DNA of 53,227 nucleotides from a candidate division WOR-1 bacterium RIFOXYB2_FULL_37_13 (GTDB taxonomy: Bacteria; Margulisbacteria; WOR-1; XYC2-FULL-46-14; XYC2-FULL-37-10), in NCBI GenBank assembly GCA_001771535.1, contig MEUB01000027.1, forward strand, positions 84,601-137,827, read 5' to 3'. Position 1 is the stretch's first letter, and every line of letters starts with the position of its first letter. The translations under genes were made by a program, and so were the position numbers. A model generated the notes under the pieces. That model was not told where the DNA came from. It saw nothing but the letters and a program-made list of their open reading frames with translations, and made no database searches. Below, piece by piece: positions 1 to 53,227 of this stretch.

Positions 1-609
1 AGAAAAAAGAGGATTCGAATAAACATCGTCATAAACAAATACTTTTTCATTTTTAATTAATTTTGACAGTGCAATTGTCACAATATTTTGCCTTTCAAAA
101 GAATGATTCCAACCATACATCAGAATTGGACGGACGATAGCAAAAGGGATCTCTGTTTTTTTAACAACTTCTTCGCCTTGTAATTTTGTCTGCCCATAAT
201 AATTCTTTGGTTCAGCATGGTCATCTTCACTGTAAGGCGCATTTTCGCCATCATAAATGCCATTCGAAGATATATGTATCAAAGTCGAATTATATCTTTC
301 GCATAAAGAGAGAATATTCTTTACGCCATTTACATTTACTTCCAATGTGATTCCTCTATTATTGTGAGCAAAATCTGGGCTGCCTATGCTTGCTGTGTGG
401 ATAACCACATTTGGACGAAAATCATTGAAAAGACTTTCATATCCGCTTTTATCTCGAATGTCCAACATCAGATATTTTACCTGTCCGTGACTTTCAGCAA
501 CATAATTTCCAGTATAAGTAGCCATTATCTCATCGCCATCATCATTTTTTTCAATTAATGCTTTACCTAAAAGCCCTGTGCCTCCTGTAATTAAGACTTT
601 ATTTTGCAT
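1..609 (-). CDS. RmlD-like NAD(P)-dependent sugar reductase/epimerase, partial (C-terminus outside window)
   Basis: This is the N-terminal 203 residues of an extended short-chain dehydrogenase; the frame stays open to the window edge. The start region MQNKVLITGGTGLLGKAL carries the GGTGxxG dinucleotide motif. Residues near 120 (HISSNGIYDG) and the YYGQTK motif near 145 supply the Ser, Tyr and Lys of the catalytic triad. The YGxTKxxGE context is typical of RmlD (dTDP-4-dehydrorhamnose reductase) and related 4-keto reductases. The ATG at 609 overlaps the end of the upstream GT2 gene by 11 bases, so it continues the same operon. It probably makes a 6-deoxyhexose nucleotide. The exact substrate is not decided by what is visible, and no other rhamnose gene is in the window. 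Confidence 0.85.
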   Translation of the reverse strand, partial: MQNKVLITGGTGLLGKALIEKNDDGDEIMATYTGNYVAESHGQVKYLMLDIRDKSGYESLFNDFRPNVVIHTASIGSPDFAHNNRGITLEVNVNGVKNILSLCERYNSTLIHISSNGIYDGENAPYSEDDHAEPKNYYGQTKLQGEEVVKKTEIPFAIVRPILMYGWNHSFERQNIVTIALSKLIKNEKVFVYDDVYSNPLFS

Positions 610-1621
610 GCTTTTTCCCATATATTAATATTTTTCTTAAAAATGGCAGTATTTTACTAAGAATAAACAACTTTTTCAGTTTTTTAAATCTTTTTACTCC
701 AACCGTGCGATAAATACAGGTAGTTAATATAAATATTATCTGATCATAACCCGGCATACCAAACTCATTTTTTAATCTCTTAAAAGACAGTAAAGATTGC
801 ACAAATGCAATTTTCCATCCCATCTCTAGGATTGCTTCACGAATAGCAAGAAAATAAAACTGTTTCTTAAAAGTATTCAATTTAACATTAGTAACTTTAC
901 TCAAAGATACAGTTGCAAGAAAATCATCAATAAACAATGAAACGAATTCTTTCTCATCCGCAGTTCCTGTCCTTTGCTTTAAAATTTTTTCCCTGACAAT
1001 AATATTTTTGATACCTATATTAGCAAGCTTATCCGCTATTTTAAGAAAGATATGGACATGCAACCATTTTCTCCCTAAACAGGCGGGATTTATCATTTTG
1101 GGCATATAATATTTAGCATTAATAATATTTGACGACATCAAAGTCGCTTTATGCAGTACCTGATCACAATAGGTTTGCTGATCGACCAGCTCATAAGAAA
1201 TGGAACGATTCATTCGCGGAAATTCATTTGGTGTTCCCTCTTGAAGCTCAGAATCAAGATACATCATGCCAAAATCAGGATGTTTTAAAATTATTGCAAT
1301 AATTTCTTTTAAATATCTAACATCCAAAAGATCATCATCGCCCATTAGCCATATATATTGGCTCGCATCATACTTAAAAATTTTAAGGATATTTAAATCA
1401 AAGCCTTCATTCCTGTCATTACAAAAATATTTTAAATTATTATTGTGTTGATATTTTTTAAGTATGGCCAATGTCCCATCTGTTGAACCATTATCAAAAA
1501 TCAATATGTTAATTTCTTGACTTTGACAAGGAAACACAATTTCAGAAAGCAAGCGATCTAAATATTTTGCCCTATTGTAGGTAGGGATGCAGATCGACAG
1601 CAAAGGTTTATTTTTATTCAT
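599..1621 (-). CDS. Glycosyltransferase family 2 (abequosyltransferase-like)
   Basis: This 340-residue protein has a complete GT-A nucleotide-sugar domain at its N-terminus. LSICIPTYNRAKYLDRLL opens the fold, IFDNGSTDGT follows near residue 40, and the metal-binding acidic run WLMGDDDLL lies near residue 93. The DDD motif and the NDRNEGF segment resemble O-antigen GT2 enzymes such as abequosyltransferase RfbV. The C-terminal half is basic and partly hydrophobic, which suits peripheral attachment at the inner membrane on the cytoplasmic side. It starts at ATG 1621, 12 bases after the upstream gene. Donor and acceptor cannot be read from the sequence; a dideoxy or amino sugar donor made in this locus is an inference. 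Confidence 0.9.
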   Translation of the reverse strand: MNKNKPLLSICIPTYNRAKYLDRLLSEIVFPCQSQEINILIFDNGSTDGTLAILKKYQHNNNLKYFCNDRNEGFDLNILKIFKYDASQYIWLMGDDDLLDVRYLKEIIAIILKHPDFGMMYLDSELQEGTPNEFPRMNRSISYELVDQQTYCDQVLHKATLMSSNIINAKYYMPKMINPACLGRKWLHVHIFLKIADKLANIGIKNIIVREKILKQRTGTADEKEFVSLFIDDFLATVSLSKVTNVKLNTFKKQFYFLAIREAILEMGWKIAFVQSLLSFKRLKNEFGMPGYDQIIFILTTCIYRTVGVKRFKKLKKLFILSKILPFLRKILIYGKKHAK

Positions 1622-1633
1622 ATATTTATCATG

Positions 1634-2923
1634 TCAATCCTTTAAAATTAACTTTTTCATAAAACTTATATCAAAAGGTGTTTTAATGTAATCATTGAAA
1701 ACAGAAGAATCAATTTTTATTTTGTTTTTCAAGATATATAGCAACTCTGCCTCATTCTTTGCTACAGGCACACGCGAATCAGAACCATCAAATGGATTAA
1801 CTAAACGATACTTAGATCCCCAGGCATAATCATTAACTGACGGCTCATAAACTATATAATTTATCCCGCAATAGATCGATTCCAATATCGATGTTGAAGA
1901 ATTTCCAATAACAAGGCTTGATTGATTAAACAAATTCTTTAAAGGCTTTATTTCTATTTTATAAAAATCATTATCTATATATCCTTTGTACCATTCTGTA
2001 TTTTCAGATGGATGAAGTTTAAGTGTAACATATTTTACACCAAGTTTTTCAAGTGTTTTTTGTATTGAGTAAAGATAAAGGATTGAAATCCCTCTATCAA
2101 ACAAATTAACCCCCATTGAATCACAATGCCAAGAAATTGATGGATATCCTAAAACCAAAATGTTTCCAAGATCAAATTTCAAATCTTTCAGGTTAAATTC
2201 TTTATAATACGGATGGCCAGAAACAAATACTTTCTTACTATCTACTCCAGCATTAATATAATTTTCTTTTATTTTTTCTCCCCAAACCACAAGATAATTA
2301 GATCTATTATCATTAATATTTTCATAATGCTGAGTCAATCCATGCAACAGAATAAAGCTTGGCCTATTCATTTTTCGAAATATTTTTATATTCCAATTTT
2401 CAAAGAACGGCATATCCGCGTGCACACATAAAGCCTTGAAATCATTCTTAATATAAAAGCGTTTTAAAATCTCTTCAGCCTCAATGATTTTATTTAAGAA
2501 TTCTGGGCCAATAATTTCATTGAAGTTTTTTGCCATCAAAAAACTTTTTAGATAATTTATTATTTTCTTTATATGTTTTGGAGGATATCCTCTGACAAAT
2601 TGTCTAATCCATGGCGGCAAAAAGACGTTAAATCCTATATTTTCAAGTTCATCATTATATGTAAAATAAGCAAATGAAAGTAGTTTAGGTTTATCATTTA
2701 CAGGGTATGCCTTAAAAAGACCTTTGCAATATCTTAAAATATCCTTTAGATTTTCTTTAATTGTTTCAATCTTTGGTTCATTTTTGCATTCTTCTGAAGG
2801 GCCTTTGAATTGATATCCATAGTGATAAATTCTACCGTCAAGCTGCCACTTTAGCGCATCAAGCAACTCTTTATCTATCGGGTAGTTTTCTTTTAAATAA
2901 TCAATTAAGTAAAAGTTTTTCAT
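1634..2923 (-). CDS. Putative GT-B-fold surface-polysaccharide transferase
   Basis: This 429-residue protein is not one I recognise by name. Its C-terminal half looks like the second Rossmann domain of GT-B or CDP-glycerol transferase-type enzymes: [12 protein letters not shown] near 300, then [26 protein letters not shown] near 340, where a Gly-Asn-Ser-Ser/Thr donor loop precedes a Glu. The middle part ([12 protein letters not shown], then [15 protein letters not shown] and VFVSGHPYY) fits the acceptor-to-donor domain transition of that fold. There is no signal peptide or membrane segment. Its ATG at 2923 lies inside the upstream DegT-like gene (23-base overlap), so the two are probably translated together. 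A transferase of a sugar or phosphoglycerol unit is the best guess. Confidence 0.6.
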
Positions 2924-3899
2924 TGTTTTCGAGAAATTTTAATAATAAATCTATTTTATCCATCATCCCATGAATAGGCACAGCTAAACATTTTTCATAT
3001 TTAGGTTTAAAAGGATTGCCTGACCAATTAAAATGATAAATTTCTGTTTCAATATGATGTTTTAACATCAGCAATTTTTTAAATTCTAACATGATATCTA
3101 TAGAAAACCCTTTTAATATAGGTGCAATGCCAGGACCAGCACCATTTTCAATTGCTTTCTTCATCCATAAAGGCCAAGAGCCTGATAATTTATTGTTCAG
3201 TAATTTTTCCGCGTTTTTCTGCCTTAGTAATTTTTCAATTTCAATAGCTTTTAAAATATTGTTATTGATAACCCATCTTTCCAAATCGGATATAATAGCC
3301 TTTATATTTTCTTTAAAAAAATAATTAAAAATCTTAGATTTTTGTTTTTTTTCTATTGTTTCCATTATTCGTAGATTTTTTTCAGATTCAATGTCTGGCG
3401 TAAAGCTGAGCAGCTTGCTATTATGTAAAGCAAGCCCTCCGCCTGAAAGCCCTAAAATTTTGGAAAAACTTACTATTTGGATAGAATTATACTTCAATTC
3501 ATTTTTTGCATTAAAATGGGCTGAATCAACCATATCTTGAATAATGATAGTTTTTTTTGACCAATCCATTATCTGTTTTATCGCCTCATCTATAAATGGC
3601 CATCCCCACTGTTCATACAGCAATACTGCATCAACATGAATTTTGTGGCTTAACACTTCATACATTGGAATTGGAGTACAAACCCTTGCAATAGCATTAA
3701 TTACGCATTGTGAACTCCATTCTGGGAAAGCAACGCGGTTCGACCTGCCTAGTCCAATATGATGCAATGAGTAACTTATGGCTTGCCGTCCACTTGGGAA
3801 AACGTACCTTAACTTAAATGGCTTATCACCTTCAATCAGTAGTTGATTTAAAGGCTGATTTCTCCATAATCCTATTTTTTTCTTATCACTATTTCCCAT
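2901..3899 (-). CDS. Divergent DegT/DnrJ-like PLP-dependent protein
   Basis: This 332-residue protein keeps a thin DegT aminotransferase skeleton. [16 protein letters not shown] near residue 35 stands where sugar aminotransferases have [19 protein letters not shown] near 130 supplies the Asp that pairs with the PLP pyridine nitrogen, and [15 protein letters not shown] near 150 supplies the Schiff-base Lys followed by the Gly-rich turn. The canonical TTGEGG sequence is missing and the N-terminal segment is replaced. It could still be a sugar transaminase or a PLP dehydratase of the same fold, but the substrate loop does not match the four ordinary DegT proteins in this window. It begins 10 bases after the methyltransferase at 3910. 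Confidence 0.6.
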
Positions 3900-3909
3900 T
3901 TTAAATTGC

Positions 3910-4632
3910 TCAATCAGTTTTTATTATAAGAATATCTTCACGAGTATTGCCAAAAGGTAAGTTTTCTGGTTGGGAAAGAACGTAAGTAGAATATCCTTCT
4001 TTTTGATATTTTCTTACTATTTCTGCAACAAAATCATCATCAAATTCAACTAATTCATCATCTTTATCAAAACAACCTTGATTCCCAGAAGTTTCACTAT
4101 TGACCAAGGCTTGCCATTCTTTTAAGAATTTTCTTCCACGATTAGAATTAATAAAACGATTTTTCAAGGATGAATTAGGAATATCTCCGAATAATGCCTT
4201 CCCTCCAGGAGAAAGAAGTCGCAAAGATTTATTGATAAATTCAAACACTTCATCGCGATTTTTAAGATAATGAAGTACGCTGTAACATAAGATTTTACTA
4301 TATACATCATCAATGGCAACATCCAAAAAATTGCCAGGTATAAAATTAATATTTTCACCTTTGGGGAATCTTCTTTTTAATAGTTCAATACATGAAATAT
4401 GATCAATTCCATCAATAGTATCAACTGCAAACGAAAGAGGAATTAATAAATTGCCTGCTCCACATCCTATTTCAAGTAAAGAATCATTAGATTTAAGATT
4501 AAGTTTTTTAATCACATCTGCAACAATATTTTTTTCTGATTCTTCCTGAACTTTAAGTCTTCCTGATATTTCTGTATAATTACTAAAGTTTTCTGCGATT
4601 CTTCCATAACTTTCAAAAGATTTTCTGCTCAT
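3910..4632 (-). CDS. Class I SAM-dependent methyltransferase
   Basis: This is a 240-residue soluble methyltransferase. Motif I is [15 protein letters not shown] near residue 55, an acidic residue follows at the end of strand 2 (GIDHIS), and the post-II block [24 protein letters not shown] is followed by [13 protein letters not shown]. This is the Methyltransf_11/25 type, which methylates O, N or C of small molecules. The gene starts one base after the FemAB-like gene and closes the run that includes ACP and KAS III. A role in methylating the acyl group or the sugar made by that run is an inference from position only. Confidence 0.85.
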
Positions 4633-4633
4633 T

Positions 4634-5731
4634 TTATTCCCCTCTTTGTTGTAATACTAGTGAGTTAAGATTGCTTAATATCTTTTCATGCATAAATTGC
4701 TTATCATAATATTTAATACCTCGGTGTACTGTAATTGTTTTCCCTCCAAATCCCCTTTTAAACAATGAAATATCAATATCCTTTTGATTTGGGTTGTCAT
4801 ATAGCTGTGAACTATATTGTTGCAAACCTATTTCATAACAAACAAAACCATTGTTTTTTAACCATTTTACTGTCTCCCATTGAATAATATGCGAAATTGG
4901 TACATCAACTTTTGCATCAGGATCATCAGAAGCAGAACCATAATATGCTGCATTTTTATAAGTAATTATTAATGAGAAACCGATATATATATTATTGTAC
5001 TTTAATCCGCATAATACTCCATTTCCATCAAGAATCCATTTATACATCATATCAAATGTTACAAGAGGTCTAGTTATTCTTCCCGATGCTTTGTGATGAA
5101 GAAGTCGATAAAAATTAAATATATCTTTTGTAATATTATTTTTATCAAAGATATCAACCACATAAGCTTTTTCACCCCTTTTTATGTCATATTTGTGACC
5201 TTTTCGCACATCACGATTTAAGGTTTCATAAGATGAGGTTAAATCTAGAATTTGAGTATTAAGTGAATGATTAAAATAACCATATTTCATTAAATAATTA
5301 AAACTTAACTGCTTTAGACTCTGTGGATAATTTGCTAATGGCACAAAGCTAAAAGCTGCGCTTTTTACATTATTCTTACAAGCAAAATCATCAACAAAAG
5401 AAAAGATTAGCTTCCGTACCTTTTCTTTTCTTTCGTCAGAAATATCGGTTTTTAATGCGGGGTGAACCTCATATCCCCCCATAATAGAATTTGAAAAAAT
5501 ATTTATTTCATGATCATTGCAATTAACTTCTTCCAGAAGTAAAGGACAAATTGCCATAATTCCAACATCATCATAAACCATGAAAGATAATGATCGAACA
5601 TTGTTTTCATGGTGGCATGCAATGGAAAATTCTAAATAATCCGTTGTATGCCAAAACCAGGCATCATCAGATTTTAAACAAAATTCATTCCAATCTTGGT
5701 ATTTATCTTTTGTTAATGGAACTATTTTCAT
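4634..5731 (-). CDS. FemAB/CelD-like (Acetyltransf_6 type) acyl or aminoacyl transferase
   Basis: This 365-residue protein has the layout of tandem-GNAT FemAB-like proteins. The N-terminal part begins MKIVPLTKDKYQDWNEF and contains the Trp/His-rich WFWHTTDYL. The mid segment RDVRKGHKYDIKRGEK near residue 195 matches the conserved basic stretch of FemX/CelD proteins. The C-terminal GNAT-like part has GVLCGLKYNNIYIGFSLI and the YYGSASDDPD block that precedes the substrate loop. Family members transfer aminoacyl groups from tRNA or acyl groups from carrier thioesters to amines. It overlaps the GNAT gene by 4 bases (ATGA), so it probably works with the ACP/KAS III products. A peptidoglycan cross-bridge role is possible but unsupported by neighbours. 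Confidence 0.7.
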   Translation of the reverse strand: MKIVPLTKDKYQDWNEFCLKSDDAWFWHTTDYLEFSIACHHENNVRSLSFMVYDDVGIMAICPLLLEEVNCNDHEINIFSNSIMGGYEVHPALKTDISDERKEKVRKLIFSFVDDFACKNNVKSAAFSFVPLANYPQSLKQLSFNYLMKYGYFNHSLNTQILDLTSSYETLNRDVRKGHKYDIKRGEKAYVVDIFDKNNITKDIFNFYRLLHHKASGRITRPLVTFDMMYKWILDGNGVLCGLKYNNIYIGFSLIITYKNAAYYGSASDDPDAKVDVPISHIIQWETVKWLKNNGFVCYEIGLQQYSSQLYDNPNQKDIDISLFKRGFGGKTITVHRGIKYYDKQFMHEKILSNLNSLVLQQRGE

Positions 5732-6246
5732 TCGTTTTTGTAATATTCCTCAGCTAAGATGCTAACAATTACACTATCCCAATATTTCCCATCCCAAAAT
5801 ACAGTTTGTCTCAAAACTCCTTCTTGTTTAAATCCACATTTTAAGGCCAGTTTTATTCCTCCTTGATTAAATGCCCATGCTTCCCCCCACAAACGGTTTA
5901 AATTGTACTCATCAAAACACTTTTTCTTTAAAAAATCATACACTCCTATCCCTAAAGCAACATCTGTGACTGAATTTGTTTTCTTCCCTAAATAATAAGA
6001 AATTTCTGCAGAACGATCCTTCCAGTTAATATGAGTTAACCCACATATTCCAACAGGCGCATCGTCCATCAAAACTATAAACATGTCATCTAATTTTGAA
6101 ATGGAAATATGCTCAAACCAACGCATTTGATTTAACATATTCAAAAGCCTATATTCCCTAAAAAGCCTTCTTAACTGTTCTTCGTTACGCCAATCCCGCA
6201 GTAAAGCCAAATCTTCCTTTTCAACTTGTCGAAAGTTTGTTTTCAC
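5728..6246 (-). CDS. GNAT N-acyltransferase, PseH/RimJ-like
   Basis: This single-domain GNAT protein has 172 residues. FRQVEKEDLALLRDWRNEEQ at the N-terminus matches the WRN motif of RimJ/RimL and PseH-type sugar N-acetyltransferases. ISYYLGKKTNSVTDVALGIG covers the acyl-CoA pyrophosphate loop, and NQGGIKLALKCGFKQEGVLR is the classical motif B helix. PseH acetylates the 4-amino group of UDP-4-amino-4,6-dideoxy-AltNAc, the product of PseC, and pseB/pseC homologues lie 9 kb upstream. Because ACP, KAS III and a reductase sit immediately upstream, a longer acyl donor is also possible. The start is GTG at 6246, chosen because GGAGG lies 8 bases ahead of it. Confidence 0.8.
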   Translation of the reverse strand: MKTNFRQVEKEDLALLRDWRNEEQLRRLFREYRLLNMLNQMRWFEHISISKLDDMFIVLMDDAPVGICGLTHINWKDRSAEISYYLGKKTNSVTDVALGIGVYDFLKKKCFDEYNLNRLWGEAWAFNQGGIKLALKCGFKQEGVLRQTVFWDGKYWDSVIVSILAEEYYKNE

Positions 6247-6266
6247 TTTTTATTCCTCCTAATAAA

Positions 6267-6950
6267 TTATATCCCCCCATCAATATTAATTGATGCGCCA
6301 TTTACATATTGTGATTTAATTAAAAATTCTATTGCATTAAAAATATCTATTGATTTTCCTAAGGTTTTTGACGGGACTTGTTGCAATAATTTTTTTTGCA
6401 TCCCTTCATTCAGTTGATTGTATAATCCAACTTCAAAATGCCCTAAAATCAATATATTTGATGTAATATTAAATCTAGCATATTCTTTAGCTAAAACATT
6501 CGACATTCCTATCAATCCCATCTTACTTGCAGAGTATGCAATTGTCCCTGTATCCCCATCCACAGCACCACGGGAAGAAATATGAATTATTCTTCCCCAT
6601 CTTTCCTGAATCATCTTAGAAAGTAATGCTTGTGTAAGAAGAAAATTTCCCTTTAAATTAACTCCCATTATTCGATCCCAATCAGATTCAGAACAATTTG
6701 CAGCCAAAGAATCAATCTTTAAGGCAGCAAAATGAATTAGTGTTACTTTAGAAATTTTATTCTTCCATTTATCAATAAAAATTTTAATATCTGACGGGCT
6801 TTCTAAATTTAATTGCTCATAAGTTAAATGCTCATCCGACGAAATCTGAGGCTTTGTTTTATTGTAAATGCCTATTACTTGATCAATATCTAAAAGAAAA
6901 GGCAATATTTCTCGACCAATTCCTCCTGAAGCACCAGTTAAAATAATCAT
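6267..6950 (-). CDS. Short-chain dehydrogenase/reductase, FabG-like
   Basis: This 227-residue classical SDR starts MIILTGASGGIGREI (nucleotide motif TGxxxGIG). Later comes HISSRGAVDGDTGTIAYSAS, followed by Lys, giving the Ser-Tyr-Lys triad intact, and it ends SINIDGGI like FabG. Its place directly after KAS III and ACP points to reduction of a 3-ketoacyl-ACP to the 3-hydroxyacyl form in the cytoplasm. Direct action on a sugar ketone is the alternative. I place the start at ATG 6950, which overlaps the KAS III stop as ATGA; a GTG at 6965 is in frame but has no better ribosome site. Confidence 0.85.
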   Translation of the reverse strand: MIILTGASGGIGREILPFLLDIDQVIGIYNKTKPQISSDEHLTYEQLNLESPSDIKIFIDKWKNKISKVTLIHFAALKIDSLAANCSESDWDRIMGVNLKGNFLLTQALLSKMIQERWGRIIHISSRGAVDGDTGTIAYSASKMGLIGMSNVLAKEYARFNITSNILILGHFEVGLYNQLNEGMQKKLLQQVPSKTLGKSIDIFNAIEFLIKSQYVNGASINIDGGI

Positions 6951-7924
6951 ATATTCATTCCCCACTCAATCAAGCAGGCTCCCCAGGAAAGACCCACTCC
7001 AAAACCAACAAGCATAACCAATTTTTTTTTCTTTAAATATCCTTGTTCTGACGCATCCTTTAAAGCTATTGGGATTGATGCAGAAACGGTGTTCCCTACA
7101 TCCTTGTAATTAATAAATACCTTTTCTGACGAAAGATTTAAACGGCGTATTATATTATCTATCACTAACTTACTTGCCTGATGAAAAACAAATAAATCAA
7201 TTTCTTCAATACTCTTTTCTGCCTTTTTCAGTAATTCATTAATACACCTTGGAACCACATCCATGGTAAACATAAAAACATTAGAACCATTCATAAATAA
7301 TTTGCCTTCTTTTTCTCCGTCTTTAGCTTTTCGCATCCCACTTGATCGAACAATCAGATCACTGTAACCAGATCCATCTGTACCCATTTCAAATGGCCCC
7401 AAGGTATTCCTTTCGCCAACAGCCAAAAGTACAGCAGAAGCCCCATCACTAAACAATGGACGACATGTACGATCCGATTTATCAATATATTTAGTATAAG
7501 TCTCGCTACAAATTAATAAGCCTTTCTTAGCAATTTTTGATTCAATCAAAGATCCCCCAAGTGCCAAACCATAAATAAAACCCGAACATCCAAGATTGAC
7601 ATCAAAAGCAGCACATTCCTTTTTAATCCCTAGACGATCCTGCAAAATACAGGCTGAAGTTGGCAAAGCATAATCTGGAGATTGTGTGACTAAAATAAGA
7701 AAATCAATATCTTTTCTTATTCCATCATTTGTAATTATTTTTTTACCTGCAAGCTCAGCCATATCGGTAGCAGTTTGACCAGGCTCTGAAATATGACGAA
7801 CAAAAACTCCTGTTTTCTTTTCAATTTCTTCAATACGCCAATCAGGATTATCGTTTTTAAGTACCTGCCCATCCTCTGTTTGAGGTGGAAGATAATATTC
7901 TATTGCCTTTATTTCTACCTTCAT
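6947..7924 (-). CDS. 3-oxoacyl-ACP synthase III (KAS III/FabH-like)
   Basis: This 325-residue ketoacyl synthase III carries the full catalytic triad: Cys113 in NLGCSGFIYGL, His249 in FVFHQASKLVIDN and Asn279 in YKDVGNTVSASIPIAL, close to C112/H244/N274 of E. coli FabH. The family condenses an acyl-CoA starter with malonyl-ACP. Here it is flanked by a dedicated ACP (20 bases upstream) and an SDR (overlapping downstream) inside a sugar locus, so it more likely makes a short 3-oxoacyl group for decorating a glycan than housekeeping fatty acids. No FabF, FabZ or malonyltransferase gene is present. As I recall, KAS III and ACP genes also occur in Pseudomonas flagellin-glycosylation islands, a useful parallel. 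Confidence 0.9.
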   Translation of the reverse strand: MKVEIKAIEYYLPPQTEDGQVLKNDNPDWRIEEIEKKTGVFVRHISEPGQTATDMAELAGKKIITNDGIRKDIDFLILVTQSPDYALPTSACILQDRLGIKKECAAFDVNLGCSGFIYGLALGGSLIESKIAKKGLLICSETYTKYIDKSDRTCRPLFSDGASAVLLAVGERNTLGPFEMGTDGSGYSDLIVRSSGMRKAKDGEKEGKLFMNGSNVFMFTMDVVPRCINELLKKAEKSIEEIDLFVFHQASKLVIDNIIRRLNLSSEKVFINYKDVGNTVSASIPIALKDASEQGYLKKKKLVMLVGFGVGLSWGACLIEWGMNI

Positions 7925-7944
7925 TATTTTTTACCAACAAACAA

Positions 7945-8187
7945 TTAAACTAAAGAATTATCTTTTAGTAATTGAATAATCTTATTAACTGAATCAGCAC
8001 TAGACATTTCCCTTATATTTGCGACCTTACCACCAAACCTTTTATCTAAAGCTACTAAAATGCTAAGATGTCCCAAAGAATCCCATTCTTCAACATTTTT
8101 AACTGAGCTATCAAAAGTTATCTTACCATCGCCCACATTTAATGCTTCTTGAATAATTTTTAACATTTCATTTTCTTTATTTCCCAT
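7945..8187 (-). CDS. Acyl carrier protein
   Basis: This is an 80-residue acyl carrier protein with the phosphopantetheine attachment site at Ser37 in EEWDSLGHLSIL, followed by the usual helix II. The N-terminal MGNKENEMLKIIQEAL corresponds to helix I. It resembles stand-alone ACPs of specialised clusters rather than AcpP, which has the DSLDTVEL signature; here it reads DSLGHLSI. It lies between KAS III (downstream, 20-base gap) and a methyltransferase (upstream, 23-base gap), so all three are probably made together. It would be charged by a phosphopantetheinyl transferase encoded elsewhere. Its likely job is to carry the acyl group built by KAS III and the SDR. Confidence 0.92.
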   Translation of the reverse strand: MGNKENEMLKIIQEALNVGDGKITFDSSVKNVEEWDSLGHLSILVALDKRFGGKVANIREMSSADSVNKIIQLLKDNSLV

Positions 8188-8210
8188 TGTTTTCTATCCT
8201 CCTCTTTTAA

Positions 8211-8936
8211 TTAATAATTATAAGCAATATAGACATCTGTATACCACAACACTAATCCAAATTTTTCGGTTATCTGTACACAGCCTTTTGCTTGCAAATT
8301 TCTCAATAATGGAATATGCTTCATCATTTCTTTTGGCAATGGCCATTCTTCATGCGCAACACGTTCAACATGTTTAAAGTTTCGTTGTGCAATGCTTTTT
8401 ATCTTATCTACATTTGAAAAAGATATAATTGGGAAAAATAAGCGCCCACCTGGGGTTAAATAATTGGAAGCTTCTTCAATTACTTGAACTACTAAAGATG
8501 ATCCGTCTAAACCAGAATTACATGGCACATTGGCAAACCAAGGAGAAATCTTTGCAATTTCATCAGATATACCAGAAACATCATCCACAATATAATCAAA
8601 CTTTTCCCCTAACCAAGGATTAAATAAAGATCCAGTTTTAGCTACAATAGGACATTTGTATTTGCTAGCATTTTCTAACGTACAAACAACAGCTGCTTCA
8701 CTTAGATCTGAAGCATAGAGTAATTCCTTAACTAAGCCTACTTGTTGCAAGGCAATTCCCATTACCCCACATCCGCATCCTAGGTCAAGCATTTTTTCCG
8801 GTTTATTGATTTTTTCTAGCACAGCTTTAAATAAAACTTTAGTAGTTCCAGTAGGGGTAAACACTCCTTCATCTATTTTCAAAGAAATCTCTTTTTTCTC
8901 ATCTATTGCAAATTTATAAAATGTTTGTTCATTCAT
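8211..8936 (-). CDS. Class I methyltransferase of the HemK/'MTS' type without the NPPY motif
   Basis: This 241-residue protein has a strong SAM motif I (MLDLGCGCGVMGIAL near residue 57) and YASDLSEAAVVCTLENAS as motif II, both as in PrmC/HemK and small-domain methyltransferases. Where those enzymes have NPPY, this one reads FDYIVDDVSGI, so it should not act on amide or exocyclic amino nitrogens by that mechanism. LTPGGRLFFPII follows as usual. The C-terminal 70 residues are not recognised. It sits 23 bases upstream of the ACP and 2 bases after a PseI-like synthase, bridging the acyl and nonulosonate modules. Methylation of the carrier-bound acyl group or of the sugar is plausible. Confidence 0.75.
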   Translation of the reverse strand: MNEQTFYKFAIDEKKEISLKIDEGVFTPTGTTKVLFKAVLEKINKPEKMLDLGCGCGVMGIALQQVGLVKELLYASDLSEAAVVCTLENASKYKCPIVAKTGSLFNPWLGEKFDYIVDDVSGISDEIAKISPWFANVPCNSGLDGSSLVVQVIEEASNYLTPGGRLFFPIISFSNVDKIKSIAQRNFKHVERVAHEEWPLPKEMMKHIPLLRNLQAKGCVQITEKFGLVLWYTDVYIAYNY

Positions 8937-8938
8937 TT

Positions 8939-9979
8939 TTATTTCTCAATCATTTTCCAAGTTATCCACGCATCAGGATCAATCTGCCGCTTAGCTTTTT
9001 TGGAAATAACAGATTGCAAATATTTTGGTTTAATACCAAACCCAGGCCGCTTAATTATTAACATATTTTCATCAATCTTAGACCCCTTTGGAATTTTCAT
9101 TTTAGCATGGATACTGCGCCTACCAATACAGAAGTTTTCCAACTCATGCGTTCTTGGCCCAGATTTATGCCCATTGCCCATTGCCATTTCTATATCGCGT
9201 ATTTGGCTGACCATTTCTTTTAATTCCTTTGGCTCTATAGCAAAAGGGTGATCTGGACCTTTCATGCCTTTATCTAGAGTAAAATGTTTTTCAATTATTT
9301 TAGCTCCCATTGCAACGGCTGCCACAGGAACATGAAAGCCTAAAGTATGATCAGATAAACCCACTATAACATTAAATGCGTGCTTAATTGTTTGCATAGC
9401 TGATAAATTAATACTTTCAGGAGATGCGGGATAAGCAGAAACACACTGCAAAAAAACAATATTATGATTCCTCACATTCAAACACTCTAAATAAGCTTCA
9501 TTTATTTCTTCCATCGTAGCCAGCCCAGTAGAGATAATCATTGGCTTCTTTTTCTTCGCAATATACTTAATTAATGGCAAATCAACTAGTTCAAAAGAGG
9601 AAATTTTATATAGATCTACATATGGTTCCAATTCATCTACTGCCTTTTGGTCAAAAGGTGTAGCAAAAAAAATAATTCTTTTTTTGTCACAATATTTTTT
9701 CAGCTCAGGTATCCAGATCCGTGGCGTTTCGATTTCTTTTATCATTTCCCAAAGATTGTTTTTGTAATGAGAATGTTTTGGAACATTTTTTGAATACAGT
9801 TTTTCAGCTGAATATATTTGAAATTTAACCGCATCAACCCCTGCTTTTGCAGCTTCATCGATCAAGCGCTTGGCTGTTTTTAGGCTTCTATTATGATTTG
9901 ATCCAATCTCTGCAATGATAAAGCATGGCTGACCATCTCCTATACAATGATTACCGATTTTGATTTTATGGTTTCTCAT
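8939..9979 (-). CDS. pseI: Nonulosonic acid synthase, pseudaminic acid synthase-like
   Basis: This 346-residue NeuB-family enzyme condenses phosphoenolpyruvate with a 6-carbon amino sugar to give a 9-carbon acid. The TIM-barrel domain has IIAEIGSNHNRS, AVKFQ (PEP-binding Lys), YKISSFELVDLPL (Lys and Glu), GLSDHT, then the metal-site His residues in IIEKHFTLD and GPDH. The C-terminal antifreeze/SAF domain has GRRSIHAKMKIPKG with the Arg that reaches the neighbouring active site. The KISSFE reading is closer to PseI (KIASFE) than to NeuB or LegI. It starts directly after the class III aminotransferase with no gap. With pseB and pseC upstream, a Pse-type product is likely. Confidence 0.88.
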   Translation of the reverse strand: MRNHKIKIGNHCIGDGQPCFIIAEIGSNHNRSLKTAKRLIDEAAKAGVDAVKFQIYSAEKLYSKNVPKHSHYKNNLWEMIKEIETPRIWIPELKKYCDKKRIIFFATPFDQKAVDELEPYVDLYKISSFELVDLPLIKYIAKKKKPMIISTGLATMEEINEAYLECLNVRNHNIVFLQCVSAYPASPESINLSAMQTIKHAFNVIVGLSDHTLGFHVPVAAVAMGAKIIEKHFTLDKGMKGPDHPFAIEPKELKEMVSQIRDIEMAMGNGHKSGPRTHELENFCIGRRSIHAKMKIPKGSKIDENMLIIKRPGFGIKPKYLQSVISKKAKRQIDPDAWITWKMIEK

Positions 9980-11290
9980 TTACTCTAACCTTTTAAACCC
10001 AGCATGACAGACCAGTCCTTTTAAATCAGAAACAACTGAATCATTTTTCAATGATTCAGAAATAAAAGCAAGGGATTCATCTACTGCCATCAAATAACTA
10101 TCAACACATTGTTCTGTATGAGAGAAAGAAGCATAAAAAGCATTAGTAGCTAGGAATCCTTTCTCAAGCATTAGTTGTGTAAATAGAGTTTTTAGATATA
10201 AATGATTATCATAATTGAAAGAAAAATGTCCCAAAGGATCTATTCCAGACACCGATATTTTCAAATGATATTTGTTTGCTAAATCACTCCACCCTTTCTT
10301 TATCTTACTTCCAACAATACTTAAATATCTTGGAACATCATTAGCTTTCATTTTCTTAATTGCAGCAATAGCAGCTGTTGGACCTATACGATCTGTCCAA
10401 TATGTGCTACTAATGAATGTTTCTTGTGCTGCCTGCATTACATCACTTTTGCCAATAATAGCAGCCATAGGAAATCCATTACTTATCCCTTTAGCAAAGA
10501 CTGCAATATCAGGGGAAATCCCATATTTTAAATGAGCTCCGCCAACATTCAATCTCCATCCAGAACTCACTTCATCACATATCATTACTATTTTCAACTC
10601 ATCAGTAACTTTTCTTATTGTTTCAAGAAATCCAGGTTTTGGCTCATAATTTCGTATCGTCTCAACAACTACAGCCGCAATCTTGCCTTTGTTCTTATTG
10701 ATTAAATCCAGAAACTGTTCAGTATTATTGTAAATAAAAGGTTTTGCCGTACCAAGTAATCCTCTAGGCACTCCCTTAGAAAATAGACCTTGCAAAAGAT
10801 GCCCATCAAGTGCTTGGTCATCCGCTAAATTAGCTGACAAATACCAATCGTGCCATCCATGATAGCCACAAAACAAAATTATATCTTTTCCAGTAGCCGC
10901 TCTGGCAATACGCACTGCAATGCTCATTGCCTCTCCGCCACAGCGAGCGTATCTAACCATTTCCGCCCAAGGATGCAATTCGCATAATAGTTCTGCTAAT
11001 TCGACTTCCTCTGGAGCATTGAGAGTACACATGTTGCCATTTGTTACTGCGCCATCTACTGCTAGATTGACATCATCATCTGAATATCCTAAAATACAAG
11101 ACCCAATGCCCATATAGCTCATATCAATATACTTCTTGTTATCCAAATCCCATACTTCGCACCCTTTTGCTTTTGAATAATAAGCGGGCCAAAGATCGGG
11201 TAAAAACATTTCCGGTCTTTTCGAAAAAAGTTGTGTCCCACCAGGAATTATTTTTTTTGCTTTCTTATATAACTCTTGCGAAATCCCCAT
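9980..11290 (-). CDS. Class III PLP aminotransferase, glutamate-1-semialdehyde aminomutase-like
   Basis: This 436-residue protein has the fold-type I class III layout: GGTQLFSKRPEMF at the N-terminus, CGGEAMSIAVRIARAATGKD, YHGWHDWY, CDEVSSGWR with the PLP-contacting Asp, and AVFAKGISNGFPMAAIIG with the Schiff-base Lys. These match glutamate-1-semialdehyde aminomutase homologues, but a second copy inside a nonulosonate operon beside PseI, SpsF and an aldo/keto reductase suggests transfer of an amino group on a sugar instead of tetrapyrrole synthesis. No other hem gene is near. It begins at ATG 11290, nine bases after the aldo/keto reductase. The acceptor sugar and position are unknown. Confidence 0.85.
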   Translation of the reverse strand: MGISQELYKKAKKIIPGGTQLFSKRPEMFLPDLWPAYYSKAKGCEVWDLDNKKYIDMSYMGIGSCILGYSDDDVNLAVDGAVTNGNMCTLNAPEEVELAELLCELHPWAEMVRYARCGGEAMSIAVRIARAATGKDIILFCGYHGWHDWYLSANLADDQALDGHLLQGLFSKGVPRGLLGTAKPFIYNNTEQFLDLINKNKGKIAAVVVETIRNYEPKPGFLETIRKVTDELKIVMICDEVSSGWRLNVGGAHLKYGISPDIAVFAKGISNGFPMAAIIGKSDVMQAAQETFISSTYWTDRIGPTAAIAAIKKMKANDVPRYLSIVGSKIKKGWSDLANKYHLKISVSGIDPLGHFSFNYDNHLYLKTLFTQLMLEKGFLATNAFYASFSHTEQCVDSYLMAVDESLAFISESLKNDSVVSDLKGLVCHAGFKRLE

Positions 11291-11299
11291 AAAGTAAAG

Positions 11300-12199
11300 T
11301 TACTCCTTATTTAATTCTAAACTATGCTTCAATTTATATATATCTATAAGATAATTATATACCATATTAATCTTTTCTTCTTGAAAAACTGAAAGGCTTG
11401 ACTGTATTGCACAGATTTTTGAAAAATCTTCAAGAAAACAATTGATTTCATTGAAATTATCTAGACCATCAACACCAAATACAACCTTATCCACAAATTG
11501 ATTAAGAAAAACAAAATTAGCACATAAAGATGCGATAGAAATGTTTTCTTGTTTAGAAAGTATATTCATTTTAATGATCTTATCCTTCAACATCAGTAAA
11601 TTATCTTTTAAGTCTCCTGGATTCATAAATACTATCCCTTGTAAAAATATTGATCTTACATAAATTTCAATGCCTTTACTTTGTAAGATCGGGAAATATG
11701 GTTCAAACCTACGGTCAAAAATATTGTAAGGAACTTGGATTTGATCTAATTCAATCCCTTGCTGGAAAAGAGCTTCAAGCTCATCTGGGGAATAAATGGA
11801 AAACCCTATTTTTTTTGCCTTGCCTTCTGATTTCATCTCTTTCAATATTTCCCATATTTCAGGATTATTTGCATAGTACCGAAACCCATGAATCAATAAT
11901 CCATAGAATGAATCTACACCTAATTCAACTAAAGAAGAAATCAAAAGCGGCTTAATCTTTAATCTCTCAACATTGCCTATCTTAGATATGATATTGAATT
12001 TTTTATTATATTTTTTTATAAATTTTCCTATAACGTTTTCGCTAGCCCCATACATAGAGGCAGTATCAAGAGTCTCAACTCCAAGCCTAAAAGCAGCTGC
12101 CAATATTTCAAAAACTTCTGTTTGAGGGACCTGACCTCTTTGATTATTAACTCCATAATCAAATCCGAATTGAGCCGTTCCTAAAACAATTTTATTCAT
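11300..12199 (-). CDS. Aldo/keto reductase family protein
   Basis: This 299-residue TIM-barrel oxidoreductase keeps all four catalytic residues of the superfamily: Asp in LDTASMYG, Tyr in the same motif, Lys in IISKIG and His in GLLIHG. It probably uses NADPH to reduce a ketone or aldehyde, or to oxidise the corresponding alcohol, in the cytoplasm. The start is set at ATG 12199, which overlaps the cytidylyltransferase stop as ATGA; a second ATG at 12205 is two codons earlier. Its setting between an SpsF-type cytidylyltransferase and a class III aminotransferase suggests that it makes or removes the keto group that the aminotransferase uses, though this is inference. Confidence 0.88.
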   Translation of the reverse strand: MNKIVLGTAQFGFDYGVNNQRGQVPQTEVFEILAAAFRLGVETLDTASMYGASENVIGKFIKKYNKKFNIISKIGNVERLKIKPLLISSLVELGVDSFYGLLIHGFRYYANNPEIWEILKEMKSEGKAKKIGFSIYSPDELEALFQQGIELDQIQVPYNIFDRRFEPYFPILQSKGIEIYVRSIFLQGIVFMNPGDLKDNLLMLKDKIIKMNILSKQENISIASLCANFVFLNQFVDKVVFGVDGLDNFNEINCFLEDFSKICAIQSSLSVFQEEKINMVYNYLIDIYKLKHSLELNKE

Positions 12200-12951
12200 T
12201 CCCATATTCGTCCATGCCCCCAGTCAACGCCAATTTCAGAAACCGGTTTGCGAATTATTTCATTTTTATCCCAATAATCTACTATATCTGAAATCTTTAT
12301 TAAATTTTTATATCCTTGAAGGTCTTTATACACTTTCCTGCAAAACACTAAATCTTCAGGATAATCAACCGTAATTCTTATGTCTGATCTTCTAAGTTTA
12401 TTTTCTGGAAGACGGATATTTAATTTAAATTGTTCTTTATTATCAAAAATATAGGCTGTTAATAGTTCCTTATGTCGATCAGAAGCATTCTTATAAGATT
12501 TTCTTAAGGCAGAAGTATTAATAATATGATATCCAGCACCATCCGGAAGGTGCGAAAAAAACGACAAATCAAATCTATCTTCTACATGCTGCTCATACAG
12601 TTTATCAATATGATCATAAAACAAAAATGGGGATTCGGTTGAATTTATAAACATAATTTCAACATTAAATTTATCTACTGCTTTTAACGTCCGGCCTAAC
12701 ATATCATTTTCTTCGCCAAAAACATACTTCCAATCATTTTTTTCTGCCAATTTAGCAAAAACATGGTTTTCTTTTCCATTTGCAATGGCTAAACACACCG
12801 AATCAATATGTTGAGATTGTTTAAGATAACTTACTAAATATTCTAAAATTGTTATTCTATTTTCAATGTCTAACAATTGCATTGGTTTCCCGTATAAACG
12901 TGTTCCTCCAACACGACAAGGTAAAATAGCTGTAAATTTTTTCTTATTCAA
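12196..12951 (-). CDS. SpsF-type cytidylyltransferase (probable CMP-nonulosonate synthetase)
   Basis: This 251-residue protein belongs to the cytidylyltransferase superfamily that includes NeuA, KdsB and SpsF. The N-terminal loop is ILPCRVGGTRLYGKPMQLL, a variant of the ARxxSxRLPGK signature, and IRITVDYPEDLVFCRKVY matches the conserved R-x-TVD-x-x-D metal segment of SpsF. It would activate a nonulosonic acid with CTP, here most likely the product of PseI. The start is TTG at 12951, supported by GGAG 7 bases upstream and by the absence of a nearby ATG. The gene overlaps the aldo/keto reductase by 4 bases. A second, NeuA/LegF-type enzyme is at 19117. Confidence 0.8.
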   Translation of the reverse strand: MNKKKFTAILPCRVGGTRLYGKPMQLLDIENRITILEYLVSYLKQSQHIDSVCLAIANGKENHVFAKLAEKNDWKYVFGEENDMLGRTLKAVDKFNVEIMFINSTESPFLFYDHIDKLYEQHVEDRFDLSFFSHLPDGAGYHIINTSALRKSYKNASDRHKELLTAYIFDNKEQFKLNIRLPENKLRRSDIRITVDYPEDLVFCRKVYKDLQGYKNLIKISDIVDYWDKNEIIRKPVSEIGVDWGHGRIWE

Positions 12952-12976
12952 AATATTACTCCATAATATTTAGTCA

Positions 12977-13765
12977 TTAGAATAATCCTTTCGATATTCC
13001 ACCATCTATTTGAATTGTAGTTCCAGTTATTCCTGATGCCAGTTCGGAACACAAAAAAGCAACTAGAGCACCTAATTCTTCTGGCTTTTGATATCTTCCC
13101 AAAGGCATTGTTTTAATTGCCTCTTTTTCTATGTCTTCAATGGTTACACCTTTTTCTTTTGCCGCTACCTTCATTAATTCAATTGCACGATCAGTTTTAA
13201 ATGCGCCTGGACAAATATTATTGATTGTAATATTATTTTTTATTAATTCTTTCGACAGAGTTTTTGCCAAACTTACTACCCCAGTTCGAAATACGTTTGA
13301 TAAAACAAGTGTTTCGGCCGGCTCCTTGACTACCAATGAAGTTATATTGATAATTCTGCCCCATTTGTTTTTTTTCATATAAGGAATAACGCCTCTAGTC
13401 AGTCGAACTACATACATTAAAACATCGTTAAAAGCTTTCTCCCAATCTTTATCACTAAAATCAAAAAAAGTTCCAGGCAGTGGACCTCCTGAATTATTAA
13501 CTAATATATCTATCTTACCAAATGTATCTATGGTTTCTTTAATTATTTTTTCATTATCATCTTTTGATGACATATCAACCTCTAAGGGCAATACCTTAAC
13601 TCCAAGAGTTTCTATTAAGTGCGCAGTTTCTGCTAGAGATTGCTCACCATTAGCACAAAGAACTATGTGAACTCCTTCTTTAGCCAAGCTAATCGCACAA
13701 CCTTTACCAAGCCCTTTACTAGATCCTCCAATTACTGCAACTTTATCTTTTAGTCCAAAATTCAT
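12977..13765 (-). CDS. SDR-family protein lacking the catalytic Tyr-Lys pair
   Basis: This 262-residue protein is plainly a short-chain dehydrogenase by fold. It has AVIGGSSKGLGKGCAISLA at the N-terminus, VNNSGGP near 90, IINITSL near 140 and the FabG-like end SGITGTTIQIDGGI. However, the YxxxK active-site element is replaced by SNVFR (Ser156 and Arg160, with Ser143 kept). This matches, as I recall, an atypical BKR-like SDR subgroup without the full catalytic tetrad. It may bind nucleotide without normal redox chemistry, or use another base. It shares an ATGA overlap with the degenerate NeuB paralogue at 13762, which links the two unusual proteins. Confidence 0.85.
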   Translation of the reverse strand: MNFGLKDKVAVIGGSSKGLGKGCAISLAKEGVHIVLCANGEQSLAETAHLIETLGVKVLPLEVDMSSKDDNEKIIKETIDTFGKIDILVNNSGGPLPGTFFDFSDKDWEKAFNDVLMYVVRLTRGVIPYMKKNKWGRIINITSLVVKEPAETLVLSNVFRTGVVSLAKTLSKELIKNNITINNICPGAFKTDRAIELMKVAAKEKGVTIEDIEKEAIKTMPLGRYQKPEELGALVAFLCSELASGITGTTIQIDGGISKGLF

Positions 13766-14766
13766 AACTTCTCCTTTAAATCACTAAGATTAATTTGTTC
13801 ATCGGGCATGATAGTGCGATTAGTAATTTTACCAATTACCATTTCATATTTTGAAGGATCAATACCTGCTCCAGGCCTTTTAAATTCAATATCTTCTCTG
13901 CTTATAACATTATTCGAGGCAATAACTCTTGAGGCGACAATGCTTCTTCTCATTATTGATCTATCAATGTTTTCTCCAGGAGCCAATATTTTATTTTTTA
14001 CTTTGATGCTTTCTTTCATTTCTTTTGCAAATATTATCGCTTTTTTCATTTCATCTGGCTCGAGACAAACCTGCCAATCCGGGCCTTTTTCAGCCTTAGA
14101 AATAGCAATGTGCTTAGTCACAATATCAGCGCCAGCCGCAACTGCGGCCACAGGCATCCAAGCAAATGGAGTATGGTCTATAAAGCCAACAGGTACTTGG
14201 TATTTATTTTTAAGAACATTTATATAGCCCAAAGAGGTATGCCTTACTTGAACGCCCTCATCTCCACTTGCCATTGTATGCTGGCCATGTAAAAGAGCAA
14301 AATTACATCTTCCATTTTTTGAAATTCTATTTACAGCCCAATCAATTTCTTTTTCATCCGCCATTAATGTGCTAAGGCAAAAGAAAAGACCACTATTAGC
14401 CACAGCATCAAGAATGTCAGGATTGTTTATATCTGAAGCATTTATGTTAAATCCAAAACATCCTGCATTTACAAGCAGATCAATAATTTTACAGCTTAAA
14501 GGCGCTGCAATAAAATTTATTTCTTTGCTTTTAGCATATGCAACTAATTTTTTAATTTGAAGATCGGTGAATTCTCTATCTAAATAAGTTTTGAAATTAG
14601 GATTGTCTCTTACATAAAAATCATTTGCTCTGGCTAATTGAAATTCAATCGCATCAGCACCTGCAAAACAAGCAGCATCTATCATAGAAAGCGCTTTATC
14701 AAAGCTTCCAAGATTTGCTTGCCCCTCTTCAATTACAAAAAATAAATCATCTTTATATTGATTCAT
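13762..14766 (-). CDS. Degenerate NeuB-family paralogue
   Basis: This 334-residue protein aligns along its whole length with nonulosonate synthases, including the C-terminal SAF-like domain (RRSIVASRVI, then EFKRPGAGIDP). Key positions differ: the PEP-binding Lys of KFQ is Glu41 (IEFQ), the KISS Lys is Asn107 (FNINASD), the expected STPFD reads AAPLS, and the second metal His in GPDH is Trp231 (GPDW). The first metal His (TKH, His219) and the Asp-His of IDHT are kept. Ordinary PEP condensation therefore seems unlikely. It overlaps pseC by one base (TAATG) and the atypical SDR by four. It could be an aldolase of different specificity or a subunit. Confidence 0.85.
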   Translation of the reverse strand: MNQYKDDLFFVIEEGQANLGSFDKALSMIDAACFAGADAIEFQLARANDFYVRDNPNFKTYLDREFTDLQIKKLVAYAKSKEINFIAAPLSCKIIDLLVNAGCFGFNINASDINNPDILDAVANSGLFFCLSTLMADEKEIDWAVNRISKNGRCNFALLHGQHTMASGDEGVQVRHTSLGYINVLKNKYQVPVGFIDHTPFAWMPVAAVAAGADIVTKHIAISKAEKGPDWQVCLEPDEMKKAIIFAKEMKESIKVKNKILAPGENIDRSIMRRSIVASRVIASNNVISREDIEFKRPGAGIDPSKYEMVIGKITNRTIMPDEQINLSDLKEKL

Positions 14767-15899
14767 TACGCAACTACCTTTCTCATAATCTCAATAACTT
14801 TGTCAACAGCGTTATCCGTCATTTTTGGATAAAGCGGCAATGTTATAGTCCTATCATAATAGTCCTCAGCTTTAGGACACAAATGATCTTTATAACCTAA
14901 ATTTTTATAATAAGGCTGATAATAAACAGGTATGTAATGCACATTAACGCCTATTCCCTCTTCACGTAGTTTTTTGAAAATAGCCTTTCTATCTCTTTTT
15001 ACTCTGATATAATATAAATGCCAACTAGATTTTACATCTTGTTTTTCAACTGGCAAGATAATATCTTCTAAGCCATCAAATTCTTCGTTATATTTTTTTA
15101 CTATCTCTCTTCTTCTTTCTATGAATTGCCCTAGTTTTTTAAGTTGACTAATTCCCAAAGCACACTGAAAATCGGTTATTCTATAGTTAAATCCCAAAAA
15201 TTGCATTTCATAATACCAATCACCTTCATCACTGTTTATAATTTTATTTGGATCTCTTGTTATTCCATGGGTTCTAAACATCAATAATCTTTTATAATAA
15301 TTTTCATTGTTGGTTAAAATCATACCCCCTTCACCAGTTGTGATATGTTTCACCGCATGAAAGCTTAAGACAGTCATATCAGAATATTTACAAGCGCCAA
15401 TTTTAGAATCATTATATTCCGCACCCAAAGCATGGCAGGCATCTTCAATAATAATCAAATTATGTTTCTTCGCTATATCATGAATTTCTTCTAAATCACA
15501 GGGATGGCCAGCAAAATGGACAGGAATGATTGCTTTTGTTTTCGTCGTAATTTTTTTTGTAATTTCATTAGGGTCAATATTAATTGTATCCTCTTCAATA
15601 TCTGCAAAAACAGGTTTTCCACCACAATATAAAACACAATTTGCTGAAGCAACAAAAGTAATTGGAGAGGTAATAACTTCATCTCCATGCTTAATTCCAG
15701 CAACAAAAGCGGCTGCATGAAGAGCCGCAGTCCCGCTACTCATAGCAACTGCATATTTAGTCCCGCAATATCGAGCTGTTTTATTCTCAAATTCTAAAAC
15801 TTTAGACCCTTGGGTCAAATAGTCAGAACGTAAAGAATCCGCAACAATATCAACATCATCATCCAAAATCCATTGTTTAGCATACGGGATATATTTCAT
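14766..15899 (-). CDS. pseC: PseC-like UDP-4-keto-6-deoxy-sugar aminotransferase
   Basis: This 377-residue DegT-family enzyme has AMSSGTAALHAAAFVAG, PVFADIEEDTINIDP, IIEDACHALGAEY with the PLP-pairing Asp, and LSFHAVKHITTGEGGMIL with the Schiff-base Lys. The HAVKHITTGEGG reading and direct coupling to a PseB homologue (2-base gap) match PseC, which converts UDP-2-acetamido-2,6-dideoxy-L-arabino-hexos-4-ulose to the 4-amino-L-altrose derivative with glutamate as donor. The length fits the family. The assignment rests on motif and order together; other 4-aminotransferases of this family share most of these motifs. Confidence 0.85.
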   Translation of the reverse strand: MKYIPYAKQWILDDDVDIVADSLRSDYLTQGSKVLEFENKTARYCGTKYAVAMSSGTAALHAAAFVAGIKHGDEVITSPITFVASANCVLYCGGKPVFADIEEDTINIDPNEITKKITTKTKAIIPVHFAGHPCDLEEIHDIAKKHNLIIIEDACHALGAEYNDSKIGACKYSDMTVLSFHAVKHITTGEGGMILTNNENYYKRLLMFRTHGITRDPNKIINSDEGDWYYEMQFLGFNYRITDFQCALGISQLKKLGQFIERRREIVKKYNEEFDGLEDIILPVEKQDVKSSWHLYYIRVKRDRKAIFKKLREEGIGVNVHYIPVYYQPYYKNLGYKDHLCPKAEDYYDRTITLPLYPKMTDNAVDKVIEIMRKVVA

Positions 15900-15901
15900 T
15901 G

Positions 15902-16882
15902 CTATTCTCTTATTATCTCCTCAAGCTGAGGAGCTGTAACCCATTTATCATTATTGTCACTGCCATATCTAAATCCATCGGCTACTGGTTTACCCTCTAC
16001 ATGATTACTTCTACCCCACCAATGAAATGCTGGTTGAATTACGTAACAATCATCAAGCTCAATAGTAGTTCTCGCATCATCTTCAGAAATCATTACTTCA
16101 TGAAGTTTTTCTCCCGGCCTTATACCAACAATTTTGATTTTACAATGAGGAGCAACAGCTTTTGCTAAATCCACTATTTTCATGCTTGGAATTTTAGGAA
16201 TAAATATTTCCCCACCAACCATCCTTTCAAAATTTTTAATTACAAATCTTGCCCCCTGATCAATAGTGATCCAAAACCTTGTCATATTAACATCGGTAAT
16301 AGGAAGAACCCCAGTTTTGCTTCTTTCTCTAAAAAATGGGATAACACTTCCGCGACTTCCGATAACATTTCCATACCTAACAACAGAAAATCTTGGTTTT
16401 TCACCACTTGCATAATGGTTTCCAGCAATAAACAACTTATCGGAACAAAGTTTTGTTGCACCATATAAATTTATTGGGTTACAAGCTTTGTCGGTACTAA
16501 GGGCTATAACCTTTTCGATCCCTTGTTCAATAGCACAATCAATAACATTCATAGCACCCATAATATTAGTTCTTATAGCTTCAGAAGGGTTGTACTCCAT
16601 TGCTGGGACTTGCTTTAGCGCCGCAGCGTGAATAATATAATCAACACCATGCATAGCACGATTTAATCTCTCTTTATCTCTTACATCACCGATAAAGAAG
16701 CGAAGCATGCCATATCTATTTGGAGCAAAATGCTCCTGCATTTCAAACTGTTTAAACTCATCTCGACTGTATATAATAACTTTCTTGGGAGTGTGTTCAT
16801 CGCATATGATTTTTGTAAGTTTTTTACCGAGAGATCCTGTGCCCCCCGTAATTAGTATTACCTTATTATCAAAAACATCCAT
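15902..16882 (-). CDS. pseB: UDP-GlcNAc 4,6-dehydratase, inverting (PseB-like)
   Basis: This 326-residue soluble extended SDR starts the pseudaminic-acid route. ILITGGTGSLGKK binds nucleotide, SRDEFKQFEM follows as in PseB, and LSTDKACNPINLYGATK holds Thr130, Asp131, Lys132, Tyr140 and Lys144. The Tyr in YGATK marks the inverting PseB/FlaA1-short type, in contrast to the Met of the retaining type found here at 23562. It dehydrates UDP-GlcNAc at C4/C6 and inverts C5. The gene lies two bases ahead of pseC and 14 bases after a GT-B-like gene. Start ATG 16882. Confidence 0.92.
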   Translation of the reverse strand: MDVFDNKVILITGGTGSLGKKLTKIICDEHTPKKVIIYSRDEFKQFEMQEHFAPNRYGMLRFFIGDVRDKERLNRAMHGVDYIIHAAALKQVPAMEYNPSEAIRTNIMGAMNVIDCAIEQGIEKVIALSTDKACNPINLYGATKLCSDKLFIAGNHYASGEKPRFSVVRYGNVIGSRGSVIPFFRERSKTGVLPITDVNMTRFWITIDQGARFVIKNFERMVGGEIFIPKIPSMKIVDLAKAVAPHCKIKIVGIRPGEKLHEVMISEDDARTTIELDDCYVIQPAFHWWGRSNHVEGKPVADGFRYGSDNNDKWVTAPQLEEIIRE

Positions 16883-16896
16883 TTAATTTCTCCTTT

Positions 16897-18300
16897 TTAA
16901 TATTTTTTTATCACTTCATCAATTATACAAATCAAATCTTTAACATAATCTGGGTTTTGAACAATATAATCTCTAGGATCAACTTCTTTATTTTTTACTT
17001 CGTCAACAAATTCATCAAAACTAATTTTGCTTGATAGATTATATTCCACGCCCGCATTCCTGTACGGATAGTTTAAATATACATTCCCAGACATATTAAC
17101 AAATGCAAATTTCTTGCCGAAAGCAAATGCTTCATGACAAACACCGGAAAGCGAAGACATAACAAGTCTAGACTCTTTCACTGCTTCATAAACATTTTTT
17201 GTCTCTTTTGTCTTTTCAGAATATGTAGGAGGCAAATACTCTATCTTCTCAGAAAACAATTCCAATTTTTTTAATTTCTCTACATCATCATCATGTCGAC
17301 AATGATAGGCAACTTTCAGATCAGTTTGTGCAGCGTATTTATTGATCAGTTTTATCGCCTCACATTCTGCCTGTATGGTATACCCCTCTCGTGAATAATC
17401 AGATAACAAATCAACGCCACAACCAACCCAAAGAAGATCATAAATAATGTTAAAATTCCTGTTTTTTGTTTTTTTATTAAAATTATGAACCCTTAATGCA
17501 CCGAACGAATAAGTATTTTTAAACGAACAGCCAAATTTTGAGGCCGCTTCAATAAAATGTTTTCCGCCTATTGAGATGAAATGATCTGCATATTTGAAAG
17601 CTGTATCCCCAAAATACCCACTTACTCCATTAGGGATAAGAACAACTTCAGCCCCAGCAGCTTTTGCTTTAATTGTTGAAAACCCATTTTGGTGGCCAGA
17701 AATTATTAGTTTAGGTTTATAAAACTTACGAATTGCCTTACCACTTAATATATTTGCAAAGGATCTAAAGACATATTCTCGCAAATCAATCCTGTGCTTA
17801 TTAATAATTCTATGAGCCAAAAGCATACATTTTATAAATTTAAAAAATGACAAGAAAACGTCAATTGCATTCATGCCCTTAAATTCATTGAAATTAAAAA
17901 ATTCACACTTGTAAGATTTTGTAAGTTTGCCAATTAGCTCTTCTCCATAAAAAGGAAATACAATTCCTTTTGTCCAATCATCAATTATGAGATCGATTTG
18001 TTTCGGTCGTTTAGGCTTAACGCTATGAAGAAAATTGGAAATTAGAAAACGAGTATATAATAAAATATTTTTCAATTTAACTCGCAGATGATATGGATAA
18101 TATGAATAGCTATTCATTAAGTAGCTTTTCAAGTCCAATAGGCAAATTTGATACTCGATTTTTGAAACATTAGAAAGTTCCTTGACAAGATTATTTATAG
18201 CAATTTCTCTTTCTATACCATTAATCTCTTTTAAATTATGATTAGTAATCTCCACATATTGCTTAGGATCTACATCACATGACTTTAAATTAATTGCCAT
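16897..18300 (-). CDS. Putative GT-B-like polysaccharide transferase (unrecognised family)
   Basis: This protein of about 467 residues is not one I can name. The first 150 residues are helical and basic. The centre has KLIISGHQNGFSTIKAKAAG, VVLIPNGVSG and YADHFISIGG, a pattern seen when a GT-B enzyme binds its acceptor, and the C-terminal half has VAYHCRHDDDVEKL, then LVMSSLSGVCHEAFAFGKKFAFV, resembling the Ser-Gly-x-x-x-Glu donor loop. No signal peptide is seen. It may be a glycosyltransferase for a nonulosonic acid, since it lies between the Leg-type and Pse-type gene sets, but that is inference. ATG 18300 is preferred over TTG 18306; AAGGA lies upstream of both. Confidence 0.55.
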   Translation of the reverse strand: MAINLKSCDVDPKQYVEITNHNLKEINGIEREIAINNLVKELSNVSKIEYQICLLDLKSYLMNSYSYYPYHLRVKLKNILLYTRFLISNFLHSVKPKRPKQIDLIIDDWTKGIVFPFYGEELIGKLTKSYKCEFFNFNEFKGMNAIDVFLSFFKFIKCMLLAHRIINKHRIDLREYVFRSFANILSGKAIRKFYKPKLIISGHQNGFSTIKAKAAGAEVVLIPNGVSGYFGDTAFKYADHFISIGGKHFIEAASKFGCSFKNTYSFGALRVHNFNKKTKNRNFNIIYDLLWVGCGVDLLSDYSREGYTIQAECEAIKLINKYAAQTDLKVAYHCRHDDDVEKLKKLELFSEKIEYLPPTYSEKTKETKNVYEAVKESRLVMSSLSGVCHEAFAFGKKFAFVNMSGNVYLNYPYRNAGVEYNLSSKISFDEFVDEVKNKEVDPRDYIVQNPDYVKDLICIIDEVIKKY

Positions 18301-18331
18301 ATTCAACTATTTTCCTTTTTTAAAAAAACCA

Positions 18332-19120
18332 TTAAATTGCCGTCCATCCACCGTCAACCATAATAGTTGCGCCAGTTACATAAGAAGATGCATCTGAAGC
18401 TAAAAACAACACCACAGAAGCTATTTCATCAGCTTTTGCCATTCTTTCCAAGGGCGTTTTCTTGTTATAATTCTTCACAAAATTTTTATCTTGATTATCA
18501 AAAACACCACCAGGACATATTGTATTTACCCTAATAGAATATTTCCCAAAATAGGAAGCCAAATATCTTCCCAAATTCACGATTCCGCCTTTTATGGCAG
18601 CATAAGCCATGGGCATAGTCATTTCGGTGTTTTCATAGACTGTAAAATCAGGACCAACAACACCATAAGTTGAGCCGAAATTAATAATACTTCCACCTTT
18701 TTTCTTCATTGATTCTGCTGTATATTTACATGCTAGAGAATATGAATTTAATTGTATATCAATATTTTTTTGCCAAGACTCACAGAGGATATCTTCAACT
18801 TTCGCGCCCCAGTCCTTAGTTCTAGGATAGGCACTATTTACCCAGATGTCGATATTCCCCAAATGGAAATCAATACTCTTAATTGAATTTTCAAGAACTT
18901 TTATATCGGTCAAATCAAGATAATAATATTCAACATTAAGGCCTTCTTTCAATAAAGCCACAACAAGGCTTTCACTTTTTGCTTTATCAACATCGGCAAT
19001 TAAAACATGAGCTCCAGCTTGCGCAAGAGCAATTACTACCTCTTTCCCAACAAGCCCCGCTCCACCAGTAACCACAGCACTTTTCCCAACCAAGCTAAAC
19101 TTTTTAATATAATCCATCAT
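18332..19120 (-). CDS. Short-chain dehydrogenase/reductase, PtmA-like
   Basis: This 262-residue classical SDR has AVVTGGAGLVGKEVV at the nucleotide site, a Ser in INFGSTYGVVG, and YAAIK for the Tyr-Lys pair, so it should be active. It ends VTGATIMVDGGW in FabG fashion. An SDR beside the CMP-legionaminate synthetase is also found in Campylobacter (PtmA next to PtmB/LegF), which is the closest parallel I know. It overlaps the cytidylyltransferase stop by 4 bases. Oxidation or reduction of a legionaminic-type intermediate or derivative is likely; the step is not fixed. Confidence 0.82.
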   Translation of the reverse strand: MMDYIKKFSLVGKSAVVTGGAGLVGKEVVIALAQAGAHVLIADVDKAKSESLVVALLKEGLNVEYYYLDLTDIKVLENSIKSIDFHLGNIDIWVNSAYPRTKDWGAKVEDILCESWQKNIDIQLNSYSLACKYTAESMKKKGGSIINFGSTYGVVGPDFTVYENTEMTMPMAYAAIKGGIVNLGRYLASYFGKYSIRVNTICPGGVFDNQDKNFVKNYNKKTPLERMAKADEIASVVLFLASDASSYVTGATIMVDGGWTAI

Positions 19121-19839
19121 AAGCTCACCAACTTTTTTAAAATTAAAAACTCAATAAATTGAAAGTCTAGCTCAGAGTCAATGTCTACAGATGACAACTC
19201 ATCCATTACCCAAACTAAAGAATGATCAGAAATTGCTGTTTTTGTCTTTTTGTCCAAAAGATATTCACGATCATACACATAAATTGAAGCGTTCATATCA
19301 TAGACAGCTGGAGCATCTTGTCTTCGTTTTATTAAAGAAACAGGTTTTTTTACAAGCACAGCTATACCTTTATGATTTATCTCAACCATATTAAAATAGG
19401 GATTCTTACGACAAGCTGTTACACTAAATACAGATTTTGGCTTGTTTTTAATAAACATTTTATAAGCTCCATCTATATCACTTATATTTCTTATTGGAGC
19501 TGTAACATCAAGATCTATTACGAGAGAATAAGTCTCATTATATTTTTGCTCTGCACTTTTAAGTGCATGCCTTAAGACATCAATCTTACCAGAAGTATCT
19601 GTAGCTAGTGCAGTAGGACGTAAAAATGGGACTTCAGCCCCAAATTTTTTTGCAATTTGCGCAATTTCAAAAGAATCCGTAGAGCAAATTACCCTATCTG
19701 CTTTTCCCCATTTTTTTGCCTGCATAATCGTATAGGCAATCAAAGGTTTTCCATATAAGATGCGTATGTTTTTATTCTTAACTCCTTTAGACCCCCCACG
19801 AGCAGCAATGGTTAATAAAATTTTTTCTTTTTTAGGCAT
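19117..19839 (-). CDS. CMP-nonulosonate cytidylyltransferase (NeuA/LegF-like)
   Basis: This 240-residue cytidylyltransferase has the classical NeuA signature ILLTIAARGGSKGVKNKNIR at its N-terminus, followed by GKPLIAYTI, ICSTDSFEIAQIAKKFGAEVPFLRP and LVIDLDVTAPIR. It couples a nonulosonic acid to CMP using CTP and Mg2+ in the cytoplasm. Its position in the run that also holds LegB, LegC, LegG and LegI homologues makes CMP-legionaminic acid or a relative the likely product. It overlaps the Gfo/Idh gene by 8 bases and the SDR by 4. It is a different subfamily from the SpsF-type protein at 12196, which suggests two separate CMP-sugars. Confidence 0.88.
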   Translation of the reverse strand: MPKKEKILLTIAARGGSKGVKNKNIRILYGKPLIAYTIMQAKKWGKADRVICSTDSFEIAQIAKKFGAEVPFLRPTALATDTSGKIDVLRHALKSAEQKYNETYSLVIDLDVTAPIRNISDIDGAYKMFIKNKPKSVFSVTACRKNPYFNMVEINHKGIAVLVKKPVSLIKRRQDAPAVYDMNASIYVYDREYLLDKKTKTAISDHSLVWVMDELSSVDIDSELDFQFIEFLILKKLVSL

Positions 19840-20761
19840 TTTTAAACTCCAAAATATTTACAAGCAAGTTTTTTGCCTCTTTTAAGTTGTTTATTATTAA
19901 AGGATTCTTTAAATTATCAAAAAAATACTGAATCTGGCTTAAAAGATACTCATTTCGATCATCAGACAATTGAATCCTTTTAACCCCTGCTCCATCAAGA
20001 AACTCAATTTTGCTGAGTATCAAATCTCCAATAAGATAGCCATTTTCAAAGTCAATAACAATTCGACGTTCATTTAGGTGACTCATAAAATTTAAATGCA
20101 AATTAACATAAAGTGAGCCAACCGTTTTTATTAAAACATCAGCAAAATCCTCCGCATCAACAGTTATATTGCCAACTCTACCAATATTTCCTTTGATCTC
20201 TTTAATTTGACCAAATAGATATTGGATATAGTCAAACTCATGCGATAAATCCAGCAATACACCCCCGCCTTTTTTAGAATATGCTGAATAAACATCATAG
20301 AGTCTCCTCTCTTTTCTCCAATCAGGCAAATATGAAGAGCAAACAACCCTAGTATGATAGATTTTTTTATTTTCAATCAATTTTTTCATTTTACTTATAA
20401 CTGGATGGAATCGTAAACAGTAAGCAACATAGCAAATCATTTTTTTCTGCCTGCAAACAGATGCAAGCTTGTCAATATCGTCTAAATTATGCGATAAGGG
20501 TTTCTCAATAAAAAGATGCATGCCTAATTCAGCGCATTTTAAAGCTGTTTTTATATGTAAAAAAGTCGGATTAGCAATAAAGGCTGCATCCGGTTTTATT
20601 TTTTCAATTTCTTTCCATGTAAATATTTCTTTAATTCCTAAACTATTGGGAATGCTATTTTTATTACTGCGAAAAACAAATAATTCATGATCAAAATTAT
20701 CTAACAATAATTTTGCATGCCTTTCTCCAATTGATCCTAATCCAAAAATAACAATCTTCAT
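19832..20761 (-). CDS. Gfo/Idh/MocA-family oxidoreductase
   Basis: This 309-residue protein has the N-terminal Rossmann domain of the family (IVIFGLGSIGERHAKLLL). The central EKPLSHNLDDIDKL element carries the conserved Lys-Pro, and LLDLSHEFDYIQYLFGQ contains the acid/base His of the GGxLxDxxxHxxD region. Members use tightly bound NAD(P) to oxidise or epimerise sugars at C3 or similar positions. It is coupled to the amidotransferase gene by an ATGA overlap and to the cytidylyltransferase by 8 bases. In Campylobacter a Gfo/Idh-type gene also lies in the legionaminic-acid region. Its exact step here is not clear. Confidence 0.85.
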   Translation of the reverse strand: MKIVIFGLGSIGERHAKLLLDNFDHELFVFRSNKNSIPNSLGIKEIFTWKEIEKIKPDAAFIANPTFLHIKTALKCAELGMHLFIEKPLSHNLDDIDKLASVCRQKKMICYVAYCLRFHPVISKMKKLIENKKIYHTRVVCSSYLPDWRKERRLYDVYSAYSKKGGGVLLDLSHEFDYIQYLFGQIKEIKGNIGRVGNITVDAEDFADVLIKTVGSLYVNLHLNFMSHLNERRIVIDFENGYLIGDLILSKIEFLDGAGVKRIQLSDDRNEYLLSQIQYFFDNLKNPLIINNLKEAKNLLVNILEFKNA

Positions 20762-22008
20762 TTTTTATCATCTACCCCATCACAGTTTACCGTATGACGT
20801 AATTTCCATTCTCCATTAATCTTGACCCACAAATGAGGAGACCTAAACTTGTCACATAGTTTTAAAAAATATTCTGGATCAATCTCCAGATACTCCATAA
20901 TTTCCTTAAAATAGCGATCAGGAAATTCCCCATCAAATCGTTTCACCAACGCTTGCCCTTCTTCTCTCATAATATGTTTATTGCGAATTTCTTGAGAAGC
21001 ATCGTAGGTCGCACGTCCAATGCCAAATTTGATGAAAGTCGTATAGTAATGAAAGTCATCTATTTTATCATCAATACTGTTATATTTGCTATAAGTCCCC
21101 TGAGATCTAAATGGCCTTGCTTTAAATCCTGTATGTTCAACCGCATAATAGTATGCTTCTTGTGGTGTCCATTTTAAATAATAGCCTAAATAATGGATCT
21201 CTATTTTTGATTTTTCCAATTCTTTTGAATTGGCAGGTAAAAACAACATAAGGTCAGCTAAAGACAAACCATATTTTCCCATTAATTCTTTTATCGAAAC
21301 GCCTGAAAGGTATACTTCGTCCAAGTTTCTCATTGCGTAATAAGACTTATCTCTAAGCGAAGATGAATTGTCCGCAAGCGGATTCCCGTATTCCGCCTCA
21401 TTTTCACCATAAAAAATAAGAGGAATCCCATATTTAGCTGCAATTTTAGGCGCTAAATTTTTTTGGCCAAGAATAAATGTTTGAAAAGGATGAAGAAGAT
21501 TTTCGATAGCCAACTTAGTAAGCAATTTCATAGCTTTTCCATTTTGTTTGAAAGTAATATTGTCAAAACCACCTACTTCGATCCAGTTCTTAAAATTCTC
21601 CAAACCATAATCCGTATATAATATTGGCGGCCAAGTTATGGTTAAAGGATGCATATTATATTTATATTTCAATATATGAGATTGTAATGCACTGTCTTTC
21701 CCTCCGCTTCCAGGAACAATACAGTCATAATGGCCATCATTACGGCGATGCTTATCTAATAGAGAAATCAGTTCTTTTTCTCGTGCTTTCCAATCAATCA
21801 ACTCTTTTTGCTCATTTGCACGGCAAGCGTCACAGACACCATCTTTATCAAAATTTAAAGTGCGGTGTTTTTTATCTTCTGTATGCCTAAACTCAATACT
21901 GGAAGTCGGTCTTTGATTTGACATAACACATTTCTTGCAAAATTTAACTTCTTCAGGAAGCCCGTATTTAACTTCCAGTTCTTTTTTATCTTCTCTTGCC
22001 ATTGTCAT
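20758..22008 (-). CDS. N-acetyl sugar amidotransferase, WbpG/PseA-like
   Basis: This protein of about 416 residues has the ATP-pyrophosphatase PP-loop in IVPGSGGKDSALQSH and paired Cys motifs (FCKKCVMSNQRP and VCDACRAN) that probably bind zinc. It is the family that, using ammonia delivered by a HisH partner, turns an N-acetyl group on a sugar into an acetamidine. WbpG of Pseudomonas and PseA of Campylobacter are examples. HisH and HisF homologues lie directly upstream, as in the wbpG-hisH2-hisF2 arrangement. The start is uncertain: TTG 22023 overlaps the hisH stop, ATG 22008 is given here because it is an ATG, and AAAGGGG lies ahead of both. Confidence 0.88.
   Translation of the reverse strand: MTMAREDKKELEVKYGLPEEVKFCKKCVMSNQRPTSSIEFRHTEDKKHRTLNFDKDGVCDACRANEQKELIDWKAREKELISLLDKHRRNDGHYDCIVPGSGGKDSALQSHILKYKYNMHPLTITWPPILYTDYGLENFKNWIEVGGFDNITFKQNGKAMKLLTKLAIENLLHPFQTFILGQKNLAPKIAAKYGIPLIFYGENEAEYGNPLADNSSSLRDKSYYAMRNLDEVYLSGVSIKELMGKYGLSLADLMLFLPANSKELEKSKIEIHYLGYYLKWTPQEAYYYAVEHTGFKARPFRSQGTYSKYNSIDDKIDDFHYYTTFIKFGIGRATYDASQEIRNKHIMREEGQALVKRFDGEFPDRYFKEIMEYLEIDPEYFLKLCDKFRSPHLWVKINGEWKLRHTVNCDGVDDKK
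20839..20841. other. No separate feature: interior of the WbpG-like gene
   Basis: Nothing beyond the coding sequence is seen here. The entry only records that the region between the Gfo/Idh gene and hisH was examined for promoters or hairpins and none was found. Confidence 0.05.
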
Positions 22009-22019
22009 TGTAATTGCTT

Positions 22020-22664
22020 TCAACCCCTTTCTATTATTTCAGCAAAATTCCTGTATATTTGCAATCCTTTCCCCGCACTTTTTTCTGGATGAAATTGAAA
22101 AGCCATAACATTTCCACTCACCACACTAGAGCAAAAATCAATATCTGCATAGTTAGTTGTGGTAGCTATGTCTTTCTTGTTTTCGGGCACTACATAATAA
22201 GAATGCACAAAATACATATATTCGCCATCTTTTATATCATTAAAAATTGAAAATTTACCATTAAAATTCAATTTATTCCAACCCACTTGAGGAACTTTAA
22301 CAATGTTATTTCGTTCATTTTTCGGAGAGAATCTCTTCACTACCCCCTTGATTATATCTAAACCCTTATGTTTGCCAAATTCCTCACTCTCGCTAAACAA
22401 TAATTGCATACCTAAACATATTCCCATAAATGGTTTATCGCTAGCGATAAAATCTCTTATCCCACAAATTAAATCAAGCTTCTTTAAATTCTCCATTGCC
22501 TTAGCAAAAGCTCCTACTCCTGGAAGAATTACTGCATCACAAATATTCATATCTTTTTTGTTTGAAATTAAAACAGGGAGTAAATCAACCTGCTCACAGG
22601 CACGAAGAACACTAAACATGTTTCCCATATCATAATCAATAATTCCAACTTGTGGCTTAAGCAT
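22020..22664 (-). CDS. hisH: HisH-type glutamine amidotransferase subunit of the amidine module
   Basis: This 214-residue class I glutaminase has GVGAFAKAMENL, the nucleophile elbow GICLGMQLLF with the catalytic Cys, and FQFHPEKSAGKG with the catalytic His and Glu. It releases ammonia from glutamine. Since it stands between hisF and a WbpG homologue, with no other histidine gene, it probably feeds ammonia to the sugar amidotransferase. The start is set at ATG 22664: GGAG lies 10 bases upstream and the 8-base overlap with hisF is natural, whereas an upstream in-frame start at 22703 has no such site and would add 13 non-family residues. Confidence 0.9.
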   Translation of the reverse strand: MLKPQVGIIDYDMGNMFSVLRACEQVDLLPVLISNKKDMNICDAVILPGVGAFAKAMENLKKLDLICGIRDFIASDKPFMGICLGMQLLFSESEEFGKHKGLDIIKGVVKRFSPKNERNNIVKVPQVGWNKLNFNGKFSIFNDIKDGEYMYFVHSYYVVPENKKDIATTTNYADIDFCSSVVSGNVMAFQFHPEKSAGKGLQIYRNFAEIIERG

Positions 22665-23526
22665 TGCAGTTTTCTCCAATTCTACAATTAATACCTTGCT
22701 CAAATAAATATTTCTTTATTCCACTTAAATCTGCCGAATTAATTTTTGAGGATTTGATACCATTACTGATAAACTCGGTATTTCCCTCTTTTTCAGATCC
22801 AAGTTCAATCTTATGACCAATTAAATAATTATAATGCAATAGTGACGCAACAGCTACAGCATCGGCTTTGCCTTCTAATATAACTTGTTTTATATGCCCT
22901 ATAGAACCTGCTCCACCATGCGCAATAACCGGAATCGAAACAGCACTAGAAACCGCACTAGTTAGTTCCAAATCAAAACCTTCTCCAGTTCCATCTCGAT
23001 CAACAGATGTAATAACGATCTCTCCTGCCCCCAAGCTCTCAACTCTTTTAGCCCATTCAATTACTTCGACACCAGTAAATTGCCTTCCATTATCAGTGTA
23101 TGCTAGATATCGAGAATCTTTTTCTTTGATGGCTTCAATCGATACAACAATAGTCGAAGAACCAAATATGTTCGCAGCCTCACTAATTATTTGTGGATTA
23201 TTAATTGCAGCAGTATTTATAGAAACCTTATCAGCTCCAGCCCTTAATACAGCCCTTATATCCTCAATAGTTCTTAGTCCACCACCAACCATTAGCGGGA
23301 TAAAAATTTCTCTAGCAGTCCGTGAAATAATATCATGCAAACTATTGCGGTTGTATAAACTGGCGACAACATCAATATAAGCTAATTCATCAGCGCCTGC
23401 TTCATAGTAGTAACGCGCATATTGTTCCGGCTTGCCCAAAACTCTTAGGCCTTCAAGATGTATGCCTTTTACAAGATTCGGCCCCTTAATGTCTAATCTT
23501 GGAATTATTCTAATCGTTTTGCCCAT
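22657..23526 (-). CDS. hisF: HisF-type imidazole glycerol phosphate synthase subunit, paralogue
   Basis: This 289-residue TIM-barrel protein keeps RLDIKGPNLVKG with the first catalytic Asp, VGGGLRTIEDI, VSINTAAI and SVDRDGTGEGFDLEL with the second, as in HisF. It is longer than typical HisF (about 255) by roughly 30 C-terminal residues that read as a tail. In Pseudomonas O-antigen loci a HisF paralogue accompanies HisH and WbpG and is thought to support ammonia delivery. No histidine biosynthesis genes are near, so that role fits. The 35-base gap to the dehydratase gene shows no hairpin. Confidence 0.88.
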   Translation of the reverse strand: MGKTIRIIPRLDIKGPNLVKGIHLEGLRVLGKPEQYARYYYEAGADELAYIDVVASLYNRNSLHDIISRTAREIFIPLMVGGGLRTIEDIRAVLRAGADKVSINTAAINNPQIISEAANIFGSSTIVVSIEAIKEKDSRYLAYTDNGRQFTGVEVIEWAKRVESLGAGEIVITSVDRDGTGEGFDLELTSAVSSAVSIPVIAHGGAGSIGHIKQVILEGKADAVAVASLLHYNYLIGHKIELGSEKEGNTEFISNGIKSSKINSADLSGIKKYLFEQGINCRIGENCNA

Positions 23527-23561
23527 TTTTTATTTAATCAATCCTTATCCCTTTTAAACTC

Positions 23562-24572
23562 TCAAAACTGCTTTTTTAAAAAATTTACGACCTCATCATA
23601 ATCCATAACTTTACTTTCGTCACTTCTATATCGGCTTAATTTAGATGGTGTAAATCCATTTTGAGGACTTTTCGTAATACAAAACATTTCATCGTTTTCG
23701 TAAATATTTTCCGCTTCCTCATCCGTCATTAGAAGCTCATATGTTTTCTCCCCTTCTCTTTTACCAATTATCTCAATCTTAATATCTTTCGAATCATAAC
23801 CATGTTTATGGGCAAGAATATCTATCATCGCATGAGCCATATCCGAAATCTTTATTACTGGCATTTTAAGAATAAATAATTCTCCTCCATTAGAATACAA
23901 GGCTGCCTTCAATACTAGTTCTGCCGCCTGAGGGATACTCATCATAAAACGAGTCATATCATTATGCGTTATGGTCACTGGCCCGCCATTTTCTATTTGC
24001 TCAACAAATAATGGGACAACTGATCCACGAGAAGCAAAAACATTTCCAAATCTAACAGCAGAAAATACCGTTTTTCTATTGCCGCCTTTATATTGTTCAG
24101 CTGAAATAGCAATCTTTTCGGCAAGAAGCTTTGTTGCCCCCATCACATTTATTGGCATCGCGGCTTTATCTGTGCTGATATGAACATATTTAATAATATT
24201 ATGAAGACGAGCCGCATCTACCAAATTCTGGGTACCAATAACATTTGTCTTTACAGCTTCAAACGGATTAAACTCGCAAAGATGTACATGCTTCATGGCG
24301 GCCGCATTAAAAATCATATCAACACCTTCCGCAGCCAAAAACACTCTCTCGCGATCCCTTATATCTCCAATAAGAAAATTGACTCTCCCTTCAGGCTCAT
24401 TGTTAAATTCTTTTTTAAGCATAAACTGTTTATATTCTCCACGAGAAAAAACTCGAACTTGCCTAACAGAATACTTCAATAATTTTCGAACAATCTCACT
24501 GCCAATAGAACCTGTTCCGCCTGTAACCAAGATCACTTTATCCTTAAAAAAATCAGAAAAAATTTCATTCAT
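23562..24572 (-). CDS. UDP-GlcNAc 4,6-dehydratase, retaining type (LegB/CapD-like)
   Basis: This 336-residue soluble dehydratase starts with a Rossmann motif (ILVTGGTGSIGSEIVRKLL) and has VFSRGEYKQFML. The catalytic stretch is ISTDKAAMPINVMGATK, with Asp135, Lys136 and Met144 in place of the usual Tyr, and Lys148. The Met variant marks the retaining PglF/WbpM/CapD family, which uses the Asp-Lys pair. No N-terminal membrane domain is present, as in LegB. It should make UDP-4-keto-6-deoxy-GlcNAc, the first step to legionaminic acid or bacillosamine. It is 27 bases downstream of the cobalamin radical SAM gene. Confidence 0.88.
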   Translation of the reverse strand: MNEIFSDFFKDKVILVTGGTGSIGSEIVRKLLKYSVRQVRVFSRGEYKQFMLKKEFNNEPEGRVNFLIGDIRDRERVFLAAEGVDMIFNAAAMKHVHLCEFNPFEAVKTNVIGTQNLVDAARLHNIIKYVHISTDKAAMPINVMGATKLLAEKIAISAEQYKGGNRKTVFSAVRFGNVFASRGSVVPLFVEQIENGGPVTITHNDMTRFMMSIPQAAELVLKAALYSNGGELFILKMPVIKISDMAHAMIDILAHKHGYDSKDIKIEIIGKREGEKTYELLMTDEEAENIYENDEMFCITKSPQNGFTPSKLSRYRSDESKVMDYDEVVNFLKKQF

Positions 24573-24599
24573 ACTTAATTCTCCCTATTTACTTTTATT

Positions 24600-25988
24600 C
24601 TAAGAACGCCTAAAGCCTCTAAAAGAAGTATCTTTTTCAAGATACAATTTACGGGATGTATTACGAACCCCAGCTATTTGCGCCTTATAATAATTATTAA
24701 TAAGTTTTTCATTTGCCTCATATAAATGCCTATGAACTTCGTCATCAGTCATATTTGTGAAATTAACTGACAATAGATCAGAATTCAAATGTTTTCTCTC
24801 ATAAAAATCCTCACAATTTTTCAACAATCCATTTTCAATAGCGTGATAATACAATGGGGATCCAGGATAAGGGGTAACGGGTCTTATAGTCCGCATTTGG
24901 CTGTGATCATCATATTTCAAAAGAAAATCTACACCCTTCTGCAAAGATTCTGCAGTTTCACCGATATTTCCAAAAATAATATTATAACCTGGACTTATTC
25001 CTGCAGCTAAAGTATTTTCGATCCCTTCAATAATTTGTTTAACAGTAAGAGCTTTATTCATTGCCCGCAAAGCTTTTTCATCCATTGATTCAATGCCATA
25101 GTTAATAAAAACACATCCAGCATCTTTCATGATTTTAAGTATGTCCGGCTTGGCATAATTCAATCTTCCATTACAATCCCATTTAACATTAAGCTTTGCT
25201 TTAATAAAACTTTCGCACAAAAGCACTGTCCTTTGAGGAGAACTCATCAGAAGTTCATCTGAAAAAGCAATATATGAAATATTATAATCTCTTTTAAGAA
25301 TTCTTATTTCTTCAATAATGCTTTCAGGCGTTCGTCCTCTAAAACCCTTATCCATCCTATAACAAAAATTACATTTAAACGTACATCCCCTACCAGACAA
25401 AACAGGTAGGCATCTTTCATTATTTGCAATGTGGGGCATCCTGAGTAAAGCATAATGATCTATAGGGAATAAATCCCATGCTGGGAAAGGTATTTCATCA
25501 ATATTTTGTATTAGCTCTCTAGGCGGTGTTTTAAGGCACTTATCATCCTTAATATATGCAATGCCGTTAATTGAAGATAAATCTTTTCTATTTTGAATCG
25601 CTTCCAACAATTCTAAAATAGTAATTTCTCCTTCTCCAATCACTACAACATCTGCTTTCGTTTTTTTAAGGAAATATTCTGGTTCAGGCGCAGGCCCATG
25701 CCCGCCAATAATATAAAAGGGTCTTTGAGTAGATTTATTAACAGCTTCTGATATTTTTAATAGTTTTCTATATTGATAATATCCTCCAATGACACTTACG
25801 CCAATAACATCAAAACGCTCTTTGTTTAATAAATCAAACAAATGCGCTTCCGGCCAATGATATACATCTTGATTGTAAATCTTCACTTCATGGCCAGCTT
25901 TGCGGCAAACTGAAGCAATATATGCCAACCCTTGAGGAAACCAAGAGATAAAAGAATCATTATCATAAACAACAAGCAATAGTTTCAT
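24600..25988 (-). CDS. Cobalamin-binding-domain radical SAM protein
   Basis: This 462-residue protein has the B12-binding-type Rossmann domain in residues 1-130 (MKLLLVVYDNDSF, then DVIGVSVIGGYY and FYIIGGHGPAPEPEYF) and the radical SAM core with C202, C206 and C209 in GCTFKCNFCYR. A linker (EIPFPAWDLFPIDHY) joins them, as in class B methyltransferase and BchE-type enzymes. The DxHxxG cobalamin ligand motif is not present, which is common in this group. It lies between the LegB- and LegC-like genes, touching the aminotransferase gene with no gap. C-methylation, or other radical chemistry, on the 4-keto sugar or its product is a reasonable guess. Confidence 0.88.
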   Translation of the reverse strand: MKLLLVVYDNDSFISWFPQGLAYIASVCRKAGHEVKIYNQDVYHWPEAHLFDLLNKERFDVIGVSVIGGYYQYRKLLKISEAVNKSTQRPFYIIGGHGPAPEPEYFLKKTKADVVVIGEGEITILELLEAIQNRKDLSSINGIAYIKDDKCLKTPPRELIQNIDEIPFPAWDLFPIDHYALLRMPHIANNERCLPVLSGRGCTFKCNFCYRMDKGFRGRTPESIIEEIRILKRDYNISYIAFSDELLMSSPQRTVLLCESFIKAKLNVKWDCNGRLNYAKPDILKIMKDAGCVFINYGIESMDEKALRAMNKALTVKQIIEGIENTLAAGISPGYNIIFGNIGETAESLQKGVDFLLKYDDHSQMRTIRPVTPYPGSPLYYHAIENGLLKNCEDFYERKHLNSDLLSVNFTNMTDDEVHRHLYEANEKLINNYYKAQIAGVRNTSRKLYLEKDTSFRGFRRS

Positions 25989-27116
25989 CTAATTTTCTCG
26001 TTTTTTTAATATGTTTCGCAATTGATTGCCAATATAAGAAATTTGAGTTCCGCTTAATTTGTTATAGAAAGGCAAAGCAATCGTTCTTTTGGCAATTTTT
26101 TCTGTTATCGGAAAATCATTATTTTTAAACCCAAACTGCTTCCTATAAAACGGCTGCAAATGGATTGGAGGGAAATAAGCGCTGCAGCTGATTCCTTTTC
26201 CACGCAATCCTTTAATAATATTGTTGCGCTGCAATTCAGAAAACATCTCTTTCAGCCGTATAACATAAACAAACCAACTTCGCTTCATATTCCCACTGTC
26301 CTCGGGAGGCAAGATAATTTCGGAAATACCGGAAAGCGGTTTACTATATAATTCAGCAACTTTGCTGCGTTTACTTAATAAATCATCAATCCTCTCAAGT
26401 TGAGCAATGCCTAAGGCGCAATTAATATCACTTATTCTATAATTATATCCAAGTCTATTATGTTCCAGCCATTCAGCGTTTTCATCTCTGCCCTGATTTC
26501 TCATACTTTTAGACAACCTTGCAATTTCATCATCATTTGTCGCAATTATTCCCCCCTCGCCCGTTGTCATCTGTTTATTTGGATAAAAGGCAAAAACGGC
26601 GGCATTCCCAAAAGTCCCAATTTTTTCTCCTTTTATTTCTGCACCTATTGCTTCACAAGAATCTTCAATTACAGCTAGTTTATATTTTTTAGCAATTCTC
26701 TTGATTTTTTCCATATTGCAAGGATAACCAAAAACATGAACTGGCAGTATTGCCTTTGTTTTCTTAGTAATTTTCTCTTCAATTTTATTTTCATCAATAT
26801 TTAAAGTAGCTTCTTTTATATCTACAAAAATAGGTTTTGCCTGTTCAAATAAAATACAATTGGCAGAAGCAATAAAGCTAAAAGGAGTTGTAATAACCTC
26901 ATCTCCACTTTTAATCCCTAAAGCTTTAACGCAAAGATGCAGGGCAGATGTTCCACTATTTACAGCAATTGCATGTTTTGTTCCTATATAATTAGCAAAC
27001 TTTTTCTCAAACTCAGGCAATTTGGGGCCTAAGCTAAGATTGGGTGTTTTAAGCACAGAAACAACAGCATCTATCTCTTTTTGAGTAATGTCCGGGTTAG
27101 ACAAAGGTATTTTCAT
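25989..27116 (-). CDS. DegT aminotransferase, LegC/PglE-like
   Basis: This 375-residue enzyme has NSGTSALHLCVKALGIKSGDEV, IFVDIKEATLNIDENKIE, VIEDSCEAIGAE and FAFYPNKQMTTGEGGII with the Schiff-base Lys. The FYPNK variant is characteristic of PglE/LegC-type 4-aminotransferases, as opposed to the FHAVK of the PseC-like enzyme here. The product would be UDP-4-amino-4,6-dideoxy-GlcNAc. It precedes, with a 4-base overlap in transcription order, the small acyltransferase gene on one side and abuts the radical SAM gene on the other. The length fits the family, so it should be active. Confidence 0.87.
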   Translation of the reverse strand: MKIPLSNPDITQKEIDAVVSVLKTPNLSLGPKLPEFEKKFANYIGTKHAIAVNSGTSALHLCVKALGIKSGDEVITTPFSFIASANCILFEQAKPIFVDIKEATLNIDENKIEEKITKKTKAILPVHVFGYPCNMEKIKRIAKKYKLAVIEDSCEAIGAEIKGEKIGTFGNAAVFAFYPNKQMTTGEGGIIATNDDEIARLSKSMRNQGRDENAEWLEHNRLGYNYRISDINCALGIAQLERIDDLLSKRSKVAELYSKPLSGISEIILPPEDSGNMKRSWFVYVIRLKEMFSELQRNNIIKGLRGKGISCSAYFPPIHLQPFYRKQFGFKNNDFPITEKIAKRTIALPFYNKLSGTQISYIGNQLRNILKKREN

Positions 27117-27517
27117 TTTAGTTTTAACCTCTTTATAATTTTCGCAGGAACTCCATATGCCACAGAATTATCAGGAATATCTTTATTAACAAACGAAAAA
27201 GCGCCAATGATAGAATTCTTACCAATTGTTACTCCTGGCATAATAACACTATGGCTGCCCAAACAAGCATTTTTTTTGATAGTCACTTTCCCTTCTTTCT
27301 TATCAATTGTTGAAATAGAATAAATAGAACAATGTGATCCAATCTGAGCATTATCTTCTATAACCACGCCATTTTTTGCATTAATATATGTAAATGCCCC
27401 TATATCTGTCAGTTTCCCTAATTTTAATCCTTTTACATTTTGAACAAGCCAATTATATTTTGTTAATTTCCCTTCTTTAATTTCAGGACATTTCCAATTT
27501 TTAAATCTTTTTGCCAT
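27113..27517 (-). CDS. Left-handed beta-helix acyltransferase, LegH-like
   Basis: This protein of 134 residues is made almost wholly of hexapeptide repeats (KLGKLTDIGAFTYI, VVIEDNAQIGSH, ACLGSHSVIMPGVTIGKNSI), ending DNSVAYGVPAKIIKRL as in trimeric sugar acetyltransferases. It lacks the N-terminal Rossmann domain of PglD. As the neighbour of a 4-aminotransferase (ATGA overlap) and a hydrolysing 2-epimerase (10-base gap), it most likely adds an acetyl group to the 4-amino position, which is the LegH step. Length is on the short side for an active LbH enzyme but several DapH/WbpD-type ones are similar. Confidence 0.83.
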   Translation of the reverse strand: MAKRFKNWKCPEIKEGKLTKYNWLVQNVKGLKLGKLTDIGAFTYINAKNGVVIEDNAQIGSHCSIYSISTIDKKEGKVTIKKNACLGSHSVIMPGVTIGKNSIIGAFSFVNKDIPDNSVAYGVPAKIIKRLKLK

Positions 27518-27527
27518 AATATTTTCC

Positions 27528-28679
27528 TTAATAGGTAATCTTCTTCTGTAAAAGCATATTACCTAATTGTATTTTGCTTAAAACTTTAACAATCTTCATG
27601 CTTGCATGTCCATCCCCATAAAGATTTTTATTCTTTTTTATCTGTTTCCTAAAATTTTTATCATAAAGCGCTTTTTTTATAGCCCTTACAATTGTCATCT
27701 TATTATGAGGGACATCAATAACATTAGCATTTCTTTCACGCCCATCTTGGCGAATCCCTATATTAACTACAGGGAGATTAAAAGAAGGGGCTTCAATAAT
27801 ACCACTGCTTGAATTGCCAATAAGAACCGATGCAATTTTCAATAATCCCAAATAATCTTTATGCGGCATACTTATAATCGATCGAATATAATTATTGTTT
27901 TTTTCATATTTATGGATAACATTAATCATTCTTCTGCCACCCGCATCCGCATTAGGATAAATCACTATACTTTGGAAATTAAGCTCTTTTATTGCCTCCA
28001 AAGAAGCCGTTATCTGTTCAGCAGCTTCATCCTCTTCTGTAATAACCGGATGTTGCGCTAGAATTATTAATGGTTCATCAAGATTTATTTCATATTTTTT
28101 TGCTAATTCTATTGCAGTTGGCAATTTTTCATTTAAAATCCGATCCAAAGCAGGAGCGCCTGCTACAAAAATCCTCCATGATTCTTCCCCCAACTTAATG
28201 ATGCGCTTTTTAGATCCCTCGGTCGCTGGAAAATGAATATGCGAAAGCTTTGTAATAGCATGCCGCAATAAACCATCTACATGGCCAGAAACTTCCCCTC
28301 CATGAATATGGGCGACAGGAATATTTAAATAGTTAGCTGCAACAGCCGCAGCAAGCATTTCACCTCTATCTCCCAAAACTAAAACAATTGACGGCTTAAG
28401 TCTATTAAATATTTTTGCAAATGCAGACAATGTTTTACCTAATGAATCTGCCATTGCCTCGCCGGTATCTTCTTTATAGGAAGAATCAACTTTTTTATAA
28501 ACTTGAAACCCATCTTTTTCTATCTCTTTTAATGTATATCCAAACTCGGGCATCAGATGCATCCCTGTTGCGACAACATAAAGCTCTAAATCTTTAGATG
28601 CTTTAATAGCTTTCATTACAGGATAAAGAATCCCATAATCAGCCCGCGTTCCTGTAATTACACAAATTTTTTGCTTCAT
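27528..28679 (-). CDS. UDP-sugar 2-epimerase, hydrolysing (NeuC/LegG-like)
   Basis: This 383-residue GT-B-fold enzyme begins MKQKICVITGTRADYGILYP, the classical NeuC opening, and has LVLGDRGEMLAAAVAANYL, HIHGGEVSGHVDGLLRHAITKLSH (written in pieces here: GGEVSGHVD and RHAITK), and LIGNSSSGIIEAPSF as the donor loop. It removes UDP while inverting C2, giving a free 2,4-diacetamido-2,4,6-trideoxy-mannose. That is the LegG step before the synthase. I chose ATG 28679, which overlaps the LegI-type gene stop as ATGA; the longer reading starts at TTG 28694 within it. Confidence 0.9.
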   Translation of the reverse strand: MKQKICVITGTRADYGILYPVMKAIKASKDLELYVVATGMHLMPEFGYTLKEIEKDGFQVYKKVDSSYKEDTGEAMADSLGKTLSAFAKIFNRLKPSIVLVLGDRGEMLAAAVAANYLNIPVAHIHGGEVSGHVDGLLRHAITKLSHIHFPATEGSKKRIIKLGEESWRIFVAGAPALDRILNEKLPTAIELAKKYEINLDEPLIILAQHPVITEEDEAAEQITASLEAIKELNFQSIVIYPNADAGGRRMINVIHKYEKNNNYIRSIISMPHKDYLGLLKIASVLIGNSSSGIIEAPSFNLPVVNIGIRQDGRERNANVIDVPHNKMTIVRAIKKALYDKNFRKQIKKNKNLYGDGHASMKIVKVLSKIQLGNMLLQKKITY

Positions 28680-29719
28680 GATATCAATCCCCAATTTAAA
28701 ACATTATCTTTTTTAATCATTCGATTGGCATATTTCCCTATTAACAGGGTCAATAACTTTGGAGGAATTCCTGTTCCAGGTCTTTTTACTGCAAGCATAT
28801 CTCGAGTTATCCTCTCTCCTTTAGATATATCTCTAACTGTAACAATACTTTTTCTGGCAACTTTCCTCATTTCTATTTCTGATTTGGTAGGATTTTTTAT
28901 CCCATTCCCCATTGCCATTTCAATAATTCTAATAGAGTCAACCATTTCGCTAAACTCCTCTGGATTTAAAGATGCTTTATGGTCAGGACCCAAAAGATTT
29001 TTATCTAAAGTTAAGTGTTTTTCAATTATGCATGCACCCATCGCTATAGCCGCGATTGGAATCTCAACGCCTTCAGTATGGTCGGAATATCCTATCGGCA
29101 AATTAAATTCTTTTCTCAAAGTCAAAATAGCTTTTAAATTAACATCTCTAAATTTAGTTGGATAATTTGAAGTGCAATGCAAGAGGATCAACTGTCTGTT
29201 ATTTATAACATAAATGGCTTTTACAGCTTCCTTGACCTCCGCTAGAGTCGACATACCAGTGGATAAAATAATCGGCTTTTTAAAACCGGCAATTTTTTGC
29301 AACAAAGGAATATCAGTTAGGTCGCCGGAGCTGATTTTAAAAGCAGAAACCCCTAAATCATATAAAAATCCTGCGCTCTGTTGGTCAAATGGAGTTGAAA
29401 GGAAAATTATTTTCTTTTTCTGGCAATAAACAAATAACTCTCTAAAATCTGAGTCTGACAATTCAAGGTCTTTTAACATGTCGAATTGCGATTTATTTGA
29501 TTTTTTTATTTTTTGATATTTTGCTTTAGGCGCAGTTTTAGTAACCAAGTTGGAAGCTTTGAAAGTTTGGAATTTAATTGCAGAAGCACCAGATTTTTTT
29601 GCCGCATCAATTATTTTCTTTGCAAATTTTATATCACCATTATGGTTAACACCGGCTTCAGCAATGATAAATACTGGATTATTATTGCCGATTTGTCTTT
29701 CCCCTATCCTAACAAACAC
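28676..29719 (-). CDS. Nonulosonic acid synthase, legionaminic acid synthase-like
   Basis: This protein of 347 residues is a complete NeuB-family enzyme: IIAEAGVNHNGD, AIKFQ with the PEP-binding Lys, STPFD, FKISSGDLTDIP, GYSDHT, IIEKHLTLD and GPDHKAS with both metal His residues. A C-terminal SAF domain follows (ARKSIVTVRDISKG, then KRPGTGIPP). The KISSGD reading is typical of LegI-like synthases, which join PEP to 2,4-diacetamido-2,4,6-trideoxymannose. The start is GTG 29719: GGGG lies 7 bases upstream of it, while ATG 29737 lies before that site and has none. It overlaps the FkbM gene by 11 bases. Confidence 0.9.
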   Translation of the reverse strand: MFVRIGERQIGNNNPVFIIAEAGVNHNGDIKFAKKIIDAAKKSGASAIKFQTFKASNLVTKTAPKAKYQKIKKSNKSQFDMLKDLELSDSDFRELFVYCQKKKIIFLSTPFDQQSAGFLYDLGVSAFKISSGDLTDIPLLQKIAGFKKPIILSTGMSTLAEVKEAVKAIYVINNRQLILLHCTSNYPTKFRDVNLKAILTLRKEFNLPIGYSDHTEGVEIPIAAIAMGACIIEKHLTLDKNLLGPDHKASLNPEEFSEMVDSIRIIEMAMGNGIKNPTKSEIEMRKVARKSIVTVRDISKGERITRDMLAVKRPGTGIPPKLLTLLIGKYANRMIKKDNVLNWGLIS

Positions 29720-30965
29720 GCTTCTTCCCCTTTTCATCTTTTACTGTAGCAAAACAAACGGTTTCGCTGAAATTGTAATACTTATGCCCAATGTATATTT
29801 TATATTTATTATTGAGTTTCTTCAGGAACAAAGGGACTTCATGTAATTGAGCCGCAGTATGACACATTGATATTGCCAAGTCGGGAGAATACTTCTTAAT
29901 AAGATTGCGTGCCCCTTTAAGCGCTTCTATTTCAGCCCCTTCTATATCCATTTTTATGTAATCAGGAATCACTTTGCGTTGATCCGCAAATTCATCCAAC
30001 GTCACTACGGGTATTTTTTTTGATGAATTTTTATCAAAGCCGCACGCGGTACTTTCATGACCGAAGGAGTTATCAACAGAAAAAGGAATTTCTCCGCTCG
30101 AACTCCATACCCCTTTATTTATGGGGATGATATTTCTATATATTCTTGATGTTTTTTGATTATCAACATGTTTGTTTTTTTGTGGCTCAAAGGCATAAAC
30201 TTTTCCACAAGGAGATAAATATGAGAACATAACAGACGTATTATTATAAGCCCCAACGTTAAAGATTATATTGCGATTACAGGGAGTAACAATATCTAAG
30301 TACGCATATTGATTAAGACTTATTTTATAGGCTATCGCCTTTCTTAAAGAAATAGGCATCTTAGATGACAATTTTCTTGAATATAGATCCGTATCTTTTT
30401 CATATTTTTTTTGGTCTTTTGGAGGAATAGGAAATTCATCAAGAAGAATACTTTCTGGACTTAACGCTTTCAAACGATAATTTATAATCTTCTTATAAGT
30501 TAGTTTAGATTCATCATCCGTCAAGCCATCATATGCTGAAGAAAACTCATTCAAATGCTTAATGAAATAATCGTAGAATCCCTTACCAATCGCATCTTTA
30601 AACATCTGGTTCCGACAGATCAATAAGTGGTCCCAAAATATATAATGTTTAAGATGCAAAAGGCCGTATTGCTTGTGTAAATATTTGACAATCTCTAATT
30701 GATGATACGAAGCAATAATTATTTTTAAATTTTTTATAGATATATTTTCAATTCCATAAACTGGTAAGTTTTCAAAATATTTATCGGGGATGATTGCTTT
30801 AAAGCCTATAAAAGCTCCAACTTTTTTCTTATAACTTTCAATTATTCCTTTTATGTTTTTGCCCACATTATTAACCCCAAAAACAACAAAATCATCATTA
30901 TTCTGAATAAATCTAGCAACATCCTCCAAGCTATTTTTTGGAATGAATATATTTTTATATTTCAC
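29709..30965 (-). CDS. FkbM-family methyltransferase with extra N-terminal domain
   Basis: This 418-residue protein has a C-terminal FkbM methyltransferase domain from about residue 230 (IIFNVGAYNNTSVMFSYL as motif I, VYAFEPQ, then PDYIKMDIEGAEIEALKGA, the family hallmark). The first 125 residues form a Rossmann-like domain (VVFGVNNVGKNIKG, LKIIIASYHQLEIVKYL), the kind often joined to FkbM in polysaccharide loci. It probably O-methylates a sugar before export. It is coupled at both ends: ATGA overlap with the putative transferase upstream and 11-base overlap with the synthase downstream. The methylated sugar is unknown. Confidence 0.82.
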   Translation of the reverse strand: MKYKNIFIPKNSLEDVARFIQNNDDFVVFGVNNVGKNIKGIIESYKKKVGAFIGFKAIIPDKYFENLPVYGIENISIKNLKIIIASYHQLEIVKYLHKQYGLLHLKHYIFWDHLLICRNQMFKDAIGKGFYDYFIKHLNEFSSAYDGLTDDESKLTYKKIINYRLKALSPESILLDEFPIPPKDQKKYEKDTDLYSRKLSSKMPISLRKAIAYKISLNQYAYLDIVTPCNRNIIFNVGAYNNTSVMFSYLSPCGKVYAFEPQKNKHVDNQKTSRIYRNIIPINKGVWSSSGEIPFSVDNSFGHESTACGFDKNSSKKIPVVTLDEFADQRKVIPDYIKMDIEGAEIEALKGARNLIKKYSPDLAISMCHTAAQLHEVPLFLKKLNNKYKIYIGHKYYNFSETVCFATVKDEKGKKRVC

Positions 30966-32209
30966 ATTGCATCCCCTTGTCCAATTAATTTTTGTTCCAT
31001 TAAATCCTTATTTTTTTTCAAATATTCATTTCCAATTCTCGCAGTAAACCCACAATTAATACGTTTTTCTCCAAATAGCGACTTGAAATATTTTTGCCGA
31101 TTTTCATCTTCTTCAGAATAATGCAATCTCCCATCTACTAAATCATTCATTTCAATTGCTAAATCCAAGATTTCATCAGAAGTATTTTCAATCAATTTAA
31201 TTTCAGCATCTTCATATTTTTTAGTTTCCATTACATTGAAATAATTTTCAATAATTTCATTATATGTTAATAATCTGTTCTTCTCTTGAGACCATAATTT
31301 TTTTAGAATAAATCTACTGCTTGACAAAAATGGGGAAAATCTAATAGGCGCGACATTTGCCCAAGCTTCAGGAACATTAAATAATTGCGCAACATTTGTA
31401 ATCCCGCAATTAGTGCTAAGAATATATTTACAATGAGCAATCAAATAAACATCCATAAAATCGGAGCGGAAGTCTAAGGCATAATCGATGATTTTAGCGT
31501 GTCTTTCTTTGGGTAAAGGCTTTTCTACGATACTTCCCATTCTCAATGCAAAGCCGCCTTTATTTACAATATATTCGGCCGCTTTTAAATAATTATTAAT
31601 ATCTGAATTTCGATAATCATGACAACTCCAATCTTTGTTATATAAATTATTGATATCCTTAGTTAAATACTTTTTATCTCTCGCAAAAAAACAAACGAAC
31701 CAATCCTTCTCTCCGATTCCCATATTTAACAATAATTTTTTGCCTATTTTCTCTTCTTCTTGTGTAAAATACAATACTGGCTTAATATTATTAAATTCAA
31801 AGTATTCATTATCATCAAAAGGCAATTCATAATAAAATTCTGACCCTCTGATTGGATAAATAGAAATTACATCTCTTAAAATATCATTTTCAATAATATG
31901 CCAATATCTTTTAAACATTTTCATGAGTTGCCTATTGGCAGGGAATTTATTACTAACACCAATATAAATATTTTTTGATGGAAAATATCCATTTTTAAGC
32001 CTTCGCAGAAACAGGTCGGTATTCATAGCCAAATGTCCTATCCGATGATGTACGATGGGACAGAAAACTATCTTTCTGTATTTCTTCAACAAAAATAAGA
32101 TGGAAAATAGAGTTATCGCCAATAAACGAATTATCAGTCCCTTTAATCTTAAAAAACCGGCTATTTTTAGTATTATTTTATAAAATTTATTTTTATTATT
32201 GATAATCAT
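30962..32209 (-). CDS. Putative glycosyltransferase, TIGR04372-like
   Basis: This 415-residue protein carries the HHRIGHLAMNTDLFLRRL block near residue 60 that I associate with the TIGR04372 family of putative glycosyltransferases. A short hydrophobic stretch (IIRLLAITLFSILFLL) near residue 30 may anchor it to the inner membrane. The later part has GGFALRMGSIVEKPLP and LIAHCKYILSTNCGITNVAQLF, consistent with a GT-B donor site. It overlaps wzt by 4 bases, so it is probably made with the exporter. The family role is inferred, not proven, and the donor is unknown. Confidence 0.65.
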   Translation of the reverse strand: MIINNKNKFYKIILKIAGFLRLKGLIIRLLAITLFSILFLLKKYRKIVFCPIVHHRIGHLAMNTDLFLRRLKNGYFPSKNIYIGVSNKFPANRQLMKMFKRYWHIIENDILRDVISIYPIRGSEFYYELPFDDNEYFEFNNIKPVLYFTQEEEKIGKKLLLNMGIGEKDWFVCFFARDKKYLTKDINNLYNKDWSCHDYRNSDINNYLKAAEYIVNKGGFALRMGSIVEKPLPKERHAKIIDYALDFRSDFMDVYLIAHCKYILSTNCGITNVAQLFNVPEAWANVAPIRFSPFLSSSRFILKKLWSQEKNRLLTYNEIIENYFNVMETKKYEDAEIKLIENTSDEILDLAIEMNDLVDGRLHYSEEDENRQKYFKSLFGEKRINCGFTARIGNEYLKKNKDLMEQKLIGQGDAM

Positions 32210-33453
32210 TTAACTGATTCTTTTATAACCGTCCATTCAAGTTTTGGTCTAATTTCCCCTTGCCATTCTGTCGGATGATCATTAAAAACTCTAAATTGAA
32301 GAATTTCGCCTGTTCTTATTACCCCAACATAATTAACACAAATCTGAGCCTCTACAGTATACTCACCAAAATTAAGTAAATCAGATGGAATTTTACATAA
32401 TGTCTTATATCTCCCTTTTTTATATCTTATTCCATTGTCTTCAATGTGCTGTTGGTCTCCTGCAGATATTAACCATACCCCTCTTCGAAAAATATGGTAT
32501 CCTGAAAATACATATCCTTCTTCTGCTATAACCTCAAATTCAGTTTCCAAGAACATCGCATCTGATGTTTTAATGCTTGAAGTCGGGCATCCTTCACTAT
32601 CTAGAATTCTTACCGATAAGAGTTTAATCCCATTTTTTGTAGGAGCTTCTTCTTCTCCCCATACTTTTTGAAAACCAAAATCATCGCCATCAGATAAATA
32701 AGCATTAACCACTTTGCCAGTTTCTCCAATCATTTTTATCCGACCAGCATCCAACCAAACACATTCTTTGCAGAGCTTTCTAATTGTTCCCATATTATGG
32801 CTCACAAACAATATAGTCTTACCAGAGGATGAAACCTGATCCATTTTATTAAGACATTTTTTTTGAAATTTTGTATCTCCTACAGCCAAAACTTCATCCA
32901 CTAACAAAATCTCAGGGTCAAGATGCGCTGCTACAGCAAATGCAAGACGAACATACATACCGCTTGAATAGCGTTTTACTGGAGTATCAATAAATTTTCC
33001 AACTTCAGAAAAAGCAACAATTTCATCAAATTTTCTGATAATTTCATTCCTTTTCATTCCTAAAATAGAACCATTCATAAAAATATTTTCTCTTCCAGTC
33101 AATTCGGGATGGAAACCTGTTCCTACCTCAAGTAAACTTGCAACTCTACCAGTCAAACGAATTTCACCTTCACTCGGTTCAGTAATTTGGCTAATTAATT
33201 TTAAAAGCGTACTCTTGCCCGCACCATTTCTTCCAATAACACCAACAACCTGCCCTTCTAAGACATCAAATGAGATTTCGCGCAAAGCCCAAAACTCTTT
33301 AAGATTATTCTGTCTTTTTATCTCATTCCATTTAAATATTTTCGAAAAACTGTGCGCAATTTTATCCCTTAGCATAGTAGTGCGAAATCCTCCGCCTTCA
33401 CCAAGGAGGTATCGTTTTCCCAGTTTTTCTATTGAAATTAAAGCTTTCTTCAT
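32206..33453 (-). CDS. wzt: Wzt-type ABC transporter ATP-binding protein with C-terminal glycan-recognition domain
   Basis: This 415-residue protein has Walker A in GVIGRNGAGKST (residues 72-82), the ABC signature RYSSGMYVRL near 161-170, and Walker B ILLVDEVLAVGD near 182-193. Around residue 265 a second domain starts, a beta-rich Wzt C-terminal type (TEFEVIAEEGYVFSGYHIF, then LCKIPSDLLNFGEYTVEAQI). In Wzt that domain recognises the finished polymer's end group. It drives export of an undecaprenyl-linked glycan with Wzm, encoded 2 bases upstream. So some glycan here is completed in the cytoplasm and leaves by ABC export. Confidence 0.93.
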   Translation of the reverse strand: MKKALISIEKLGKRYLLGEGGGFRTTMLRDKIAHSFSKIFKWNEIKRQNNLKEFWALREISFDVLEGQVVGVIGRNGAGKSTLLKLISQITEPSEGEIRLTGRVASLLEVGTGFHPELTGRENIFMNGSILGMKRNEIIRKFDEIVAFSEVGKFIDTPVKRYSSGMYVRLAFAVAAHLDPEILLVDEVLAVGDTKFQKKCLNKMDQVSSSGKTILFVSHNMGTIRKLCKECVWLDAGRIKMIGETGKVVNAYLSDGDDFGFQKVWGEEEAPTKNGIKLLSVRILDSEGCPTSSIKTSDAMFLETEFEVIAEEGYVFSGYHIFRRGVWLISAGDQQHIEDNGIRYKKGRYKTLCKIPSDLLNFGEYTVEAQICVNYVGVIRTGEILQFRVFNDHPTEWQGEIRPKLEWTVIKESVK

Positions 33454-33455
33454 AA

Positions 33456-34274
33456 TTAAATCACATCCGCAAAAGTTTTTTCCATTCTTACAAAATAAAA
33501 TAATCCACTAATGAAAACAACAATTACTGAAACAGTGCTAATTATAAGTGTTCCCCAATTAGGAGTAACAGTTCCTAAAATACTCCAACGAAACCCATCA
33601 ATTACCCCCGTCATTGGATTCAATGAGTAAAGTAATTTCCATTTCTCAGGAACAACTGAAGAAGAATAAGCAACTGGTGAAATAAACAATCCAGCCTGAA
33701 CCAAAAACGGTAAAACATAATTTACATCTCTAAATTCAACGGTTAAGGCGGAAACCCATAAACCAATTCCTAAAGCTGCGAAAAACGCCAGCAATAGAAA
33801 AAGAGGTAGAAAGACTACATTAATTGTAGGGACTATTCCATACCAAACCATTAATCCAATAAGAATGATAAATGCGATACCAAAATCAACAATTCCTGAA
33901 ATTACCGAACTAGTTGGGATAATTAGGCGTGGAAAATAAATTTTTGTAATAAGTGCTGATTTTGCGACCACCGAATTACCGGCAGAACTCATAGAATTTG
34001 AAAAAAATTGCCATGGTAGCAATGCTGTGAATATTAAAATAGGGTAAGGAACTCCATCTGATGGAAGTTTTGCCAACCTGCCAAATATAAGTGAAAATAC
34101 AATCATGGAAAATATTGGCTGGATTACGACCCACGCAACACCAATGACTGTCTGTTTATATCTTGCTAATATATCTCTTAAGGCTAAGAACCAAAAAAGC
34201 TCTCTATATTGCCATAATTCCTTTAAATCAATGCGAACAAATCCATGCTTTCTTTTAATTACCTTAATGCTCAA
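33456..34274 (-). CDS. wzm: Wzm-type ABC-2 polysaccharide exporter permease
   Basis: This 272-residue membrane protein has the ABC-2 export pattern: an amphipathic N-terminus (KELWQYRELFWFLALRDIL with RYKQTVIGVAW), then about six membrane segments (for example QPIFSMIVFSLIFGRLAKL, IVDFGIAFIILIGLMVWYG, VFLPLFLLLAFFAALGIGLW and LIISTVSVIVVFISGLFYF). It forms the inner-membrane channel with Wzt. The start is TTG at 34274, chosen because AAGGAG lies 8 bases upstream and no ATG lies nearby in frame. It follows the DegT gene at 34287 by 12 bases. Confidence 0.93.
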   Translation of the reverse strand: MSIKVIKRKHGFVRIDLKELWQYRELFWFLALRDILARYKQTVIGVAWVVIQPIFSMIVFSLIFGRLAKLPSDGVPYPILIFTALLPWQFFSNSMSSAGNSVVAKSALITKIYFPRLIIPTSSVISGIVDFGIAFIILIGLMVWYGIVPTINVVFLPLFLLLAFFAALGIGLWVSALTVEFRDVNYVLPFLVQAGLFISPVAYSSSVVPEKWKLLYSLNPMTGVIDGFRWSILGTVTPNWGTLIISTVSVIVVFISGLFYFVRMEKTFADVI

Positions 34275-34286
34275 TCTTTTCTCTCC

Positions 34287-35408
34287 TTATTCATCTGAAA
34301 TTCTTCTGAAATTCTCATGAAATGCTTTTATTTTCTCTGCAATATAAATTAAATCGCTCTGTTTAATACCTTGATATATTGGCAAGCTTAGAATTCTTTT
34401 GGCTGTTTTTTCACAGACAGGAAAATCGCCATCCTTATATCCAAGCAAATTTGAAACTTTTTGTAAATGTATAGGAATTGGATAATGTATCTTCGTTTCT
34501 ATCCCATTTTCTAAAAGAAATTTTTGAAGTTTATCCCTATTATCTGTTTGAATAACAAATGTATGATAGACAGCTTTTTCATGGATTTTTTCTATCGGCA
34601 CAATAACAAGACCTTTAAGCCGTTCATTATAATCTTTTGCATTTTCTCTGCGACTATTTATCCAAGAATCAAGATATTTAAATTTAACATTAAGAATCGC
34701 CGCTTGAATAGAATCTAATCGGCTATTGTAACCCCAAATATCAGATTCATCACGATTTTTTAATCCAATATTTCTTAATTGAATAAGCTTTTTATACAAT
34801 TGTTCATCATTTGTTGTTATCGCTCCTCCATCGCCACACGCATTTAATGTTTTAAGCGGATGAAAACTAAAGCAGCCAGCATTTCCTAACGCGCCAGCTT
34901 TTAGACCTTTATATTCCGCACCTATAGCTTGAGCCGCATCTTCAATGATTTTTAAATTATAGTTTTGCGCTAAATTTATTATTGGATCCATCTCTGCAGG
35001 TTTTCCAGTAAGATGCACGGGAATTATCGCTTTGGTTTTTTTAGTAATATTTTTTTTAATTAATTCTGGATTGATGTTCAAATCTTCCATGATGTCAACA
35101 AAGACTGGACGAGCACCAACTGCGACAATTACTGAAGCAGTTGCCAAAAAAGAATTTGGAGCAGTTATAACTTCATCCCCAGCACCAATACCATATGCAT
35201 GAAGCGATAAGAAAAGAGCATCGGTTCCAGAATTTACTCCGACAGCAAATTTTGTCCCACAATAAGCAGCAATTCTTTCTTCAAAAAGTTTAACTTCTTT
35301 TCCTAAAATAAAATCTGCATTATTAAGAACATTCGACACCGCATCTAATATTTCAGTTTTTAATAATGAATGCTGTTCCTTTAAATTAATATAAGGTATA
35401 TTTTTCAT
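34287..35408 (-). CDS. DegT sugar aminotransferase (FHPLK type)
   Basis: This 373-residue DegT protein has NSGTDALFLSLHAYGIGAGDEV, IIEDAAQAIGAEY, and CFSFHPLKTLNACGDGGAI with the Schiff-base Lys. The HPLKTLN...GDGG reading places it with 3- or 4-aminotransferases of dTDP-/UDP-sugars, not with the PseC- or LegC-type copies. It overlaps the next DegT gene by 4 bases (ATGA), and the two share the HPLK pattern, so they could be duplicates acting on related keto sugars. It is next to the exporter genes. The substrate cannot be called from this. Confidence 0.87.
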   Translation of the reverse strand: MKNIPYINLKEQHSLLKTEILDAVSNVLNNADFILGKEVKLFEERIAAYCGTKFAVGVNSGTDALFLSLHAYGIGAGDEVITAPNSFLATASVIVAVGARPVFVDIMEDLNINPELIKKNITKKTKAIIPVHLTGKPAEMDPIINLAQNYNLKIIEDAAQAIGAEYKGLKAGALGNAGCFSFHPLKTLNACGDGGAITTNDEQLYKKLIQLRNIGLKNRDESDIWGYNSRLDSIQAAILNVKFKYLDSWINSRRENAKDYNERLKGLVIVPIEKIHEKAVYHTFVIQTDNRDKLQKFLLENGIETKIHYPIPIHLQKVSNLLGYKDGDFPVCEKTAKRILSLPIYQGIKQSDLIYIAEKIKAFHENFRRISDE

Positions 35409-36535
35409 TCTCTATAAAACTCTTTAACTGTATCAATTATATATTGGATTTCATCCTCTGTTAAATGCTGGTGGGCTGGGAAAGTAATAATAGATTGGCA
35501 ATCTCTTTCAGTTTTTGGAAAATCACCTTTTTTATATCCTAGATGTTGGCAGCATTTCTGATATGGTAAAGGAATCGGATAATGCACCTTTGCCTCTATT
35601 CCTTTATCATTGCAATACTTCAATAGTTGATCTCTATTTTTAACTCTTAAAATATAAAGATGAAATACTTGCCGAACATTAAGATTTCTTTTTGGAATTT
35701 CAATGAAATCTGACAGATCATTAAATCCATCATCAAGCCTTTTTGCATTAGCGATCCGCTTATCAGTTATTTTTTTAACATCAGGCAACAATCTTAGGGC
35801 GATAACTGCTTGAAACGTATCCAATCTGCTATTAAAACCAAATATCTCTACTTCATCTCTTGATGCAAGTCCATGATTTCTTAGTAATCTTAATTTTTTG
35901 TTCATCTCATCGGAATTAGTAGTTATCATTCCACCGTCAGACCAAATATTCAAATTTTTTAATGGGTGAAAGCTAAATGCTCCAGTTATACCAAAGGAAC
36001 CAGCTTTCTTCCCATTAATATCTGCATCTATTCCGCAGCAAGAATCTTCAACAATTGGCAAATTATATTTTCCTGCTATTTCTAATATTTTATTCATATT
36101 TGGAGCATTTCCTGTAAACCATACCGGCATTATCGCTTTAGTTTTTTTTGTTATAGCAGGTTCAATTATATCAACATCGATTGTAAATTCATCATTAACA
36201 TCAACAAACACAGGCTTTGCGCCAGTTGCAGCAATGGCGCCTGCCGTAGCAATAAAAGTTTCAGCACATGTAATAACTTCATCGCCAAAGCCAATACCAA
36301 GAGCTTTTAAGGAAAGGATAAGCGCATCTGTTCCTGAATTCACACCGATCGCGTGCTTTACTCCAATAAAGTCAAAAAATTTCTCCTCAAACTCTTCTAA
36401 TTTCTTGCCTAAGGTAAAATCTCCAGTTTTAATGAATTCTTTTAAATCATCAAATATATAATCTGTTAAAGATTTATTATTATCTTCATCTAACTGTATG
36501 AATTGTCTACCTAAATATGAAAATTCAACTTTCAA
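35405..36535 (-). CDS. DegT sugar aminotransferase (FHPLKNLNIW type)
   Basis: This protein of 376 residues resembles the neighbour at 34287 and has NSGTDALILSLKALGIG, IVEDSCCGIDADI and FSFHPLKNLNIWSDGGMI with the Schiff-base Lys. It has the C-terminal IEAKVHYPIPLPYQKC element of the family. The start is set at TTG 36535 because AAAAAGGGG lies 9 bases ahead of it and the following MKVEFSYLGRQF suits the family; an in-frame ATG at 36562 has no comparable site. The 65 bases up to the transketolase subunit stop hold no other feature. Confidence 0.85.
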   Translation of the reverse strand: MKVEFSYLGRQFIQLDEDNNKSLTDYIFDDLKEFIKTGDFTLGKKLEEFEEKFFDFIGVKHAIGVNSGTDALILSLKALGIGFGDEVITCAETFIATAGAIAATGAKPVFVDVNDEFTIDVDIIEPAITKKTKAIMPVWFTGNAPNMNKILEIAGKYNLPIVEDSCCGIDADINGKKAGSFGITGAFSFHPLKNLNIWSDGGMITTNSDEMNKKLRLLRNHGLASRDEVEIFGFNSRLDTFQAVIALRLLPDVKKITDKRIANAKRLDDGFNDLSDFIEIPKRNLNVRQVFHLYILRVKNRDQLLKYCNDKGIEAKVHYPIPLPYQKCCQHLGYKKGDFPKTERDCQSIITFPAHQHLTEDEIQYIIDTVKEFYRE

Positions 36536-36600
36536 TCCAATAAACCCCTTTTTCCCTACCATGTATCCAACAGGTTAATATTTGCATTTTCTTTTTTAAA

Positions 36601-37098
36601 TCATACCCTCAAGTATCCAGCGCTTTTATCAGTTATCCATCCTTTTAACATTTTATTAAAATCAATCTCTACTTTTTCATATGGATCGAAGACTCTCATG
36701 TTAATAAGTTTCATGATTTTTTTATCATCTTCGCCACAGCAATGAGAATAACCAAGAAATTTAAAATAATTATTAGCACCTGTTCCTATGAACTTTACAT
36801 TTAGATTTTGCTTTATCACATCATTTCTTATTTGTTCTAAGGCCCGAAAAACTAAAAAATTAACGATAGAATAAACGATAGGGATTAATCCCGTCATTGC
36901 CATTCCAGCAGCGATACCTACAATTCCTTGCTCCATAATCCCAACATTAAATATCCTGTTGGGTAACTTTTTCTTGAAATTATCGGTAACACCAAATCCC
37001 ATATCACAAACCAGCAATATAATTTTTTCATTTCTAATAGCATAAGGCAAAATCAAGTCTATTACAGTCTTTCTATGATTTATTAAGTTTTCATTCAT
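36601..37098 (-). CDS. Transketolase-like pyrimidine-binding subunit lacking the C-terminal domain
   Basis: This protein of 165 residues holds only the pyrimidine-binding domain of a transketolase: IILLVCDMGFG, IFNVGIMEQGIVGIAAGMA with the catalytic Glu that activates thiamine diphosphate, and FIGTGANNYFKFLGYSH. Usual C-terminal subunits run to about 300 residues because a third (transketolase C) domain follows; here the frame stops after NMRVFDPYEKVEI plus some 25 residues. The next 65 bases carry no remnant of it. ATG 37098 is chosen since it overlaps the other subunit by 8 bases (ATGAATGA); a farther ATG at 37158 lies inside that gene. Confidence 0.82.
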   Translation of the reverse strand: MNENLINHRKTVIDLILPYAIRNEKIILLVCDMGFGVTDNFKKKLPNRIFNVGIMEQGIVGIAAGMAMTGLIPIVYSIVNFLVFRALEQIRNDVIKQNLNVKFIGTGANNYFKFLGYSHCCGEDDKKIMKLINMRVFDPYEKVEIDFNKMLKGWITDKSAGYLRV

Positions 37099-37930
37099 AA
37101 CGTTTTCCCATATGCAATTCCTCTTCAGTTGGTATTCTAAAGTGAAACTTTGGATCATTTTCCATGCAAATTAAACCATATCCTTTAATTGTTTTAGCAA
37201 TTAGGACTTGTGGCTTCTCTATATTTTTACTTCTGTTTATCCATTGATCAATTATATGAATCATTTCCTTTGAATTATGCCCATTGCACTCCATTACATC
37301 AAGACCAAATGCCTTCATTTTTACCATCAAATCATTTTTTCTATTTTCCAAAGTCATGATATTTATCAAAAAATCCATTGCTTGTAATTGGTTATTATCA
37401 ACAATAATAGTTAAATTTGAAAGCTTGTATTTTACTGCAAACTGGATTGCTTCCCAATTAGAACCTTCCTGCATTTCCCCGTCACCTACAACACAATAAA
37501 CACGATAAGTTTTCTTCTGAAGCTTCGCACCAAAAGCTATTCCCACCGCCAAGGGGATTCCGTGTCCCAAAGATCCACAACCTGCTTCTATACCTACTTC
37601 TATGTTTCGCTCTACACACCCAGATAAGAAACTCTCCTTATAAAACTCCTCCCAATCTTTTTTTTCAATATACCCTATATCAGCTAAAATCGAATAAAGA
37701 CCATAACAACCATGAGCTTTTGAAAAAATTAAACGATCCCTTTTCCCCCACTCGGCATCACTCGAGAGATTCATAATTCCATAATATAGAGAAACTAATA
37801 TATCTATACTAGAAAGGGATGGAGCAATATGCCCAGCGCCATTTCTCCCTGAAACAGTAACAACATCTTTTCGCACATTATCAGCCTTAACTTTTATTTC
37901 TTTTATACTTAGCTTTTTAAATACTTTCAA
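37091..37930 (-). CDS. Transketolase-like N-terminal (TPP-binding) subunit
   Basis: This 279-residue protein is the diphosphate-binding half of a split transketolase. GAGHIAPSLSSIDILVSLY, then LIFSKAHGCYGLYSIL, and the TPP motif VVGDGEMQEGSNWEA (residues 148-160) ending in VDNNQLQ are all intact. With the pyrimidine subunit it would transfer two-carbon ketol units, perhaps to build a branched or longer sugar for this locus; supply of sedoheptulose 7-phosphate for the GmhA step is another option. The start is TTG 37930 with AAGGAT ahead of it. It is 36 bases after the radical SAM gene. Confidence 0.88.
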   Translation of the reverse strand: MKVFKKLSIKEIKVKADNVRKDVVTVSGRNGAGHIAPSLSSIDILVSLYYGIMNLSSDAEWGKRDRLIFSKAHGCYGLYSILADIGYIEKKDWEEFYKESFLSGCVERNIEVGIEAGCGSLGHGIPLAVGIAFGAKLQKKTYRVYCVVGDGEMQEGSNWEAIQFAVKYKLSNLTIIVDNNQLQAMDFLINIMTLENRKNDLMVKMKAFGLDVMECNGHNSKEMIHIIDQWINRSKNIEKPQVLIAKTIKGYGLICMENDPKFHFRIPTEEELHMGKRYE

Positions 37931-37966
37931 TGTTTATCCTTATTATGTTTTGCCGCATAAGTCTTA

Positions 37967-39037
37967 CTATACAAAATCCAAATGTTTTTCATCTGTATTT
38001 AAATAATCAAGTATAAGTTTATTTTTCATATTAGCAACGCAATGATGATTACAATGTTTCATAGGATTAATCTTGAAAAATTTATCCTTATCAGAAAACC
38101 AAAAGTCCTTAAACCTTCGGTCTTTTATTGAACCAATAAGTCCTGTCTCTAGATCATAAGCCTTATCTTGACAAGGATAAATATTAAGATCCGCACCAAT
38201 TACAGGGAGAGTTTGCAAATAAGGACACCAATTATAATCCTTTTGGAACTTTTCACTCAATTCATGATAGGCATCAAATATCTCAAATTTTTGCTCTTTA
38301 AAATCTTTTTTAGCTTTATAAATTTGTTCTTTTACCTTATCAAAGAAAGGTTTATGGTATCGATTATTTTCTAATACATCTTCACTGACAATACACGCGG
38401 AGACCTTAACGCTATCAACTCCAATATCTTTAAATTTCACTAATAACTCATACACATAAGGATAATTTTTATTATCTACAATCAAACTAACCCCTAAGTA
38501 GCAATCGCCCCCCAACTTTTTAAAGTTTTCCATATTTTTTATTACTTTATTAAACTCATTTTTTGAAACTCCCCTATAGGCGGAATAGCTATCATCATCC
38601 CAACCATCAATAGAAATACGTAGCCATGTACCATATTGTGAAAACATTTCCGCAATTTCACCTTCCAACTTTGAGCCATTTGTCAAAGATGCAAACTTAA
38701 TAAAACTTTTTGAAAGCCTTTTCACTGCATCAAGTAAATAAGGATAGCAAAAAGGCTCTCCACCCCCACTAAAAGAAACTGCCTTTACTCCTATCTCAAC
38801 TAAATCATCAATAATTTCAAACATTTTTTCACGTGGGATAAAACTGTTTTTTTGCATGTCCTTCCCAAGATGCAGATTATCTGCTTTATAGGCACAATAC
38901 CAACAATTGTGATTGCATACATTGGTCGGTTTTATCCTAATATGAATAGGAGCCAAAATAGAATCTACGAATTCTGGGAGAGAATCTATTTTATCTTTAA
39001 AATGGAACACTTTCATAAATGTGTATAAATTATTCAT
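37967..39037 (-). CDS. Radical SAM/SPASM-domain protein
   Basis: This 356-residue protein has the [4Fe-4S] site CNHNCWYC (Cys41, 45, 48) after IRIKPTNV, then SFSGGGEPFCYPYL, and a Cys-rich SPASM/twitch-like end (YNWCPYLQT, YPCQDKAY and HCNHHC). Such proteins bind an extra iron-sulfur cluster and act on peptides, sugars or carriers. Neighbours are a methyltransferase (12-base gap) and the split transketolase, so a sugar or sugar-nucleotide radical step is likely, for example a dehydrogenation or epimerisation. No precursor-peptide gene is seen nearby. The true substrate is not readable. Confidence 0.85.
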   Translation of the reverse strand: MNNLYTFMKVFHFKDKIDSLPEFVDSILAPIHIRIKPTNVCNHNCWYCAYKADNLHLGKDMQKNSFIPREKMFEIIDDLVEIGVKAVSFSGGGEPFCYPYLLDAVKRLSKSFIKFASLTNGSKLEGEIAEMFSQYGTWLRISIDGWDDDSYSAYRGVSKNEFNKVIKNMENFKKLGGDCYLGVSLIVDNKNYPYVYELLVKFKDIGVDSVKVSACIVSEDVLENNRYHKPFFDKVKEQIYKAKKDFKEQKFEIFDAYHELSEKFQKDYNWCPYLQTLPVIGADLNIYPCQDKAYDLETGLIGSIKDRRFKDFWFSDKDKFFKINPMKHCNHHCVANMKNKLILDYLNTDEKHLDFV

Positions 39038-39049
39038 GTTATTTTGCCG

Positions 39050-39709
39050 TCAAAAATATATAAACTCATAATCCCCGCTATACCCGTATTCATTAAAAAA
39101 CCAGACCCATTCCTCGGGACGTAAAAAAGACTCACAGGTTAATGCCCAGCATTGAAGATTAAATAATTCTTCTTCGCTTCTGTATCCTTCAACAAGAATA
39201 TATTTATTTTTAGCTACTCGCTCAATTTCCTGTAAAGCTATTTTTAATTCAGGCAAACAAAGATTGTGTAAGGTTGTAACTGACACTACTAGGTCAAATT
39301 TTTTATCTTTAAACGGATACAACGACTGCGCCTTATGGACAAAAAGATTAGATTTAACTTCATCTTTTGCGTGTTCAATTGCATATTTCGAGATATCAAA
39401 GCCAACAACCTCAGCATTAGGAAGAATCTTTTTAAACTCATAAAGCAAAAATCCTTTTCCACAACCAACATCTAATATTTTTGCATCACTAGGAAGTTTA
39501 TATGTTTCTACTAATTGCTTAGCTACAGTACCCCATCTCCCATCATATTTGTATCCTCCATAACCAAACCGCCTATCACCATCCCAAAAATCACTTCCAA
39601 ATTTTCGTGCAATACCCATACATTTAACCTTATCGTCAAGCATTCTTGCCAGAACATCCCTTTTTGTTTTCTGATGAATATTTGTAATTATGTTTAAAAG
39701 CTTACCCAT
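39050..39709 (-). CDS. Class I SAM-dependent methyltransferase
   Basis: This 219-residue methyltransferase has ILDVGCGKGFLLYEFKKIL as motif I, VVGFDISKYAIEHAKDEVK as motif II and FDLVVSVTTLHNLCLPEL as the post-II block. The N-terminal region (RFGYGGYKYDGRW, VAKQLVETYKLP) is of the type seen in nucleotide-sugar methyltransferases. It lies between an epimerase and a radical SAM gene in the same run, so a sugar methylation is likely. The ATG at 39709 is 38 bases after the epimerase stop. Confidence 0.87.
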   Translation of the reverse strand: MGKLLNIITNIHQKTKRDVLARMLDDKVKCMGIARKFGSDFWDGDRRFGYGGYKYDGRWGTVAKQLVETYKLPSDAKILDVGCGKGFLLYEFKKILPNAEVVGFDISKYAIEHAKDEVKSNLFVHKAQSLYPFKDKKFDLVVSVTTLHNLCLPELKIALQEIERVAKNKYILVEGYRSEEELFNLQCWALTCESFLRPEEWVWFFNEYGYSGDYEFIYF

Positions 39710-39747
39710 TTTTTAACTTTATTTCCTTTGTATGAACAAATAATTAT

Positions 39748-40755
39748 TTATACCAAATGAACAGCCTGCATAGTCTTAATATTATAATATCGCTTATCAT
39801 TTAAAGAATCTGGAATCTTCCCTGCATTAAAAGCATCGCAAAGATCTGAGGCTGCATCTTCAACAGATCTGAGCGCCTCAAAACCCAATTCACGCTTTAT
39901 TTTATCTGAAGATATATGATAGGAACGATTGTCATCTGTTGGCGTCGTCACCATCTCTAAATTTTCTTTATTCATCTTTTTTGATACAACAGATTTTACG
40001 GCAAGCGCTATATCTTTCATCTTCATATTATCATAGCCCGCGTTAAAAATTTTACCATCAATTTTTTCATCCGGATATTCGAGTGATTTAACATAAAGAT
40101 CAGTTACATCTTCTATATGTATATTAGGCCTTTTTTGCTCTCCGCCAAAAACAGTTATCCTTCCTTTATTTACAGCATGGTTTGTTAAAATATTTACAGA
40201 AAGATCCAGCCTTAATCTCGGAGAATATCCACAGACTGTTGCAGGTCTTAAGATTAAAACAACAAAACCAGGAGCCCTTAATCCCAACAGATATTTTTCG
40301 CCTAAAGCCTTATATTTAGAATAGTCAGTTAAAGGCTCTAATGGCATATCTTCTGTTACATTTTCTTCTTCTTTAATCCCATATACACTTGAGCTTGATG
40401 CATATATAAATCTTTTAACACCTAATTTCTTTGATAAATCCCCTAGTAAAACTAAAGCATCATAATTTATAGATTTGCCAAGATCAGGGTTAAGCTCATA
40501 ACTTGGATCATTTGAAATACAAGCAAGATGAATTACAGCATCAACCCCAGTTAATTCTCTTTCTAAAAGTGCTTTGTCCCTAATATCGCCTTTAACCTGC
40601 TTTAAATTTGGATTATCTTTTACAGAATCCAATACATTTTCGCCATATATGTATAAATCAATGACTGTAACTTTATAGCCCTTATCTAAAAGCTTGGGAA
40701 CTAAAACAGATCCTACATATCCAGCGCCGCCTGTTACTAAAACGTTTTTTATCAT
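39748..40755 (-). CDS. NAD-dependent nucleotide-sugar epimerase/dehydratase
   Basis: This 335-residue extended SDR starts IKNVLVTGGAGYVGSVLVP and keeps ASSSSVYG with Ser, and DYSKYKALGEKYL with the Tyr-Lys pair. It carries RPATVCGYSPRLRLDL and a C-terminal YYNIKTMQAVHLV. The exact product is unknown: a 4-epimerase, dehydratase or reductase are all possible. The start is ATG 40755, since AGAAGG lies 8 bases ahead; an in-frame GTG at 40764 is less likely. It is the first gene after the 108-base gap that holds a TTGACA promoter, so it probably leads a transcript through to the exporter genes. Confidence 0.87.
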   Translation of the reverse strand: MIKNVLVTGGAGYVGSVLVPKLLDKGYKVTVIDLYIYGENVLDSVKDNPNLKQVKGDIRDKALLERELTGVDAVIHLACISNDPSYELNPDLGKSINYDALVLLGDLSKKLGVKRFIYASSSSVYGIKEEENVTEDMPLEPLTDYSKYKALGEKYLLGLRAPGFVVLILRPATVCGYSPRLRLDLSVNILTNHAVNKGRITVFGGEQKRPNIHIEDVTDLYVKSLEYPDEKIDGKIFNAGYDNMKMKDIALAVKSVVSKKMNKENLEMVTTPTDDNRSYHISSDKIKRELGFEALRSVEDAASDLCDAFNAGKIPDSLNDKRYYNIKTMQAVHLV

Positions 40756-40838
40756 TCTAAACACCTTCTCTATAAAATTTTATATATTTGGCAATAAAGC
40801 CAATATTTAATCAATTTAATATTTTCTATAATTTACAA

Positions 40839-40867
40839 AATTTACAAAAATTCAACATATTTGTCAA
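40839..40867 (-). promoter_or_regulatory. Predicted sigma70-type promoter TTGACA-N17-TAAATT
   Basis: On the minus strand a perfect TTGACA (40867-40862) is followed after 17 bases by TAAATT (40844-40839), 4 of 6 with TATAAT. Transcription would start near 40832 and leave a leader of about 77 bases before the epimerase ATG at 40755. The -35 box overlaps the TGA stop of the AAA ATPase gene (40866-40864). An AT-rich 9-base tandem (TTTACAAAA-like) lies in the spacer and -10 area. Confidence 0.55.
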
Positions 40868-42042
40868 GTATGTAAATTTCTTAAGAGATATTCCCTAAAC
40901 ATTCTATCAGGCAACAGATAAATTCCTCTTTTTTCTTGTGTTAATAACTGCTTACTAACCAATCTTGCCAAAATAGTTCCAACCGCTTCTTTAGGAAATT
41001 TTTTGTTAACACGCAATATTTCATCAGCTATCTCTTTCCAGCCTAAAGGCTTAAATTCACGCGCCAAAACAAGCAATATTTCTCTTTCTCTATCGCTTGC
41101 TTCAACAATTAATGAATTCAATAATATTTCTCCTAGATAGCCTAATGTATTATCAAGCGAAACATCCCAAACATCTTCCCCGACAATCCCTTCAATTTGA
41201 TTATCATATAGATAGCTGCAGAGAATCTGTGATTCAAGAGGATGCCCGCCTGTATAATCAAATATTTTATTTTTAATTGAATTTTCAAACTTTACTCCTG
41301 TATTTTTTAATGTTTCGTCAATAGATTCATGAACTTCAAAGCCCTTCAACTTTGCAAGTTTAATTGATGGAGAAAAATAACGTCCTATTGGATGATGTTT
41401 TTTTAAAAAGATTTCCCATCCTTCAAAAGTACTAGCTAATATAAAAAGAAACCCTGTCTCTTTTACAATCTCCTCATCGCTGAGAACATTTCTCAAAATA
41501 TTTAAATATCCAGAAATAGGCTTGTAGTTTTGAATGTCATCCAATAAAACCAGAACTACATCTGTTTTATTTTTAATATCTTTCCATAATCGCACTAAAG
41601 CATCTAAAAGTAAAACCTGCGGATCTCCGCGTAGTTCAGCTTTTTCAGCAAATTGTATGCCGCCGCCAATTAAAGGAAGGGTAAGGCCTAACCCTGAAGT
41701 CAATTCCAATAGATTCTTTAATTTTTCATGTTTCACCGGCAAATGCCTTGGAATTTGTGTTATTAAATGCTGAGTTGCTTGAATAAATTTATCTCCTTCT
41801 TGAAATTCTCTAATGGTAACAAATGATGAATGAATTTTCTGGCTTTGAGCTATTTTTTTATACTCCTTTAATAAGGAAGTCTTCCCAATCCCCCAGTCGC
41901 CTCTAACTAGAAAATGATCATAATAATTCTGCTTAGCCTTTTCCAGTTGCTTTTTAAAGAATTTAATTTCTTCTTCTCGTCCCACAAAAATTCGAGGCTC
42001 CATGCCAGACTTTGGAGTAAATGGATTAGATTTTAAATTCAT
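40864..42042 (-). CDS. AAA+ ATPase with C-terminal winged-helix-like domain
   Basis: This protein of 392 residues opens SNPFTPKSGMEPRIFVGREEEI, the entry sequence of Orc1/Cdc6-like and MoxR-distant ATPases that recognise a partner. Walker A is GDWGIGKTS (48-56) and Walker B VVLVLLDDIQ (162-171); FILASTFEGWEI and GGHPLESQILC follow as sensor-like blocks. The C-terminal 90 residues (LAREFKPLGWKEIADEIL, AVGTILARLVSKQLL) look like a winged helix for DNA or protein. Its role in a glycan locus is unknown; regulation or a housekeeping function are options. ATG 42042 is preferred to GTG 42054 because GAGGAG sits 11 bases ahead. Confidence 0.82.
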   Translation of the reverse strand: MNLKSNPFTPKSGMEPRIFVGREEEIKFFKKQLEKAKQNYYDHFLVRGDWGIGKTSLLKEYKKIAQSQKIHSSFVTIREFQEGDKFIQATQHLITQIPRHLPVKHEKLKNLLELTSGLGLTLPLIGGGIQFAEKAELRGDPQVLLLDALVRLWKDIKNKTDVVLVLLDDIQNYKPISGYLNILRNVLSDEEIVKETGFLFILASTFEGWEIFLKKHHPIGRYFSPSIKLAKLKGFEVHESIDETLKNTGVKFENSIKNKIFDYTGGHPLESQILCSYLYDNQIEGIVGEDVWDVSLDNTLGYLGEILLNSLIVEASDREREILLVLAREFKPLGWKEIADEILRVNKKFPKEAVGTILARLVSKQLLTQEKRGIYLLPDRMFREYLLRNLHT

Positions 42043-42070
42043 TAAATATTCCACTCCTCAAATTAAACAT

Positions 42071-43600
42071 TTACTTTAACAACCTCGTAATAAATTTCAA
42101 AAGATCGACAACATCCACAGGGTTTCTATTACAGACAATTTGAACAGCCAAAGCACCAACAGCATTTCCAGCAAAAGAGACAACTTCTGGCGCAATACCA
42201 GCAGCAATTAAAGGTGCAGTATACGCAAAGAAAGCATCTCCCGCACCAACAGTATCTATAACTTTAGAGGCTAACGCGGGCGCTTCAATAAAATCTGTTT
42301 CTTTTGAATAGAATAAAGAGCCTTGTTTCCCTCTTGTCACTATTAAATTTTTATAATCAAATTTTTGAAGCAGCATCTCCATTACTTCATCTAAAGACAT
42401 ATGCTTCTCATGCATAGCAAGCCTAATTTCAGGCTCATCTATTGAAACATAATCAGCTCGAGGATATTTTGAAGTTAAATTAAACCCTGTATTAGCGCTA
42501 TTTGTTTGGACATTGACAGCTAAAAACTTGGAATTTTTGCAAATAAAAGCTATCAACCTTTTATTTAAAAAACCATGGCCAAAATCTGAAACAATAACAA
42601 GATCATAATTAGCAATTTTTTCTTCTAAATAGCCCAAAACATCATTTTCTAAGTTGCTAGATATTGGGAAATCATTCATTAGACAAATCTCAAACATTTT
42701 TTTGTTATTCCCAGAATCAACAAACCTTCGTTTCACAGTTGTTGGAGAATCCGCCCTATAAAAATATTTAGCAGTTATATTTGTAGATAAATGCGAATCA
42801 ATAAATTGCTGATTATTATCTTTATCTCCAAGAACAGTAACTAAATCAACTTTCCCACATAATGCCGCAACATTATTTGCAGTAGCAAATACTCCTCCAG
42901 CAAAAAATTCTTCGGATACAGATTTTGTAACTACTATCTGCCCCTTTAATGATGTTCCCATTGTTTCACAATAATGGTACTGATCAATTATTGCATCACC
43001 AATAACCAACACTTTTAAGTTTTTTACGGAATTAATCGACTTAATTATAGAATCAATTGAATGTTTTTCTGATATTTTTTTTAAATACTTTCTAACTGCA
43101 TCTGGAAAAACTTCCAGATGCTCATTAATTAATTTTGAAGAACTAAAAGTTATATCATCAGTAAAAACAATGCCCCCTCCAACAGAAAGGATGGCTTCCT
43201 CTTCATCATTTATCTTCCCTGTCACATCTTTATCTTTTTGTATATAATCCTGGCCTTTAACATAAACACTTGGCATTAACATTTTTATGCAATTCACAGC
43301 AGTTGGAGCATCGTTAATAGCAACATAATCAACATTTTCCATAGCAGCCAACGTTTCTGCCCTTAAATTTTCATTAAAAATAGGTCTTCCCGGACCTTTT
43401 CTAACATATTCATCCGCGGTAATTGTAACAACAAGAATATCTCCCTCTTTCTTGGCAGAAGCTAAATGCCTAATATGTCCTGGATGAATAAGATCAAAAA
43501 CCCCATGGCAATGAACAACTTTCTTCCCTTGCTTTTTAAGATTTTTTATTTCGCAAGCTAATTCATCAAGTTTTTTAATTTTTTTATAAATTTTTTCCAT
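42071..43600 (-). CDS. Bifunctional nucleotidyltransferase-sugar kinase, HldE-like in reverse domain order
   Basis: This protein of 509 residues fuses an N-terminal nucleotidyltransferase (VVHCHGVFDLIHPGHIRHL, HPGH at 39-42, then YVKGQDY near 125) to a C-terminal PfkB/ribokinase-type kinase (VLVIGDAIIDQYHY, VSDFGHGF, and VDTVGAGDAFF with the catalytic Asp, GAGD near 452-455). E. coli HldE carries the kinase first, so the order is reversed here. With GmhA in the same run it likely makes NDP-glycero-manno-heptose. No GmhB phosphatase gene is in the window. The start is ATG 43600, after AAGGGA; an in-frame ATG at 43642 has no site and lies in the hairpin. Confidence 0.85.
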   Translation of the reverse strand: MEKIYKKIKKLDELACEIKNLKKQGKKVVHCHGVFDLIHPGHIRHLASAKKEGDILVVTITADEYVRKGPGRPIFNENLRAETLAAMENVDYVAINDAPTAVNCIKMLMPSVYVKGQDYIQKDKDVTGKINDEEEAILSVGGGIVFTDDITFSSSKLINEHLEVFPDAVRKYLKKISEKHSIDSIIKSINSVKNLKVLVIGDAIIDQYHYCETMGTSLKGQIVVTKSVSEEFFAGGVFATANNVAALCGKVDLVTVLGDKDNNQQFIDSHLSTNITAKYFYRADSPTTVKRRFVDSGNNKKMFEICLMNDFPISSNLENDVLGYLEEKIANYDLVIVSDFGHGFLNKRLIAFICKNSKFLAVNVQTNSANTGFNLTSKYPRADYVSIDEPEIRLAMHEKHMSLDEVMEMLLQKFDYKNLIVTRGKQGSLFYSKETDFIEAPALASKVIDTVGAGDAFFAYTAPLIAAGIAPEVVSFAGNAVGALAVQIVCNRNPVDVVDLLKFITRLLK

Positions 43601-43627
43601 ATATTTTCTCGTCCCTTGCCACACATT

Positions 43628-43649
43628 CCTCTCCATTTCCATGGAGAGG
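43628..43649. repeat. Perfect 9-bp inverted repeat upstream of the hldE-like gene
   Basis: The two arms CCTCTCCAT (43628-43636) and ATGGAGAGG (43641-43649) are exact complements around a 4-base loop, in the 70-base gap between the epimerase and hldE-like genes. No T-run follows on either strand, so it is not an intrinsic terminator. It may be part of a dispersed REP-like element or an RNA processing or translation-control hairpin. Confidence 0.75.
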
Positions 43650-43670
43650 GTGAATACCCATAACTACCGC

Positions 43671-44681
43671 TTATCCTAAGACGGGTGAGGTCCCCAAATA
43701 AGCAAACCAGTCTTTTGTCGCTTCGTTTATGGATTCCGGCGTCCAAACAGGCGCTTCTTTCCAATAATCTATATTTTGAAGCATTCTTTTTACCCCTTCT
43801 TCAAAAGAAACCTTTGGCTTCCATTCCAACATTTTTTGTATTTTAGTTGTATCCGCGAATGTACAATCAGGCTCTCCCGGTCGCTTTGGAATATAAGTAA
43901 TTTCCCCTCCTAGAAGATCAACTAATCGATTTATGCTATAAGTATTGCCACTGCCAACATTAAATGTTTCACCTGTAACAGTTGATTCCGCGGCAGAAAT
44001 AAAAGCAGACGCGACATCTGCTACATAAGTAAAATCACGAGTCTGTTTTCCATTACCTACAACAGTATATGGCTTATTAGCTAATTTCTGAGCCAAAAAT
44101 ACGCCAAAAACAGCTCCGTAAGTGCCCGAAGTCCTTGAACGCGGTCCATACACATTAAATAACCTCAAAGAATTAATTGGAAGTTTATAAACTTTAGCCC
44201 AATGTATCGCAATTTGTTCTCCCAAATGCTTTGTCAAAGCATAAGGGTATTCTGTGCGAATTTCCGCGGTTTCAGGTGTTGGATATTTATCCGGAATTCC
44301 ATAACAAGAGGATGATGCTGTATAAACAATCTTTTTGATATTGGGACAATTTTTACGTATAAGCTCTAAAATGCTTATGGTTCCATTGACATTTGAACGA
44401 TAATAAGCTAAAGGGTTAACAATAGATGGAACAATATCAGCAAGCGCGGCCAAATGAAAAAGATAATCAACCGAAGATAAATGCGGTATTATTTTTTCTT
44501 GATCATTAATATCCGCTTCAAGAAAATTAAATTTTGGATTAGATTGAAAACTTTGTATGTTTTGCAATCGGCCTGTCGACAAATTGTCTATAACTAAAAC
44601 ATTATGCCCTTTATCCAGTAAAGCTTCTGTTAAATGGCTTCCAATAAAACCCGCGCCGCCTGTAATAATACAACTAGCCAA
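43671..44681 (-). CDS. NAD-dependent nucleotide-sugar epimerase (GalE/UGE-like)
   Basis: This 336-residue extended SDR begins [22 protein letters not shown] and retains TASSSCYG and [12 protein letters not shown] with Tyr and Lys. It has [21 protein letters not shown], a feature of GalE-like 4-epimerases, and [17 protein letters not shown]. The end [20 protein letters not shown] is a motif I have seen in epimerases beside heptose genes. Both gmhA (2-base gap) and the hldE-like gene flank it, so an NDP-heptose or a related sugar is probably epimerised. The start is TTG 44681, supported by AGGGG a few bases upstream. The last seven residues may derive from the repeat beyond. Confidence 0.87.
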
Positions 44682-44683
44682 AA

Positions 44684-45250
44684 TTACCCCTGCCTTATTT
44701 TATTACATAAAATTCGCATTAAAATATGCGTAATTATTAAATGCGTATCTTCCACTTTTTGCATATCATCAATTTCTACCACCAAACTGTGTCGCGCTAT
44801 TTGCTTAAGTTTTCCACCATCAAAGCCTGTCATGCCAAAAGTAATGGCGCCTGACTGATTCGCGTATTCTATGGCATTTAATACATTTTTTGAATTCCCA
44901 CTGCCCGAAAATCCTACCACAAGATCATTCTTGCGCAAGAAATTTTTCAACTGTTCGACAAAAATACTTTCATAAGAAACATCATTGGCATAAGCCATCA
45001 TTGTAGGAATATTATCATTTAAGCATATAACTTTAAAACGTTTATCATTGCCAAAAGAAACACCTTTATTTATATCACAAGCAAGATGCGAGGCTGTAGC
45101 TGCGCTCCCTCCATTGCCAAAAACAAAGACAGTGCTATCATTAGACAAAGATGCAAAAAATAAATTAGCCAGAAGCTCTATCTGAGACACATCAATATCA
45201 TGAAAAACTCTTTCCAATTCAGAAAAATATTCTTTAATGTTAGTTCGCAT
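44684..45250 (-). CDS. gmhA: Sedoheptulose 7-phosphate isomerase
   Basis: This 188-residue SIS-domain protein has [19 protein letters not shown] near residue 50, then [18 protein letters not shown] and [12 protein letters not shown] as the phosphosugar-binding loops, and [13 protein letters not shown] at the end. This is GmhA, converting sedoheptulose 7-phosphate to glycero-manno-heptose 7-phosphate in the first step of NDP-heptose supply. It is first in its run, preceded by a promoter (45288-45315), with the epimerase and hldE-like genes after. Length matches the family. Start ATG 45250. Confidence 0.93.
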
Positions 45251-45287
45251 ATTTAAGATTTAATCTTTCTCCCAACACCCAAAAACC

Positions 45288-45315
45288 AGTATACCATCTT
45301 AATAAATTTTGTCTA
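45288..45315 (-). promoter_or_regulatory. Predicted extended -10 promoter of gmhA
   Basis: On the minus strand TAGACA (45315-45310, 5 of 6 with TTGACA) is followed after 16 bases by TATACT (45293-45288, 5 of 6 with TATAAT), with TGG just before it as an extended -10. Transcription should begin near 45281, leaving about 31 bases before the gmhA ATG at 45250, with GGGAG as a ribosome site. Confidence 0.65.
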
Positions 45316-45324
45316 CAGCTAATC

Positions 45325-45344
45325 AAGACCAGTCAAAACCAGTC
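45325..45344. repeat. Tandem 10-bp repeats upstream of the gmhA promoter
   Basis: Two adjacent copies, AAGACCAGTC (45325-45334) and AAAACCAGTC (45335-45344), differ by one base and share ACCAGTC at a 10-base period, one helical turn. They end 9 bases before the -35 box of the gmhA promoter on the minus strand and just after the end of the FAD enzyme gene. The position would suit an activator or repressor, but no regulator is identified. Confidence 0.5.
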
Positions 45345-46452
45345 ACAAGGAGATCAGATCACCAACATACTCCCCAATCGCCAAACAAGCGGTCAACCCT
45401 GGAGATTCAATCCCGATCAGATTGATAAACCTAGGAAACCCGTTATCAGATTCTTCTTTTATTACAAAATCCCTAAACCCATCATTTAATCCTTGCAGTT
45501 TTGGCCGCATACCAGATGTGTCAGGCATAAGTTGCTCTTCTTTTAAGAATGGCAAATAAGTTTTTGCCGCACTATAAAAAGCCTCTCTTTTGCCGTCATC
45601 AACATCATAATAAATATGATCAACATAAGTCGCGTCAGGGCCCAACCTTACACATCCTTCAAGATCAAGTGTCGCGTGAACGCCAAGTCCGTATCCTTTT
45701 TCATGGGGGACGGGATATACAAGGTGATGAAGCATGCCTGTTGCTCCTGATATCGAGAAATAATCGCCTTTGCAAAAATGAAGCCTATAATGAAGAGCAT
45801 CAACATCAAACCCTGTTATTCGCGCGATTTTATCCGAATAAAGGCCCGCGGCATTTATAACTATTTCTGAAAGGATCTTCTCTCCTTTTGAAGTTTCAAT
45901 AGCATACCCTTTAGAAGTTTTTACAATCTTTACAACTTCATTTCCAAACGCGAACATTACTCCATTATTTTGAGCTTCTTCATGCAAAATTTTCATTAAA
46001 CCATGAGAATCAATTATTCCGGTAGTAGAAGAAAATATGCCATTTAACGCGTAAACCTGGGGCTCTATCTTAAGAATGTCATCTTTGGTTAAAAGCGTAA
46101 GGCCTAAAACACCAATTGAAGCTGCCTTTTCATGGATGGATTTTATTTGTAATGCTTCTTCCTCATTCGTTGAAACTATGATTTTGCCGCAGTTCTTATA
46201 TTTAATTACTTTGGATTTACAAAATTCGTATAAAAGCTTGTTTCCCAATAAACATAATTTACTTTTTAAAGAGTCTTTTGGATAATAAATTCCAGCGTGG
46301 ACTACTTCACTATTGCGGCTGCTTGTTTCCTGGCCAAAACTCTCATTTTTTTCAAAAACAACGATATCTCCGTTTATTTTGTCTGACAGCTCTCTGGCAA
46401 TTGCAAGCCCGACAACCCCCGCGCCAATTATTGAAATTTTGACAGTCTCCAA
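45343..46452 (-). CDS. FAD-dependent oxidoreductase, LhgO-like
   Basis: This 369-residue protein has the DAO-type FAD motif IIGAGVVGLAIARELS at the N-terminus, SSRNSEVVHAGIYYPKDSLK near 45, which matches L-2-hydroxyglutarate oxidases, GIIDSHGLMKIL near 145, and GLYSDKIARITGFD, with the FAD-closing RFINLIGIESPGLTACLAIG at the end. It would oxidise a 2-hydroxyacid or a related alcohol or amine using a quinone or oxygen. Its place between wzz and the gmhA promoter suggests no clear role in the glycan. The start is TTG 46452, with AGGGG 8 bases upstream. Confidence 0.85.
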   Translation of the reverse strand: METVKISIIGAGVVGLAIARELSDKINGDIVVFEKNESFGQETSSRNSEVVHAGIYYPKDSLKSKLCLLGNKLLYEFCKSKVIKYKNCGKIIVSTNEEEALQIKSIHEKAASIGVLGLTLLTKDDILKIEPQVYALNGIFSSTTGIIDSHGLMKILHEEAQNNGVMFAFGNEVVKIVKTSKGYAIETSKGEKILSEIVINAAGLYSDKIARITGFDVDALHYRLHFCKGDYFSISGATGMLHHLVYPVPHEKGYGLGVHATLDLEGCVRLGPDATYVDHIYYDVDDGKREAFYSAAKTYLPFLKEEQLMPDTSGMRPKLQGLNDGFRDFVIKEESDNGFPRFINLIGIESPGLTACLAIGEYVGDLISL

Positions 46453-46463
46453 TAGATAAACCC

Positions 46464-47369
46464 CTATGCCCTTCTATTATTCCCCTTTTCCCAATATTCC
46501 ATAAAAAATGCCATGAAAATGCCTACAAAGAGCCCCAAAACCAATCCGACTATCACATTCAACTTAACCTTAGGCCCGCTTTTTGAAAAAGGCTTTTCTG
46601 CCCTGTCTACAACAGAAAAGGGAGGAATTTCTTTTGAAGCTTCAAGTTTTGCCGATTCCAGCTCTTTTTTTAACATTATGTAAACAGAATTATATATGTC
46701 ATAATCCCGCTGCACTCCGCTTTGGCCTGATAAAGAAAACCCTGTATCCGCGCGAGGAACCAGTTTTAATTTATTCTCAATTGTTTTTAAATCTTTTTCC
46801 ACTCTTGGAAGTTCGGAATCAATGTATTGAAGCTTTTTTTGGGCTTCGCTGTAATTTAATTCATTCCAATAAAAAGAAAGGGCGTCAACAAACCCATTTG
46901 CCAGATCAGCAGCTAATTGAGGGTCGCTGGATACGGTTTTAATTTCAAGCACTTTTCCTGAAACTTTTGGGGTTTTCACCATGCCGGACACGGCAGAAAT
47001 CAAATTCTGGCGCTTAATTTCGGGGTTATCCCACCCCGGAATTCTTTGGGTAAGTTTTAAATCATCCAAAACCTTGGCGGCAATGATTTTACTTTTTAGC
47101 AACTCAGTTAAGTCCTCTATATTTCCCCCGCCACCCAAGTTAAGCCCTAACATACCCGCGACTCCCGCATACTGAGACAAAGAAGATGACCCTCCCCCTC
47201 TAACCAAGACTGTTGCGCTTGCCTCATAAACAGGCGCTTGTCTCAAACTATAAACAAAAGCCATAAAAACCATAACAATTACAAAAAAAACAATTGTTTT
47301 CCACCTACGAAGAACAACTTCCACATATTCCCTTATATCTATATCGTCATCATTCATATCTTGAGACAT
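46464..47369 (-). CDS. Wzz-type polysaccharide chain-length/co-polymerase protein
   Basis: This 301-residue inner-membrane protein has the two-helix Wzz layout. The first membrane segment is about residues 24-42 (TIVFFVIVMVFMAFVYSL), a periplasmic, largely coiled section lies between, and the second segment lies near 270-292 (LNVIVGLVLGLFVGIFMAFF). The Pro-rich VVDRAEKPFSKSGPK just before it is the usual C-terminal motif. No tyrosine kinase domain is fused, and none is present nearby. It lies 17 bases after the Wza-like gene, so the two are expressed together, as in other export loci. Confidence 0.88.
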   Translation of the reverse strand: MSQDMNDDDIDIREYVEVVLRRWKTIVFFVIVMVFMAFVYSLRQAPVYEASATVLVRGGGSSSLSQYAGVAGMLGLNLGGGGNIEDLTELLKSKIIAAKVLDDLKLTQRIPGWDNPEIKRQNLISAVSGMVKTPKVSGKVLEIKTVSSDPQLAADLANGFVDALSFYWNELNYSEAQKKLQYIDSELPRVEKDLKTIENKLKLVPRADTGFSLSGQSGVQRDYDIYNSVYIMLKKELESAKLEASKEIPPFSVVDRAEKPFSKSGPKVKLNVIVGLVLGLFVGIFMAFFMEYWEKGNNRRA

Positions 47370-47386
47370 ATTTTATCCTTAAATTA

Positions 47387-48478
47387 TTATTTTACCAGCG
47401 AACCGTAAAGGGTTAAAGCCAATAATATTGTATTTGCAAAACTGGCAAAATCGGAAAAATAAAAGAAATTTCCGGGGACATTGATAACGTCTCCGCCTGA
47501 AACTTCCATATCTTTTTCATAATTGCCATTATAAATTATGTCCGAAACGTTTATTCTGTATTTTTCGGATTTCCCGCCTTGATGCCTAGTTAATGAAACA
47601 AAATCAAGCAGGGCTTTCCCAGTTGGGCCTCCGGCATAACTTATATAATCAGAAACACGACGGCCGGGAACAAACTCAAAACGCCCTCTGTTCCCCACCT
47701 CTCCATAAACATAGACAAAACTTTCTTTCCCTTCAAAAAGAAGTTTATCGTCCGAATCTGACAAAGAGTTGCTGATTAATTCATTGTTGGCATCCGGAAC
47801 CTCTACTACATCCCCTGATTGTATTCGGATATCTTTTGAAAGGTCTCTGCCACGATACGCGGCAAAAAGATCGGCCTTTAATATTTTATTTTCGCCATTT
47901 ACTCCCATTCTTTTTATATAAACATACCTGTTAGATCCGCCGCTTGCGATCCCTCCCGCCTGCGCAATAACCTCTGAAATTCTTGAACTGTCATAAACCG
48001 CCAAAGGACCCGGACTTTTTACCATGCCAGAAAGATAGATTTTTACCTTTTTGGGCTGGTTTAACATAACAAAAAGCTTAAAAGGCTCGGAATAAAACTT
48101 TTTAACAGTTTTTTCTATTTTGTCTTGCGCCTGCGTTAAAGTAAGTCCAGAAAGGTATATAGCACCAATGTTTGGAAAAAAGACCTTTCCATCCGCGCCA
48201 ATGAATAAATCATGATTAACAGAAAGTTCAGCGTCTCCTATTATGATGTGAACACCAAGAGTATCGGAAGGCCCAAGCCTGTAGCTATTGGGATCCACGG
48301 GATATTCCATCGCAAGATCGCTATAACTTTTTGGGGAAGATTTTTCAGCGGCGGATATTGCCTGTATAGAAGGAATGCTTAACCCAAGAGAATTTATATC
48401 GACGGCATAAACCGGCAATGAGCCAAAAAATATGATAAAAGTCAAAAAAGTGGTGATTATCTTCACTGTTTTATTCAT
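47387..48478 (-). CDS. Wza-like polysaccharide export protein (SLBB domains)
   Basis: This 363-residue protein has an N-terminal signal peptide (hydrophobic TTFLTFIIFFGSLPV, cut probably after VYA). No lipobox Cys follows, unlike Wza of E. coli. The Poly_export domain begins SYRLGPSDTLGVHIII and runs to about residue 150. Two SLBB-type domains follow (KVKIYLSGMVKSPGPLAV, SFVYVYGEVGNRGRFEFV), then a hydrophobic end that could span the outer membrane. It forms an outer-membrane channel for glycan. The start ATG 48478 is 26 bases after the murE stop. Confidence 0.9.
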   Translation of the reverse strand: MNKTVKIITTFLTFIIFFGSLPVYAVDINSLGLSIPSIQAISAAEKSSPKSYSDLAMEYPVDPNSYRLGPSDTLGVHIIIGDAELSVNHDLFIGADGKVFFPNIGAIYLSGLTLTQAQDKIEKTVKKFYSEPFKLFVMLNQPKKVKIYLSGMVKSPGPLAVYDSSRISEVIAQAGGIASGGSNRYVYIKRMGVNGENKILKADLFAAYRGRDLSKDIRIQSGDVVEVPDANNELISNSLSDSDDKLLFEGKESFVYVYGEVGNRGRFEFVPGRRVSDYISYAGGPTGKALLDFVSLTRHQGGKSEKYRINVSDIIYNGNYEKDMEVSGGDVINVPGNFFYFSDFASFANTILLALTLYGSLVK

Positions 48479-48504
48479 GTCTTAAGTCTTATAAGATTAT
48501 AACA

Positions 48505-49968
48505 TCAATCCTTAAAAAATTCCTTAACAACTTTACTGTCATTTATATAAATTTTTTCGCCATTAAAGTCCTGCGAAATCTCATGCCCTCGTCCGGCAAT
48601 AATGACAACATCCCCCTTACTTGCCGATTCTAAGGCTTTTTGGATGGCCGCTTTCCTGTCAAGAACAAAGTAATTAGCTTTTTGAAATTCGATATTAGAA
48701 ATTGGAAATTGGAAATTGGAAATTGGTTTTTGGGAATTGGTCATCCCCATACTTATATCATTTATTATATCCTGCGGATCTTCACTATGAGGATCGTCCG
48801 TTGTCACAATAACAATATCCGCCAGCCGAGCCGCAATATCGCCCATAACAGGCCTCTTTGCCTTATCTCGATCTCCCGGACAACCAAAAACCAAAACAAG
48901 CTTTCCCTTTACAAAAGGCTTAACAGTAGCAAGAAGCTTTCCCAGCGCGTCTGGAGAATGCGCAAAATCGACAACAACATCAAATCCCCGATTATTTTTT
49001 ATAATCTCAAATCGGCCTGGGACATTAGCCCTTTCTAATCCCCTTTTAATGATTTTTGAACTTAAATTAAAATACAAACCGCATTGATAGGCTGCTAAAA
49101 TATTATAAACATTATACTCCCCTATTAAGTTTGTTTTAATTTCTTCTGAATCTATTTTAACCTGCATAGAATTAAGACTATCAATGTTAAAAGCAGAAAA
49201 GGCACCCTCTTGCTCTCCGGTTTTCAGCTCATGCCTGCCCTCTTTAAAACCATAAAATATAACCTCAGTCTCAACTTCTGCCGCAATTTCTTTTGAATAT
49301 GGGTCATCAACGTTTATTATTGCCGCACCGTCTGGTTTTAACATTTTAAAAAGCTTTTTCTTTTCATTTAAATAATTAGCCATATCTTTATGAAAATCCA
49401 AATGATCATGCGTCAAATTGGTAAAAATTGCCACATCAAATTCACAGCCATAAACACGCGACTGAGCCAAAGCATGAGATGAAACTTCCATCACAACGTG
49501 AGTAACCCCTTCTTTTACCATTTGAGCCAACAAGCCCTGAAGCGGAAGTGACTCGGGAGTTGTTAACGTTGAATCAATTGATTTGCCGGCTATTTTGGTT
49601 TCAACGGTTCCTATTAACCCTGTTTTAAAGCCGGCCGCAGAAAAAACAGATTCTATGAGATAAGCAGTTGTTGTTTTTCCGTTTGTTCCTGTAATTCCAA
49701 TAAGTTTTAATTTTCTGGAAGGATAATCATACAATTGATTAGATAATTCGGCCAAAGCTTTCCGGCTGTTCTCCACAATAATCTTTTTGACCTCTGACGG
49801 AGCATCAAACTCTTTTTCCGCGACAACAGTAGTAGCTCCATTTTGAATCGCTTGAGGGATAAAATCATATCCGTCAACTTTTAAACCATGGATTGCGACA
49901 AAAATGTCACCTTTTTTTATATTGCGGGAATCATAGGAGATATTATTTATTGATAAACCTTCAAACAT
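48505..49968 (-). CDS. murE: UDP-MurNAc-tripeptide synthetase MurE
   Basis: This protein of 487 residues has the Mur ligase P-loop IGITGTNGKTTTAYLIE, TTPESLPLQ, EVSSHALAQSRV, FTNLTHDHLDFHKDM and VVVDFAHSPDAL, and adds the third peptidoglycan residue. The specificity motif DNPR of mDAP enzymes reads DDPHS here, so the amino acid added is unclear. A 7-bp repeat adds an insert of about 25 residues near 410-435. ATG 49968 is preferred: an extended -10 lies just upstream, and the alternative TTG at 50034 shares the end of the kinase gene and adds 22 residues without family match. Confidence 0.92.
   Translation of the reverse strand: MFEGLSINNISYDSRNIKKGDIFVAIHGLKVDGYDFIPQAIQNGATTVVAEKEFDAPSEVKKIIVENSRKALAELSNQLYDYPSRKLKLIGITGTNGKTTTAYLIESVFSAAGFKTGLIGTVETKIAGKSIDSTLTTPESLPLQGLLAQMVKEGVTHVVMEVSSHALAQSRVYGCEFDVAIFTNLTHDHLDFHKDMANYLNEKKKLFKMLKPDGAAIINVDDPYSKEIAAEVETEVIFYGFKEGRHELKTGEQEGAFSAFNIDSLNSMQVKIDSEEIKTNLIGEYNVYNILAAYQCGLYFNLSSKIIKRGLERANVPGRFEIIKNNRGFDVVVDFAHSPDALGKLLATVKPFVKGKLVLVFGCPGDRDKAKRPVMGDIAARLADIVIVTTDDPHSEDPQDIINDISMGMTNSQKPISNFQFPISNIEFQKANYFVLDRKAAIQKALESASKGDVVIIAGRGHEISQDFNGEKIYINDSKVVKEFFKD
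48699..48726. repeat. Four perfect heptanucleotide repeats inside murE
   Basis: The unit AAATTGG occurs four times in a row (48699-48726), with degenerate copies on both sides (about 48684-48698 and 48733-48740). On the coding strand it reads CCAATTT. Three units make 21 bases, so the peptide repeats as PISNFQF, then PISNIEF. Copy-number change by one unit would shift the murE frame. Confidence 0.9.
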
Positions 49969-49992
49969 TTTGAATAAAACTTCTTTCGATCT

Positions 49993-50001
49993 ATTATAAC
50001 A
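49993..50001 (-). promoter_or_regulatory. Extended -10 promoter element ahead of murE
   Basis: On the minus strand TGTTATAAT (50001-49993) is a consensus -10 box with the TGn extension. No good -35 lies 16-18 bases upstream. The start point would be near 49986, leaving about 18 bases before the murE ATG at 49968. It lies between the histidine kinase stop and murE, so murE and the export genes may have their own transcript. Confidence 0.5.
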
Positions 50002-50030
50002 TATCTTTGCCGTTACATTATTACTTACAG

Positions 50031-51659
50031 TCAATTAATCGGAATTGTAAATTTGAAAGAAGCACCCATCCCCTCACCCGCAGACTCGACCCAAAGCTGG
50101 CCACCCATCGCGCTCACAACTTCACGATAACCAGCCAAACCGACCCCCAAACCAGGAACATCTATATTGACACGAAAACAAGAGATAAAAATCCTTTTCA
50201 TGTTTTCTATTGAAAGACCGATCCCGTTATCAACAACACTTATCTCCAGCATTCCCATATCATTTATGCCGCAATAAATTTTTATATCCGGATCCCTGTC
50301 AGGATGTTTATATTTCACCGCGTTTTCTATAAGCCCCATAATAACAAGCCTAATATTATCAGCATCCGCAAGAATTGCATAAGGAAGTTCCCTTTCCAGA
50401 AAAACAGGATAATTATCTATCCCCGCGAATAATTCCTTAATTTCTACCTTTCTTAAATCAATCTCAATATTAAAGTTGCCTTCAATAACCCTTTTTGTAT
50501 GCCCTTCGAATAAACAAAAAGCTTTATTAAAACTTTTAACTAAATTATCAATAAATCTCGCTCCCACTTTTTCCAAAGAAGTTCTTTTCTCAGGTATAGT
50601 TTTTATTTTTTCCAAGAATAAAAGCTTTTCCTCTTCTAGGCAACTCAACGTTGCTGCGGTTATAGAGGAAAAACCTCTTAAAAATTTTGCAACTCTTAAA
50701 GTCCTCGCTTTGAAATCTTCAAAAGCCTTTTTATGCTTTAGAATTTCATCCTCAATATCATCCAACATAGGCCTTTCATTCATGTAAATAAATGAAAAAG
50801 AAGTGTACACGTCCATAAGATAAGCAATCCCATCTATTCTTTCAACTAAATCATTCAATAGTTCTTTATCTTCAAAATATTTCATAATTCTCTGCAAATC
50901 CAACTTAATAGAGGTAAATACAGACCTAACATTATGGCTTATCCTGTGGGAAGCTTTTTCAGCTTTTTCGAGCAATTTTATTTGTTCTTCGGCTTCAAAT
51001 CGGGCATTAAGCCTTCTTATATACAAAGCTGATTCTTTTGTAATAAAAGAAAGAGAGAACAAAAAATCCTTGATACTAAGATCAACAGGCTTAACAGCCA
51101 CTCCTTTTGAAAAGCCATCAAGCCTGAGAACGCCAAAAACTTCATCATTTCCGCCAATCACTCTCTGTCCCGAAAAACAACCAAAAACCAAATCCATAGG
51201 ATTGTCACCATTTCCATATGCATGGCCATGGTCGGATAAATAGTCTCCTATTATTTTCGCATCAAGTTTAATCTCTTCCGCCAACAAAGAGAGATGCCCT
51301 TCGCTTGACAACAAAAATCCCTGAGGATTAGTTACTCGTAGATCAGGGAAATAAAGCCAACATCTCTTTTCCATCACTGTGTGAAAAGGCCCAGAAGCTT
51401 TAGGCTTGCGATTCTTGTAATGACTTTTCTTCTTAATTTCATGCCCATTCTCAGTAGTTAATAAAACCCTTAATGTACCAGCAATATCATTATATTCATA
51501 AAAAGCGGATCTTGCTCCCGACGTATGACCAGGAACACAAGACAAAGCTTCCAGAGTATGGGTTAAAATACCTTTAACAGTATCAGCTGATTTAAGCTCT
51601 TCAGCAAATTTAAAAAACCAAGCCGTTCCTTTTAGTTGATTAACACAAGTTACATTCAT
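50031..51659 (-). CDS. Soluble sensor histidine kinase with GAF-like domain
   Basis: This 542-residue protein has no signal peptide or membrane segment. A GAF-like sensory region covers about residues 20-215 (LTHTLEALSCVPGHTSGARSA and GVLRLDGFSKGVAVKP are typical). The phosphoacceptor region ASHRISHNVRSVFTSIKLD (His242 in SHNVRS) follows. The C-terminal ATPase has the N-box LIENAVKYKHP, G1 VDNGIGLS and G2 GLGVGLAG. No response regulator is encoded in the window, so its partner must be elsewhere. It is divergent from the GT2 genes, 66 bases away. Confidence 0.87.
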   Translation of the reverse strand: MNVTCVNQLKGTAWFFKFAEELKSADTVKGILTHTLEALSCVPGHTSGARSAFYEYNDIAGTLRVLLTTENGHEIKKKSHYKNRKPKASGPFHTVMEKRCWLYFPDLRVTNPQGFLLSSEGHLSLLAEEIKLDAKIIGDYLSDHGHAYGNGDNPMDLVFGCFSGQRVIGGNDEVFGVLRLDGFSKGVAVKPVDLSIKDFLFSLSFITKESALYIRRLNARFEAEEQIKLLEKAEKASHRISHNVRSVFTSIKLDLQRIMKYFEDKELLNDLVERIDGIAYLMDVYTSFSFIYMNERPMLDDIEDEILKHKKAFEDFKARTLRVAKFLRGFSSITAATLSCLEEEKLLFLEKIKTIPEKRTSLEKVGARFIDNLVKSFNKAFCLFEGHTKRVIEGNFNIEIDLRKVEIKELFAGIDNYPVFLERELPYAILADADNIRLVIMGLIENAVKYKHPDRDPDIKIYCGINDMGMLEISVVDNGIGLSIENMKRIFISCFRVNIDVPGLGVGLAGYREVVSAMGGQLWVESAGEGMGASFKFTIPIN

Positions 51660-51688
51660 ATTTTTTTATCGACACGAAAATAAATAAA

Positions 51689-51717
51689 TTGCGCTTCTTG
51701 CCATAAAACTTTATAAT
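51689..51717 (+). promoter_or_regulatory. Predicted promoter of the GT2 gene, probably leaderless
   Basis: On the plus strand TTGCGC (51689-51694) is followed after 17 bases by a perfect TATAAT (51712-51717). A start 6-8 bases downstream falls at 51723-51725, against an ATG at 51726, so the mRNA would be leaderless or nearly so. No SD sequence lies between the -10 box and the ATG. Confidence 0.6.
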
Positions 51718-51725
51718 ACCATAAT

Positions 51726-52403
51726 ATGAAATTATCAATTATAATTCCAGTCTTTAATGAAAAAAAGACCCTGCGGGAAATTTTGGATCGGGTTTTGGCT
51801 GTTAATCTGGAAAAAGAAATTATTCTGGTCGACGATTTTTCAACCGACGGGACAAGAGCGATATATCCGACACTAAGCTCAAAAGAGATAAAAATAATAC
51901 TTCAGGAAAAAAATCAAGGCAAAGGAAACGCAGTCAAAACAGGAATCGCATCCGCAACCGGAGCCTACATAATAATACAAGATGCCGACCTGGAATACGA
52001 TCCCAAGGACTATATAAAGCTTTTGGATCCGATAAAAGAAGGAAAAGCAAAAGTAGTTTATGGTTCGCGTTTTTTGGGCACGCACAAGTTTTCTTCTTTC
52101 TCTCATTTTCTGGGAAACAAATTTCTGACATTGATAACAAATTTATTGTATAAAAGCAAAATAACAGACATGGAAACATGTTATAAACTTATGCCCGCGG
52201 AACTGGCAAAAGGGCTCAACATAAAATCCAAAAAGTTCGACATGGAGCCTGAAATCACCGCTAAAATTTTAAAACGGGGTAATAAAATAATGGAAATACC
52301 AATCTCTTATAAAGGAAGAGCTTTTAATGAAGGGAAAAAAATATCATGGAAAGACGCGTTCGCGGCAATATGGACATTGATTAAATACAGGTTCGCGGAT
52401 TAA
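51726..52403 (+). CDS. Glycosyltransferase family 2, polyprenyl-phosphate mannosyl/glucosyl-type
   Basis: This 225-residue GT2 protein has [47 protein letters not shown] and [15 protein letters not shown] with the metal-binding Asp-x-Asp, then VVYGSRFLG and [16 protein letters not shown] near the end. This is the dolichyl/undecaprenyl-phosphate hexose synthase type (DPM1-like); no membrane segments follow, so it probably acts at the inner membrane's cytoplasmic face. It is the first gene of the only plus-strand pair. Its promoter allows almost no leader. Start ATG 51726. Confidence 0.92.
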
Positions 52404-52429
52404 TCTGTTTTTATTCAAGGAGAAATAAT

Positions 52430-53227
52430 TTGGCTCCAAAATTAAGCGTTGTAATAGGAACTTATAATCAAAAAGAAAAGCTGAAACAGGTTTTGGAGTC
52501 ACTTATTACCCAAACTCTTCCAAAAGAAGCTTATGAAATCATTGTAGTCGACAGTTCCTCAACAGACGGGACAGATAAGATGATTGAAGAGCTAGCGAGG
52601 AGTAAGAGACCAGAGGTAGTTGGGTTAAGATTCATAAAGCAAGAAAACCTAGGCAGACCTGGAGCCAGGAATCGCGGGATTAATGAAGCGCAAGGAGAAA
52701 TAATTTTTATAACAGACGCGGATATGCTTGCTAATTCAAGGCTTTTGGAAGAACATTTGAAAGCACACAAATCAAAACGAAATGCATCTTTTGAAGGCTT
52801 AACCATTAATCCCGACGGCACTCCTTATATAAAAGAAAGGATAAAACCGGCTCAAAGGCTTAAGTGGTCTTTCTTTTTAACAGGCAATTTATCAATTCCC
52901 AAAAATATTATTCAACAATCAGGAATGTTTGATATGGATTTTGCGGGTTATGGATGGGAGGATATCGAGCTGGGATATCGGCTACATAAAATCGGCGTCC
53001 CCCTATACTATTTACCAAGTGCTGTTAATCATCACATGCATCCGGTAACCAAGAATGAAATGTTCAAGAGAAAATACAGCATGGGAAGGTCTGCCAGGAT
53101 TTTCTTAAAAAAGCATTCAAATACGGAAATTAAATTATTTTTAGGGATAAATCCGCTGGCTATGGGAATTTACAAATTAATCAAAAGACTGCCAAAATTA
53201 CAAAAATATATAGAATCAAGGGCTTCT
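52430..53227 (+). CDS. Glycosyltransferase family 2, partial (3' end outside window)
   Basis: This is the first 266 residues of a second GT2 protein, with the frame open to the window end. It has LSVVIGTYNQKEKLKQVL, IIVVDSSSTDGT, NLGRPGARNRGI and IIFITDADML (metal-binding Asp-x-Asp), then FAGYGWEDIELGYRL, typical of chondroitin- or galactofuranosyl-like GT2 with the ED motif. Start TTG at 52430 is supported by AGGAG 8 bases ahead and by the lack of an ATG in this frame. It is 26 bases after the previous GT2, so they share a transcript. Confidence 0.9.
   Translation, partial: MAPKLSVVIGTYNQKEKLKQVLESLITQTLPKEAYEIIVVDSSSTDGTDKMIEELARSKRPEVVGLRFIKQENLGRPGARNRGINEAQGEIIFITDADMLANSRLLEEHLKAHKSKRNASFEGLTINPDGTPYIKERIKPAQRLKWSFFLTGNLSIPKNIIQQSGMFDMDFAGYGWEDIELGYRLHKIGVPLYYLPSAVNHHMHPVTKNEMFKRKYSMGRSARIFLKKHSNTEIKLFLGINPLAMGIYKLIKRLPKLQKYIESRAS

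Follow-up and report, generated by a model that had tools for sequence, protein, structure and literature searches.

A run of five genes in a candidate division WOR-1 bacterium, coding for a class I methyltransferase (MT1), an acyl carrier protein (ACP), a KAS III, a short-chain dehydrogenase (SDR) and a PseH-like GNAT, probably constitutes a cassette that supplies the acyl group in a pathway of the pseudaminic-acid type and would acylate a nonulosonic acid precursor. This reading is drawn from gene order and sequence comparison. The window, that is the whole stretch of 53,227 nucleotides analysed, contains in the cassette region seven ORFs that form one tight series, all on the minus strand and spaced by −19 to +23 bp (Table 1). 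MT1 starts 2 bp after the end of the gene for NeuB2, a NeuB/PseI-like synthase. All seven genes that had been predicted from the letters of the DNA were found after the NeuB/PseI-like gene, with the catalytic residues of the ACP, KAS III and SDR intact.

Table 1. Genes of the nonulosonate locus and of the adjoining cassette region, in window coordinates.
Feature	Position	Strand	Evidence
PseB, UDP-GlcNAc 4,6-dehydratase (inverting)	15902..16882	-	TIGR03589, 517 bits (cut-off 407.75)
PseC, 4-aminotransferase making the amino group for acylation	14766..15899	-	TIGR03588, 526 bits (cut-off 423.5)
NeuB1, divergent NeuB-like synthase	13762..14766	-	PF03102, 127 bits; 56% identity to G726 counterpart
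SDRb, short-chain dehydrogenase paired with NeuB1	12977..13765	-	62% identity in G726, gene order kept
CTP_transf_3 nucleotidyltransferase, backbone	12196..12951	-	PF02348, 42.5 bits
Aldo/keto reductase, backbone	11300..12205	-	PF00248, 116 bits
Class III (GSA-like) aminotransferase, nonulosonate backbone	9980..11290	-	PF00202, 140 bits
NeuB2, NeuB/PseI-type nonulosonate synthase directly upstream of the cassette	8939..9979	-	PF03102, 300 bits
MT1, class I methyltransferase, HemK/PrmC type without NPPY motif; quartet gene 1	8211..8936	-	PF05175, 49 bits
Dedicated ACP, Ser37	7945..8187	-	DSL motif; TIGR00517, 23 bits (weak)
KAS III, Cys113-His248-Asn278	6947..7924	-	PF08541, PF08545
FabG-like SDR, 3-oxoacyl-ACP reductase	6267..6965	-	TIGR01830, 154 bits; Ser131-Tyr144-Lys148
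PseH-like GNAT, proposed acyltransferase	5728..6246	-	TIGR03585, 73.7 bits; 66% identical to G726 ortholog, position kept
FemAB-like transferase; neighbour, probably outside the acyl cassette	4634..5731	-	TIGR04421, 75.8 bits; Foldseek top FemX
MT2, generic class I methyltransferase next to the cassette but not conserved with it	3910..4632	-	PF13649, 37 bits
PLP-fold protein, neighbour	2901..3899	-	TIGR04422, weak match, 28.6 bits (cut-off 75)

Ser37 of the ACP lies in a DSL motif, and W-D-S is invariant across six ACP orthologs. KAS III has both ACP_syn_III domains and the full Cys-His-Asn triad, and the SDR carries TGxxxGIG at residue 10. The acyl set is dedicated, since a housekeeping ACP and a housekeeping FabH are encoded apart from it, on contig C35 of the genome. 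The window KAS III shares only 35% identity with that FabH and groups in a tree with the corresponding KAS IIIs of three other genomes (G005, G490 and G357; support 0.99), apart from FabH.

We carried out the gene-neighbourhood search that the original prediction had proposed as a check, and found MT1-ACP-KAS III-SDR-GNAT conserved together with nonulosonate genes. The first four genes (8936-6267; referred to as the quartet hereafter) are present in five further genomes, one from the same order as the source (G005) and four from other phyla (G357, G490, G604 and G726; the phylum of G726 follows the kinship labels of the genome collection). In G726, the genes PseB-PseC-PseI-MT1-ACP-KAS III-SDR-GNAT form an operon on one strand, its genes being spaced by −47 to +60 bp, and a PseG-like ORF lies downstream; its PseI passes the family cut-off (492 bits compared to 340), and the five cassette genes are 46 to 66% identical to those of the window. 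Occupation of the same place by the same set in a bacterium of another phylum indicates that the cassette is a real unit, and recurrence of the quartet in five genomes, together with the five-gene run after pseI in another phylum, places the gene set beyond chance. Judged by these neighbourhoods, the quartet is a unit that travels together, with the FemAB-like gene and MT2 probably outside it.

Each of the six complete quartets found, including that of the window, belongs to a surface-glycan locus, and PseB/PseC lie near the quartet in four cases (the window, G726, G005 and G357). This distribution argues against the quartet feeding a lipid or a small secreted metabolite as a mere passenger in the locus, a reading that we regard as most improbable even though KAS III-ACP pairs are also seen outside glycan loci, for example on a Deinococcus plasmid with adenylation-domain genes. 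Searching viral contigs with KAS III gave no match; plasmid searches returned just two unrelated MBOAT loci with the ACP and distant HemK-like proteins only with MT1.

PseB/PseC are not near the quartet in the glycan loci of G490 and G604, and the genes that follow the quartet of G005 code for an epimerase and a DegT aminotransferase. These three loci favour an alternative in which the quartet acylates some other amino sugar within the same polysaccharide (viosamine-like or Qui/Fuc3N-type), its adjacency to pseI being a matter of operon packing and MT1 O-methylating that sugar like VioM. The same enzyme types do serve viosamine in Pseudomonas syringae, where loss of vioM leaves the modified viosamine one methyl group short and sugar O-methylation is the role assigned to VioM (PMC3927599). 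However, the NeuB/PseI gene and the gene for the PseH-like GNAT directly flank the quartet on its two sides in the window as well as in G726, and MT1 adjoins ACP in six of six quartets, which suggests that MT1 acts on the acyl chain. We therefore consider the different-sugar alternative unlikely and favour acylation of the nonulosonic acid precursor.

The best family match of the window GNAT is PseH (TIGR03585), and the GNATs of both cassette-bearing genomes miss the cut-off of that family (73.7 bits for the window and 78.0 bits for G726, compared to 93.1). Similar GNATs lie next to NeuB in the class relatives L089 and L091, in which the acyl genes are absent, as well as in Sinorhizobium meliloti Rm41 and Paenibacillus; no PseH-like GNAT adjoins the quartet of G005. 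The GNAT gene is directly adjacent to NeuB/PseI in L089, L091, L104 and L107, while the quartet intervenes in the window and in G726. Since GNATs stand beside NeuB in relatives devoid of acyl genes, the quartet seems to have been inserted between NeuB and PseH. The window protein resembles PseH in its GNAT fold family and in the NeuB/PseI neighbourhood of its relatives, but scores below the cut-off, and its proposed donor is not acetyl-CoA. As a sign of an ACP donor, loss of the CoA pyrophosphate loop was considered and dropped: G-I-G stands at the loop, which was placed by reading the alignment by eye and counting from the next conserved Phe, so that the donor is not readable from the loop. 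A structure model of the GNAT from its single sequence (pLDDT 38) was of no use.

The original prediction left the transfer step to either the GNAT or the FemAB-like protein and counted the latter and a second methyltransferase among the cassette members. The PseH-like GNAT, kept in G726, holds its place as candidate; membership of the FemAB-like protein and of MT2 in the cassette is not supported. A route in which the FemAB-like protein is the acyltransferase using acyl-ACP, with both methyltransferases in the same route, could be suspected from the 4-bp overlap of its gene with the GNAT gene and from its fold, a GNAT-related acyltransferase fold. Nevertheless, FemAB orthologs were not found in the five other quartet genomes or in G515, the sole match in G005 being partial (19%), and a scan of genome contigs with the FemAB-like protein gave three loci only. 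In three other lineages (Giovannonibacteria, Halorussus and isolate Bpl_23), FemAB relatives accompany a class III aminotransferase, and ACP, KAS III and MT1 are all missing there; FemAB relatives outside the quartet genomes also adjoin NeuB. The protein itself matches TIGR04421 (FemAB_IMCC1989) at 75.8 bits, below the cut-off of 250, and its model (pLDDT 63, sufficient for fold class only) retrieved FemX as the top Foldseek match (E = 1.3e-11), the nearest solved fold, which is aminoacyl-tRNA-dependent. The FemAB route is thus very unlikely, and the protein was rejected as an ACP-dependent transferase on its gene neighbourhood. Relatives of the class III aminotransferase itself (47-76% identity) occur in 18 other genomes, mostly alongside PseB/PseC/NeuB, and none of 16 other such loci contains FemAB, ACP, KAS III or MT1. 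The quartet is thus neither universal in class III aminotransferase loci nor, given G490 and G604, exclusive to nonulosonate loci.

PseB and PseC of the window both exceed their curated cut-offs. In contrast, NeuB2 falls below those of both PseI (320 bits compared to 340) and NnaB (364 compared to 400), and no PseG passed the cut-off in the source genome, which is 97% complete (best match 28.8 bits compared to 153.55), suggesting that the sugar may not be pseudaminic acid itself. Flagellin was rejected as the glycan target since the source genome gave no match to PF00669, a profile that did match control genomes. The comparison with flagellin islands drawn in the original prediction consequently does not apply, and the likely target is an exported polysaccharide.

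In the proposed route, KAS III would condense a malonyl unit with an acyl-CoA (probably acetyl-CoA) on the private ACP, and the SDR would reduce the product to a 3-hydroxyacyl-ACP, in the simplest case 3-hydroxybutyryl; MT1 perhaps methylates the chain. The PseH-like GNAT would then take the acyl group, putatively from acyl-ACP, and attach it at the 4-amino group on the UDP-sugar made by PseB and PseC, in place of the acetyl added by PseH. This amino group being the future N-7, condensation of the freed sugar with phosphoenolpyruvate by NeuB2 would yield a 7-N-acyl nonulosonic acid that may enter an exported surface polysaccharide. The idea that a dedicated ACP bears a short 3-hydroxyacyl chain destined for the amino group on a nonulosonic acid, already part of the original prediction, is supported by the quartet and GNAT after pseI in G726 and by the PseH likeness of the GNAT.

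By analogy, the cassette is most likely a variant of known chemistry, resembling both the viosamine island and the 3-hydroxybutyryl pseudaminic acids. In P. syringae, vioS-acp-vioR-vioB-vioM lead to N-(3-hydroxybutyryl)-2-O-methylviosamine; mutants and mass spectrometry back the roles of vioA, vioB, vioR, vioM and vioT, and the island of pv. tabaci has counterparts in P. aeruginosa PAK (PMC3927599). The likeness is one of enzyme type (dedicated KAS III, ACP, reductase, acyltransferase and methyltransferase), and the window likewise holds an ACP, a KAS III, a reductase and an N-acyltransferase in one cluster. The viosamine island places N-3-hydroxybutyryl on a 4-amino sugar, and an analogous reaction is proposed here. 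The acyltransferases differ in type, VioB being a hexapeptide-type acyltransferase, as do the acceptors: dTDP-viosamine destined for flagellin there, a proposed nonulosonic acid precursor in a genome without flagellin here. The Pse5Ac7(R3Hb) modules, Shigella boydii O7 psb1-6 and Acinetobacter baumannii psaABCGHF, pair the PseB/PseC pathway with an alternative acyltransferase to give 7-N-3-hydroxybutanoyl pseudaminic acid (PMC3726653, PMC9676051, PMC3628348). 3-Hydroxybutyryl Pse is also known in S. meliloti Rm41 and S. fredii (PMC9037385). The modules comprise six genes with no ACP or KAS III described, whereas the window brings its own acyl synthesis and a methyltransferase. In the polar flagellin islands of Aeromonas, the partners of the pse genes are an ACP and a 3-oxoacyl-ACP reductase in group II, but an "alpha/keto" reductase plus a class III aminotransferase in group I (PMC7874193). 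Unlike the window, these islands have no KAS III-MT1 quartet described (PMC7874193); the group II loci, which serve flagellin, encode LuxE, LuxC and an AMP-dependent synthetase as well.

More tentatively, the locus could represent a PseH branch for which a dedicated carrier protein, instead of a CoA ester, supplies the acyl group, with MT1 modifying the chain into a methyl-branched or methoxy 3-hydroxyacyl, a substituent not yet described, and the quartet serving as a transferable acyl module across phyla. N-3-hydroxybutyryl nonulosonic acids are chemically known in several pathogens and symbionts, their acyl source usually being left open, and a conserved operon with its own ACP, KAS III and reductase beside pseI offers a concrete, testable donor route. 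The quartet also provides a four-gene marker to predict acylated surface sugars in uncultured phyla, and MT1 a methyltransferase family whose substrate is still to be assigned.

The seven genes that the original prediction placed in one acyl-ACP cassette for a nonulosonic acid were all confirmed on the minus strand. Neighbouring genes in the run are spaced by −19 to +23 bp, and 2 bp separate the preceding NeuB/PseI-like gene (NeuB2) from the methyltransferase gene MT1. The predicted catalytic residues are intact in ACP (Ser37), KAS III (Cys113-His248-Asn278) and SDR (Ser131-Tyr144-Lys148), and family searches gave consistent assignments, those of ACP and FemAB through weak matches. The source genome (1.79 Mb, 71 contigs, 97% complete) carries its housekeeping ACP and FabH on a different contig.

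Coordinates of the genes under study and of related loci
Feature	Sequence	Coordinates	Strand
NeuB2	Window	9979-8939	
MT1	Window	8936-8211	minus
ACP	Window	8187-7945	minus
KAS III	Window	7924-6947	minus
SDR	Window	6965-6267	minus
GNAT	Window	6246-5728	minus
FemAB-like	Window	5731-4634	minus
MT2	Window	4632-3910	minus
FemAB-like/PLP-like neighbours	Window	2901-5731	minus
Aldo/keto reductase, class III aminotransferase	Window	9980-12205	minus
NeuB1-SDR pair	Window	12977-14766	minus
ABC-type polysaccharide exporter (by eye)	Window	33456-34274, 32206-33453	
Wza/Wzc-like proteins (by eye)	Window	47387-48478, 46464-47369	
Second cassette SDR	G005 (L042)	17530-18947	
580-590 aa protein	G726 (L116)	8645-10423	
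580-590 aa protein	G005 (L042)	7176-8930	
FemX-fold protein	Haloarchaeon (L026)	14001-15083	
FemX-fold protein	Candidatus Giovannonibacteria (L029)	10001-11068	
FemX-fold protein	Bpl_23 (L024)	8934-10022	
Different acyl module	G056 (L043)	6624-9870	
Different acyl module	pBGF3 (L027)	7992-12875	

An MT1 search of the window's relatives, extended to relatives of the matches, recovered proteins of 43-67% identity in six genomes, G005 and five that kinship labels assign to other phyla (G357, G490, G515, G604 and G726). Five of these genomes keep ACP, KAS III and SDR beside MT1. The sixth, G515, carries MT1 with a distant ACP at one end of a short contig. G005 keeps the window's order, MT1-ACP-KASIII-SDR, as do G357 and G726, and the order is KASIII-SDR-MT1-ACP in G490 and G604. 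MT1-like proteins of 40% identity or less are solitary, without the quartet partners. A single clade (support 0.99), separate from the FabH group, unites the quartet KAS III copies from the window, G005, G490 and G357; that of G604 clusters, with low support, with KAS III of the Burkholderia glumae vioA locus. G005 encodes the cassette SDR a second time, beside a further GNAT and a NeuB3/NeuC pair, an arrangement that looks like reuse of the reductase for another sugar.

The expected conservation beside nonulosonate genes was found in part. G726 reads PseB-PseC-PseI-MT1-ACP-KASIII-SDR-GNAT-(592 aa protein)-NeuB1-SDRb-NTase-HisH-HisF-PseA, followed by a gene read by eye as PseG-like; its PseI scores 492 bits, above the cut-off, and its MT1, ACP, KAS III, SDR and GNAT share 46%, 55%, 63%, 62% and 66% identity with those of the window. 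The quartet lies about 9 kb from PseB/PseC in G005 and about 5.5 kb in G357. G490 and G604 show that it serves other glycan loci too. By a rough hand estimate, which assumes random placement of a quartet in a genome of 1.7 Mb that has a single PseB/PseC pair, the chance of one quartet lying within 10 kb of the pair is near 1.2%, and that of three of the five other quartets doing so near 2×10−5. A 580-590 aa protein, possibly a nonulosonate transferase, also occurs in the Pse operons of both G726 and G005 (486 bits between copies); no Pfam family matches the G726 copy.

PseH is the best-scoring family for the GNATs of the window (73.7 bits) and G726 (78.0 bits; cut-off 93.1). Related GNATs are direct neighbours of NeuB in class relatives that lack acyl genes (L089 and L091). 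In S. meliloti Rm41, whose K-antigen contains hydroxybutyryl pseudaminic acid (PMC9037385), and in Paenibacillus, a related GNAT lies upstream of NeuB, with a PseG-like gene upstream in each case. The quartet therefore looks like an insertion between NeuB and PseH. The protein after the quartet in G357, itself a GNAT, and that in G490 differ from the window GNAT and are distantly alike.

FemAB and the second methyltransferase, MT2, probably do not belong to this cassette as had been proposed. MT2 has no conserved link to it, and the other quartet genomes yielded no FemAB ortholog. FemAB relatives in isolate Bpl_23 (on a contig apparently identical to one in G059), the haloarchaeon Halorussus aquaticus and Candidatus Giovannonibacteria always lie near a class III aminotransferase, a nucleotidyltransferase and NeuB, the latter two loci also having PseB/PseC-type proteins, and none of the three has ACP or KAS III beside it. 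The predicted FemAB fold is nearest FemX, an aminoacyl-tRNA-dependent transferase, with low TM-scores and a mean pLDDT of 63. We infer that FemAB aminoacylates an amino group, as a decoration separate from the acyl cassette. At those loci, where a FemX-fold protein recurs with the aminotransferase and NeuB, it may carry out tRNA-dependent aminoacylation of a nonulosonic acid. FemAB and its PLP-like neighbour weakly match TIGR04421 and TIGR04422, NCBI families whose names both contain IMCC1989, which suggests a known, uncharacterised pair.

PseB and PseC, each above its cut-off, lie upstream of the run, as do a divergent NeuB (NeuB1) with its SDR, a cytidylyltransferase-type protein, an aldo/keto reductase, a class III aminotransferase and NeuB2; farther upstream is a second set of NeuC, NeuB3, LegC-like, NeuA/PseF-like and PseA-HisH-HisF (the last three named by eye from translations). 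NeuB1 scores 137 bits against PseI. G726 retains NeuB1 and its SDR (56% and 62% identity) beside a second, orthodox PseI. The reductase and GSA-like aminotransferase accompany PseB, PseC and NeuB across many lineages and may provide the sugar with one more amino group. Many of 16 further aminotransferase loci share PseB, PseC, an aldo/keto reductase or Gfo/Idh oxidoreductase, a nucleotidyltransferase, the aminotransferase and NeuB, and all 16 lack FemAB, ACP, KAS III and MT1; G357, like the window, combines this set with the quartet. Aeromonas group I flagellin islands also have a keto reductase and class III aminotransferase (PMC7874193).

In the proposed mechanism, KAS III would form a 3-oxoacyl-ACP for reduction by the SDR, MT1 may methylate the reduced acyl-ACP, and the PseH-like GNAT would pass the acyl group to the PseC product, at its 4-amino group. 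By sequence, MT1 falls in the HemK/PrmC group, with V-D-D-V-S/A-G replacing NPPY (position assigned by eye), so that methylation of an amide or ring nitrogen appears unlikely; its constant place beside ACP hints at C- or O-methylation of the chain. The weak points of this proposal are that a genome search found no PseG and that NeuB2 falls between the PseI and NnaB families by profile scores.

3-Hydroxybutyryl pseudaminic acids are documented (PMC3726653, PMC9676051, PMC3628348, PMC9037385), and the closest experimentally supported parallel is the viosamine island of Pseudomonas syringae pv. tabaci (PMC3927599). The literature searched, mostly non-subscription, held no description of this combination, in which a private ACP/KAS III/SDR/MT1 set is joined to a PseH-like GNAT within a pse operon and retained across phyla. 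An acyl module of another composition (KAS III, ACP, second KAS III, Rieske protein, SDR) is present in G056 and on B. glumae plasmid pBGF3, where it adjoins flagellin and vioA and the second KAS III is apparently split into two overlapping frames. Since a genome search found no flagellin in the source genome, the WOR-1 locus most likely makes a polysaccharide that is exported to the cell surface.
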